Shown piece by piece: positions 1 to 64,000 of a stretch of DNA of 64,000 nucleotides. This DNA comes from Boswellia sacra (taxonomy: Eukaryota > Streptophyta > Magnoliopsida > Sapindales > Burseraceae), in the NCBI GenBank assembly GCA_013180625.2, contig SNVD02002439.1, positions 1-64,000 on the forward strand. The letters are read 5' to 3'. The translations under genes were made by a program, and so were the position numbers. Below the pieces are notes generated by a model, which was not told where the DNA came from, made no database searches, and saw only the letters and a program-made list of their open reading frames with translations. Every line of letters starts with the position of its first letter. Position 1 is the first letter of the stretch.

Positions 1-292
1 TTTGGTACACTGAATGGATTTATAAACCGTAAATTTCTCCAGAAATAGACTTCGAGAGCTTTCCAACGGTATATAATATGTCGTCGGGTTCATTGTATAT
101 CAATACAATTAAATCCGAGAAGATCACTAACTAGCAGAGGTGTAAATGAAGGGTTTTACTCCATTTTTGTGCAAGTTGCTCCAAAACTCCTACAAACATC
201 AAAAACACACAAATACATAAAAATACCAAGGAATATAGCAAAGAAACATGGACGAATTGTATTAAAAGTAATACATAAATAGACACCTATCA
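1..292 (-). repeat. 3' LTR, truncated by window edge (copy A)
   Basis: The sequence is near-identical to 1697-1987, 45237-45531 and 63295-63579. It ends at the LTR terminus CACCTATCA (TGATAGGTG on the coding strand of the element). Only the U3-side end of the LTR is inside the window. Confidence 0.85.
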
Positions 293-296
293 AATA

Positions 297-428
297 TATC
301 CCACATTCATAAGATTTTTGCATATCTCCTACAGCCATGTTTTCCACAAGAGAGGTTAGCTCAGAAAGTTGTTGTTCAATGTTCGGAGTGCTTACCTCAT
401 TTACTCTCCATTGGTACTTGTGGCTCAA
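297..428 (-). pseudogene. Gag remnant fused to 3' LTR
   Basis: The minus frame from 428 encodes about 44 residues including EQQLSELTSLVENMAVGD followed by ECGI. This resembles the stretch just before a CCHC zinc knuckle in Gag of non-chromoviral plant Gypsy elements. The frame then runs straight into the LTR start (TGATAGG at 292), so the rest of gag and all of pol have been deleted. It is open but truncated and not functional as Gag. Confidence 0.55.
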
Positions 429-551
429 ATCCGCTACTGAATTGATAGAAGTTTACTGTCATGTTGTCTAAACACAAACAAGCAGAAAAGAAAAACAAAG
501 AAAATATGAATCAAACAATGAAAAAAAAAATAAACAAATCGAATTAGGAAC

Positions 552-580
552 AATCAATCCCGGGGCACGGCGCAACAATT
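552..580 (-). other. Primer-binding-site-like sequence (copy A)
   Basis: Immediately inside the 5' LTR, the minus strand reads about AATTGTTGCGCCGTGCCC, then CGGGATTG. It resembles the tRNA-Asp-type PBS of Athila elements (TGGCGCCG...GGGGA) but is rearranged or mutated. Its position next to the LTR terminus is the main support. Confidence 0.45.
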
Positions 581-1987
581 TGACTGCGTTCGAAACTAGC
601 AAGTATACTAGTCGCACAAGTAATAAAGTGATGAGTGAGATATCGTTCCCACGAGGATTGATTCTAATTAAATTTGTTTTTTTTCAGCAACAATAAACTA
701 AATATGGGGGGTTTTGTTGAATGATTAATTAAACTGAAAACGAAGGCAAATAAAGAATAACACAACACAATATTAAATGAATTGAAAATTCAATGAGAGA
801 CACTTGGTTAAGGGTTCTTTCTCTGCCACAAGATATGAATTTGTGAATTAACATAGAATTGTAATCCAATTACAGCATGGAAGTTATCAATCGTAGATAA
901 CAACAAGCTCTGTTATCCCAATCTTTCCTTACTTTGTTGTTAAATAAAACAAGCTCTTTATTTAATCTCTATCCATTAAAAAACCTAGAACAAGCTCTCT
1001 AAGTTTAATTCAATGGAAGCATTACGATGAGAAAGATAGGTTGATCTAAGCAACAATCACACAAGTTCAGATTTTTTAACCTAGGTTGTATTTTCCAATT
1101 GCAATCTCTGATCACAATTTTGCTACTAATGATTGGAAATTCATGACAATTACGGATCAAGATTTCTATCTAGCAATAGACAACAACAGATTATATTTAG
1201 TTGGCCATTCCAAATACAATCAGTAAGCAATCATAAGCATTAGATATGGGAAAATACAAGCAATTCAATTAGAGAATTGGATAACAATTTCTTACACAAT
1301 CAACTCACAAAATCCATATCAAGGGCTTTGAAATCACCCTCAACCAATTCAGATTCAGTTACACATGTTTAAGAACGTGGTAAATACAATACAACATGGA
1401 GACATTTCAGAAAATGAAAGGGAAGGGAAAAACTTAGCAAATTTGATGTAATTCTCTTTGGATTGTAGTTCTTCCTTTCCAAGCTTCCTTTCTCCTTCAA
1501 GAACTCCAGGAGATGAAAGAATTCCAGAGCTGCAGCCTCCACCACGTTCTCCCCTCTTCAAGTTATCAAAATAAAAACCTAAAATGTGTTTAAATACTCT
1601 ACTACAGTAACCTGCTACAGTGTCCCGTATTATACATGCTACAGTGATTTGTGGAATTACATTTATATACTTCTAACACTGTTTTGATTACAACTTTTGG
1701 TACACTGAATGGATTTATAAACCGTAAATTTCTCCAGAAAATAGACTCGAGAGCTTTCCAACGGTATATAATATGTCATCGGGTTCATTGTATATCAATA
1801 CAATTAAATCCGAGAAGATGGTTGACTAGCAGAGGTGAAAATGAAGGGTTTTACTCCATTTTTGTGCAAGTTGCTCCAAAACTCCTACAAACATCAAAAC
1901 CACACAAAAACATAAAAATACCAAGGAATATAGCAAAGAAACATGGATGAATTGATATGAAAATGATATATAAATAGACACTTATCA
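581..1987 (-). repeat. 5' LTR (copy A)
   Basis: This LTR of about 1.4 kb is flanked by TGACTGCG and CTTATCA and matches 44152-45531 and 62173-63579 along its whole length. The block following the terminus (ACTAGCAAGTATACTAGTCG) is shared by all copies. The 5 bp to its right (TATCT) does not match the 5 bp to its left, as expected for an internal LTR boundary. Confidence 0.85.
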
Positions 1988-2664
1988 TATCTCATACTTT
2001 GAAATATAAAATTCACTTGATTAGATGTATATCAGGTTTCAGCAGCTAAACAGGCAATTCAATTTTAATCTCTCAAATTCCCTGAGGCTTCCATGACCCA
2101 GCCTTCCATAAGAATCACCGCTTGACTGCCGCATAAATCGTGAAATCTAAAAAGTTCCATGTTTAAGTGAACCGTTGATCTACTGATTCTGTCATGACTT
2201 GTCCTATCTGGTAGCAGGATCATGGAAAATAAAGTGTATTTCTTCTGTTTGGTATTAATTTGCATATCGTGGTAAATAATGTGCAGTTATTTAGAGAATC
2301 AGAGACCTAATGTGTGTGTGTGTGTATATATATACATTGTGTGTGCACGCGTTTAGTTCATGAGAGAATTGAAACAAGTATGAGAAATAATAAGAATTTA
2401 GTTGAAGTAATGAAACAAAACTTCAAGTGATTCTTTTTTCCCCCTTAGGTTTGGCACTTAGGTTTAAGGGTTTAGGGTTTAGGTTTCAGCGTTTAACATT
2501 TTCGACATCCAATAAGGGCAGTTAAGTTATCGTTGGAAAGCTCTCAACAACATGAATCAGATCTAACCCAACATAATATTTCAAAGCACAACTTTGTGTT
2601 ACTTATGCACCGATAAAATGAGTCCTCGTTCAGAATCAAGCTTTCTTCCATGAGCTAGGACACC
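1988..2664. other. Intergenic, no gene seen
   Basis: AT-rich DNA. It contains a (TG)n(TA)n microsatellite near 2310-2335 and a short telomere-like run of TTTAGGG units near 2464-2485. Nothing protein-coding is convincing here. Confidence 0.6.
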
Positions 2665-4751
2665 CTATTGGCTCATCTCAGATAAAAGTTTTTCAAGTGC
2701 TACAGATGCAAGAGGAATGTACAAGCAATCATGGCCATCAGAATGCCTACTGGTCTTTACCAACTCATGATCTCTGAATTGAGTTCAATGAGAGGTGAGA
2801 GTAACCAGGCTGCTCACCCGGAAACGCTCACGGCAGATCGTGTATAGATTATTGATTTGCATGCCTGGAAAGTACGAGTAAAGAGGAATATTTGTTATCC
2901 AAAAGGCAGAAGATAAAACGCCGAGCTACACATGCCAACTTGCCTTCTTCATCAGGATGAGACAGTTGATATTCATCCAGAATTTTGAATACACTTTGAG
3001 CATTAGGTGTCAAACATTGTAAAACTATCGCAGCCGTTTTGGCACTTTGAGTGGTACTACCATGCACAATAATCAAAGGAAAGAACATTCCTTCAACCTT
3101 GTATGGTGCAAAGGTAGGGACATGACGCCAGCACCAGTTGAATTGTGTATGAACCATCTTTTTGTCCCATACTACAAAAATAAAGGATATTAGGTTAAAA
3201 TTAAAATTCCATATAGAATATTGAAGGCACAATGCTACATATGTGCATTCCTCTGATGCGGACAATGATGTAGAAACAACTGTGGCAATGTACTGAAGCT
3301 AAACACTCAAGAGGAGAAGTTTGTTCTGTATCTGTTGACATTGCAGAGCATGAATCTAGGCCTGAACATTGCACTTACAAAAATTACCTATTTATAACTT
3401 TTATGAACCGAGTAAGATGGTAAGAATAAAACCAGGGTCTTCTAATTTCCATTGGGTTCTTATGCACTTAAAAAGTTATGTGCAGAATTCAGATAGCAAT
3501 TAACTAAAGCAGTGCAGACGATCAATGGATTGATGATAAGTTAAACATAACAGCATCTAGCCAAGAAATTATCAATTTGCAACTGATAACGGGAAAGTAT
3601 ACATACAAAGAGGTACTTTCACATGGTCAATAGAGGCAATTATGCGAATTTGAGAACAGGAGGCAATTCGCGCAAGATACTGTTGAGTTTCAGAGTCTCT
3701 TAACCCAGGACCATCAATGTTATGAATAAAACACATACAAAACAATCATTGTCCTTCACCTCTGAACCCATGCAAAAATGCAAGAAGATCATCTGTGGAT
3801 CAAGAACTAAGTGGTTATGAAGCTTTAGACAAATTCCTTGAGGGGTTCGTCGTTTGAATTTCAATTGATCCCATAATACTTTAGCTAAGGTTATCACAAC
3901 CTACATTTAAAATGTTAAAATTTATAGCTGCACACGACTGAAAAATAATAAGCTCTTTTCTTATTATTTAAAATCACTAACCATTCCTAACTTACAACAA
4001 TAATATTGTTGATAATAAAAATGATGATAAGATAAAAATTAAAACAAAAAACGAATTTAAAAAAAATACCAAAAGCACATTATATCTGTATAAGGATTGT
4101 AAATTATAGTGTGCTTCACATGTAACATCCTAGAGTAAAACATACATTATTTAATTCACTATAGCATGCTTAGACGTAAGGCACATCAATATCAGCTAGA
4201 CCACAAATGACATCCAATAAGAATTTACCTATTTAATATTAATTGACTGAAGAGAGCCATTAATTACAACCACGGAATATTCAGTTAAAGTTGTTGAAGC
4301 AAAATCTTCCATTAATGCCTTCTTAGAACCAGAGCCATACATTAGAAGGCCAAAGCCACACCTGCACCATTAAAAATAAAATAAAATATAAAATATAAAA
4401 AATTAAGAGACTAAAACACATTCTTGAACAGCGCAAGTTTTCAAGTACAGTCACACTGGGAAAACGATCGTGTTAATTGATCTCAAAGCACTCATATCTT
4501 CACCATGACTGTAAATTAAGTGGACATAAATTCACAAGCGAATCAAAATTATACAACTATAACTAGAAGTGTGTTGAAAATCCTTTAATATAATCTCAAT
4601 CTCTGTTCAACAGCTATTGCAAACACAGATGTATATCAAATGGAAATCATCTCTAATTTCACCCCATTTATAAGAGTTTGTTTTGAAAGCACAAAGAGCA
4701 TTCTCATACCGTAGCTCGAAAACCTACTCAGAATACAAGCTTTTGTAACTC

Positions 4752-4761
4752 TTCATTAGTG
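4752..4761. repeat. Target-site duplication of LINE, left copy
   Basis: TTCATTAGTG here is repeated exactly at 6937-6946, after the poly(A) of the LINE. Removing the insert restores a continuous ORC2 exon reading frame across the joint. Confidence 0.9.
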
Positions 4762-6936
4762 GGGTTTAAGGTTTAGGGTTTAAAAAATACTCTCTCAACT
4801 AGGTCGTCGGAGTTACTGTTCACTCTGGCCCGATCGATGATTCTGCCTTTGAGATTTACATATATTATAGATCGGAGTATCCTAAGAAATCTTTCCATCT
4901 TGACTCTCCTCAAAATCCAGCTAGAAATCGATCAAAATCACCAAAAACATAATCAGATTTCACTATTCATTCGCCGTCGATGAGCAAGTGAGATCTCACC
5001 TCTATCACCATGATGTTGATCTAGACACGATCTACAACTTTCCCTCCACCACCATCGCGAGATTCATTCTAGAAGCCCTCTATTTCCGCCACAAAAATTC
5101 GATCAAACCACTATTCACCACCGCTTATTTTCGACGAACGACAAGTGGTATCTCACCTCCACCACCATCTTATAGATCGGGTGTCGCTGATCAATTTTTC
5201 CTTCTTCACCATTGTCAGATTCCTTTCGCAACACACCCAAATCGCCAATTTCCAGTTCGGGTGGTACTATTCATCATCGTCTTTATTGTTCACCGCTGGC
5301 CGGTATTGGTCATCATTAGGACTAGATTATTTTTTGGATTATTCCAGTCATCTTAGATTTTTCGTTGATCTCCTGATTCCCAGCGGATTACCATTTTTAA
5401 GAGGCTGCGTCGATTTCGAAAACCCAACTTCGTTTCAGTGACTGGTTTGATTTTGTTCTCCATCTCTCTTGTGAGATTTTGATTGTGTTTGATTTGTGAT
5501 TTGATCAATGGACCCACCCAAGGCCAATCCTCCTGGTTCTTGGACCAACAAAATTAAGATCAATGATTCGAGCACTCACTGCAAATTTAACTTGGTTATT
5601 CCCAAGAAACCAGGTATAGTTCTTGAGATCCCAGATGAGATTGCCAATAAGAATGTGGGCGAATGGTGTAGATGTCTTGTGGGATTCTTCCCGGGATATG
5701 AGATGCCTTTTCATGCTATGCGTTTGATGGCCATGCATGCATGAAAATCTAGCGATCTAGAGGACGTCTGCTCTACAGACACTGGGTTTCTCATCTTCCG
5801 TTTTCAAACTAAGGATGAGGTTCATGCAATCATTGCTAGAGGTCCTTAGATGTTTAGAGGTAAAAACATTGTCTTACAGTTGTGGCAATCGCATTTGAAC
5901 TTTAAGGAGAACCAAAAGCTTTGGATCCCAGTTTGGATTCGTTTGCATGGCCTGTCGTTTCCTTTATGGTATCCAACATGGTTAGACAACCATTATCCTA
6001 CGACAAGATGACCTTTGATCTCTCCAGATTATCATATGCAAGGGTATGTGTTAATTTGAATGCAGAACACCCCCCAGTTAAGAACTTTGAGTTCAGATGC
6101 AAGCTTTCTCCTGAGACCATCAAAATTCAAGTTGAATATAAGTGAATACCAAAATACTGTCCCCTTTACCATACGTTTAGACACCATTGCCTGGAGCCAA
6201 TGAAGTCCAAGTAAGATAAGAACGAGGCAAATGCCTCTGATAGTGCCACTTTGAAAAAGGGCAAGGATGCGACAAGAGCCACTGATAGTTCCTCTTCAAA
6301 CAAAGGTAAGAAGAAGATAGGATCACCAACTGCTGCTCCTTTGACAAATTTTGTAGTGCAAGCAACTTCAAAAAATACAGCTCGGGTTGTAACTTCTAAG
6401 GCTATTTCAGATTTGGGTGCAGAGTCAGTCTCAGATTCTGATTCTCTATCTTCCATTACGACCGATCAGGGTAGGCTTTTAGGATCTATTCAGCATTCTA
6501 CCAATTGTGAGACATCTATTTCTTTAAGGTGGACAAACACAGGACAACCTCCTACGACTTCTCCCTATCTTTTTGAGCCTTTTAATAGGCTAAGTGATGA
6601 AGATCAATCTAATGGGCTTGACCATTTGCATTCGGACACCCCGGCTTCCCCTACAAAGAAAGGTTAAAATAAGAAAAACAAGAAGGGTAGAGGTTTGGCT
6701 TTGTTAGACTTGTCTTCCTTTTCTTTATGTTCGGACCATTTTGGTCACTATCATTTTTTCTTTTTAGGCCATTTCTGGTCCTTGAAATTTTAAGTTGTTA
6801 AGATCGTTTTGTGGTCTTTTCCTTGTTTTTCTTTTATTGGACTTTACGTCCTAGTTGTAATTCTTCGGGTATGCCCTCAGATCTCTGTACATTTTTTTGG
6901 ATTTATTACTCTTAACTTTTTCCAAAAAAAAAACTA
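4762..6936 (+). mobile_element. Short L1-type LINE, internally deleted
   Basis: The insert begins with GGGGTTTAAGG, carries one ORF1-like coding region, and ends in a run of ten A residues (6924-6933). A 10-bp TSD flanks it (4752-4761 and 6937-6946). At about 2.2 kb it is far shorter than a full plant L1: the endonuclease and reverse-transcriptase ORF2 is missing, with ORF1 sequence followed almost directly by 3' UTR-like sequence. It is therefore a non-autonomous derivative, mobilised in trans. Confidence 0.85.
5508..6667 (+). pseudogene. LINE ORF1, DUF4283 domain, broken
   Basis: The start at 5508 gives MDPPKANPPGSW, then a DUF4283-like region typical of plant L1 ORF1 RNA-binding proteins: GEWCRCLVGFFPGYEMPFHA, SSDLEDVCSTDTGF, FRGKNIVLQLWQ, IPVWIRLHGLSFPLW, YARVCVNLNAE. 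There is an in-frame TGA at 5742-5744, a TAG in the GP*MFRG segment, and a frameshift near 5970 that moves the rest into another frame. A further Ser/Lys-rich segment runs to 6667. No CCHC knuckle or endonuclease follows. The family is clear; the protein is not functional. Confidence 0.75.
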
Positions 6937-6946
6937 TTCATTAGTG
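6937..6946. repeat. Target-site duplication of LINE, right copy
   Basis: TTCATTAGTG, identical to 4752-4761 and directly after the LINE poly(A) tail. Confidence 0.9.
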
Positions 6947-7569
6947 AAGCAATCTCTTTCTCGTGCTAGAGTTCAATCTTGGATGTTGCTACACTTAGAT
7001 CCTGAGTAAGAAAGTCAAAAAAATAAAATAAAACATGTTATTTACAAAGCCAACACGTATTTGAAATGAAACTGACATGTTCAAATAGAGACATGTATTT
7101 GAAATGAAACTGAACTATTCATCAATGAGGTCAAAATCAGATAGCATATGAGTCGATTTCTTCCTAAAGGCTGCCAAGTCTTTTGCCAGGAAATAGTTTC
7201 TTGAGAACCCGAATTCATCTTCTTCTCCGTCATTGAGTTCCATCATTCTCCAATAAAGAAAGTATAAAACCCAATTTGATTAAGACTAACCAAATCTAAT
7301 GAAAGAGGAGCATGTCAGAGTATAGAAGACTACAAAGCCCTATATTTTTCCCCAAATTTCATGAAATGCGGGTGCTAAATGGAACCAATACAACTGCCAT
7401 TCATCCACTCCTTGTGTTACACCAATAATAAATGAAACCAATACAACTACCATTCACCCGTTCCTTAGGTGCTTGCCAATTGACTATCATTATGAATCAA
7501 AACATACAAACATATTAAATGGAATAAAATACAAACAAGAAGCATAAAGATTGAGAAGTACACTAGGTT

Positions 7570-7898
7570 AAAAAGAAGTATGAAGGCAAAAAACTATATG
7601 GGGATAGTGCATAATTAGATTCCTTGTAACCCATTCTCATATAGAGGGAATTGAGAGCTTTGAGAGCCATGGAATCAATATAATTCTCCTATAACAAAAT
7701 AACAATTCGTCCCATACTTGTTTCTTCCTTATAATAACTAAGTGAATTTGCTAATAGTGCTTCAGCAAAAAAGTAAACCCACTGGAAAAAAGGTGCACTA
7801 GAGGTCATACATTTGAATAGCAATTCAGCACGACCACAAGGATCAGTGTCAAACTCATTATCAGAACTTCTTGTGAAAAGTCCACTCTCAAATAACAA
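7570..7898 (-). other. Unidentified coding-like fragment between two pseudogenes
   Basis: The minus strand from 7898 is open for 69 codons and contains ELLFKCMTSSAPFFQWVYFF. A second short stretch in another frame, just downstream, reads NYIDSMALKALNSLYMRM. Residue composition looks protein-like, and orientation agrees with the ORC2 and cytochrome c1 copies on either side. I do not recognise the family. It may be another exon remnant or chance. Confidence 0.3.
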
Positions 7899-8069
7899 TG
7901 TAAATACATATCTAGTATAAAAAAGAAAAAAATAGTTGTAAACTACTTAAAAGATAAGGATTAGAGGAGTATGAAACCATGATAATAACCTTTAATTGTG
8001 CATAGAATGTTTTTGTCTTCATTTTAAGATATTATGAAGCTCAACAGGATAAGAATTTACCAGTTTTCT

Positions 8070-9431
8070 CTCTTCCATTTCTGGCTCGGCAGTCCATCAC
8101 AAAAATGTCAGAAGATCTTTCCCCATCTGCGCCAAAATGGCAAATAGAATATGGGAATCCACTTTTTCTTAAGAGATCTACAATATCAAGTAAAATAATG
8201 ATTACATGTGCTTCTGTTGCCGGGGTACCATCTTCATACTCAACAACGACATCATTGAGCGTTTTGGGCACAGTTATTGCCCTTCAGGAAAGTAAGAATT
8301 ATAGCAAAGCCCTTCTCAAATCTACGACCATAATTCCAGGATTGCACAAGATGCATCACATTAAAAACCTTACAACCAAAGAGTAATAGGATTGTGTAAT
8401 GTTGAAAATGATAAACATCCACTTTGGAAAGTACTTTTTAAAATTTGAGATTCCACAGATGATGCTTCTTATTTTCGGCAGAGATTTAGTAACAATGGCT
8501 CTACAATTGTTAGCATCCATGGTGGCACTTTCTGAGCATTTACATATACACAATTTTGTCTCATACTAAGTGTAAGTTCGCTGTTGATCTTTGACCAAGT
8601 TATTAACATTTTTCCTTCATTTTAGAGTTCAAAAATTTCTTTTCATTTTGTTTTCCTCAATGGCCGAAGTCAAGAAGCCAAAATCACAAGATATCTTAGT
8701 GTGACAAACCACTTTTATTTCCTCAAGAAATTTCAAGCAGCTAGAGAATCTCAAGTAATCTATTGTCAGCAACGTTATTATTTATTTGAAAATTTGAAAG
8801 ATATCATCAATTTGCAGAAACTATAGGAATTCTATTAAATAGGTAATATTGTTTACTAAGTTAACTAACTTTATAAAAATTTATATTATATTCTTTCTTT
8901 ATTGCCAAACTGCATGTAATTAACAAAGTAGAACATACCAAGACACCAGCTAGATGATCATGATCACCAGTTAGAAGAGCAAACACATAGTCTTGACCAT
9001 TATACGGGCCTGAAAGCCTTGGAAGTTAGAAACTGTAGGGACATAGTTGTTCATTTATAGTCATAAATTGGAAAACGGTGTAGGGACATAGTTGTTCATT
9101 TATAGTCATAAATTGGAAAACGGTAAATACCATTTTGATAAGAATTAAATAGGGAGGATATGCCCCTTTATATACATACTACCTACTTTCATGGCTCAAG
9201 AAAACGATCACTTAGCTTGCCAGGTCTTGCAAACATCTCATCCTCATCACTAAGCACATCTACCACTTCAATTTCTGTTGCCATAGCCTTGGTCCCATAT
9301 TCGGTGTATGCCACACTCACAAGATCACAACATGAAATCAAAGACATGGAGTGGCAAGATGCACAAACTTGCTCGTAGACTTGGTAACCCTCCGAATCTT
9401 GCTCATTTATGGTTAGCAAAATATTGATCAA
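8070..9431 (-). pseudogene. CYC1: Mitochondrial cytochrome c1 pseudogene
   Basis: Cytochrome c1 is the haem-bearing subunit of respiratory complex III. Minus-strand blocks in protein order: 9400-9189 has GYQVYEQVCASCHSMSLIS (the CXXCH haem-attachment motif), then AMATEIEVVD and FARPGKLSDRF; about 9170-9130 has GAYPP; about 9010-8940 has NGQDYVFALLTG; about 8330-8200 has GLCYNSYFPEG, then PKTLNDVVVEYEDGTPATEA; about 8110-8070 has AEPEMEERKL. It is dead: a deletion and stop after KLSDRF, a frameshift between the GLCYNSYFPEG and PKTLND segments, and an in-frame TGA just before AEPEMEE. The C-terminal membrane anchor exon was not found. Spacing between blocks implies retained introns. Confidence 0.85.
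9035..9124. repeat. Perfect 2 x 45-bp tandem duplication
   Basis: The unit starting GTAGGGACATAGTTGTTCAT occurs at 9035 and again at 9080 without mismatch. It lies in an intron-like part of the cytochrome c1 pseudogene. Its perfection points to a recent event. Confidence 0.9.
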
Positions 9432-9439
9432 ATAAACAT

Positions 9440-10215
9440 TAGTACATCACAATTCAGAACACTATAATCAGGTGATAGAGACAATATAAAAAAAAAAATA
9501 TTTTCTTTAGGAAACAAAGACACATGGTAAAGATACAATGGAAAACGAAATCCTGCCAACATCTACTCGACCCCAACAACTGCATTAAGATATTGTCAAA
9601 AGAATAATAACCTATTCCTTGCCTTCAATTCTCGCAAAAGCATTGATACATCATTTCATTCTAGTGCTGAAAGCCAACAGAAATAGAGAGGTCTCCAACA
9701 TTATCCCAATCCTAGAAATTAAACCTATTAAATAATAAAACAAACAATCAACTTACGAGGCATGGTCATGAACTAAGAATTCTTTCATGATGGCATGGAC
9801 AGATTGGGCACTCCAGGCCATGTTCTGCTTTGTCAACATAAGCTACAATGGCAAAACTCAAAAGTCCTAACCAGCCCCTAGTAACGCAAGCATTCTAAAC
9901 GAGTTCATGCCACTAGATCCAAGCCTCTCTTAATCCCACATCCCAAATGGGTTGGATAGAGTCGAAATATTCTGCAAATCATATTATAGAAAGAATACTA
10001 GTCCCCCATCATCAATCCAGCCTCATTTTGAATTCCACTCTAACAACACATTGAATCATAATGCAATAGGCTATGAATTAAAAGGAATGAATACAAATCC
10101 TATAGATCTTCCAAAAAAATTGGTCGAAAGTAATAAATATCATGGAAGGTAAACTAACTTGTGAGAGTTGAGTTGCGACGACCCTCTTTCTTCTAGAATC
10201 TCAATTTTCCTTCAC
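9440..10215. other. Intergenic, no gene seen
   Basis: AT-rich sequence with only short chance reading frames; nothing recognisable. Confidence 0.6.
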
Positions 10216-10223
10216 GTCTCCAA
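10216..10223. repeat. Target-site duplication of hAT-type element, left
   Basis: GTCTCCAA, repeated exactly at 10684-10691. Confidence 0.85.
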
Positions 10224-10683
10224 TAGGGATTGTAAAAAAACCTGGGTAATCCGGGTACCCGGATTTTTCCCGGACAATCCGGGTGAAGAAAACCCGAATT
10301 TTGCGGGAAAAAAAATCCGGGTGCGGGGATTTAAAAAAAAAAAAGTCCGGGTGCGGTATTGCCAATAAACCCCGCATCCACACCCGCACCCACATAAATC
10401 AAAGTATTTATGAAAAAAATTAAGAAAAAAGTGGAAAAAAATCCGGGGAAATCCGGGTTTTTTCCGGGTGAAGAAAAAAGTGGGAAAAAAATTGGGGAAA
10501 CTCGAGTTTTTTTCTGGGTGCGGTGCAGGTGCGGTATGCACAATCTCAAAACCCGCAAATACCCACACCCGAAAAAACTCGAAAAAATCCGGGGATTTTT
10601 CAGGGACTGGGGAGGGAATTTTAAATCCGGTGCGGGTGCAGAAACGCAAAACCCGCACCCACACCCGGATTTTGCCATCCCTA
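10224..10683. mobile_element. Non-autonomous hAT-type element, GC-rich (460 bp)
   Basis: The ends are imperfect inverted repeats: TAGGGATTGTAAAA on the left, and on the right the complement TAGGGATGGCAAAA. An exact 8-bp TSD (GTCTCCAA) flanks it; 8-bp TSDs with a TAGGGATGG-type end are hallmarks of hAT elements. The interior is a patchwork of CCGGGT/ACCCGG and A-runs with strong self-complementarity. No transposase is encoded; frames across it on both strands are low-complexity by-products. Confidence 0.85.
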
Positions 10684-10691
10684 GTCTCCAA
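10684..10691. repeat. Target-site duplication of hAT-type element, right
   Basis: GTCTCCAA, matching 10216-10223. Confidence 0.85.
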
Positions 10692-10867
10692 TCTAATTCG
10701 TTCGGCAAGTAATATGTGAGAAAATTGATAGTTGATGAGGAGAAATTGATTACTATGGCTCTAAGGCTTTTGCTTTGTGTCAAGATGAGATGATAGCAAT
10801 GAGAGACATGATCCAAGAGTCGACGATAAGCCATCGCTAGAGGTTACAAAGATAATAGCGTAAGGAA

Positions 10868-10876
10868 AACTATTTA
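10868..10876. repeat. 9-bp target-site duplication of MULE, left
   Basis: AACTATTTA, repeated exactly at 19394-19402. Confidence 0.92.
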
Positions 10877-10987
10877 AGGAAAATTGAAAAAATGGACACA
10901 ATTAGGGGCCCTTGATAAAATTTGGACACATCCTGAAAAATTTTCATGCCATAGACACTTTGTGGACAAAAAGAATAAAATACCCTT
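10877..10987 (+). repeat. Left terminal inverted repeat of MULE
   Basis: It starts AGGAAAATTGAAAAAATGGA and pairs over about 110 bp with the complement of 19283-19393. Shared blocks include CACAATTAGGGGCC, ATGCCATAGACACTTTGTGG and a final CCCTTA. Confidence 0.9.
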
Positions 10988-11374
10988 ATATATTCAATTT
11001 TTTCCCTAAACCTTATTTCTCTCTTTAGAGAAAAATTACCGAAACCCCTCGACACCGCTCAAAACGCAAACCGACACGAGCTTCGGCTGAGGATAGAAGC
11101 AAGACGACGCAGACAGAAGCACCCATCAACACTGAGGTACGTTTATTTGTTGGTTTTTTTATAGTTTTAGTGATTTATTTGGTTGTTTTTTGTTTCTTTA
11201 GATTTGATTTAGTTTTTAGGGAATCTTAATTAGGGTTTGAGTTTCCGTCGGATTTGTGAACTTATTATGTGTTTTTAGGGACAAATCTAGTGTTATTATG
11301 TGATTTTTGTGTAGTTGATGTGTATGAAAACTGTGAAAACCGACTGGTTTCGTCGCGAGGTAGACGATGGCGAG

Positions 11375-11760
11375 TGTCAGATTTTTCTCGATACCACTCG
11401 ACACTCGACACTTACGTGTCGAGTCGTGTCCGATTCACAACAGACACTCGATATCAGTCTATTTTCGAAGACATCATCTGACACTTGACACTAGCTTTCC
11501 TCTGACATGTCGAGTGTCGGATACGTGAAAACCGACATATCGACGTCTCGAATTATGTATCTGATACTCGACATGTCAGATGAAAGGTAGTGTCGAGTGT
11601 TGGATTATGAATCCAACACTCGCATAATTCGACATCCGACAAAGTCGTATAGTGGATTGGAGGAATCCGACAGGAGTTTTGTCTATTTATCTTGTCGAGA
11701 TCTATCGAGCTTGTCGAGTTTTGTCGAGTTTCGTCGAGCATTTTGGCAGGTTGCTTGTTT
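11375..11760. repeat. Left subterminal TCGACACTCGA-type motif cluster
   Basis: Many direct and inverted copies of a short motif (ACTCGACACTCGACA, TGTCGAGTGTCGG, TTGTCGAGTTTTGTCGAG) are packed into under 400 bp. The same motif family clusters at the other end of the element (18660-18930). In plant transposons such subterminal repeats often bind the transposase; that role here is inferred. Confidence 0.7.
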
Positions 11761-11835
11761 AAACTTTGTTTTTTTTTTTTTGTCTTTTTGCATCATATTT
11801 AACTATAACGGCCTTGTATTTGCAAGTTGAAGAAA

Positions 11836-14800
11836 ATGGCAAGTAAATTTGGACTGTCCTTCACCCTAAAGACACCATATGATGAGCACTACCATGCGGT
11901 GATCACAAACTTGGCAAGTTTAGATTGTATTGAATGGGTTCGCGTGAACTTGAGTGCGAGGCAAAAAGACATATTTCGTGATACATGTTTTGGGTTTATC
12001 CTAGACATTTGGGAGCTGTCCTTTCCATCTCAGTTTGTGCACAATGTGCTTCTATGGGAGGTTAACACTGTGGGGTATGATGAAGAAATGTGGTTCCTTA
12101 TTGAAGGTAAAAATATAGTTTTGAACTACAATGTAGTTAAAAAATCTTATTTTTGAGCATCTGGTATTTGTAGTTATTTTTTTTGTTACCATTATTGTCT
12201 TGTTATGTTTTTTTTCTTTTTTGTAGGAAGACTGATTCGTTTTTCTGCCCACGAGTTTGGTTTGGTTACCGGATTGAGATTTGCTTTCACGGTGCCACCA
12301 ATACCGACTGTGTTGAATCTGTGCCCTTTGTTGGATACGTACTTCGAGGGTGAGGACATGGAGCTCAAGGATTTCTATGGGAGACTTCAGAATTTGAATG
12401 TGTCTTATATGCCAGACGAGGATGTTGTGAAGCTGGCATTGTACTACGTGCTAGAGCGTTTTTTCATGGCACGGGATCGACGCCGACTTGTCTCCTATGT
12501 GTGGTTGAATTTTGTCAACACACTGGATAATTTTAATAATTATCCATGGGGTTCAGTGTCTTTTGAGAAGACACTTAAAGGAATGAAAAATATAAGAAGC
12601 GAGCCCAAGTAAAGACGAAACAGGTAGAGAAATATAACTTAGAAGGGTGCCCCTACTCTATTCAGGTACATACTGCAAAACATGTGTGTTGACCTGTTTA
12701 TTATTTTCTTTGGCATACAAATTTAAATATATAGTGTCACTAAATAACCCTTATGTTATGAAGGTTTGGTTGTACGAGGCCGTGCCGTACACTGGCGCGA
12801 CTTTTGGGCGAGTAAGCAAGGACTGTGAGGGGAGGATACCCCGCTTGCTGAAGTAGGAGACAAAGAAGACCCCGTCGGAGCACATTGTCAAACATGATGT
12901 CCTGCAGGTTAGGAGGCTGGTATGTACAGTTTCGCTGTCTTATGAACTTTTCTTGTTTTCTGTGACACCGAATCACTGTTTAGTTTGATTGATTATTTGT
13001 TTACGTAGGCTCGTCCACTCGTCCTTTTTGAGCCATCTGAGGCAAAGCAGAGGACACATTGATATGTTAGGCTCGCTGAAGTAGTTGGCATCCGGAGAGG
13101 TGCACATGTGGCCTGGGCGACATCTATGGATGTCCATTATTGCCCATTGAGAGGATTGAGCCACTTCCGATAGAGGATCCATCTGCTCCACCTCCTGCTA
13201 GTCAGAAATCCCCTGTTAGACCTAATGTGGGGCCAGCCAGAGGCATAGTTAGTCCTGCAGGTGATGTTCGTATGTGGTCTCCGTCGCCTGCTTCCCCCGT
13301 TTGTCCTACACGTCCAGCGTATGAGAGTCACAGTTACGAGGATCCATCCGAAACTCATGCAGCTGGACATAGTCCCCTCTATAGGCCTGACGTGGGGGCA
13401 GACATGGACACAGTCACTACCCCTATCAGTCCTGCGTCGGAGACGTTCGATAGCTATGGACTTGCGGGCGATTCGATTCCTCTGTCGGGTCCTGCGACCA
13501 CCTACTGTGACATTTTCCCTCCTGTACATGATGTCCCTCGAAGCTCAAAGGTATGTAATGAGAATTTTCATTCGTATTCTTATCCGTTTACATTTGCTGC
13601 TCTATTGGTTTATGAAGTTGATCGTTAATAATGACATACAGGCGCAGCTGGTCCATGATGGGTTCCAAAGCACAGTTCTGCGTGAGCTTGCATTGTTACG
13701 CGCGGAGAACAAGCAAATGCAGAAGGAGATAGTTCTTCTACGTAAGGCTGTTGTGCTACTGGGTGGCCACTTCGGATACGCTGACACAGTACGTTGCAAA
13801 AGTTATAAATCAGGTTTTGTGATTTTCACGCTTAACCTAACGTTGAGGTTTGCTTTAATACAGGATTCGGATGGAGGTTCGTGCGATGACGGTGAAGGCC
13901 AACAGCCAACTGAACCGGAACCTATGGACACGAGTGTTCGTGCCATCGATGCTCCTCCCACGGGCTTCGTTTCGCACCGAGGTCGCCGGCTACTTTCGGT
14001 AAAGCATAAGCAGAGCCCCTTTGTCAGTCCACCAGGTTGGAAGAGGGTGAGGGTTGAGCCATAAGAGAAAGCCCTAGACGATCTGCATGTAAAGCTAGAG
14101 GCCCTGGTTATTCAGCCAGCAGAGAGACCTTATCAGCAGCCCCCATCCACTATTTGACCCACCTGCCTCCTTGCCAACTGTTGATGTCATTGCTTTCAAT
14201 GCATGGCTAGAAGTCTTCGAGGGTGATATTGATTTGGGTGTCTGCATCGCTAATCATGCGTTCTTAAATACGCTGCTGAGGCCGTTAGACTGGCTTGCAT
14301 ATAAGGTATTTTAAGTCCTTCTCGTCTCCTCCAATATTGCAATATACGTTTCGAATCATTATTGATAACTATTACTGTATTCAGCACATGGATAGCTACT
14401 TGTGGATGCTACGCTGCAGAGCTCGCGCTATGGCCGTACCTGGGGTCCAGAGGTCTATTTTCCTGGACACCACATTCTAGGTACGTATTTCATAAACATC
14501 TGAATCTGTAGTTAATTTCTGATTCCTTTAATGCCCTAACCGAACTCACGAAATTTCAGTTGAAAGTAAAGTCGTTGTGGAAACAGTACTCAGACAGACT
14601 GGACGACATTAACTGGGTAAACGAGGCCGATATGGTCTAGTTTGTCCTGTGAGAGATGCTCCTTATTGGAAGACCATGGGTCGATGTGGAGAGGGTGAGT
14701 ACATTTATATTAAAAGAGTTAGTATGTGTCCTCTTATTTCAAATGTTGTGATCGATTTCCATGCTGTCAATTTCTTTTCAGCTCTATGTCCCTGTTAACA

Positions 14801-15380
14801 TCAGCGGCGATCATTGGGTGGCAGCGATGTGGATTTTAATCGCCGACACGTTGTCATATATGACTCATGTGTTGGGCATAGTTCCACAGGCACAGTCAGA
14901 GAGACAGTCTGGTGCCTGGCTGAGTTGATACCCCGTATGGTGTCAATGGATGTTTACGGTCGTCCTGACTACCCCGCAATCCCATACGACATTATGCGCA
15001 TCGAGGATGAGACCGAGGTGCCACAGCAGGAGGCTGGGGGAGGAGCATGCGGCGTCTACTGTTTGAAGTACATCGAGTTCTTAGCGGGGGGCGTTCCACT
15101 GACAACCATTAAGGCGTTCACGGACGAATGCCAGTAGGAGAGAATGGCGGTACAGCTTTGGGTTAATCGCAATCATCCACAAGCAGAGGAGGCCGCCACG
15201 ACCGTCACAACACCTGCAGAGGTTGGGGCCTTCACAGCGCCTGCAGATGTTGTGCCTGCCGATGTTGCGACCACCACAAGGATTGCTGATGTTGTGTCAA
15301 CAGATCTTCCGACCACCATTGCGCATGTCGACGTTGATTCAGCAGAGGTGGAGCAGCAGCCCAGCACGACTGTACCATGA
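11836..15380 (+). pseudogene. DUF1985-ULP1 cysteine protease gene of the MULE, decayed
   Basis: Exon 1 (to 12106) and exon 2 (from 12227) join across a GT-AG intron and encode a DUF1985-like domain: SFPSQFVHNVLLWEV, EMWFLIEG, then RLIRFSAHEFGLVTGLR. Later pieces are YNLEGCPYSIQ (about 12625), VWLYEAVPYTGATFGRV (12765), a Pro-rich linker (13140-13530), LRPLDWLAYK (14280), MDSYLWMLRCRAR (14390), SLWKQYSDRLDDINWV (14575) and the ULP1 catalytic region. That region shows the His in DHWV (14809), the Asp in HVVIYDS, the Gln in VPQQE and the Cys in GACGVYCLKYIEF (15046-15090), i.e. all the usual catalytic positions. A frameshift separates DHWV from the rest, another lies near 12610, and stops occur near 14640. 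ULP1 domains cleave SUMO or related conjugates; their role in MULEs is unknown. Confidence 0.82.
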
Positions 15381-15757
15381 TTTCGTGTCATGTATATATT
15401 ATGTATAGTTACACATTTTTTTCGGTAGATAGTTTGTGGATATATACATATTATTATATAGTGACATTTTTTGTATAGTCACACATCTTTTTCATGTATA
15501 GTGGTACAAAAACTTGTAAATATATTAATGAAAAAGCACATAAATTTATGTTCAATACATTAATGTTACATACATTGACGAAGCACATAAATGAATGTTT
15601 CATACATGAATGATTTATACAATGACAAAATCACATATATGAAAGTTACTAATTTGAACAAGCCACAAATTGGAATAAAATAAATATACTATGTCGCTTT
15701 AAGCAAACAAATAATATTACATAGACAAAATAACTCATTGCCTGCATTTGATAGACA
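15381..15757. other. Spacer between the converging MULE genes
   Basis: AT-rich, with repeated ATACATTAATG/ATACATGAATG-like words; probably the 3' ends of both transcription units. No coding content. Confidence 0.5.
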
Positions 15758-18581
15758 TCATCCCCCGTCATGAAGTGGAATTGGGTTTCGACAAGTTTGA
15801 CGATTGTGCCCGAAACTTCCACATCGCCAGCAAGTTCGAGACGAGCTAGACTCACTAACGGAAGGGAGTCGATTCCTCCGAGGACGATCGGCTAGTCTCC
15901 TCATGACTGGTGGTAGAACCACTCTGCTGCGAACCTCCTCAAGAACCACCCAATCCTCACTAACCCCAACAAGAACAACTGGCAGAGCATATGCATGTAG
16001 TAATGTTTCAGTCGTATACCAATGGGCATAATAATCATGGCACGTCAGTAGATTCATACGTTTACAAACAGCTAATACATCTGCATACGGAAGCTAGTCA
16101 AGATCAAACACCTGACACGTGCATGTACGAGCGTGCATGTCAACGATGCTAACACGGTCGTTGCCTCTAACCTCATACATAGTAAGAGAGATACCACTAA
16201 CCCTCATACGTTCTTCCTCCTTTAAACGCTGCTCCATCAACTTGTTAGCCCACGGTGAGAGATGTAATTCCGAGTTAGCAAATAACTGTCGACGCTTATA
16301 GAACCATTATTGCAAGTTGGCCCAATAATAATCTGCTAACAATGTCACCGGGAGGAATCGATGGTGTCGTAAGTAGCTGTTTATCGACTCAACTATATTT
16401 GTTGTCATGATATTATACCGTCGACCATGAAACTGTGAACATGCCCATTTCTCGACTCCAATCTCTCGAAGATAAGTTACAGCTGCTGGCATATACGATT
16501 CAATTTGTCACATATGATAGTTGAAATCAACACAGTAATATGTCCTTGCAGCTCGGTAGTACATCTCCAACAATGTCTTGTCCTTGAAAGTTGCCTTCAA
16601 GTTATCCTTCAGGTGATGAGTGCACAATCCATGCAGTGCATGAGGGAAAACTGCTACAATAGCTCGTTCAATGCTACGATGACCGTCAAAAATGAAAACA
16701 AGATCTAGGACATTTTGTACAACATGATCATGCAACTGTCTCATGAACCAATTCCACGAGTCATCATTTTCAGAATGCCCAACTCCAAATGCCAAGGGGT
16801 ATATTTGTTTATTTCTATCCATACAAGAAGCCAAAAACATTGTACCTCTATATTTCCCTTTCAAATAAGAACTATCAACTGCCATAACTGGCCTTATTGA
16901 TTATGGAAATCCAGCAATAGAGGTCCCCATACTCATGAAAAAGTATCTAAAATGGTTGTTGTCATCGATTTCTAAAGAAGTTTTCGTCCTCGGGTTTGCT
17001 TTCTCAATCATGTACATGTACTGGGGGAGTAGTGTGAATGATTCCTCATGCGATCCATGAAGCTCTTGCAAAGCTGCCTCCTCCATACCTTGTTGTATGT
17101 GATATTAACACCCAATGACTCCTAAACATCAGACATAATATTCTTTGGATGATATATTCTCGATGCCTCAACGAATTTGCTCTTAATATGTTTGCCAATG
17201 ACATGTGCAGTTGCCTGTTTGTGATTTGGGTGAAGTCAGGCTCCGGACCAGGTGTGATGGTTCTTATACTTTTTCACTTGGAAGAAATGTGAATCGGCTA
17301 CTTTTATGGCACGTAAACGCCATTTACAAGATTCAGCACGGCAGACAACCTCAAACCTTGTTGCATCGGAGTTCCTCACCTTGAATTGAAAGTTTCGTCT
17401 TAGTGCAAAATTCGATAACTTCTCGCGAAGCTCCGTTTTTTTGTTAAACATCCATCCAACCCCAACCTCAATCCCGTCAACTACAAACTATGAAGCATCA
17501 TCGCCATCTTTTGATGATGAATGCATAATAGGCAACATCCACCTGAATGTGTTAGCCCGACGACTGTCATTCTCAGAGCCTAAATTAGCTTCTTCATGTC
17601 TACGATTTGCATCCATTCTCAGCTCATTATTCGACACCGGATCTTGCTGATGTCTGTATAGTGGAAGAGTAGGTGCGTTTTGAATTGGAGAAGGAACGGT
17701 AAACGGTACATCCTAGTTCACATCATTCAAGATCTCCGTCTGTTCATTATTATCAAAATGTGAACCGTCTACATCCTGACCATCAACAATAAAATCATCC
17801 AAACCCTCAACATCGTTCTCATTACGAATAGTACAATCGTCATTGTCATCGTCAACATGCTCACTAACATGATCACTACCATCATCATTATCTTCGTAAT
17901 CTTCATCACCACCATCGTCATCATTAACACCATCACTAGCATTACTAACATTAATATTACCTAAACTCTCAAACTCTCTAATGCTATCAAGATGACATAC
18001 CAATCTCGGTGGCATCGACGGGGGCACCCTTTTTCATTTTCAACTAAGATCCCAACTGACTCATGCCCTGCATGCCCTGAATACTGCTCAAACTCAATGC
18101 CAACGTCATCATTCAATTGTGGTTGTGCACAAACAGGAGTGGACTCACTTAATTGGTTGCTTCCACTTGCTAAGCGAAACATAGAGGGATGAGAAGATCT
18201 TTGTCACCTACATACTACATCAAATCCTGACCTCTGTCTTCTCTTCTCCCTATCTTCAACTTTGACAGTTAACGGTGTATATGACTGTTGGTCCTTCAAA
18301 CAATGTTGTATAAAGAAACAAACATCGTTGTCAGTCTCAATAGGAGTCGGCATTGGCGGAAGACCCTTAAAAGCAAATTGAACCTCTAAACTTATGTTAT
18401 GCCTACGAAGATCCCAACCCATTTCAGTACTAATACAGTCAACCAACTCATTATAGGTAGCAGACCTACGAATTATTAATGGCTTCGCCCTCCCACCGGT
18501 GTATAAATAACCACCATTCTCTTGCATAGTCCAAGAACTATTGCATAGAATAAGTATGCGTAAAGTTTCCATTTCCTGCAT
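15758..18581 (-). pseudogene. MuDR-type transposase, decayed
   Basis: Read on the minus strand: an N-terminal PB1/ubiquitin-like segment (18560-18204, WTMQENGGYLYTGGRAKPL); an acidic Asp-rich linker (18027-17713); a MuDR DNA-binding domain (17451-17236, FQFKVRNSDATRFEVVCRA, then CKWRLRAIK); the MULE transposase core (16900-16508, MAVDSSYLKGKYRGTMFLA, FIFDGHRSIERA, HGLCTHHLKDN); the NIVESINSYL segment (about 16405); and a C-terminal CCHC zinc knuckle (CWRCGSFGHNRQTC, about 15835). Acidic residues at the DDE positions are visible. In-frame stops occur after HTWSGA, after NIMSDV and after TSIAGFP, with a frameshift near 17090, so this copy cannot make a full transposase. Confidence 0.88.
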
Positions 18582-18659
18582 GATAGAGACATATCATATA
18601 AGTCTATGGACAATAAATCATTACAAAATTGCCTACAAAAGCCACAAAAACAACATTTC

Positions 18660-18930
18660 TGCCTAAACGCTCGATGAAACTCGACGATAGACTCTCGATA
18701 CTCGACACTCGACACTCGACAATAAACTTGATGCACGACGATCGACGCTCGACTACCTAGACACATATACTTGACACACGAACTCGACAAAATTGGCATT
18801 CGACACTCGTCACGTTCGGCACTCTACTCGATGCACTAACATGACACTCAATCCCAGACTCGACACAACCCCTAGACACTCGACATGACCATTCGACATA
18901 ACCCCTCGACACTCGATGATGCTCGACAAA
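18660..18930. repeat. Right subterminal TCGACACTCGA-type motif cluster
   Basis: This is the counterpart of 11375-11760, with repeated CTCGACACTCGACA, ATTCGACACTCG and CCTCGACACTCGATG. It occupies the region just upstream of the transposase start, so it may also lie in the transposase promoter. Confidence 0.7.
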
Positions 18931-19282
18931 TCTCGTCTTCTTCCCCTGTCGACTGCGATACCAGATTCTCTCACAACGATTACCAATTTCGAGCAAATTT
19001 TGACAAAAATGGCACTATCTCTAACCTTAGTTCACATACATATCTCTATTTTAAGCTACATAATGTGGTTGACAGTTATCAAAACGATAAATAGCAAAAA
19101 CATTATAATCTAATGAAATTTTCATGCCATTTAGAGAGAGATTAAGGAAAGTTGTTCTTATCTTGTTTGCTCAGCTTCAGCTGTTGAAGTTGTTTCGGAC
19201 GGTGATGTGTATGAAGGAGTGACTGGTTTCTTTGTTTCGTTTACTTACTTTCTTTTTTTTTCTAAATTCGATTACATAAGGG

Positions 19283-19393
19283 TAAGGGCATTTTAGTCTT
19301 TTTATCCACAAAGTGTCTATGGCATAAAAATTTTTTAGGATGTGTCTAAATTTCATCAAGGCCCCTAATTGTGTCCATTTTTTCAATTTTCTC
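19283..19393 (-). repeat. Right terminal inverted repeat of MULE
   Basis: Reverse complement of 10877-10987, with only scattered substitutions visible by eye. It ends ...TCAATTTTCTC before the TSD. Confidence 0.9.
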
Positions 19394-19402
19394 AACTATT
19401 TA
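19394..19402. repeat. 9-bp target-site duplication of MULE, right
   Basis: AACTATTTA, identical to 10868-10876. Confidence 0.92.
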
Positions 19403-22400
19403 GGCTTGAAGGTTTGAATAGACAAAATATTTTTACTAAGTTGAATGGAACCAGAACAATGTGTTCAAGTAAATCTTGCAAAAAATAGTCCAATGAAGGA
19501 GAATCATTGGATTGGATGCTTAAGTTGAGTCCCTGATCGGACGGCCTATAATGTTGCTATATGCATACACCATCTGCACTATAGTATGACCCCAAAGCTT
19601 AAGAAGTGATTTTATGAATGACCTTGAAATTTTCTTTATACCTAGGAGGAAATTCGTATTTGATTTCAGATTGTTTTTTGGGACCATTGATGGATAGATC
19701 AATGACTAATATTTTACTATAATGGGCGACAACTATTGAAAATTTGGACTATCGCAACCCTGGATCAGACAAGAGCTTTGGCATGAGCAAAGGCCCGATG
19801 GTGATATTGAGATTGATAAGAAATTTTGGGAGAAAGATTTCCACATTCCCACTTGCCAAAATTGTAATAGAGTGGTCAAACTTGACATTAAAATTTTTTG
19901 TTAGTGAATAGATATTTAAATTCTACAAGCTGACGATGTAATGTCTCCTAAATCCAGTATAAAATCGATTATTTCTTCTTGCTAGTTATCTGATAATGAT
20001 GAAGATTAAAAGGCATAAAAAATTAGTAACAAATTGTTGAGAACTCAGTAATAAGGGGAAGTCTGAGGGATTTTCGAGCATAAAATGTTAATAACTAATT
20101 GTTGAGTTCTTGTCTTTTATGCGCGGCAAAAACTTGGGGTTTCGAACTTAAACGAATATTTTCAGATTTATATGTATGTAATACTAATATTTATAGAATT
20201 GTGAGGCAGAAATGCCTGAATTTAGTTTGAAGTATTGCTAATGAAATGATAAAACTTCATTTGGAAGCACTAGAGTAATTAAGAATCAATTTTAAATTGT
20301 GAAAATGTCGTGCTGTTCACATAGAATGGTTAATTTTTTTATTCTTAATTCATTTGAAATGCAGAGGTAGAAAATAATGACACTCTTAGCTTTGAAGTAA
20401 GAGAGATGCTAGCTGTACCCTCTTGAGCACTCTTCTAGTCGCTCTCTACTTGTACTGGCACGTGTTCATAAAATCATAATCATTTGTGAGTTGATCATCC
20501 ATTTAACATTGCAGAAATTTAATTAAAGATTCTTGTACATGTATTAACACAAGTAGAGTGGATAAGTCTGTTTATTAAGGTTGTTTTGGAATAGATTGTG
20601 AAGACGTGTCGGCATAATTATTGCACTGCAGGTCTCTATGTCAGATGTCTTCTCTAAAATTAATCAGAAATTGGTTTGTTTTACGGGCCAATATTTTTAG
20701 TTAATCCAGGGGCCTAAAGTGAAAATCCATTTACAAGTAATATGCAAATTTTGCTAAAGGTTTAGTCTACCTTTTTCAATGAGTATTGGTATCTATTACA
20801 AATTTCCTGTGGCTCATAAATTTGTTATTATGAAGAAATATTGGTGTAATCTACATAACTCAAAACCCGACAAAACTTACCCTAATCAACCAGATTTCGG
20901 GTTTTACTGTTAACCCGATGGCAACCCGCCTGGGTCAGATCAGATTGGGGGAATCTGCCCTCCCCGAGGTGTGGGCTTCTTACGGATGAACTGGAGGTTA
21001 ATTTGTTAATTTATTTTAAATTATTTCACAAACCAACACGTAATAATCAATTATTTGCCTAAATAAATTTGTATCACTCGGGTGGGGGTTTTAAATTTAT
21101 CCATGTAGTGTATGTTTTTTCAATTTATCGGTTGAAACCTTGTCCTTATTTATCGACCGCTTTGGAATTTTAGTTGCCAGGAGACTTTCTTCTATAATTT
21201 TTTATTTATTTGCTTTTTTGTGATAACTTGAAGGTTTTAGTTTATGCTTGGGAAATGGTGGTTGCCATGGTGGTGGGGTTTTAGTTTATGCTTGGGAAAT
21301 GGTGGTTGCCATGGTGGTGGGGCCGTGGCCATAGTCGAATCTAGTTGATGCTCAAGCGTGGATAGTTGGACCCTTTGATTACCAACTATTAATTACATGA
21401 AATTCCTATTTTATCCTTCTCCGTTGGTCTGATACTAGGTGTAAATGTGTTAATTGGGGTTTTTTGATAGTGCAGTGATGCAATGGTGAAGGTTGGTTTT
21501 TGAACGATATTAATGCAAACTCGAATGGTAGTTAGTGTCATTATCCCATTGTTTTACATCTTTACTTTTGTAATTTTTTAAATAATTAGTGTTTTAGAAA
21601 TCTAAGAGACAACATTGAAAATAAATTGTGGACTTAAATACTTATTTTGGTTACAATTTTATGGGGTAGAAGAACAAATTTTCTGTTGCAAATATTTGAT
21701 ACATGTCGATGTTGAGGGGACTTAAGGAATTTTTTTCTTCAATTCATAGTTATATAGAATTTTGGTACAATTAAAAATTAGAATTAGATGCTTGAATAAC
21801 TATGATACTTCGGGTTTGTAGCCTAATTTGAAAAACAAGAAAATAAGGATGTGTTCTTTTTATTATTTTCTTTTGTTTTTAAAATGAATGAAAAACATAT
21901 GGTTAATTTTTATTATTTTAATTTTTAAAATGAATATATGGTTGATATTAAATTTTAAATACATCGAAAAATATGTAATACTAAAAAAGAGAATTTTGTA
22001 TAACCAATAAAAAAAAAAAAAAAAACATAGTCCCTCATTTACGATCCCTAAGTTTTGGAAATAAGGGCTTGTGTCCTCATTTTTCTTTTAATAACCCATA
22101 AAAGTTCTTGTGCTCTTACTATAGATATCAAAATAACCCACTAATTTAGGACCTTGTAAGGATCCGGTCAAATGGAGTGAATATATATTTGAATTTTTTG
22201 TTTCATAATTATGTAAAGCAAGTATGGAATTCTTAACTTCTATGACACCCTACCCAACAAGGTTAAGTGGAAGAGTGACTAATTGTTTTCAAAGTTTAAA
22301 CTACCACATATGAAACAAATAACACACATTTTGACCTCAATCATCTCAAACTGTGTATAAATTGCAGAATTGGATAAGATCATCCTAAATCCATTTCCAC

Positions 22401-22821
22401 TAATTTATTCTTGATCAAGAAAGAGAAACTATTCCAAGATACTTGTAGTAGTATTAGTATCCACGAAGATGTCAAGCTTTTAAACAAACCTACTAAGACT
22501 TGACACTTGGCTAAGAGCTCTATATATATATCTATATATATATATAAAGATTTGATTTGAGTAAAATCAAACTTTCACCAAAAACTTCAAAGGTAAGTTT
22601 CCTACACTTAACTTTGGTAATCATAAATCAACTTAATTGAGCGAATTTTCACCATCTTTGTTTCCCCAGCTGCAAAGAACCAATTTCGTGTTGCCATCTG
22701 ACTACAATCAACAATAATTTCAATTATATCAAAAGTTGCAATTATGAAAAATAATCTGACACTATGAATCAACTATCTAAAATATTGTTTGTCTCCATTC
22801 TAAACATGTCACCTTGAGAGT
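19403..22821. other. Intergenic AT-rich DNA
   Basis: No gene is supported. It includes a 2 x 44-bp tandem duplication (21233-21320), an A-run (about 22009-22024) and a TA-rich microsatellite (about 22520-22550). Confidence 0.6.
21233..21320. repeat. Perfect 2 x 44-bp tandem duplication
   Basis: The unit starting GGTTTTAGTTTATGCTTGGG is present at 21233 and 21277 without mismatch. Confidence 0.9.
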
Positions 22822-25800
22822 TCATGCGCCTCCATGACGACGATACAGAACTGACCGATAGAGGGCAGCAATAGAGAAAATAAAGAAAAGAGCTGCAACA
22901 AGATCATCCAGGTAACCAACCATCCCTAAAATTCCTGTGGAATAAAACCAATAATAGATAATGTCATGCTTTCATTGCTGTGATAATAAATTGTTTAAAA
23001 TATAAAACAGCAAAGGTACCTTCTGGAATAATGTCGATGGGGCTCAGTATGTAGATAGCAAGATTTATCATCTGTAATCAAGGAAAGAATAAGAATCCAT
23101 CCACAAAAAATGATAAAATTCCCTTTAATATGTACCCTAGGACACATTTAAGAATAGAAATATAATAAGCAACAATGAATTTGAAGTTATTTATTAAAAA
23201 AAACTACTAAGATAAAACAAAACTTTTGCCAAAGAATCCATCTTAAAGACCTGTATACGCATATTTGATTGTCAAAAAAAGAAATGTAAAACATTATAGA
23301 TTAGTGTATTTTCTTATTTGTCCAAGGTAGGATTTTTCCAATAATGATCTCTTATTAATCCGTCTTAAGCTGATATTAATTTATTCAATCAATACAGAAC
23401 GGAGGAACACTTCTAGCGATTTCACAGCGTGGTGCCAGAGCCCATAGTGCCTAAAAAGGCCAATTTCATTGGCTTGGGCAATAGACTAAAGAGCTTTAGA
23501 ACGCGTTCATTTCGGCTTTTCTATCAATCAAAAGAGCTTTTTTCATGTAAAAAATCTTTAAATTTTTTTATGTTGTTTAGCTGCCACTTAAGAAAAACTT
23601 ATGAGCAATTAAAAAAGTTATTTTTTTGTCTTTTATGAAAAGCTAAAAATTGAAGCTTTAAAAATAAAAAGCTCATTTTGAGCCTTTTTAAGCTTTAAAA
23701 TATTTTAAGTTTTAAAATATCTAATATACCCTTACTGTATTTTAAAAGATATAAATTATCCTCCTTTCTAAAAAATTTATTTTGGTATTTTAACATTAAT
23801 AAGTATTTGAATATTTATCCAACCAAATAAGTAATAACTTTTTTATAATAAAAGCCCTATCTTTGTTAGATCTATTATAATAAGACCTACTTCAATAATC
23901 TCTACTTAGAAAAGCTGAAAGATATAAGCCCTTAGAGCACACAAGAAGTTTTCCCAACTTTTGCACTATTTATAGCAAATGGTTCACTCACAACTTCTCA
24001 TATCATTTTTTTCAGCTGCATCATCAGATCCACAATTTCTTTTAGTAATCTCAATTACCCACTATTTTAAAAAGTCCATTTTGTCCATAGTTGAAACCAA
24101 ATATATAAAAGAGACAAAGAAGGATTCACAGGATGACATGAGATGGACAGAACCGAAATAAACCTAAACAAATAAGGGAATAAGGTTTCTAGATGGAGAA
24201 GCAACAAATATGGAATGACAAGATATAGTTTTCATTTTAATTAAATAATTTGTTTATTTTTTCTATTTTTTTTCAACTAAAGTGTGATAAATAAAGCACA
24301 AAATGGCTCAACCCTGGTGGACAACATTATATGTAGCATACTTGCTGAAAATTAAAAAATAAAAATAAAAAAGGGAGCTATATATAAAAACTACAAAGGC
24401 ATGCAGAAAACCCTTCAAAAAGATAAGTAATACAAATTCACCAATCCAGCATTGTTTTTCTCCCCTTCTTTAATCTCATATATATATTGTAGTGGGTTGC
24501 AACAGTTGCACGTGCATCTATTATCAACTCATAAACTAAGACTACCAGTTTCTGTACTTGCAATATGTCAATCCAAGTCCTCAGATTACCATTAAAGAGT
24601 TCCTTGTTCTAAGCAATAAACCTAATGCTCTAATTACCAAAAAAATTTATTTAATGGGTTAACAAAATCCATATGATAAATTCTTAACTCATTTTTATTG
24701 TCTGAGTACCCAATGCATGCCAAATAACCTCTAATAGCAAAAAAAAAAAAAAAAAATCAAAGCACGTTTAGCACAATAAAAATTATGAACACAGCTTCCC
24801 CAAAAAAAACAAGAAAAAAAAGAAAAAAAGCAGACCTCCACACACAAATAAATACATTATATAAGGAATGCATGCAATTTTTTGGAGAGGGTTGTTAACT
24901 GCAATGGTAAATACTAATACTAAAGCTTGCATGGTTTCTGAGTGACTTAACTGCCATATAAATACGAACTCTTATGACAGAAGGAAGTGATCCCAGAGGA
25001 TCCACCAATTCTGGATACAATCTCCGTAGTAGAAAAGGTAGGTCTTGGATTCTCTGATAACAAGAGAAAAAATCTTCAAAAGTTTAAATCATAATAGTTA
25101 AAAATGCTGCTTACGTGAAACTTATACAAAATGAATTAAAAAATGATGCTTCAAAAATATAATGGTAAATATTAACTGGATTTCAGCAATTAAAGAATAA
25201 GTACAATTCATGAAACTTTTAGAGGAGTTTGTAGAGATGAAATATGAGCTGAAAAATACCAATGGAACTAGAATAAAAAGAATCCAATTTTGAAGAAAAT
25301 ATAACTTATAAGAATTATGTAAAAGTGCAAAGAATTCATGGAGATGATAGAATGTTAGCAAGTAAATCCAAAAATCTGACTAGTTACCTTTGGAGGTCAT
25401 TGTGGTCTTGGATCATTTACAAGTCAAACTTTTTTTAGAGGTCCCGACAATAGTATCAAAGATCACTAGAGCAACAGTGCACAATGACCATAAGTTTCAG
25501 TAAAACTATATTTTCTCACCTGTAAAACCAGTATTTCTACATCTAAGTACCATCAAGCCATTTAAAGCACGGTTCAACTCAAAAGTTGGAACACAAAAAT
25601 GGATCTGAATTTTCTACAGCTGCCCAATTTTTTAAGCTTAAAGTTCATAAATGCTATGTCCTGATACCACTTTGGACTCTTGGAAAGAATCAGGGATCAT
25701 ACACCCAGATAATACTTGTAAACAAATGAATGGCCCCAAAATGTCATAGAAAAACAGGGAACTTATTATAACTCAATAAAAGTGAAGCTTTGCAAGTACA

Positions 25801-28800
25801 ATGGTATGTATTAACTAGCTTTCAGCAATTAAAAAATAAGAAGAATTCAAAAAACTTTTAGAGGAGTTCGCAGAGAAGAAATATGAATGACAAATACCAC
25901 AACAGCTACCATAAAATCAATCCAATTTTGAAGAAAAAAATTTTAATAAGAATTATGTAAAAGTGCAAGGAATTCATGGACTTGATGGAATGGTAGCAGT
26001 AACAATCCAAACATCGGACTAAATATTTTTGGAGGTCCTCAAGTTCTTGGAAAGTCAATCATTGACAAGTCACTTTTTATAGGTCCTTCCATTAGTATCA
26101 AAGATCACTAAAGCAACAAACACAAGATGACCAAAAGTTTCAGTAGAACTATAATTTCTCACCCAACCAGTACTTCTGCATCTAATTAAGTACCATCTCC
26201 CATTTAAAGCATAATTCAGCAATGGATTTGGGATAAAAATGGATCTTAAATTTCTATATGTATACAAATTTTTATGCTGAAAATTTATAAATGCTATGTC
26301 CTGATACCTTTTGGATTCTTGGAAAGAAGCAGAGGTCAAAGAAACAGATAATACATGTCAACAAATCAATGACCACAATCTTCATAGTCAAAAAAGGGAA
26401 AATTAATCTCTTTCTTCCGCTGTTCGATTTTTATTTTTATAAGAAACTTAAAATGTATTAGAAAGAAGCTACACAAGCGAGGACAAACTGGCCACAAAAT
26501 GACTAGCATGATAAAACCCAAAACCAGACAAAGGAAACATCAACGATCCCTATAAAAAGGTCAACCAAAGTCAACCCAGATCAGCTTGTAACACTCAGAA
26601 CTCCCTCCAAATCAAAATGAATAAAAAACAAGAGAGGTGTCACGAAACTTTTTTGTCACTAAGGCCCAAAGAGAAGCTAAGTGCCTAACTCTAGATAAAC
26701 TAACCAACTCAAAAACTGAAATAGTCATTTGGCAGATGTCAAGTAAGAACTTGCAAGTTAAGATGGAACAGCTAACATACACTAATCTATTACAAAGTAA
26801 TTTTGTCATAGTTGGAAATTCACAGGATGCAGAATTTGTTTGTCTTTTTTAGAGTCCTCTATACCACATTAACCTTAGGTTTAATTGCCCAAAAAAAGTT
26901 ATAAATTGAAGAAAGCAGAATCTTTTCTTGTCTGCATCTGGTGTAATGTCATGCCTCCCAGCCTATTTGAGATATCTACTCTTGAGTGTCCCCTAGGTCC
27001 ATCTATTCCCATCTTTGTTTCTGCTCTTAAGATTTATCACGTTACTATATAGGTTGCAGCAATCAGATCTGTTTCTAAGGTATTTTTGTTATATCAAGAA
27101 TGATTATAGAGTATCATATCTGAGTTCAAAACTGGGTGATGTATTGTAAGATCCTTCAAAACACAAGTAGAATAGCGAAGACAGTAGTGTCAGTTCCTAC
27201 AGCAGATAAGAAAGTAAATTCCAGCCAAAATATTATGCTCATGTGCACTTAATTACAGCAGCTGTTCATGTTGGGGTTCACATGTTTAGAGAAGATGCTG
27301 CTTGGAAGGAGTATAAGCGGGGAGAGTGAAATCAATAAGGTGTATGGGCCAAACATAGTAGAGAATAAAATTTAACCAATGAATTTATATTTTATATATA
27401 TTGCAGCTGAGACGGTAATTAAACAGCAGGACCAATTCCAAAAATTCGGTTACTCAGAAAAAAAAATTAATGAAACATAATAAAATAATTAGGACATTAT
27501 GAAGGTTCTCAATTATGCCCAACAACTCAACCACATATTTTTATGGCACACGTATCAATGTGTAATATGCGTTACAATGCATACTCAAATGCATACATAA
27601 ATATTAGCTCTAGTCGTAGAATAGAGATTCCATAAATGGTTCCAATGCATACAGCCGTGGAAGAGTTGAATATGATGAGCATGCTAAGTACTAAGTAAAG
27701 AGTTCCAGCAACAGATGTACTGTAATTAATTTATCTTTTAGTGAGTGTAGAAATTATTGATCTCACAAACAGAAAGCAATAAAAGCTTTTACTGAAAAAA
27801 TAAGACTGTAGTACACAAATGAGAAGAGTCAAAACTACATCAAAAAGGGATTATCTGGTCATCCCAACAGTTAAGAGTAGACACATGAAAAGAGTCAAAC
27901 GATATGAACCAGGCATTATCTAGTCATCTCAACCGTTAAGCGTAAGAATTTTGTTTAGGTCACTGTACACACATGAAAAGAGTCAAACTATATGAACAAG
28001 GCATTATCTGGTCATCTCAACTGTTAAAGAGTAGGAATTTTACTTAGTCACAGAGGACTTTCTCATCATGCAAGCAAAGACTGACTAATGCTTTTCTAAT
28101 ATAAACATTTTCTCAGTAAAATGAAGCACCAATAACATTCACAGCCAAATAATAAATTAATTATTAACGATAATATGCCACTACAGCTAGAGCAACAAAT
28201 GCAAGATGACCATATGTTCTACTATAATTTCTCACCTATACAACCAGTACTTGTACATCTAAGTACCACCAAGCCATTCAAAACACAGTTCAGCTACAGA
28301 TTTGGAACAAAAAAATGGATCTGAATTGTCTACAATCTACATCTGTCCGATCTTTGTACACTCGCAATTCATAAATGCTATGTCCTCATACCTTTTGGAC
28401 ACTGGGAAAGAATCAGGGTGTCATAGAACCAGATAATACATGTAAACAAATGAATAGCCACAAAATGTTACAGGAAAACACAGAAAACTAACTCAAAAAC
28501 TAAAACAGTCATTTAGCATGTTTCGAGTAAAAACTTGCAAATTAAGATGGAGTAGCAAATAAAGACTGATGAATTGTAAATGGCTGCAAATAAGAATGTA
28601 ATGAAACTGCAGGACCAGATTAAGAAAACTGGAATAAGAAATTGATTAGGACTGTGGAAAGGCTCTCATTCATGCCTCAACAACTCAACCGAGTACTTCA
28701 ATGGCACAAGCATCAATGTGCAACTTGTACTAAACCTCAAATGCCCACATATCATTAGCCCTACGTGAAAAATGAAGATACAAAACACACAAGTTTAACC

Positions 28801-29400
28801 CAATCATATCATGTTACACAGTAAATTCCAAAAAATCTAATATCATCTGTTCCCATACAGGCATGGAAGTGTTGAATATGATGGCATGCTCAAGGTCAAA
28901 AGGTCCAGTTAATGTACAAATGGATGAATGATGTCACAAAAAGAGAGCAATAAATGGTAAAGAAATGAAATTGCAAGCAAAGAATGACAGATGATTTCCA
29001 AAGAAATAACTATATTTATGCAATACCTCGAGGAGACCATTGCCCTGCTGACCAAAACGGCGATTATACAGCAGAATCTGAGCAACATTAGGTTTACCGT
29101 TGGCCTCAGTTGGAATCAACAAAGTTATCTGACGAAGGCATAAAGGGCATATACAAGGCCGAGATGTTGAAGCATGTTCCCAAACGCTCATAATGCATCC
29201 GCCTAACAAACAAACAACCAACCAAAAAATTGTTGTAGCTTCCTTTTAGCAAATTAAATTAATTTAATACAATAAAATGCAATGCAAATGGGATGAAAAG
29301 GAAACCCACCACAGAACCAGTGAGAGCAATTGGCCTGGCAAGGAACATTGAAATTTTCAAGGCAGATGGAGCAGAAATCGTTCTCCGGCGGCCCCTCCAT
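22822..29400 (-). CDS. RNF170-like RING finger/DUF1232 membrane protein (5 exons, 177 aa)
   Basis: A likely E3 ubiquitin ligase of the RNF170 type, expected in an internal membrane such as the ER. Exons (minus strand): 29400-29310, 29202-29027, 25053-24952, 23071-23020 and 22934-22822. All junctions have GT donors and AG acceptors, and the phases join to one open frame. The start at 29400 gives MEGPPENDFCSIC. The RING is C3HC4: C10, C13, C25, H27, C30, C33, C49, C52, inside CQANCSHWFCGG and CICPLCLRQITLLIP. RIQDLPFLLRRLYPEL (from residue 90) precedes a DUF1232 segment with two hydrophobic stretches around ILSPIDIIPEGILGMVGYLDD (residues 131-151) and AALFFIFSIAALY, ending RRHGGA. Length and domain order fit plant RNF170-like proteins. 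Intron 2 is about 4 kb and intron 3 about 1.9 kb, both with repeats. A Gypsy element starts 490 bp upstream of the start codon. Substrate unknown. Confidence 0.92.
25170..26400. repeat. Two tandem copies of a ~640-bp repeat in intron 2 of the RING gene
   Basis: 25170-25790 and about 25815-26400 share blocks in the same order: TTTCAGCAATTAAA, ACTTTTAGAGGAGTT, AATCCAATTTTGAAGAA, TATCAAAGATCACTA, TCTAAGTACCATC and AAATGCTATGTCCTGATACC. The copies are diverged by substitutions and small indels. A third partial copy is at 28180-28470, and another fragment is at 40430-40500. Confidence 0.75.
27835..28050. repeat. Three diverged copies of a short intronic repeat
   Basis: The string GAAAAGAGTCAAA, then ATTATCTGGTCATC and CAACTGTTAA-like sequence, occurs three times in about 215 bp, with a spacer of variable length between copies. 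Confidence 0.6.
28180..28470. repeat. Third, partial copy of the intronic ~640-bp repeat
   Basis: It matches the second half of 25170-25790: AGAGCAACAAATGCAAGATGACC, TCTAAGTACCACCAAGCCATT (one substitution) and AAATGCTATGTCCTCATACC-like blocks. Confidence 0.7.
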
Positions 29401-29890
29401 TTGTCTTTGTCTTTTTTCTTCATTCTTCTCCGGTAATAATAATAGTAACCCATATAATGTATGTTAAAGCAAGTGCAGGGATGAAATTGGGGCGGCCGGG
29501 GTTGACCAGCTAGCTCCTTTCACACTTTTCCTTCAACTTTCAAATGCGTTCCGACTGGGAGTGGTTCACCCCACTCAGCTGACTGAGCAATTGAGGATTC
29601 AATATTTTTTATAATATTTGTTGTCATTGTCATGAAGAGTCTGTCTGCAGGTTAAGTTCACTTTATGCATGACCATGGGTTCTAATCGTCACAATCCAGA
29701 TATTTTGTAAACTAACACTATTATCCTCTAGAAATTAAAATACTAAAATACAATCAAGTTTTTTTTTTTTCATAATACATATATATTAAAATAAAAATTA
29801 ATACATTTAAATTTTTTTGGTAATTTGATTAGAATATTTTTTATCACATAATAGGGTAATAATTATTGGTAGCTAGTCTATATAGTTAAA
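29401..29890 (-). promoter_or_regulatory. Upstream region of the RING gene, up to a Gypsy insertion
   Basis: This 490-bp stretch separates the RING-gene start codon from the 5' LTR of the Gypsy element at 29891. It should contain the 5' UTR and proximal promoter. I see no individual element I could name. Confidence 0.35.
29886..29890. repeat. 5-bp target-site duplication of Gypsy element 1, left
   Basis: TTAAA, matched at 40250-40254. Confidence 0.85.
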
Positions 29891-30344
29891 TGTTATGGCC
29901 ATAACAATATTGGGCCTCAATTATTTCTAATACAGTAAGCCCATTACTGAAGTCCATTATCTGAGTCCATTGTCTGGGTTCCACAATGACCCATCCGGAC
30001 TCAATGATTTCTAATACAGTAAGTCCATTACTGAAGCCCATTATCTGGGCCCATTATCTGGGTCCTACAATAACCTATCTTGACTCCTATAAAAACCCTT
30101 CGAATTATTACTCAAGGTATGCACACTTTTCTGAACTCATTCTCTCTCTAAATTTCCTTTGCTTTTGAGAGCTTCTCTCTCTAGGAAATTCTCCCAGAAA
30201 ATTCTGGAGTGTCAGAAACTGACTTGAGCGTCGGAGGGTTCTCGCCGGCACCCCTGACTATTTTTCTTTGCTCGCAGGATTGGACCTGACGTACGACCCG
30301 AGCTTCGACCAGCTTCCCGATCGTCCGAAAATCGTGCATCAACA
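29891..30344 (+). repeat. 5' LTR of Gypsy element 1
   Basis: Starts TGTTATGGCCATAACAATAT (itself a short palindrome, TTATGGCCATAA) and ends GTGCATCAACA. Matches 39822-40249. It contains internal repeats of the phrase CCCATTATCTGGG. A TATAAAAACCC box near 30090 is a plausible promoter. Confidence 0.92.
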
Positions 30345-30346
30345 GT

Positions 30347-30364
30347 TGGCGCCGTCTATGGGAA
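30347..30364 (+). other. Primer binding site of Gypsy element 1
   Basis: TGGCGCCGTCTATGGGAA lies 2 bp inside the 5' LTR. The same site occurs in the second Gypsy element at 52826 with two differences. The matching tRNA was not determined. Confidence 0.75.
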
Positions 30365-30419
30365 CGACAATTTAAGCCTCTTTAGTTGTTGCTCCCATCC
30401 AAACATACTCAAACACATC

Positions 30420-31158
30420 ATGAGTCACGAATCCCAACACTCAACCTCCCTAGAGGTTGACAAAGAAATCGAGGTAGAAGCACCTCCCCGACCCCGAAGG
30501 GTAGTTGACACAGGGAGAGCTTTAGTGATATCCTCTGGGGTGGGGCCTAACCTCAGGCAACCCCGACTTCCACTTAGAAGACCAAGGAAGGGCAAGGCGA
30601 ATCGATTAACTACCATGGAACATACTATGCGAAATTTCAGTGAATAAATGGATCGTATGGTGACTATGTTCAACCAAGCATTTGGGTAAAGTGCTAAACA
30701 GGCTGCAAACACTGCTGGGAATAACCCAATTAGTGCCATGGTAGTACCTAATGTCCAGACGAACGTTGGTGGGCGTCCTGATTTAGTCGTCCAAACTACT
30801 GGATTGCCTCGCCATCAGGTCATTCAACCGAATCTTCCCCATCCTATTGTTCAAGGAGGGGATGGTCGCCTAAAGATTCCCTCCCCTTCGCATATCATAT
30901 CTGAACAACAGTTAGCAGCAGTAGACCTCCAACACTCTCTGAACAAAAAACGCCATACAAGCGTTGAACAGGTACCAAAGGAGAAGTAATATTGATCAGC
31001 CAGCTTATTCGTATCATGGTCCTTACGCCCCCGAGGGTAACTATCAGTCAAAGAGAAATCGCCCTAGTTCACCACCTAGATTCAAGAATCATCGCCCAGA
31101 TGCCGTCCCAGCTTTGATGAGCTTGCCCGTAGTTTCCTCACGCATTTTAGCAATATGA
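30420..31158 (+). pseudogene. Gag N-terminal region, Gypsy element 1 (deleted and frameshifted)
   Basis: Starts MSHESQHSTSLEVDKEIEVE. An in-frame stop follows at about 30645. The frame resumes to about 30989, then shifts (PAYSYHGPYAPEGNYQSKRN). Around 31105 the sequence jumps from HRPDAVPA straight to SFDELARSFLTHF, which in intact relatives sits near the end of the capsid domain. A few hundred bases of gag are therefore missing, an internal deletion inferred from family layout. Confidence 0.65.
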
Positions 31159-32642
31159 AAACAAGAAGTCGACCAGCGCAGAGCCTTCTTTCAATCAAGC
31201 AGGGTCGTAATGAATCCCTCCGTGCATTTTTAGACAGATATCAGCGGGAGGTTGCCCGAGTGGATCTATTTCATGATGGTTACGCTATGCAAGGCTTGGT
31301 TCAAGGAATCAGAGGGGAGCTCCCTCTAGCATGGGAATTCTCCGTTAACCTCCCACGTACGTACCAAGAAGCATTAGCAAGGGTCTCTAGCCATGCTGAT
31401 GCAGAGGAAATTTTTCAAGCAAATTACCCCGGGCAGACTCCGGTGGTACCTAATTCCTCACGTACAGATAGACGACCGTATGATAATCATGGAGGAGAAT
31501 CTCATGATAGAAATCAAAGGTCAGTTCTGGATCGATGCTCTGCGCGAAATACAGTCAGAAACGATCACTTTCTGTTGCAAGGGTCATCCACCCGACCCCG
31601 CCAAGAGCATCATGATCGACCTCAGGAGGAACACCGTACATTCACGTTACTTAATATGCCACAGCAGGATATCTTGAAGGAAATCAAAGATAAAGGTCTA
31701 CTGAAAGAATCTGCCCCCTTACGGTCGAATCCAAAAACAAGAGACAAAAGAAAGTTTTGTCATTTCCACCAGGCTCATGGTCATAATACTGCGGATTGCT
31801 TCGAACTGAGGAGACAAATCGAGGGTCTTATCAAGGATGGCCAACTACAAGAATACATCTATCGGCCCCTTGAACCATCCAACAAGAGTGATAAAGGGAA
31901 GGAACCACTAGAAGAAGTAGCCACAATTTTTGGGGGAGTAGTGGCTGATTCGAGTTCCCAAGCCCGAAAGCACCTAGCTAGGCAAGCAAGATATGACCTC
32001 CCTCGCCACGAAGTCAACTTAACAGCCTCTTCCACCAATGCAGGAGATCGTGATGTTATCTCCTTTTCATCGCAAGATGCACAGGGAATCCATCATCCAC
32101 ATTGTGATCCATTGGTCCTCACAGTAATAGTGGCCAATAAAAGGCTACGAAGAGTGTTGATCGACAACGGGAGCTCGGCTGACATAATGTCATTGGATGC
32201 ATTTGATCGATTGGGTCTCAACCGTAGAGATATGAGAGGCATCCAAACTTCGCTAATGGGATTTGCTGGAGGAAAGGTTATTCTCGAAGGAGTAATCTCG
32301 TTACCTGTGACCCTGGGAGAGGGCTCCCTACATACAACCAGGATGGTGAATTTTTTCGTGGTAGATCATCCGGGAGTTTATAACGCCATCCTTGATTGGC
32401 CATCACTTTACGACTTCAAGGCCGTGATGGGTGTCTATCATCATGTCCTGAAATTTCCAACACCTTCAGGGATAGGAGAATTAAGAGGTGAACAACGAAC
32501 TTCTCGGGAATGCTACAACATGGCTTTCAAAGAGAAGGCATATAAGCTATGGATGATTCGTGGAGAGCCTTTCGAGGGGATGGAAGGTTTGGATCCACGG
32601 GACCGAGAGGGGGGCTGTAGCTCCAGTAGAAGGGATGGATGA
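31155..32642 (+). pseudogene. Gag C-terminus and aspartic protease, Gypsy element 1
   Basis: A long open stretch (about 495 codons) starts KTRSRPAQSLLSIKQGRNES, the end of the retrotransposon gag domain. A zinc-knuckle-like CHFHQAHGHNTADC lies about residues 201-214. The protease active site is VLIDNGSSADIMSLDAFDRL, with Asn where most proteases have Thr (DNGS for DTGS), a variant seen in this lineage. The frame ends at 32642, and the pol sequence continues in another frame (MDDVPVCLNDPKKTVKVG), so a frameshift separates protease from reverse transcriptase. Confidence 0.85.
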
Positions 32643-34136
32643 CGTCCCTGTTTGCTTGAATGATCCGAAAAAGACAGTGAAGGTGGGTGAGAATCTTCCT
32701 CTACCAATCAAGGATAGGTTGATTGATTTCTTCGAGAGTACAGCGACGTTTTTGCATGGTCTCACGAAGATATGCCTGGTATAGACCCGAATATAGCTGT
32801 CCACCGCCTTAATGTCAACCCTGGAGTTCAACCCGTTCGACAAAAGAGGAGGCACCAAGCCCCAGAGCGTTCAGAGGCGATTGCCTTAGAAGTGAGCAAA
32901 CTCTTGACAAGTGGAATCATTCGGGAGGTAAACTACCCCAAATGGCTCTCTAATGTTGTGTTGGTGAAAAAAGCCAATGGAAAATGGCGTGTTTACATCG
33001 ACTTCAAAGACTTGAACAAGCATTGTCCAAAAGACAGTTTTCCACTGCCCAGGATAGATCAATTAGTTGATGCAACAGCTGGCCACCAACTGTTAAGCTT
33101 CATGGATGCTTATTCTGGTTATAACCAGATTCCCATGTATTCAAAGGATGAAGAAAAAACAGCCTTCATCACTGATAGAGGGTTATACTGTTACCGGATG
33201 ATGCCGTTCGGATTGAAAAATGCTGGAGCAACTTACCAATGGTTGGTAAACTCCATGTTTGCTCCTCTCCTAGGAAAGACAATGGAAGTTTATGTGGATG
33301 ATATGCTCACCAAGAGCATGGATGCTAGATCCCACGTAGACGACCTTCGAACAACTTTTGACATCCTCCGGAAGCATGATATGAAGTTGAATCCCACCAA
33401 ATGTGCTTTTGGGGTATCCTCTGGGAAGTTCTTAGGATTCATTGTCAACCAAAGGGGGATAGAAGCCAATCCTGAAAAAATCCAAGCACTTATGCGGCTG
33501 GAATCTCCCAAAACTCCGAAGGATATACAAGTCCTCACTGGACGACTGGCCGTCCTGAATCGCTTTATTTCTAGGGCGACTGATAAATATCACCCTTTCT
33601 TCAAAGCGTTAAGGAAGTGCAAGCAATTTGAATGGACAAATGAGTGTGAGAATGTTTTTCTACAGCTGAAGAAGTACTTAGGTTCTCCTCCTCTCATCTC
33701 CAAACCAATTTTGGGGGAACCACTTTTTCTGTATCTAGCAGTCTCTACATGCGCAGTGAGTGCAGCTCTTGTCCGTGAAGATTAGGGAATTCAGAGGCCG
33801 GTCTATTATGTGAGTAAGGCCTTGACAGAAGTCGAAGGTAGATACCCTCCTATGGAGAAGCTGGCTCTCGCCTTAGTTGTTGCGGCACGAAAGTTTCGCC
33901 CATATTTTCAAGCACATACTGTCATGGTCCCAACTAATCACCCTTTGCGACAGATACTCTATCATCCAGAGTTTTCTGGAAGACTTGTCAAGTGGTCCAT
34001 TGAGTTGGGAGAGTTTGACATACATTATGTTGCAAGACCATCAATCAAAGGGCAGGCAATCGCTGATTTCATTGCCGAATTTTCAAGTAGTATAGATAAG
34101 GAGGATGAAGAAACCAGTACATGGTCACATGATTGA
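32640..34136 (+). pseudogene. Reverse transcriptase and first RNase H, Gypsy element 1
   Basis: The RT domain (32772-33500) shows VYIDFKDLNKHCPKDSFPLP, FMDAYSGYNQI, MPFGLKNAGATYQ and the catalytic YVDDML. Ty3-type RNase H follows (33540-34136: VSKALTEVEGRYPPMEKLAL, KWSIELGEFDI). A frameshift near 32755 in a T-run, an in-frame TAG at 33783 and a TGA at 34134 interrupt it. Catalytic aspartates are still present. Confidence 0.9.
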
Positions 34137-34139
34137 CCA

Positions 34140-35880
34140 ATGTCCATGGGAATCAATCCACAGAAGGCATGGATCTTGTTCATAGATGGGTCATCTAACA
34201 AGATTGGTAGTGGAGCTGGCTTGATTCTATCAACCCCGGATGGAGTAGAGGTAGCTGTGGCACTACGTTTCAATTTTAAAGCCACAAATAATGTCGCAGA
34301 GTATGAAGCTCTCCTTGGAGGACTTAGGCTGGCAGTTGCCTTGGGGGTAGGAGAGATCGTCATCCACAGCGATTCCCAACTTGTGGTTAACCAAATTCGT
34401 GGAGACTATTAGGCAAAAGGCTCTACCATGATAGCTTACTTGGGTAGAGTTAACTCCCTTCTGCGCGGTTTTAAAGGTTTCGACATCGTAAGAGTCCCAA
34501 GGGTGGAGAATTCAAAGGCTGACAGTTTAGCCAGAATTGCTTCAGGAATAGACCCCCTTCTACGGACCGCCTATCACATGGTCGTTCTAGAATCGCCAAG
34601 CATATCACAACATGAGCTTCCGCCAGAGAAGACAATGACCATAAATGGTAGACTTTGCTGGATGGACCCTATCATAAAGTTCTTAGAAACGGGGGAACTT
34701 CCAGCTAACCAAAACGATGCGATCAAGGTAAAAGGGAAAGCGTCAAGGTACACTATGGTCAATGGTGTTCTTTACAAAAGAGGGTTCAGCCTTCCTCTTT
34801 TAAAATGTCTTCGCCCAGAAGAAGCTGATTATGTTCTCAGAGAAATCCACGAGGGGATATGTGGTAACCATTCTGGTGGTCGATCTCTAGCTCATAAGTG
34901 TATCAGGCAAGGATACTATTGGCCAACCATGAAAAATGATGCCAAAACATTTTCAACTAGGTGCAACAAGTGCCAAAGGTTTCCCAACATTCCAAGGAAA
35001 GCTCCTGAGAACATGACTCCAATGACAGCCCCATGGCCGTTTGCCCAATGGGGACTAGACCTTATTGGACCTCTTCCAATGGGTAAAGGTCAAGTTAAAT
35101 ATGCTGTTGTGACAATTGATTACTTCACTAAGTGGGCCGAAGCTGAGCCCCTCGCATCGATTACTGAAAGGAAGACCACGGACTTCGTAAGGAAGTCAAT
35201 TGTCTATAGGTTTGGTATCCCTCATACCATCATTACGGACAATGACAAGCAATTCGACAACTCCAACTTCAGGAACTTTTGTAAGGAGCTGAACATCTCT
35301 TTGTGCTTTTCATCTCCAGCTCATCCTCAAGCAAACGGTCAGGTGGAGGCTGTTAACAAAACCATTAAACACCTCCTCAAGACCAAATTAGATGCTAGGA
35401 AAGGTGTATGGCCAGAAGAGCTTCCACAAGTGCTCTGGGCATACTGAACCACTGTCCATACAGCAACAGGCGTAACCCCATACTCCTTGGCGTTTGGCTC
35501 AGAAGCAGTTATACCTGTTGAAATTGGCCTTCTATCACCTCGTACTGAGGGATATGACGAAGAGCTTAATCATAGAAGCCTTTAACTCAACCTAGATCTT
35601 CTTGAGGAGAAAAGGGATCTCACTAGTGTCAAGGTTGCTGCTTACCAAGAGAGGGTTGCTCGATATTTCAACTCTAAAGTCAAGCGCCGATCTTTCCAAG
35701 AGGGAGACTTGGTTTTGAGACAGGTACTACAAAGTACCCGAGATCCCACTGATGGAGCATTGGGGCCCAACTGGAAGGGTCCGTATCAAGTCAAGGCAGT
35801 CATCCGACCAGGCACCTACAGACTGGTCACCATGGATGGGAGGTCGCTCGTCATCCATGGAATATTGAGCACTTAAAGAA
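34140..35880 (+). pseudogene. Second RNase H and integrase, Gypsy element 1
   Basis: A second, archaeal-type RNase H (WILFIDGSSNKIGSGAGLIL, NVAEYEALLGGLRLA, HSDSQLVVNQI) follows the first, the Tat hallmark. Integrase has the HHCC zinc finger (HEGICGNHSG ... CNKCQRF) and DDE core (GLDLIGPLP, IITDNDKQFDN, ANGQVEAVNK). The usual DNG at the second Asp is DND. In-frame stops occur at 34410, 35445 and about 35585. The C-terminal part with GPNWKGPYQVKAV ends near 35880. Confidence 0.9.
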
Positions 35881-36222
35881 GTACTACCCGTAATCTCTCC
35901 ATATGTGTAGTAACTCTTTCCAGGAGCCTATGCATGTGTAACAACTCCCATAGGGAGACCAATAAAGAGATTATCAATAAAATGTTCAGTTTATTCAGAA
36001 TTCTTGTGACTATACATCCTTAAAGCACATGTATGATCAAATTGCAATAAGATAGAAAGAGTAAAAGAATACAACACCAGAAAAAGAAAATTCTTGGAGT
36101 TTTTATTACTTCAAAATTGGTCAAGGAGTGCCATACATATAGTCCAAGTAAGGACAAATCCTCACCTATAACATTGAACTGAAAGCAAAGACAATAAAAG
36201 ATAAAATCAATTCCAACTAACT
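35881..36222. other. Spacer between pol and the antisense gene, Gypsy element 1
   Basis: AT-rich and non-coding; likely carries the 3' end signals of two converging transcription units. Confidence 0.5.
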
Positions 36223-38461
36223 CTAAGAAGTGGCCTCATCATCTTCTTCTTCATCTGAAGACGATGAGGTAGAGTCGCCTTGCTTGGCTTCCCAGGCTGC
36301 TGTGTCCAATGTTGACTCATAATCCTCATCTTTAAGGATAAGGCAGTGGAATTGCTCAGGATCAGAGTTTGCTGTCGGGATAGACTCTGCCACCAAGTTT
36401 AACTCTTCAGCTATGGGTGACTGATCAATCTCTGGGTAGCGGTCATGGAACCATCTACGCACCCCATTGACTCCATCAATATAGGAGCGTTCCATAGCTT
36501 GCTGGTAGACACGACCCCTACGGAAGCGAGCAACTGCTTTGTCAATCCTACTCTGCTCAGTAACAGCCCTCTCTCGAAGCTCTTGGCCAAAATCATTGGC
36601 CCTCTTATGTTGTATAGCTGCCTCCTTCTTGGCTTCAGACAAGTCTGCTTTCATTCTGCCCATCTGTTCCTTCATCTCTGCCATCTTTCTTTCCGTTTCG
36701 GTTAAGTTGTCAAGGCAGATTAGATGTTTCGCCTTCCAGTCGTCAACCTCAGAAGTGAGATGGTTAACTTCCTTGAGGAGGTTGGTGTTGGTAGACTCTC
36801 CTTGAGCCAAGGGTCCTGTCGCCTGCAGAAAGAAAGGCAAAGAAAGGAAAAGAAATAAGGCATGACTTTCAAAAGTATAAAAAAAGAGGGGTCTCAGTAA
36901 AACCTAACCTGAAGTATGATGCCCATCCCGACAGCGATCGCATCAAAGTATGTGAGTTTTACATTCTCTGGAAAGACATTGGTAGGCATGAGACGTGCAG
37001 CACTTTGAGACAATTCCCGAAGGTAGTCTCCACATGTTGAGCCACTCTGAAAGCCCGTACTGTCAAAAGTAAAACGCTTGGGTAGTTGAGAGGCTGAGGG
37101 TAACTTGCTCCTAGTAGGCTTCGAGGCTACCACTTCATCCGCAGGCTGAACGGAGGTTGACCTATCAGGAACCGACTTCCGTATGGGAATCTCCTTGTGA
37201 CCACTGGCTCTCCTCTTCGAAGGTCCAAGAGTTGGAGGACTTCCGCTCCGTTTCTTTTGGGAAAAACCAGGCCTGTCATGAGTGAAGGGCTTAAGCGGCA
37301 TCTTGGCTACAAGTTGAGCAAATTGCTTCTTGGTAGGATGTAAAGGAAATAGTCCTGCGCGAAAATAAAACTGGTAAGACAACAAGCACATGCTTGATGA
37401 AGTAAGATTGGAAAGTAATGATCAAGCTGACCTTCCGGAGGAATTGGAGGTGATAAGCCAAGACGGACCAATTGCTCCCGATCAGTGAGGCTATGCACGT
37501 TCTTCGAGTCCACGGGTAGCTTGAGTACCACTTGCAAGTCGTCTCTCTCTTTCTGAGATAACAGCGGACGTTTGGTCCAAGGAGCTGCAATAAAAACAGA
37601 AAAGGATGTCAGTTGATCAAGAGTTTTTATAATAAAGACGGATAGGGAATCATTATAATATGGTACCACAAAAATCAAAACGCCTCCTGATCCTTAACGT
37701 CTCCCCCTTTGGACGAGCACCTTCTTGATACTTCCAACCGCCACCACACCAGAATTGTTTATACTTTCATTCTTTCACATGGGAGGGGATGCCAAAAAGG
37801 CGGTTGGGGTCATCCGTCTTCCCTCGCTGGGATATATAATAGTAACCCGTTTTCTCTCCATTCGGTGGATGAATGACGAAAATGTGCTTAACATGGTTGG
37901 TGGTAGGATCACCAAGGCCTGCGCTTCTGAACAAACTTTGGAAAGCTATCAGAAGTCTCCATCCATTGGCCGACAATTGGGTAGGGGCAATGCCCATAGC
38001 GTCGAGCATACGACGAACATAGTTATCAAAAGGCACCCGAGACCAGCTCTCAATAACTCTAAGCTTAAACCAATGACACCTCGTGGTGGCCTACTTCACC
38101 GATCACCTTTCCTTGGAAGAAATAGGATGACTGAAGCCGGGATAAGGAAATGGGCTCTATATATTTTTAATCGATCGCTGGGGAGTTGATTATCAATATG
38201 GTCGACCTCCCACCACTTTTCAACCTCCGGTTCACTATCTGAGGTAGCAGAAGACGATCAGTCGCTATCCCCCTCAGTATCTACCACCTTGTGGTTAACA
38301 GAATTTTGTCCTAGCTCACGATCCTGACCGAAGAAGTTTTGGTAAAACTCATTAACTTCTTTACAGTTGGTCCCAGGATCCTTATCCCCGGAAGACTGGG
38401 TTTGATGACTCGATTCCCCCCGTAGCACTTTCACAGTGGTTTTAACTCTAGCCATCTGCAC
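36223..38461 (-). pseudogene. Antisense Transposase_28-type gene in Gypsy element 1 (multi-exon)
   Basis: Minus-strand coding blocks in order: 38455-38258 (MARVKTTVKVLRGE); about 38040-37690, with VPFDNYVRRMLDAMGIAPTQ, LSANGWRLLIAFQSLFRSAG and EWKYKQFWCGGGWKY, a match to the 'putative gypsy type transposon' domain Transposase_28 (PF04195); 37590-37430 (APWTKRPLLSQKERDDLQVV); 37320-36894 (Lys/Ser/Pro-rich, KKRSGSPPTLGPSKRR); and 36840-36223, a coiled coil (HLTSEVDDWKAKH, TETERKMAEMKEQMGRMKA) ending in an acidic Ser/Asp/Glu tail. Intron-like gaps with splice-type ends separate blocks. This antisense reading direction after integrase is known for Tat/Ogre-type elements; function unknown. I could not confirm one uninterrupted spliced frame. 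Confidence 0.7.
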
Positions 38462-38539
38462 AGTTAAAGAGGGTCGTTAGTCATCAAACTAAGTCTACTG
38501 AGGGAGGGAAGAGATAAAAAAAAATGTTGGGGGACTGTA

Positions 38540-38860
38540 TTGAAAGTTTTTCAAAATAGCTCTCGCAAAAATACTTTGAAAAATTCGCGAGAGTGTAAAA
38601 ATTAAAGTTTGAAAATTTGTGGAAACACCCCCGCGAATTAAAATCAAGGTTTGAAAATTCGCGAAAACGCCCCCGCGAATAAAAATCAAGGTTTGAAATT
38701 TTGCGGAAACACCCCCGTGGTTTAAAAATGAAGTTTCAAAATTTTGCAGAAACACCACCGCGGTTTAAAAATGAAGTTTCAAAATTTTACAGAGACACCC
38801 CTATGTTAAAAACAAAAATTTTTGAAAAATTACAGAAATGCCCCTATAATTACTCAAATT
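38540..38860. repeat. Tandem array 1 (~57-bp unit, ~6 copies) in Gypsy element 1
   Basis: Units carry a phrase of the type GTTTGAAAATTCGCGAAAAC, then GCCCCCGCGAATTAAAA, drifting to CACCCCCGTGGTTTAAAA and CACCCCTATGTTAAAA in later copies. Copies decay gradually from left to right. Confidence 0.85.
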
Positions 38861-38889
38861 TCGTTGGAGAGGCCCCTGCACGTTACGAG

Positions 38890-39195
38890 AACGCTGCATG
38901 CCGCATGCAGCGCCCCCTCGCGGGCTCGCCCTCCCCGCGTACCCAGCGCCTCTCGGGCTCGCCCCCCGCGCGCCTGGGGCCTCGGGAGCTCGCCCTCCCC
39001 GCGCGCCTGGGACCTCGGCAGCCTGCCCTGCACGCACAGAGCCTGCGTGCCCATCTTGCGCGCACAAGGCCCTCGCAGCACGCCCAGGCACACGCAAGCC
39101 TGCTCGCCCTCGCGAGCCTGCTGCGCGTCCAGTGCAGCCCCTGCGTGCGTAGCAGCTCGCCCACGCGGGCTTGTTGTGCACGCCGCTCGCCCATG
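38890..39195. repeat. Tandem array 2, very GC-rich, in Gypsy element 1
   Basis: GCTCGCCCTCCCCGCG and GCGCGCCTGGGGCCTCGGGA-type units recur. This is by far the most GC-rich stretch of the window. It opens long Pro/Ala/Arg frames on both strands that I treat as non-coding. Confidence 0.75.
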
Positions 39196-39204
39196 CGAGC
39201 TGGC

Positions 39205-39360
39205 CCTCCTTCACACCCGAACACTCCCATTATTTCTCCCTCCTTCACACCCGAACACACCTATTATTTCTTCTTCCTTCACACCCGAACACACCCACGT
39301 ATTTCTTCTTCCATCACGCCCGAACACACATTCATGTTTCTTCTTCTTTCACACACTAAT
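39205..39360. repeat. Tandem array 3 (41-bp unit, 4 copies) in Gypsy element 1
   Basis: CTTCACACCCGAACACACC, then a pyrimidine stretch TATTTCTTCTTC, repeats at 41-bp spacing. A shorter TTTCACACAC remnant follows. Confidence 0.85.
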
Positions 39361-39804
39361 CCGCAAGGGAAAACACATGCAAGCGTTGGCATATTCTCAC
39401 ACAATCACATACACACACATAGGGCATAATCCGCACAAGAATTTTTGCATTGAAAAAAAATAGACAAGACAACAATAAGCACAAAAATTAAACCTAATCC
39501 ATGCATTCTGAAGTATATACGCAAGGAAAAAGTACTCACTTGTGGCGGCTGGAAAATTCTGGCTCAGATTGAAAAGTCTTGTTTGCTGGGATCACTTGCA
39601 CTGCTTGCCTCCAGGGTGCTCTCTCCTATCTTTGAGTAAACCCTGCTCCCCAGCACTTGTATCTTATATAGGGCACCAATTTAGGATTTAAACCACACTA
39701 AGCATGCATGTGTAGCAAATTGCATCTTTGGCCGGCCTCCTAGTACGTTTGATTTACAGCCCAGAATAGTTAAATAGTCCTTACGCCGACCCATTGGTCG
39801 ACTT

Positions 39805-39821
39805 GGGCCTGGGGGTACTAC
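39805..39821 (+). other. Polypurine tract of Gypsy element 1
   Basis: GGGCCTGGGGGTACTAC directly precedes the 3' LTR start (TGTTATGG). It is the expected plus-strand priming site, purine-rich but with interruptions. Confidence 0.6.
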
Positions 39822-40249
39822 TGTTATGGTTATAACAATATTGAGCCTCAATTATTTCTAATACAATAAGCCCATTACTGAAGCCCATTGTCTGGGTTCC
39901 ACAATGACCCATCCTGACTCAATTATTTCTAATACAATAAGCCCATTATCTGGGTCCATTATCTGGGTCCCACAATAACCCATCTTGACTCCTATAAAAG
40001 CCCTCCGAATTATTACTCAAGGTATGCACACTTTTCTGAACTCGTTCTCTCTCTAAATTTCCTTTGCTTTTGAAAGCTTCTCTCTCTAGAAAATTCTCCC
40101 AGAAAATTCCGGAGTGCCGGAAACTGACTTGAGCGTCGGAGGGTTCTCGCCGGCACCCCTGACTATTTTTCTTTGCTCGCAGGATTGGACCCGAGCTCCG
40201 ACCCGAGCTCCGACCCGCTTCCCAGCCGTCCGGAAATCGTGCATCAACA
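39822..40249 (+). repeat. 3' LTR of Gypsy element 1
   Basis: Matches 29891-30344 except for a gap of about 26 bp and scattered substitutions. Ends GTGCATCAACA. Confidence 0.92.
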
Positions 40250-40254
40250 TTAAA
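40250..40254. repeat. 5-bp target-site duplication of Gypsy element 1, right
   Basis: TTAAA, matching 29886-29890. Confidence 0.85.
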
Positions 40255-41116
40255 AATATTTTTCATATATATTTTTGAAATTTTATAATAAAACATATTT
40301 ATAATAAGATTTTAGTTAAAAAAATAATCAATTTTCGGTTATTTAAATTGGTGAAATGACGAATTGAGACGTTCAAATTATTCTTAATTTGGTCAATGAC
40401 ATTACCAAATTGTAATGGAGTTGGCAGAGATGAAATATGAAATATGAATTGATAAATACCACTACAGTTAGCATAAAACAATCCAGTTTTGAAGAATCAT
40501 AACGAATAAGAATTTTGCTAACGGCGCTATTGTTCGTCGTTATTCTTCAAAACTGGATTGTTGCCTCAACTGCCTTATGCACAATTGCTACCACCGGACA
40601 AAAAAGCCACTCTTGTCCGCAAACACCACCTCCAACTTTAATAAATAGATGTTTTGCTTATCTTATTATTTTATCCATTAAATGACTGTAATGGTGTGAT
40701 ACCTTTGTAAATCTTAAGGATGTCAACTTTCCTCTAACGTCAATATGAAATTGGGGCATGAGTGTCACTTGTCGAGAGGCGTGAGCAGAGGCCTGGGATA
40801 TAGCTCGAGGTTAGATTTGTCAAAAAAATTGTGAATCTCTCCCAACACCCCTATCATTTTAATTTATTTCAAATACAACCCTAACAAATAATGAATATAA
40901 AATTTAGAGAATCTTGAAATGGCTTTACCAATTTCTTTTACCCTTTTGTTCTCTTCTTCACGAAACCACATAGTTTGAAATTGCAGCAAGCTTCTTTTTA
41001 CCATTTTTTAATCATTTTGACACCAATCTCTCACTGTCTTTGATGGAAATTAAAATTTGGGCTCATTCTTGACTATATTATTCAAGTCATCAAGGTAGTC
41101 TTGTATAATTATTTTA
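40255..41116. other. Flanking DNA without genes
   Basis: AT-rich. 40430-40500 is a fragment of the repeat also found in the RING gene intron (25235-25300 and 25880-25950), followed by the foldback at 40479-40560. No coding signal. Confidence 0.55.
40479..40560. repeat. Foldback (inverted repeat, ~27-bp arms)
   Basis: CAATCCAGTTTTGAAGAAT on the left is matched by ATTCTTCAAAACTGGATTG on the right. Pairing extends with one or two mismatches around AACGA/TCGTT, leaving a loop of about 27 bp. The left arm belongs to the dispersed repeat, so the right arm may be an inverted partial duplication. Confidence 0.85.
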
Positions 41117-42548
41117 GGGATATTAACAATTTACCTCCTAAGGTTAAATGAAAATACAAATTACTTCTTATAAAATTTGAAATTACAAATTGCCCTATGA
41201 TTTTTGAATTCTAAAGTTAAGTTAAACGGAGTAGGGGTATTATTGAAAATAAAACTTGTGTGATAAAATTAAGGGATATTTAACAATTTACCCCCTGAGG
41301 TTAAAAGAAAAAACAAATTCCCCCCTCCCAAAGATAAAAATAATTAAAAAATTAGGATGAAAACAATAATAATTTAAAATATTTAAAACTTTATTGAATA
41401 AATAATAAAAAGTAAATTTGAACCAAATTGAACCCACCATTTAATCCGAGCTTTAGTTAACAAACCCAAATTAGGCGTTGGTGAATTCTAATAGAGGAGA
41501 GAGAAAAGGAATTGGTGACGGAAGCAATTTCGCCAATGAAAAGAAGGAAACGACGATCGTGAGGGTGGCAATTCGTGTCATGTGTGTCGAGCCATTTAAC
41601 TGTTGACAAGACATGAAAAGCGGATTCGACATGGTTATTAAATATGTTGCCCACGTGTTATAATCGTGTCATATTTAATTAATATAATTTACTTAATTGT
41701 TTAATCTAATTATGTATAGTATATCATATTCTATATATTTATATCAATTAAAATTTTTTTAGAATATAAATAATTGTTAGTATAAAAAATTATTAAAATC
41801 ATTACAATTTACTATTATGTAAATTAATTTACTTTATATATAAAATTTTCAGTTTTATAATATATATGTTGTAAGAAGGTAAAAATTATAGCATTAAATG
41901 AGCTTGCATGTTAATGATTAACAAGATATATTTAACTATTCTTGTCATTAAACTGGTTGGTGTGTTAAACAACCTCAACATGAATTTCATCCATTTATTA
42001 ATCGTGTGTCGTGTTCGTATCATGTTCGGGTGTCATGATTCAAATCGTCACCCCTAGACGATGGCGGTGTGGGGGGAAGATCTGATGAAGTACTAGGGAG
42101 ACGTGGTGGAGATTGCTGGTAGAGGGGAGACAGAGAAGGAGACAGAGGAAGAAAGAAAGGTAATGGTGTTTATGTGATTTTTAGAAAAGTGAGTGAAGGT
42201 GTTTGTATTTATATAAGAGCATTTTGGTCGAATAGCATATATTATCTTCTCTCTCATCTTTTTTCACTTAATTTAATGTCAAAATTCAAAAATAAGAGGA
42301 CAATTTGCAATTTCAAAATATGCAGGGGGCATTTGTATTTTTGCTTAATCTCAGGGGGTAAATTGTTAATATCAAATGATCGAACGTGAGGTTATTTTGG
42401 TAAAATTGTGAAGAATTTTTTCTCTTTTCTCCTTTTTTATTTAATTTAACATCAGAATTCAAAAATTAGGGGGCAATTTGTAATTTCAAATCTTACAATG
42501 GAGAATTTATACTTTCGTTTAACCTCGGGGGGTAAATATTAATATCTC
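41117..42548. mobile_element. Non-autonomous TIR element(s) with doubled ends (Mutator-like)
   Basis: The left end GGGATATTAACAATTTACC is inverted at the right (GGTAAATATTAATATCTC). A second left-end copy begins at 41273 and a second right-end copy ends at 42373, so each side has two termini. Flanking 9-mers are ATTATTTTA (41108-41116) and ATTATTTTT (42549-42557), 8 of 9 identical and of the size made by Mutator-like elements. No transposase inside. The doubled ends suggest nesting or terminal duplication. Confidence 0.7.
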
Positions 42549-42557
42549 ATTATTTTT

Positions 42558-43640
42558 AAGATTTAGATTATATTTTAGAGATATAGTTTATGAGTTTTGA
42601 GACTTGATGACTTAATTTTAGCATCTTAGATAATTAAGATTGTTATGTAGTACATATAATTTTCTAACTAATAGTTGACCAACAATAGAATAATTTATTT
42701 TTAACAAATTCATACAGGATCAAGTTTTTTTGCGTAATCCTATTGTTTTAAAAGAGTTTAAGGTTTACGGGTTTGAATTAAAGAATTTAGCTATTTTAGC
42801 TATTATGCTTATCTAGCTGATGATGTTGATTTTCTCAGACAATAATCAATCTCTATAGAGTCTTTAATGAATAAATCGTTGCTTTGTTTTCATGCATCCA
42901 CCAAAGCATGCAAATTTTAGGTCAGAGGGCAACCTTATTAATATTAGTTACACAAACTTACAAACCCAAACCAAAAAAGTAATGAATTATACAAACATAT
43001 ATTTTAAAACAAAAAATGTAGGATTAAAAAGCAACAACGTTTCGAGCAATGTTTCATATTGAATTCTATTATTTTATATGACCACAAGGGTGTAAATAGA
43101 AGAAGCAAGGTTTATGATTCTTATACTTTAATTCATTATTACTACTTTAATTAATTTTTTTAACAGGTGTTGCTCATTCATTGTTTTCATATTTGGGAAG
43201 TTATTCTATTATTTGGTACTAATCAATTTAACAAGGTGTGCTATTGTTGTTTTAATTTGGTTTTTGTCTATGTGCATAACATATACTTTGAGGGGTAAGG
43301 TTCATTATGTCCCCCTAATCAAGGTGTAAATTTTAAATTTTTTATTAATCAAATTTTGTTGCACTGTTGAGGTTCTCCTAATTAAATGTTGCCCGGGATG
43401 GGAAAAGATCCTAGATCCGTCTGGAAATGGCAAAATGACCCGGCCGGGGCCAAGGACCTCAAAAACCCGAATGTCCGGGGTCCGAGTTAAATTTTTCTGC
43501 CCGGCCGAGGCTGGGGTGGGGGTGCCAAGGCCTGGGTCCGGGGGTATAAAATTAAAAATAAGATTATATAAAATATCATGGATGCCCTTTAAGTCGTAAT
43601 GTTGGCTTATAGCCCCTTACGTGAATCCAAGCCCATTTTC
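42558..43640. other. Flanking DNA without genes
   Basis: AT-rich apart from a GC-rich island at about 43390-43550 with CCCGG/CCGGGG words, reminiscent in style of the hAT-type element at 10224, but I could not find its ends. Confidence 0.5.
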
Positions 43641-43649
43641 TTAATTTTT

Positions 43650-44060
43650 AAAACAACCTAACAGCCCAAGCCCAGTCCATGCCACAATTTGAAAAATTAA
43701 ATAAAGCATTGCTCCAACCAAGGCTTAATCCTATGCCCTGTCGCCATGCATATTCAAATAGTACACAGCACTACCACGGGGCTACTGCCCCTTTTTGCAT
43801 GAATTCATGACTGCCAAAAAATATATAGGCATTAAGGCCAGCCCATGCCATATTTTGAAAAATTAAATGAAGAATTGATGCAACCAAGGCTTGAATAGCC
43901 CCTTTTTGCATGAATTCATGACTGCCAAAAAATATATAGGCATTAAGGCCAGCCCATGCCATAGTTTGAAAAATTAAATGAAGAATTGATTCAGCTAAGG
44001 CTTGAACTTACCCCCTACTGCATTTCAAAAAATGCATAGCGTATTACCATTGGGCCACAA
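43650..44060. repeat. 111-bp tandem repeat, two near-identical copies plus diverged flanking copies
   Basis: The block starting CCCCTTTTTGCATGAATTCA occurs at 43788 and 43899 almost unchanged. Diverged copies with GCCCATGCCA, then TTGAAAAATTAAAT, lie just before (from about 43670) and after (to about 44060). Confidence 0.85.
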
Positions 44061-44151
44061 CCACTTTTTGCTTAAGTTTATGACCCACAGTATATATATA
44101 GGACATTAAAAAGTTTCAGAATTTAAGAAAAAAATGTACAACCCGGGTTTT

Positions 44152-45531
44152 TGATGCGTTCGAAACTAGCAAGTATACTAGTCGCACAAGTAATAAAGTG
44201 ATAAGTAAGATATCGTTCCCACGAGGATTGATTCTAATTGAATTTGTTATTTCCAGCAACAATTAACTAAATGGGGGGTTTTTGTTGAATGATTAACTAA
44301 ATAAAATAAGAATGCAAATTAAGAATAACAAAACAGAAAGTTAATTTGAATGAAAAATCAATGAGAGAAATCTGGTTAAGGGATCCTTCTCTACCACAAG
44401 ATATGGATTTGCGAATTAATCGTAGAATTGTCATCCAATTACAGCATTGAAGTTATCAACCGTAGATAACAACAAGCTCTGTTATCCCAATCTTTCCTTA
44501 CTTTGTTGTTAAATAAAACAGGCTCTTTATTTAAGCTCTATCCATTAAACAACCTAGAACAAGCTCTCTAAATTTAATTCAATGGATGCATTATGATAAG
44601 AAAGATAGGTTGATCTAAGCAATAAACACACAAGCTCGGATTATTTAACTTAGTTTGTATTCTCCAATTGCAATCTCTGATCACAATTTTGCTACTAATT
44701 AGAAATTAAGACAATTCATCAAGATTGGCAACAACCAGATTATATTCAGATTAATACAATCCAGCAAGCAATCATAAGCATTAGATATAGGAAAATACAA
44801 GCAAATTCAATTAGAGAATTGGATAACAACTTCTTGCACAATCAACTTACAAAAACCATATCAGGGGCTTTGAAATCACCCTCAACCAATTCAGATTCAG
44901 TTACACATGTTTAAGAACGTGGTAAATACAATACAACATGGAGACATTCCAGAAAATGAAAGGGAAGGGAAAAACTTAGCAAATTTGATGTAATTCTCTT
45001 TGGATTGTAGTTCTTCCTCTTTCCAAGCTTCCTTTCTCCTTCAAGAACTCCAGAGATGAAAGAATTCCAGAGCTGCAGCCTCCACCACGTTCTCCCCTCT
45101 TCAAGTTATCAAAATAAAACCCTAAAATGTGTTTAAATACTCTGCTACAGTGAATTGCTACAGTGCCCCGTATTATACATGCTACAGTGATTGTGGAATT
45201 ACATTTCTATACTTCTCACACTGTTTTGATTACAACTTTTGGTACACTGAATGGATTTATAAACCGTAAATTTCTCCAGAAAATAGACTTCGAGAGCTTT
45301 CCAACGGTATATAATATGTCATCGGGTTCATTGTATATCAATACAATTAAATCCGAGAAGATGGTTGACTAGCAGAGGTGAAAATGAAGGGTTTTACTCC
45401 ATTTTTGTGCAAGTTGCTCCAAAACTCCTACAAACATCAAAACCACACAAAAACATAAAAATACCAAGGAATATAGCAAAGAAACATGGACGAATTGATA
45501 TGAAAAGTAATACATAAATAGACACCTATCA
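44152..45531 (-). repeat. 3' LTR (copy B)
   Basis: 1,380 bp, bounded by TGATGCGTTCGAAAC and CACCTATCA (TGAT...ATCA inverted ends). Near-identical in arrangement to 581-1987 and 62173-63579. Confidence 0.9.
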
Positions 45532-45548
45532 AATTCCCCCACACTTAG
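45532..45548 (-). other. Polypurine tract (copy B)
   Basis: On the minus strand AAGTGTGGGGGAATT lies immediately before the LTR start TGATAGGTG. The same site occurs at 63580-63596 in copy C. It fixes the element orientation as minus and the 44152-45531 repeat as the 3' LTR. Confidence 0.8.
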
Positions 45549-47502
45549 ACTTTGCTAGTCCTCGAGCAACTAAAATGATACGAAACAAAACTAAACCGAA
45601 ACAGAATCAAAGAAAAATTAAAACACACAAATGCTTCAACTTGCAAATAGGCCTCAAAGATTGTACTTAATTATAACCCAAGGAAAACTTCAAAATAATG
45701 CACTTGATCAAGAATTTTATCTCAAAGATTAGTTTCGCTTCACTTCAATTCCTCAAGTGTGTGTGTGTAGAGCCATTCTCACCTAATCACTTGTAACCCA
45801 GATGAGTTTATGCATAAAAATGAATCATATTTAATATTGAAGATGTGTGTATAAATGAACTCCATAGGCCTGCTTTTCAAGTCACTCTCCACTAATGTAG
45901 ACATGCACAACACCAAGGATCAAGTAGGACTTTATTAAGCTTGTAACGTTTGGCTTGGGTGAAGGTATGATAAAGGATAATAATTTGGCTCAAATCACCC
46001 ACAAACACATAAATCATTCAAGACTATGTAGAGCTCAACCCTATAACACAACTTCATTTCAATTCACCAGGTTACTCCCCCAAACTTATTTAGAACACTC
46101 AATCTTTTTTTTTTTTTTTGCAGAAAACAAAAGAAAACTACACCCCCACACTTTGTTGTTTCATTCTTTTTAAGAACACTTAAGGGTATAGATCTCTTAT
46201 TCTTCTTCTTTTTTTCTTTTTTTTCTTTTTTTTTTTATTACACTTCCCCTCCCCCACACTTAAACAACACATTGTCCTCAATGTGTAAGTACGTGGACGA
46301 TAAGTACAGATTGGTTTTTTTTTCTGTTTTTCTTTTTTTTTTTAAAACACAATAGAACTCACTTGTATTGCTCATGACACATCCCAACCTCCTCTAACTT
46401 CCCAAAACCAGAACATAGCTCAAAATTTAATTGTGAACGATCTACATGCTCATAGGTAAGGGATAAACTGTTTGGAATAAATTCATTTGAGGTTAGGAAA
46501 TCTTTTAGTGAGTTAACAAAGAAAAAGGCTTACAAAGGCTCAAAGGGGTAACTAGGGATCAATTTCAGTCAAGGTTGGCTATTAAGGCTCAAACGGTCCA
46601 AAGATGGCCTAAATCATTTCCCCAATGTTGCACAGTCTAGGATTTCGCCTCGAGTGACCATCAAACAAGTTCTAGAATTCATTGAAATCTGAAGAAACAT
46701 TTAAATTACATAAACTTTCTCTAAGTGAACAAATAACTCAGTGATAATAGCTCAGTGCTCAATGTTGCGCAAGGAATCAAAAGCAAAGCGAAAACCAATA
46801 AACATTTCAAGCACACAGATCCATGCATCATTTATCATTTTCCAAGAGTTATTCTTAATTCAATCATTATCTTATCATCGACCCACAAAATGCAAGAAAA
46901 GAGGTACGTGGCGTTGTTACACCTGAGTCAAGATTGTATATTTCAACAATCCTTAGGACCAGTAGCCCGCAGACTTAAGGTTTCCAGCCTATATACCTTT
47001 ATTATGAAAGAACAAAACAAGAAACAAGACACTTCAAATAACATGAAATAAACAAACTACAGATTTATTTAGAGAGAATGCGTTTCAAGGGTTAAAGAAA
47101 CCCCATATTCTGCCATTCTCAGGTTTTTCCACAATTGTTTTTTTTTTAAATCAAAACTGATAAAGATAAAAACACATAACAACTCTAAATTACGCAAAAC
47201 TAAACTCACTCATAAAATAACAAAGTTCAACAAGTCAGCAAACAAAAACAAGTTAGTTAGAATGGGTCTACAAAGTTTAGAAGTTAGCCTCCTTATTCAG
47301 CCATTATGGATTGAAGAGATCCAGAATGCGTTTCAAGAGAACTTGAACTTTTTAAGCCACCACTCTAAAAACCGAGATTAGAAAATATTACCTGGGACGA
47401 AAGAAATAACCTGAAAAAGCTCAAAAGAAACGACATGAAAAATCTCAAATAAACACACTAAAAAGAAAGCAAACAAAAACGAAGCAAACCAGCAAATAGA
47501 GA
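45549..47502 (-). other. 3' non-coding region of the Athila-like element
   Basis: Non-coding, with poly-pyrimidine runs (46105-46120, 46200-46240, 46315-46340). 45549-45960 is shared with 63597-64000 of copy C, showing that it belongs to the element. It contains the phrase CACACTTAAACAACACATTG, then TCCTCAATGTG, a stretch I associate with 3' regions of plant Athila/Tat elements. No credible ORF. Confidence 0.65.
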
Positions 47503-48165
47503 TTACAGATGGAGGGTTAAATCCAGTTGAAGCCTTTTGTTGCCTTCTCCAAACCAATTTATCCGAGCCATTGTTGGATCAGGTGAATAGACGAATTCTT
47601 GTAGTTTGTCAATTAACTCTCCTGCAGTTGAAGCTGTAACCAGCATTTGCCTTGCTGACGGTGAGATGAAATTTTTTTCTACAGCTTGATCAAGAAAGGA
47701 CAACAAACCATCAAAAAAATTATTAACATTTAACAAACCAATGGGTTTCCGATGGATGTTTAGCTGTGCCCAAGAGGTGATTTGAAATATCTCCTCTAAT
47801 GTACCATAACCACCCGGCAAAGCTATAAATGCATCGGACTTAACAACCATATGTGCAATACGCTCATGCATGCTAGAGACCTGTAACTCTTCCCCGATTG
47901 TGTTGCCTACGATATCTCGTACAGCTAATGGTTTAGGGATAATGCCGAGAACTTTGCTCCCTCCTTTGCTCCCTCCTAGGGAGGCAGCTGTTGACACACA
48001 CCCCATTAACCCAAGACTACCCCCTCCATAAATCAAATTAATACCCCTCGCAGCTAATGTCCTACCAAGATCAAGAGCTGCTGTGGTAAACTCTCCATCT
48101 TTACCAAATTGCGATCCGCAAAATACGCATATATTGCGGAATCGCCGAATTGGTGTTTTCTCCAT
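47503..48165 (-). CDS. LOG: Cytokinin riboside 5'-monophosphate phosphoribohydrolase (LOG), intronless
   Basis: LOG enzymes release active cytokinin base and ribose 5-phosphate from cytokinin ribotides in the cytosol, the direct activation step. The 220-residue frame spans the whole family length: ICVFCGSQFGK (12-22), INLIYGGGSLGLMG (42-55), the conserved Arg in SMHERIAHM (R102) and the signature PGGYGTLEE (117-125), then WAQLNIHRKPIGLLNV and ISPSAR. Oddities: GGSKGGSK (64-71) is a 12-bp tandem duplication, and the usual RKAEM after MHQ/E is RIAHM, so one substrate-side Lys is Ile. The C-terminus (LDLTLHL) resembles plant LOGs and not bacterial ones. Plant LOG genes normally have several introns; this one has none and lies inside an Athila-like element in the same orientation. 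No stops or frameshifts. Expression and activity are unknown. Confidence 0.93.
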   Translation of the reverse strand: MEKTPIRRFRNICVFCGSQFGKDGEFTTAALDLGRTLAARGINLIYGGGSLGLMGCVSTAASLGGSKGGSKVLGIIPKPLAVRDIVGNTIGEELQVSSMHERIAHMVVKSDAFIALPGGYGTLEEIFQITSWAQLNIHRKPIGLLNVNNFFDGLLSFLDQAVEKNFISPSARQMLVTASTAGELIDKLQEFVYSPDPTMARINWFGEGNKRLQLDLTLHL

Positions 48166-48299
48166 TTCTACAAGTGCTCTAATCTTGTGTAAGACACGTT
48201 AGATATTATGCTTTTCAATTGCAAGACAGGTTATGGAATGACATATGAAAATATGCAGAATGTATATATACACCCATAAAACTCTCAAATTTTGACACA

Positions 48300-48550
48300 T
48301 GGGGACATACTTTCGGTGGGGGTTGCTCGATGCAGATTTATCGCCCCAAGATTTGAAAAAATGAGATATGCTTTCGGCGAGGTTTGACAAAACCTACACA
48401 CTTGTCTCCCACGTGAAGCATGGAAAATGGAGATACACTTTCGGCGGGGGTTGACAAAACCCCCACACTTGTCTCCCACGTGAAGCATAAAAAATAGAGA
48501 TACACTTTCGGTGGAGGTTGACAAAACCTCCACACTTGTCTCCCACGTGT
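48300..48550 (-). promoter_or_regulatory. Four tandem ~67-bp units with hairpins; three carry G-boxes
   Basis: Units start at CTTTCGG at 48310, 48371, 48438 and 48505 (spacing 61, 67, 67). Units 2-4 each carry the palindromic G-box CACGTG (48410-48415, 48477-48482, 48544-48549). Each of these also has a short hairpin around GACA(A): AGGTTT/AAACCT, GGGGGTT/AACCCCC and GTGGAGGTT/AACCTCCAC. Stem changes are matched on both arms. The array lies 130-385 bp upstream of the LOG start codon. G-boxes are bHLH/bZIP sites in plant promoters; use as a LOG promoter is inference. Confidence 0.7.
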
Positions 48551-48775
48551 ACTTAGCCATAGGGTAGTCATATGGTTTGTCAAAAAGAAAACTTGAAATT
48601 AAAACAAACAAAATCAACAAACAACAACAACACAAAAACAACATTGATAATCAGATCAAACGAAACAAGAAAAAAAAAATTCTACAACAACAACACACAT
48701 TCAAATATACAAGTAGTTGTGATTGTGGCTCACATCTTCCTCTGGTTTTACGTCCAGTAACGGCTGAAACGCCTT

Positions 48776-49330
48776 CTATGAGTCGGGGATTTGCTTCCCA
48801 TCCAGTTTTCTTATAAACTGGCAAACAGGGTCGTTTTTAGTCAGATTCCCTAGACTATAACACTGCAATTCATCACGAAATTGTGTCCATAGATTAAGCA
48901 ATTCACGCTGAACAAGTCCACAAGAATGTGACTCGAGAGTTAACAAAACATTATCCAGCGACTCATTACTCAAACCATTCTTAATAAATGAAAGTTTATC
49001 TTCTCTATTCCTGGACGCAAAACCTAATGAACGACAAGTCTGGTTACAATTCCATCTAGCACATTTATAACATACTTGTAACCTTTTCGCTCTTCGCCTC
49101 TTGGCGTAGTAGCTCTTTCCTAGACCAGGCATGTATTTTGCGAGATTAATGTCCGGCTCACCGGACAATCTCACCTTGGCTTCGATAAGCCATCGGATAT
49201 CAGCAGGCACATTTAGGAGCATCAACGCCCAAAGTCTAGTCATCCGTACTTTATAAATTTTAAACACAGCATTTTGAGGAAGTGAAGGGAAATATTTACG
49301 AAGGTTCGACAGAAAGATATCGGCATCCAT
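48776..49330 (-). CDS. Basic zinc-finger protein of unknown function (184 aa), flexivirus CRP-like pattern
   Basis: I chose the start at 49330 (MDADIFLSNL); the open frame continues 22 codons further upstream to 49396. The middle holds a basic run and a Cys cluster: GLGKSYYAKRRRAKRLQ (69-85), then C87-X2-C90-X4-C95-X3-C99, then EDKLSFIKNG (110-119). Gly-Lys/Arg-Ser, a basic RRR run, a Cys cluster and a downstream FIKNG-type motif in this order recall the small cysteine-rich nucleic-acid-binding proteins (some of them silencing suppressors) of carla- and vitiviruses. The C-terminal 85 residues match nothing I know. An upstream frame (INRIIGNSS ...) ends at 49296, overlapping this start by 35 nt. 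The ORF lies in the same orientation as LOG. Alternatives: a host zinc-finger fragment or a lineage-specific element gene. It is open throughout. Confidence 0.5.
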   Translation of the reverse strand: MDADIFLSNLRKYFPSLPQNAVFKIYKVRMTRLWALMLLNVPADIRWLIEAKVRLSGEPDINLAKYMPGLGKSYYAKRRRAKRLQVCYKCARWNCNQTCRSLGFASRNREDKLSFIKNGLSNESLDNVLLTLESHSCGLVQRELLNLWTQFRDELQCYSLGNLTKNDPVCQFIRKLDGKQIPDS

Positions 49331-49344
49331 TGAAGAGGAGAAAA

Positions 49345-49640
49345 GGAGAGCTATTACCGATAATGCGATTGATTTGTTTTTCTCCAAGATATGCACGTTT
49401 CAAACCTTCGGCAATGACTTCAGCTCCCGTTTGGATGTTTCCTCAAGCTGTTGCACAAATGAGCTCAAAGCACAGAATAATCAAATTAAACAAAAGAAAG
49501 GAAAAGAAAAGAGCAGAAACGAAACTAAAGACACATAAAAGAGATAACAACACAATAGCAAACAAAAGTCAAAAACAAGTAAAAAATATAAAAACAAATA
49601 AGACAGATGGCAAAGAGAGATAAAACCTGATCAATTTGAT
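49345..49640 (-). other. Transition zone upstream of the zinc-finger ORF
   Basis: The minus strand reads a pyrimidine-rich stretch (49620-49490), then a short coding-like piece: VQQLEETSKRELKSLPK in one frame and EGLKRAYLGEKQINRIIG in another. The first resembles the ELKPLP spacer upstream of Gypsy RT and the second the end of some upstream coding sequence. I cannot decide which is real. Confidence 0.35.
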
Positions 49641-49771
49641 GGCCTACGAAAGGAATCTCCTCGAGACACAAAAATCGATCATTATTACCTCATTTTATTT
49701 TTCTTTTCTTCTTTTTTTTATTTATTCAAAAACATTGGGTTGCCTCCCAATAAGCGCTTGGTTTAACGTCC

Positions 49772-50194
49772 TCAGCCCGACGTTGGTTCCATCATGGGAG
49801 GATCCAATCTTCGCTGTGCTTCTCTAGTGGGCTTGGATCCTTTTTCCAACAAGATACGGTCCATGCATATGGCTGGGCCTTGGATGTCAACAATCGTCCA
49901 CCCAATAGCTGTTTTGTGATCTCTAAGTACTCGGACGAGTTTCTCTTCTTGTAGTGGTGCAAGGCCCATTTCTATTTTAACTGGCAAAGGATCATTCTTA
50001 TCCAAGAATCCATGCTTCAAATGATCTGGAAGAGGCTTAAGCTCCAAGGTAGAGGCTTTCATCATAGAAGGTAGAAGTTTCACATTAGATAAAGGAAATT
50101 GAATGCACGAAACATCATACCTATTTGTGGCTATAGCTATGGTCTCATCTAAGCTTGCCACAGCTTCCTCCATTTCTTTGGACACTTGTATCAA
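49772..50194 (-). pseudogene. Gypsy pol fragment (upstream of RT), Athila-like
   Basis: 140 open codons with LELKPLPDHLKHGFLDKNDP, KLVRVLRDHKTAIGWTIVD, CMDRILLEKGSKPTREAQRR and LDPPMME. This is the conserved linker just before the RT domain in Athila/Tat-type polyproteins. After PPMME, where RT should begin, the sequence switches to element non-coding DNA (PTSG, stop). RT, RNase H and integrase are therefore deleted at this junction. This fragment gives the lineage call for all three copies. Confidence 0.85.
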
Positions 50195-51640
50195 CCTTCT
50201 TGATTGTTAATTATTCTAATTTAGAATAAAAAATTTAATTTGAATTTATGAATTTTACATTAAATTATAAAATTAAATATTTACATTAAATAAATTTTAA
50301 TTAAATAATTAAAATGATTAATTGTGTATTTATGTATATACAAATTTAGTTAAATAATTTTCATCTTTTTCATAATTAAAAAATTTAAATTTATTACAAT
50401 TTAGAATAATTATTAATTTGAATTTATGAATTTTTATTTTTAATTAAAAATTTTTATGATTTTGATTGTTAATTATTCTAATTTAGAATAAAAAATTTAA
50501 TACATTGTAATAGAATCTTTTACCAAACATAGTATTATTTAACATTTATATAATACATGACAAATCACATACAATATAGAGTTTACTCTATCCTATGCAA
50601 TACAATTCAATATAATGCTATCTAATGCAATCCAAGTTATACTATTTTATATGGTGCATCAAACATGTCTTTAATTAATTAAACTCTTTTAATTAATTAC
50701 CAAGCCTCAATATACAAAAAGTCCATGGCATGTCTAAGTAAGTAACCAAACTCGTAAGAACAAGCCCAACTTTGCTTTAGATCATATTTCTTAGTTCAAT
50801 CCAAATCCAATTTCATTAAACAGCTATACAAGGGATTTTAATGGACGTATTTAATTATAAGCATCAATGAACTAAGTCCAGTACTCTATTATCTCATATT
50901 CTAGTGAGTCGTATTCATTAACACTAGCCTATTCTACTATAGACTCAAGAGCCGCACTCTTGAATTAAATACTACTTAAAAAAAAACTTAATAATTTAAT
51001 CTGATTAAATTTTTCCATAAGCTCATCCATCGAGTAAAAAGTTTACATTAATATCCTTATAGAATACCAATAATTAGAGCTAAAGAATTACTATTTTATC
51101 CCTCCAATTACAATTCCTTAAGACCAATTTTACACAATTTAAATGATCTAAGATTTAATAGAATTAAATCTTAATTTAATGAACTAGTTCTATTAAATAC
51201 TTGTCCAAGATTCATCATCTAAAACCTCATAAAAGCCTCAAAATGGTATTCCTTAAACCTTTCTATGTCATGAATTACATATCTATGGTATAGTGTTAAT
51301 TTACTACATTAAAATATGGGTCATTCTACAATACCTCAACTAACGAATACATCATTTTTATCATTAACATATAAAAATTGTAAATGAGTATATAAAATTT
51401 GTAAATAGTTAATAAAACTTGAAAGTCACATTTACAACTTTTATATATCTCATTTACAACTTTTATACGAATTCATATTCAAAACAACAAAATTTTTATT
51501 TGAATTACAATTTTTATATCTATATCGATATATCAGTGCCTCAAATGTACCATAGCGAAACCTATAAAGAAAACCTTTTTATTACTTTCTGTGGATGGTA
51601 TTTTGTGAATTCACCTAGAGAGACCAAAATAACCTCCTAA
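50195..51640. other. AT-rich DNA without genes
   Basis: Very AT-rich. A 40-bp direct repeat (TTGATTGTTAATTATTCTAA, then TTTAGAATAAAAAATTTAAT) occurs at about 50200-50240 and 50462-50501, the first copy touching the truncated end of Athila copy B. Confidence 0.55.
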
Positions 51641-51686
51641 GTCAGCTCAGTGATATTTGTAAAGTCCAAGTATCAATTGAGTAGTC

Positions 51687-52823
51687 TTTGTTGGGAGGTA
51701 ACCCTCAAATATATGAAAGACTTAGTTTATTTGGAGTTAAATCGAAAGTATCGCACATGAAATTAGAATTATCACTTGCAACTAGGTTGGGCCTTACCGA
51801 ACTGAACCTCAGTTCAGTCAGTCACCACTTGCTATCAAATTAAGCTTTACCGAACTGAGCCTCAGTCTAATAAACCACAATCGCCCTATGTGGAGGGCAG
51901 AGTTATATAGTAATTCATAGTTTTACTTATGCTTTCATTCATTTTGTGCACACAATATCAATTATCGCCAAAATAAGGTTCAGTTTGGTAATTATTCGGC
52001 ATCAACAAACTGGTCCCTAGGTTGGGGGTTAAAATCTCACGCAAATCTCAGTGCCATTACCCATAAATAAGGTAACAACGATTGGCCACGTGGTAGCATC
52101 TCAATACTTTAAAATTAGGGTTTCAGACTCACTCAATCTAGAATAGTATATAGAGCCTTGAGATTATGACACTTGAGAGGGATAACGACTAAGATCTAGG
52201 TTACATATTAAAGATCCTCTACAAAAACCCATTTATGCCTCCAAGAAAGAGAGAGGATGCACTTTTGGGATAATCCCTAGGAAGATTCAGAATATATTCA
52301 CCAGGATTTACCTACTCTCACCAACCTCCATTGCAGTGACCATTCTATTGTTTCCGTCCATGACAACATCCTTTTCACACCCTTCTTTTAATCGTTTCTC
52401 ACCATTAAAGCTTACCTGAAACTGACTTAAGCATCGGAGGGCTATTGCTGGTGAAAAATCCGGTGCCTCTTAAACTTTTTTGTGGTTTTGTAGCTGCTGA
52501 GAAGAGATTGTTCGTACTAAAAGTCACTTCAGCCGCCATAGGACTACCTTAAAGCTTTTCTCCTCAGGTTGAAGAAGAAGGACCCTATCCAGTGCCATTC
52601 TCAGTTCGCAACAACCTGCCCCCATATTATTAGAGGTTGTCAGAGTACCACCATCATTGTATAAGACATTACTAAGCTTCAACAGACACTAGCCCCTAGC
52701 GAAACTGTTACAATCCATTGCTATCATCCTCAACCTTCATATCCCTAAGGGCACTCATGCCATTCTCTCACTTTCTTTATACTTTTGTTTGATTTTGGTT
52801 GGTCCAATTTTTTAGCATCAACA
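51687..52823 (+). repeat. Probable 5' LTR of Gypsy element 2 (start uncertain)
   Basis: The right end is clear: ATCAACA at 52823 followed by the PBS, as in Gypsy element 1. The left end is a guess at TGTTGGGAGGTAACCC (51687), because no 3' LTR exists in the window for comparison. The ACTTAAGCATCGGAGGGCTA phrase near 52420 parallels GACTTGAGCGTCGGAGGG in element 1 LTRs. Confidence 0.5.
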
Positions 52824-52825
52824 TT

Positions 52826-52843
52826 TGGCGCCATCTGTGGGAA
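52826..52843 (+). other. Primer binding site of Gypsy element 2
   Basis: TGGCGCCATCTGTGGGAA, 2 bp after the LTR end; differs from the element 1 site at two positions. Confidence 0.75.
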
Positions 52844-52928
52844 TCGACGTTAGTCAGTTTTCCCGGTTTTTGTTAAGGTGTAAAGATCCTATTTTGCACT
52901 TCAAAATTCCTTTTGAAAGTTTCTGGGC

Positions 52929-54317
52929 ATGGATGGTGTGGAGGCTAGTGTCACCAATAGCTTGCAGCCAGCTGCTGGGTCCAAGAAGACCAGGCAGGTC
53001 ATGACGAGACAAGCCACTCAAAACCAAAGAATTGAGGGTATAGAAGTTGAATTGAGAAGCCTCAAGGAGGATAATGCTCAACTAAAAAAAATGCTGAATG
53101 AGTTGATAAGAAAAGTAAAGACTCCAAACACAAACCCAAATACAACACTTAACCAAACTGACCCCATTACTCAGCCCGCACCTAACCAACAACTTATGCT
53201 TTTGGCTCCAACACCCAACTGTGGATTCTATATTGAAGGTCCTAGTCGATACCCTCCCCAAAATGTTGACCAAACACAATTTCAAGCCATGGGCATGGAA
53301 GGCCCGAACCAACACCCTAATCCAAACCAAGCAACAAATTTGGGAGGTCCTGCTCCAAGAGAGGGGAGAAAGGAGCCTGATTGTCAAAGTCACACTACAA
53401 TCTCTAGGCCTCATGCAAATACTCCACCTAGAGACCAGTTAGGGAACCCTAATCAACAAGTGGGAGGACATCACTCGAGGCCTGAAATCCATTCCCACCA
53501 CTACAATAGAATAACTCGCTTTGAGCATGGGGGACATGATGGTTATCAAACCAGAAATCGTGAGCCAAAAAACCACAACTACTGGGTGGAGAATCATGAA
53601 CTTGATAGGCATTACAATTGTTGCTCAGAAGGGTATAATATCCATCACAATACGAGAGAACGTCCACTTACCAAACAAGAGTTAGAGCTTAGAGAACTAA
53701 AACGAGAGATGGCTCTTCTCAAACAAGCACAATCAGTGGGAAATCCTAGCTTTATACCTGAGTTCAATTTGAGCTCACCTTTTATAGAAGTAATAGCAAA
53801 ATGCCCTTTCCCTCCCAACTTTACCTTGCCGACCTTGAATTCTTACGATGGTCAGAAAGACCCCCTTGAACACTTGAAAACTTTTAACGCATGTATGGCT
53901 GTGTACAATCTTAGTGATGCTATGTCTTGTAAAGTTGTCTCGCTCACACTTACAGGACCAACGAGACAATGGTTTAGATCTTTGGAGATGAACTCCATAA
54001 CCACTTTCCAACACTTCTGTGACCAATTCCTGAGTTATTTTAGGGCATCAAGGAATATCCGTAAACATAGCCACGTGTTGGGAAATGTTAAGCAAAAGGA
54101 GGGGGAGTCCACATTAGAATATGTCAATCGCTACCATAGTGAGGTGACAAGTTTGGGGACCTTTAAGGATTCCACTACCTTGAGTTCCTTTATGAATGGA
54201 CTCAAGCCTAATAGGATTTGGAGATACTTGTCTGATTTTTCAGCCACTAGTTATGAGGAAGCTTATTATGTTGCCCTAAACATGGCTAGAACAAGATGGA
54301 CAACCTACCAAATCTAA
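52929..54317 (+). CDS. Gag polyprotein, N-terminal and capsid part, Gypsy element 2
   Basis: 462 open codons beginning MDGVEASVTNSLQPA. There is an N-terminal coiled coil (IEGIEVELRSLKEDNAQLKK), a long Asn/Pro/Gln-rich linker (residues 60-240) and a second coil (TKQELELRELKREMALLKQA). The retrotransposon gag domain follows, about residues 285-450: FTLPTLNSYDGQKDPLEHLK, GPTRQWFRSLEMNSI, VKQKEGESTLEYVNRYHSE, SFMNGLKPNR. It ends in a frameshift (RTRWTTYQI, stop), after which gag continues in other frames. Confidence 0.85.
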   Translation: MDGVEASVTNSLQPAAGSKKTRQVMTRQATQNQRIEGIEVELRSLKEDNAQLKKMLNELIRKVKTPNTNPNTTLNQTDPITQPAPNQQLMLLAPTPNCGFYIEGPSRYPPQNVDQTQFQAMGMEGPNQHPNPNQATNLGGPAPREGRKEPDCQSHTTISRPHANTPPRDQLGNPNQQVGGHHSRPEIHSHHYNRITRFEHGGHDGYQTRNREPKNHNYWVENHELDRHYNCCSEGYNIHHNTRERPLTKQELELRELKREMALLKQAQSVGNPSFIPEFNLSSPFIEVIAKCPFPPNFTLPTLNSYDGQKDPLEHLKTFNACMAVYNLSDAMSCKVVSLTLTGPTRQWFRSLEMNSITTFQHFCDQFLSYFRASRNIRKHSHVLGNVKQKEGESTLEYVNRYHSEVTSLGTFKDSTTLSSFMNGLKPNRIWRYLSDFSATSYEEAYYVALNMARTRWTTYQI

Positions 54318-55600
54318 ACAAGATCATCCCAAGAATAGGCAATTCACCGAGAGGCGACCATCAAGTCCAAGACAAACAGAACCTCAATTGGAATACAAAA
54401 GATCCCAACCCCAACCACTTCCAAGGAGACTTGAAGTTCATTAGGCTGATAACTATAGGTCAGCCAACTATCAAGCAAACAATTATAGAGCAGGTCAGTG
54501 TCCGGAAGTGAGTCGCCAAGATTATAAGCCGCGCACGAAGTTCCCTGATTACACAGCCCTCAATTGCACAAGGAATGAGATCTTTGTAGCAATGCACATA
54601 TCAGGCTTGTTTAGAAAACTAAGACCCATCAAAACAGAACCTGCAAGGCTAGACCGATCTAAGTATTGCGACTTTCATGAAAACTTCGAGCACAATACAA
54701 TGGATTGCTATGAATTGCGAGATTAAATTGAAGAGTTGGCTAGGGTTGGAGAGTTATAGGAGTTCATTGAGCAAGTCCGTGAAGCTTACAAATATAGGGC
54801 AATCAGAGACGGCAAAAGACCTATGCATATGGAGAGTGATGTAAATGAACAACCCAAGGTCTAGAGGATAACCACTATTTCAGGTGGAGCCAATCGAACT
54901 AAGGACTCCAATAATTCAAGGAAGAACTACGCGAGAAGGTTTGATAAGGAGATTTTTATGGCTAGTTCAAGTAGAAGGTCAACTACGATTCATGCCCCAA
55001 TCATATTCTCAGATGACGATACTAGGGGGTGTAGTTCATCCAGATGAAGATGCACTGGTGGTTACAATGATGATCGCTAATTTTGAATGCCAAAGGATTT
55101 TGATAGACACAGGTAGCTCTGTTAATGTTCTATATAAGGATGCCTTTGATAGGATGGGGCTCAAGGAGTCACAGTTACGCCCGATCCAAACTCCGTTAGT
55201 AGGATTTGCTGGAGAAAGAGTCAACTCTCTAGGATCTATTTATCTATCTATCAAGGTAGTAGATGGAAGACTCCAAACAACCATTATGATAAAATTCATT
55301 ATTGCTGATAGGCCAAGTGCCTATAACGTGATATTAGGAAGACCATTCTTATATGAGACAAAGGCAGTAATTTCAATTTACTATCAAAGGTTGAAGATTC
55401 AAACGAGTGATGGAGTTGGGATCATGGCCAGTGACCAACAAGCCTCTAGAGATTATTATGAGGTGTCTGTCAAACCATGCCATATGGTTGTTGGGACTTT
55501 AACCGATGATCGGCCTAGTTTGATAACTACTGGATCTCCTACAAGAAGTGATGAAGAGGCACGTGGTGAATTAGATCCTCGAGATAGGAGGTATGAATAA
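54318..55600 (+). pseudogene. Gag zinc knuckle and aspartic protease, Gypsy element 2
   Basis: In a second frame a knuckle-like CDFHENFEHNTMDCYELRD (about 54667-54726) is followed by stops. In a third frame from about 55025 the protease reads ILIDTGSSVNVLYKDAFDRM, with the canonical DTGSS, then ILGRPFLYE. At least two frameshifts lie between capsid and protease. Confidence 0.8.
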
Positions 55601-55639
55601 CGGGCTGAATCGTTTGAAGAAATGAAGCACTACAACTGA

Positions 55640-56453
55640 AGTTACAAGATCTGTTGACAGATTATAGAGATGTCTTTACATGGGGAGCCATGATGACATG
55701 CCAGGCATCAACCCATCATTGATTTGTCACCGTTTGAATATCGACCCAGAAATGAAGCCGATTAGGCAGAAGAGGCGAGCTTATGATGCAACACATTATG
55801 AGGCAATGACAATTAAGGTAGATAAACTTCTGCAAGCCAATTTCATTCGAGAAGCTAATTACCCTAGTTGGCTGGCTAACCCTGTTTTTATGCAACCTAA
55901 TGGTAAGTGGAGAATGTGTATAGATTTCACTGACCTAAACAAAGCCTGCCCCAAGGATAGTTTTCCACTACCAAGAATAGACCAACTTGTGGATGCCACA
56001 GCAGGCCATGAGTTAATGAGTTTCATGGACGCTTTTTTCGATTACAATCAGATCAAGATGTACCTACCGGATGAAGAGAAAACTGCATTTGTTACAAATC
56101 GGGGGTTACATTGTTACAAGGTCATGCCATTTGGCCTTAAAAATGTTGGAGCTACCTATCAAAGACTTGTGAACAAGCTCTTCAAAGAGAAAATTAGCAA
56201 GAACATGGAAGTCTATGTTGATGACATGCTGACCAAGTCCACTATCGCAGAGGAGCACGTTGAAGACTTAAAGCAAACATTTGAAGTATTGAGAAGGCAT
56301 CACATGAAGTTAAACTTAGAGAAGTGTGCCTTTAGAGTGTCGGCCGAGAAGTTCTTGGGTTTCATGGTAAGCCAAAGAGGCATTGAAGCCAACCCAGATA
56401 AGATTCAAGCCATTTGTAACATGGAATCCCCTCAGACACTAAAACAGGTGTAG
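55640..56453 (+). pseudogene. Reverse transcriptase, Gypsy element 2
   Basis: MCIDFTDLNKACPKDSFPLP, FMDAFFDYNQIKMY, MPFGLKNVGATYQ and the catalytic YVDDML are present. A frameshift near 55685 separates it from the protease side, and an in-frame TAG at 56451-56453 ends it. The sequence carries on in the same frame afterwards, so this is a single nonsense change. Confidence 0.9.
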
Positions 56454-58857
56454 ATACTAACAGGAAGGTTGGCAGCCCTGAGTCAGTTCATTTCAAGGGC
56501 CACGGATAAGTCACACCCTTTTTTCAAAGCAATGAGGCAAGGAAAGAAGATGCAATGGACAACTGAATGTGAGGTTGCGTTTCAACAGTTGAAGAATTAC
56601 TTGGCAAGTTCTCCACTTCTCTCGACGCCTCAACAGGGTGAGACCCTATATATATACTTAGCTGTTTCTGCGACTGCTGTAAGTTCGGTGTTGGTTCGCG
56701 AGTCTAAAGGAATTCAGAAACCTATTTATTACGCCAGCAAGTCTCTTGTAGATGCAGAAACCTGTTACTCAACACTAGAGAAATTAGCTCTTGCTTTAGT
56801 AGTTTCGTCTAGAAAGCTCAGGCCTTACTTCCAAGCCCATTCAATTTGTGTAGTCACTGATCAACCTTTGAAGCAAATCTTACAAAAGCCTGAACTTTCA
56901 GGTCGCCTAACAAAATGGAGCATTGAGATAAGCGAATTTGACATCACTTTCTCTCCTAAAAATGCAATCAAAGCTCAAGCAGTCACCGAATTCATAGCTA
57001 AATTCACCAACTGCTTAGAGGGGTGTGATGATGGTATACTATTACTAAGGCAAGAAAGTGATATACCCCAACAAAATGTAAAAGCATCAGACAAACAAAA
57101 CTCTCAATCCATGAACGATCAAGAGATAGCAAGCTGGACATTGTATGTTGATGGAAGTAGTAATGAGAAGGGCAGTAGAGCAGGAGTTGTCTTGGTAAGC
57201 CCAAAAAACACAGAACTTTGTTATGCTCTAAAGTTTGGTTTTAAGGCTTCCAACAATGAAGCAGAATATGAGGCAGGTTTAGCTGGAATGAGACTAGCAA
57301 AAAACTTAGAAGTTGAAAAACTGATCCTCAAAAGTGATTCACAAGTGGTTGTAAGTCATGTGAATTCAGAATACCAAGCTAAGGGGAACAACATGATAGC
57401 TTATCTCCAAAGGGTCAATGAATTGAAGAAGCACTTCAAAGAATTAAAAGTAGAGAGAATCCCACGAGAAGAGAACCTACAAGCTGACTTTCTAGCTAAG
57501 CTAGCATCCTCTGCTGAAATCAAAATGTCTAAGATAGTCCCACTAGAGTTTATCCCGAAATCGAGCATTCATCTTGACGATGCCATCTTTGAGGTAAAAG
57601 CGATGAATCAATCTCCAAGTTGGATGGACCGCATCCTAGCTTATCTCACAACAGGTGAGCTCCCAAATGACAAATTGGCGGCGAGGAAGCTTAAATATCA
57701 AGCTGCTAGGTATTCTCTAATTGATGATGTCTTGTACAAACGGGGTTATTCAATGCCTTATGTAAGGTGTCTCAATTATGAAGATGCTAACTACGTGTTG
57801 AGAGAAATCCATGAAAAAGTATGTGGAAACCATTCCGGAGCGAAGAGCTTAGCTTTTAAAGTTTTGAGGCAGGGTTATTACTGGCCTACCATGCATGCAG
57901 ATACAAAGGCCTTTATAAGGGATTGTGACAAGTGTCAACAGTTTGTAAATATACCCAGACAACCACCTGAGAAGCTTACCTCATTAAGTAGCCGTTGGCC
58001 ATTTGCTCAATGGGATATAGACTTAATTGGCCCTCTTCCAACGTCTAAAGGCCAAGTGAAATTTGCAATAGTAGTTGTTGATTATTTCACCAAATGGGTT
58101 GAAGCCGAACCATTGGCGGCCATCACTGAAAAGAAGACCACAAACTTCATTTGGAGATCTCTTATTTGTAGGTTTGGGATTCCACATACTATAATCACTG
58201 ATAATGGCAGACAGTTTGACAATGCCAACCTTAAGGAACTTTGTGAGCAGCTTGGCATCCATTATAAATTCTTATCAGCAGCTCACCCTCAAGCTAACAG
58301 GCAAGTGGAAGCAGTTAATAAGGAGATAAAGCATTTACTCAAAACCAAGCTAGAAGCACACAAGGGGGCTTGGGCTGAAGAGTTTCACAAAGTCTTATGG
58401 GCTTACAGAACCACCCCTAGATCCACAACAGGAGAAACCCCTTACTCTTTATCTTTTGGGGTGGAAGCTGTAGTTCCAATTGAAGTAGGAATGCCCAACC
58501 TTCGAAGAATTGCTCACGATCCAGAGGCTAATTCAAAACAGCTTAGAATATGTTTGGATTTGGTTGAAGAGGAGCGAGACATGGCACAAGTTAGATTGGC
58601 AGCTTACCAACAAAGGGTGGCCAAGTTCTACAATTCTAGAGTTAAGGCAAGAAAGTTTGAAGTTGGAGACTTGGTTCTAAGGAAGGTAATGTTGAACATG
58701 CAGGAACCGAGAGTTGGAGTCTGAAGACCCAACTGGGAAGGCCCATACCGAGTAGAGCAAGTTCTTGGCTCGAGGGCTTATCGCCTGCTTCGAATGGATG
58801 GGACTAAAGTTAGGCACCCTTGGAATGCTGAACACTTGAAGAAATATTATCAATGAG
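56454..58857 (+). pseudogene. RNase H, second RNase H and integrase, Gypsy element 2
   Basis: The longest open stretch of the window (751 codons, 56469-58724). First RNase H: IYLAVSATAVSSVLVRES, ETCYSTLEKLALALV, KWSIEISEFDI. Second RNase H: WTLYVDGSSNEKGSRAGVVL, NNEAEYEAGLAGMRLAK, KSDSQVVVSHV. Integrase: HEKVCGNHSG ... CDKCQQF zinc finger, DIDLIGPLP, IITDNGRQFDN, ANRQVEAVNKE (DDE complete, the usual Gly before QVEAVN is Arg). A TGA at 58722-58724 precedes the last segment (RPNWEGPYRVEQV to about 58857). Confidence 0.92.
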
Positions 58858-59839
58858 AAATTTGAGCTTGGAAAGATGTTTCGGGTTTAGAATGATTCAT
58901 ATGCTTATCTCTTACAAATAGCTACAAGCTATATTATGAAGGCCTAAGTGCCTCTTTCCTCTTATTTCCACAAAGAGCCTAAGTGCTCTCTTTTGTAAAT
59001 GACCAAGGTTCTTCTTCACTCAATGAGCTAAGACTCACTTAATGAATGAGAAACCCTATGAGGTATTATTCAAATTGCTATGCAAAATAATGCTAGTTTA
59101 ATTTGCTAACATTCCAAATTGGCTCTTCCAATGATAGAATCTTTTGAAGAAGCCAAGGCTATAAGTATATTAACTAATAGCCTTGCTTGCCTCTACTCCA
59201 AAATGACTAAGGAGGAAACACCTCAAAGAAGTTGGAGTTACTAGTACATTCACCAGTTAGCTTTAACTCGTCAACAATAATAACTCCAAAAGGAATACGG
59301 AAAGTAACTCATATCACCGCTAAAAGGGGAATCATGTTTTGTTATCTACGTAATAAATAATTACTAGGCCAAACAAGATGCCCGACGAAGGATAAGACCT
59401 GCCTCGTCGTAAACCCAACTAGTAAACTACATTGTATCCTTTAGTTATAGAAACTAATTCCTACTTATTTAAGTTGCTAGTTTATCAGTGCAAGTGCCTA
59501 AGTGTTGATGAGTTTCAATATGCTTTAAGAAACTATGATCACAAATAAATTCGGATCCTCATAAAATAGTTTATAAAATAAATACGTCAATTATGTGCCA
59601 AAAAAAAAAAGAGTTATGCAAAAAGAGTTGTTCTTTCATAACAAGTATATATGAATATTGAATCATAATTCAACAATAAAACAAGATCTACGATAGAAAG
59701 TGCCACCAATTATAAGAATTAGCCTTGATAAACCGTTTAATAGTAGCGAATGCTAATAACAAAAGTCAAAGTGCAGTGTCACAGCGATTTGGGCTTTAGT
59801 TCACGAATTACAGTAAAAAGTGATACAAAAGTAAGGGAA

Positions 59840-59881
<42 letters not shown>

Positions 59882-59897
59882 CTAGGCATCCCTAATA
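58858..59897. other. Non-coding 3' segment of Gypsy element 2
   Basis: AT-rich with no ORF. It ends with a (TA)n microsatellite of about 40 bp (59840-59881). Confidence 0.6.
59840..59881. repeat. (TA)n microsatellite
   Basis: About 20 uninterrupted TA units, just downstream of the 3' end of the antisense gene. Confidence 0.95.
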
Positions 59898-62172
59898 CTA
59901 AGCTGGAGGTGTGGTGCCTTGAGAGATTGTCTTACTACCCTTAGTAAACCTTTGTGCAATAGCGCTGAAGTCTACATCAGGGTAATCCTTCTCCAAGCCT
60001 TCAATGATAGTATCTACAGCATAGGCGGTCATCTCATGGACTTCTGAATCCAACTCAACAATCTCCACCTCCTTAGCCTCACTTGACTTTCTCTCCTCAG
60101 CTAGTTCTATCTCCTTCTTTTCAAGATGCTTCTTTAGATCTTTATTCTCAGCTTCCATCACTTACAGGGAAGACTTGAGGCTGTCTTTCTCCTCAAGTAT
60201 TTATTTCTTCATAGAATCATATTCTTTTTGTTCCTCTCTCAAAGTCTCAGCTTCGTTTAAAGCAGCTCTAATATCTTCATAATGTTGAGCCACTATATTG
60301 ACACCCTGCAAAAGCTAAAATAATTAGTGATTGTGTAAAGAGAAATAAAGGCTTAGCTGCTTGAACTTACCATGATGTGACTCACAAAGGACAACTCAAA
60401 TGCTGTCTTTGTTTTGAAGTTCTCGGTGCTCCTAGCTACATCCTTTGAGAGAACTCGAGAAGAAGCTTGAACGTAAGGAAGAAGATGTTTAGCTTCAGCG
60501 AGACTCTCAGTTTGAAATGAAGGGGGGCCGTCAAAAAGGGATAACCCCCTAAATGTCTGGTCAAGAGGTGCAAGGAAATTCTTCATCTTTTCACCAGGAA
60601 GGAAAGTCTTAGGAACTTTCTCAGTCACATTTGCATGAACTATTGCTATTCTATCCTTGGGAGGAACTCCCTTGGATTTATGAGCCATATGCTTCACCTT
60701 TGGTCTTTTTTCCAATGCCTTATTGGTCACTTGGGTCATAGCAGATATGGATGCACTAGCTTTCAGTTCACGCTTCCTCTTTGCTCTTAAAGTCTCAGCC
60801 AAAGCAACACTGTCAACTTTCTTGCTCATTTTGTCTACACCTATAAAAGAAATTGAAGGCAGGATAAGTTTAAATTAATAATGATGATAAAAGGGAAACT
60901 AGAAAGCCTAAAAGGTGAGGTGACTACCAAATTGGACTTCAGTTCAGCTACTAGTATTCATCACCAAATTGAGGTTCAAATCAATCAACTTCATTCAAAA
61001 GTTCAACTTTTATTTTTGGTCACAAAACTGATTCAATGTAAAATCACAAGTAAAAAATGTAACTTCAAAAGTGAAATCCTCTCCACCGTCCGAGTCCTCT
61101 AAATCCTCTATTTCTGGAAAATGGGAGATGAGTCTACTTCTTTTTACTCCTTTTGGATCAATTAATTTCTTAATGTTACGATCTTGGTACTCAAGAGCTG
61201 CATTCAACCTATTCTTGTATACCTCAGAAAGCTTAGTCTTCCTGATATACCCTACCAAAAGAAAAATAATAATGATGAGAAAAGCAATAATAGTAATAAT
61301 AATAATGATAATAAAAAAGATAGAAAAGCGAATATAAGTTGAAGAACTTACGGGGCATCCTAAACTCCGTTGGGGTTTTAGTAGCAATGGAAACAGATGT
61401 AGTATCCCATTCACCACCAACATAAAACCACCTAGTTTTCCACCCTTTTTTGGGGAAGGGGCTCCCATAGAATACTCTTGCCATCGGAGCCATAAATTCT
61501 AGGTCTCAATGCTAAAGTGTACCATCCTATTCTGGTGTCGGTCGAATTTGAGATGCAAAATAAGTAGAAAATTTCATCTAGGGTAATCTCGGTCTTATTA
61601 ACCATCTTCCAAAGATGATACAAAGCTAAAAGAATCATCCATCCATTGGGATTCAGCTAACTGAGGGCTAACTTGGTGTATTTGAAGAAATTGGCAAAGC
61701 ATGGTTGGAGACGAAGTCTAGCCCCATATTTGAAAAACAAAGTATAAAAGAGTACCTCACCATGTCTATACTCAATCCCTTTGAGTTTAAAGGTAGCCCT
61801 TGTGGTTATGTTGCTAGGAATTTTATACTCTCTACGGTACTTGGCTACACAAACACAATCGATCGAGCTGGGTAGCTCATCTATAGCAAATCCCTCAAAG
61901 TTGGGATCTTCTGGGTCTCTACAACGTGGGTGTTTCAAATTTGACACGCTTTCTTCCATCAAAGATGCTTGATCACCATTATCATCTCACTAGCCTCGCT
62001 ACCTTCACTAGCACTTATTTCAGCTTGGGGATCACTATCATGCTTGAAAGGTTCGATGGTCTCACCAACCTCCCAAACGTCCACATCAACCGAGGGAACA
62101 CCCGTACCCAATTCAGGGTCAATAGACTGCGGGAGATCCCGAGTCATCCCGTTAGGATCTGTTTCACCAAGT
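59898..62172 (-). pseudogene. Antisense Transposase_28-type gene in Gypsy element 2, truncated
   Basis: Minus-strand blocks: 61962-61657 (FEGFAIDELPSSID, YRHGEVLFYTLFFKYGARLR); 61650-61330 (NGWMILLALYHLWKMVNKTE, then RWFYVGGEWD in a shifted frame), resembling the PF04195 region of the counterpart in Gypsy element 1; about 61240-61050; 60829-60353 (Lys/Arg-rich, TLRAKRKRELKASASISAM); and 60161-59898, a coiled coil (DLKKHLEKKEIELAEERK). Order and orientation match 38461-36223. The 5' part is cut off by the Athila-like LTR at 62173. At least one frameshift lies near 61440. Confidence 0.65.
61262..61320. repeat. (AAT)n-like microsatellite
   Basis: Imperfect AATAATAAT / GATAATAAT repeats within an intron-like stretch of the antisense gene. 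Confidence 0.8.
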
Positions 62173-63579
62173 GATGCGTTCAAAACTAGCAAGTATACTA
62201 GTCGCATAAGTAATAAAGTGATAAGTAAGATATCGTTTCCACGAGGATTGATTCTAATTGAATTTGTTATTTCCAGCAACAATTAACTAAATGGGGGGTT
62301 TTGTTGTTTGATTAACTAGATGAAAAACTGAATACGACGGTAATTAATGAATAACACAATCCAAACTTAATTGAAATGGGAATTAATCAATGATAGAAAT
62401 CTGGTCAAGGGATCATTCTCCACCACAAGATATGGATTTGCGAATTAATTGTAGAATTATCATCCAATTACACCATTAAAATTATCAACCGTAGATAACA
62501 ACAAGCTCTGTTATCCCAATCTTTCCTTACTTTGTTGTTAAATAAAACAAGCTCTTTATTTAATTTCTATCCATTAAACAACCTAGAACAAGCTCTCTGA
62601 GTTTAATTCAATGGATGCATTATGATAAGAAAGATAGGTTGATCTAAGCAATAAAACACACAAGCTCGGATTATTTAACTTAGGTTATATTCTCCAATTG
62701 TAATCTCTGATCACAATTTTGCTACTAATAATTAGAAATTCAAGACAATTACGGATCAAGATTTCTAATATAGCAATAGACAATATCCAGATTATATTCA
62801 GTTGGCCACCCAAATACAATCAGCAAATAATCATAAGCATTAAACCTGGGAAAATACAAGCAACTTCAATTAGAGAATTGGATAATAACTTCTTGCACAA
62901 TCAACTAACAAACACCATATCAAGGGCTTTGAAATCACCTCAACCAATTCAGATTTAGTTACACATATCCAGACACAAAACAAATGCAATACAATATGGA
63001 GACATTCCAAAAATGAAAGGGAAAGGGAAAACTTAGCAAATTTGATGAAAATCTTTTAAGATTGTAGTTCTTCCTCTTTCAAGCCTTCTTTCTCCTTCAA
63101 GAACTCCAAGGGATGAGAGAAATCCAGAAGATGCTGCCTCCTCCACGTTCCCCCTCTTCAAGTTATTCAAATAAAACCCTAAAATGTGTTTATATACTCT
63201 GCTACAGTAACCTGCTACAGTGTCCCGTATTATACATGCTACAGTGATTTGTGGAATTACATTTCTATACTTCTCACACTGTTTTGATTACAACTTTTGG
63301 TACACTGAATGGATTTATAAACCGTAAATTTCTCCAGAAAATAGACTTCGAGAGCTTTCCAACGGTATATAATATGTCATCGGGTTCATTGTATATCAAT
63401 ACAATTAAATCCGAGAAGATGGTTGACTAGCAGAGGTGAAAATGAAGGGTTTTACTCATTTTTGTGCAAGTTGCTCCAAAACTCCTCACATCAAACCCAC
63501 ACAAAAACATAAAAATACGAAGGATTAGCAAAGAAAGATAGATGAATGGTATGACATGATACAGAATAGACACCTACCA
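62173..63579 (-). repeat. 3' LTR (copy C)
   Basis: 1,407 bp, TGATGCG ... CACCTACCA, aligned along its length with 44152-45531 and 581-1987. The right terminus has ACCA where copy B has ATCA. Confidence 0.9.
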
Positions 63580-64000
63580 AATTCCTCCACACTTAAACTT
63601 TGCTAGTCCTCGAGCAACTACGACGATATGAAACAAAACTAAATCGAAACATATTCAAAGAAAAAAATTAAAACACACATGTTTTAGCTTGCAAATGGGC
63701 CTCAAAGATTGTACTTAATTATAACCCAAGGAAAACTTCAAAATAATGCACTTGATCAAGAATTTTATCCGAAAGATTAGTTTCGCTTCACTTCAATTCC
63801 TCAAGCGTGTGTGTGTAGAGCCATTCTCACCTGATCACTTGTAACCGATGAGTTTATGTATAAAAATGAATCATATTTAATAGTGAAAATGTGCGTATAA
63901 ATGAACTCCATAGGCTTGCTTTTCAAGTCACTCTCCACTAATGTGACAAGCACAACACTAAAGATCAAGTAGGGCTTTATTAAGCTTGTAACGTTTGGCT
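63580..64000 (-). other. Polypurine tract and 3' non-coding region (copy C)
   Basis: Matches 45532-45960 of copy B (AATTCCTCCACACTTAAACTTTGC against AATTCCCCCACACTTAGACTTTGC). No ORF. Confidence 0.75.

Follow-up and report, generated by a model that had tools for sequence, protein, structure and literature searches.

The window, as we call the whole 64,000-nucleotide stretch of Boswellia sacra DNA analysed here, carries on its minus strand part of an LTR retrotransposon in which two extra sense genes lie between a pol fragment and the 3' LTR. Its features are as follows.

44152..45531, minus: 3' LTR (TG...CA)
45532..47502, minus: 3' non-coding region (~2 kb) with a polypurine tract at its end (about 45532-45546)
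47503..48165, minus: LOG-type phosphoribohydrolase gene of 220 codons, intact and without an intron, with Pfam, NCBIfam and AtLOG3 matches
48166..48775, minus: spacer between the LOG and NABP-like ORFs, also present in other copies, with 67-bp tandem repeats at 48356-48549
48776..49330, minus: NABP-like ORF, 184 codons from ATG, matching Pfam Viral_NABP and Carla_C4
49395..49771, minus: post-pol region with the phrase GGGAGGCAACCCA, shared by 8 of 10 oriented copies
49772..50194, minus: pol fragment, the linker preceding RT; RT-RNase H-integrase is deleted as in other short-class copies

The two genes between pol and the LTR

The initial annotation had described a full-length, intronless LOG gene of 220 codons, bracketed by a pol fragment on one side and by the 3' region, polypurine tract and LTR on the other, all on the minus strand; this arrangement was recovered in full. 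The product of the ORF at 47503-48165 carries the PGGYGTLEE motif and matches Pfam Lysine_decarbox (2.9e-38). With 173.6 bits against NCBIfam TIGR00730 (cut-off 96.35), the PGGxGTxxE motif, and the catalytic Arg and Glu, it belongs to the LOG / TIGR00730 family, and Arabidopsis LOG3 (2a33) aligned to it over residues 7-204 with 227.7 bits. The sole length difference from AtLOG3 is four residues, produced by a 12-bp in-frame tandem duplication (47952-47977) that is missing from the 648-bp LOG copies examined, so no intron is left in the element gene. This absence is notable because most LOG genes of peanut are reported to have 7 exons (PMC13257298, consulted in part). Capture at the RNA level is not the only route to such a gene; since the element replicates through RNA, an intron captured with the DNA could have been spliced later from the element transcript.

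Shuffling 45540-50200 by mononucleotides 300 times (minus strand, three frames) gave stop-free stretches of at most 143 codons. A neutral-survival estimate for the ORFs was set aside because it depends on an assumed indel rate. Modelled singly, neither of the two proteins gave a good structure (mean pLDDT 49.3 and 36.0), and Rfam gave nothing at gathering scores. Viral contigs searched with LOG yielded one unconfirmed pattern match.

The ORF at 48776-49330 had been overlooked in the initial annotation. Its product matches the Pfam families of flexivirus nucleic-acid-binding proteins, namely Viral_NABP (1.7e-10, 41.7 bits, Pfam cut-off 23) and Carla_C4 (3.2e-5, 24.3 bits, cut-off 20.9), and has four cysteines adjoined by a basic stretch. 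A variant from another copy (L004) scored 35.3 and 24.2 against the same two families. No relatives of the NABP-like protein were found in the viral contigs searched.

Most other element genes in the window had been called broken, which fits the ORF list. Further LTR copies lie at 584-1988 and 62172-63580. The former belongs to a further family copy at 1-1988 whose internal region is nearly all deleted, leaving the LTR, a PBS-like stretch, fewer than 300 internal bases, and part of a second LTR. The latter is a third family LTR that, followed by the beginning of its 3' region, leaves the window (62172-64000) and is 89.7% identical to 44152-45955 over the matching stretch. Another Ty3/gypsy element occupies 52929-58724 on the plus strand and has gag, protease, RNase H, and integrase matches in broken frames, and a related integrase is found at 34428-35447. 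An ORF at 2849-3265 matches the ORC2 RecA-like domain (E 1.3e-17) and is perhaps an exon or gene fragment, while DUF1985 and MULE transposase matches at 12205-12612 and 16508-16885 are traces of DNA transposons.

Copies of the element across the genome

The initial annotation had proposed a search of the host genome for other LOG-carrying copies. We searched the 638.6 Mb assembly (7,431 contigs) and scored the best 150 of 14,732 first-look candidates, and all 150 LOG matches were 95–100% identical. The copy number is thus at least 150, with the caveat that ranking by LOG similarity favours intact copies; an internal stop was present in six rows among the LOG matches listed. The order NABP, spacer, LOG was kept in 20/20 top loci, the window copy included. 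In eight of these 20 the NABP frame was open from its ATG without a stop. Among 20 lower-ranked copies, NABP was reached in 19, the remaining one lying at a contig end, and was without stops and frameshifts in 5 of the 19. Searching the assembly at DNA level with 301 bases of the 3' region gave no match, which carries no weight because such a search passes over very common words.

Ten copies were retrieved with flanks for anatomy. Three form a long class with ~2.65 kb between the pol linker and the post-pol region (L027, L029, L037), and four (L025, L031, L035, L039) make up a short class, in which the linker is joined straight to the post-pol region, as in the window copy; the other three (L021, L023, L033) were assigned to neither class. 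Adjacent copies include one long at L030 and one short at L026. The short class, window copy included, shares one common deletion of RT-RH-INT, and the L037 relative of 49772-50194 continues into RT. Short copies would presumably depend on other copies. In eight of the ten larger copies, LOG is succeeded by the 3' region and then by an LTR in the same orientation. The exceptions are L023, which stops ~290 bases past LOG, and L029, which breaks at ~1.4 kb where an inverted LTR interrupts.

The hallmarks of a Ty3/gypsy element (LTRs, PBS, gag, protease, RT, RNase H, integrase) are all present but spread over copies, with protease and RT (1.3e-29) matched in L027, RNase H and integrase in L037, and gag in L035; the frames of these three are broken, and gag-pol was split into several ORFs in 3/3 copies with ORFs listed. 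LTR pairs and a PBS were found in L025, L031, L035, and L039, the PBS TGGCGCCGTTGCCGGGGA following the 5' LTR exactly in the first three and with one difference in L039. We take this PBS to be of the Athila tRNA-Asp type and the phrase GGGAGGCAACCCA to be typical of Athila-type elements, and both features would fit an Athila-like label. LTR-pair divergence of 0.020 (L025), 0.015 (L035), and 0.040 (L039) suggests fairly recent insertions, no rate being applied. The L031 LTR pair (K2P 0.16) was not accepted as one clean element.

The copies are mosaic. Their 3' and LTR blocks switch between ~80% and 100% identity (8 sequences, 28 pairs; 11 aligned), and the stretch from mid-NABP to LOG is 95–100% identical between copies. 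As copies were picked by LOG, a high-identity block near LOG is partly expected, which does not hold for the switches elsewhere. Among six LOG alleles dS is 0.11–0.22, yet the adjoining spacer differs by 0.5–6%. In L053, a strongly divergent NABP (dN 0.24) stands beside a nearly identical LOG. L015 likewise has a divergent NABP adjoining a near-identical LOG. Sequence comparison of these two copies suggests exchange between element lineages near the NABP-LOG border, and we read the mosaics as probable products of template switching between co-packaged RNAs or of gene conversion.

Selection, function and rival readings

One divergent element (L028, G000:C4637:5718-14717, complement) keeps the same NABP-LOG order, with amino-acid identity of 65% for LOG and 67% for NABP, one stop in LOG, and two in NABP. 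Compared with an open copy, its LOG gave dN/dS 0.22 (bootstrap 0.12–0.33) at dS 1.12, and its NABP 0.21 (0.13–0.33) at dS 1.05. Among the six LOG alleles the ratio was 0.08–0.12. These values, well below 1, answer the dN/dS check that had been proposed for LOG, and the ratios point to purifying selection on both genes between element families. When pooled, the 20 lower-ranked copies gave a ratio of 0.20 for LOG, which is biased by the ranking, and of 0.47 for NABP, which was unranked. Two copies met by proximity only (L026, L022) gave 0.18 and 0.26 for LOG, both LOGs being broken. The 19 top-ranked LOG copies (11 DNA-identical, the rest with 1–2 synonymous changes, no nonsynonymous change) were left out of the selection evidence because of ranking bias. 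Our reading is that element lineages were probably under long selection, followed by decay of single copies after insertion.

In CgLOG, Arg99 and Glu122 are proposed to be catalytic and Met96, His97, Lys100, Glu125, and Trp129 to form the prenyl pocket, which is identical in AtLOG3 (PMC4979012, in the part available). Of 40 element LOG rows, two of which (L016 and L037) are one copy, 39 keep the catalytic Arg and all 40 have the two motif Glu. The commonest element form retains the pocket Met, His, and Trp and differs from CgLOG and AtLOG3 in two pocket residues, Lys100 -> Ile and Glu125 -> Gln (CgLOG numbering). The NCBIfam cytokinin LOG equivalog scored 113.1 bits, below its cut-off of 300. 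The element LOG is likely an active phosphoribohydrolase. With its catalytic residues kept but two residues of the substrate pocket changed, it is a candidate cytokinin activator at most. Wheat LOGs with the known residues are reported nonetheless to differ in product (PMC11593424, seen in part).

We consider it probable that the window copy belongs, as a truncated and non-autonomous member, to an Athila-like family of LTR retrotransposons with high copy number, and that the two extra sense genes which this family carries downstream of pol, ahead of the 3' LTR, are kept because they benefit the element. Both genes would have been acquired, LOG from a plant, while the NABP-like gene would share ancestry with flexivirus genes, and both would have been retained for the element's benefit. 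In cells transcribing the element, LOG would most likely liberate either active cytokinin or some related base, favouring cell division or meristem competence, and the NABP-like protein would protect element RNA or dampen silencing. The copies, the linkage in 20/20 top and 19/20 lower-ranked loci, the element domains, the presence of both genes in a divergent family, the low dN/dS, the kept catalytic residues, and the silencing suppression reported for viral cysteine-rich proteins of this type (PMC12172455) support this explanation. It is weakened by the Lys -> Ile and Glu -> Gln changes with the low equivalog score, by NABP being intact in 5/19 lower-ranked and open in 8/20 top copies with a pooled ratio of 0.47, and by LOG being broken in both proximity copies and interrupted by a stop in the divergent L028; the intactness of LOG is itself biased, since copies were ranked by LOG similarity. 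A more elaborate version, tentative and rather doubtful at present, is that the lineage carries a selected two-gene module for host manipulation, in which a silencing-suppressor-type protein and a hormone-activating enzyme, joined since the two families split and exchanged by recombination, let the element multiply through cell division and blunted silencing, much like some plant viruses.

Three other explanations were weighed. An intact ORF amid broken elements is what a conserved host LOG gene would look like if an element had inserted into or around it, but we regard this as extremely improbable: 150/150 scored matches are near-identical, which makes LOG part of the element rather than a host gene that an element surrounds, and the constant gene order in 20/20 top loci and the common 3' region and LTR behind LOG in 8/10 larger copies place it within the element. 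This reading was rejected on these three grounds. Improbable to a lesser degree is that the element picked up LOG and the NABP-like ORF a single time and has replicated them as passengers ever since, with no benefit to itself. Broken NABP frames in the majority of single copies, and broken LOG frames in the two copies met by proximity only, are as this would have it, but the ratios between families at dS ~1 (0.22 for LOG, 0.21 for NABP), and those of 0.08–0.12 among the six LOG alleles, speak against it.

Somewhat less unlikely than either is that the enzyme is an active phosphoribohydrolase that would act on other nucleoside monophosphates rather than activate cytokinin, for instance altering nucleotide pools during reverse transcription. 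The two pocket replacements and the low equivalog score would fit such a substrate, while the kept catalytic Arg and Glu and the pocket Met, His, and Trp weigh the other way.

Relation to known systems

Extra ORFs are reported to be common in plant retrotransposons, their function mostly not known (PMC7264820, in part). The element LOG belongs to an enzyme family that can be assayed by an established method, and the NABP-like protein resembles virus proteins for which silencing assays are established; with purifying selection between element families, the role of extra ORFs for a retrotransposon becomes directly testable. The findings also hint that retrotransposons and RNA viruses may have shared genes, and they advise caution with LOG-like sequences tallied in plant genomes, which may be element-borne.

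The abstract of Steinbauerova et al. (2011) reportedly names two Athila-like elements that resemble LOGL4. That plant Gypsy elements can carry LOG has been published before: in the part available, a screen of 121 angiosperm genomes reports Gypsy consensuses with a YgdH (LOG) domain from two Citrus species, and a Populus trichocarpa Gypsy with YgdH seen only without that screen's filter, a finding said to agree with, and credited to, Steinbauerova 2011 (PMC9289625). A paper on the Populus sex region held nothing on LOG. What is added here is the virus-like partner gene, together with signs that the two genes have been under selection. Nothing on point was found in the open-licence literature for retrotransposons bearing a Viral_NABP or carlavirus-type gene, nor in the available part of a survey on endogenous RNA viruses of plants (PMC3136472). 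The NABP partner of LOG is thus new relative to open-licence literature without its supplements, which does not prove it new.

The element LOG shares with plant LOG proteins such as AtLOG3 (2a33) the alignment over residues 7-204, PGGxGTxxE, and the catalytic Arg and Glu, and differs in its lack of introns and its replaced pocket Lys and Glu. As described in the part available, the Citrus sinensis, C. clementina, and Populus trichocarpa elements have in common with ours a LOG-type gene in plant Ty3/gypsy and several consensus sequences within one species; the NABP-like ORF, the dN/dS values, and the deleted class are what is described here in addition, the comparison resting on the YgdH domain description (PMC9289625). 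An endogenous flexivirus sequence in cucumber is likewise flexivirus-like sequence within a plant genome, but that case is a replicase, whereas the Boswellia sacra case is a small 3'-type gene of a multiplying element (PMC3136472, in part). The cysteine-rich nucleic-acid-binding proteins of carlaviruses and mandariviruses, reported in the accessible text as silencing suppressors and pathogenicity factors, share Viral_NABP and Carla_C4 and a basic stretch by four cysteines with the NABP-like protein (PMC12172455). Unlike them, the NABP-like ORF is encoded by a retrotransposon and adjoins LOG, silencing suppression being reported for the virus side.
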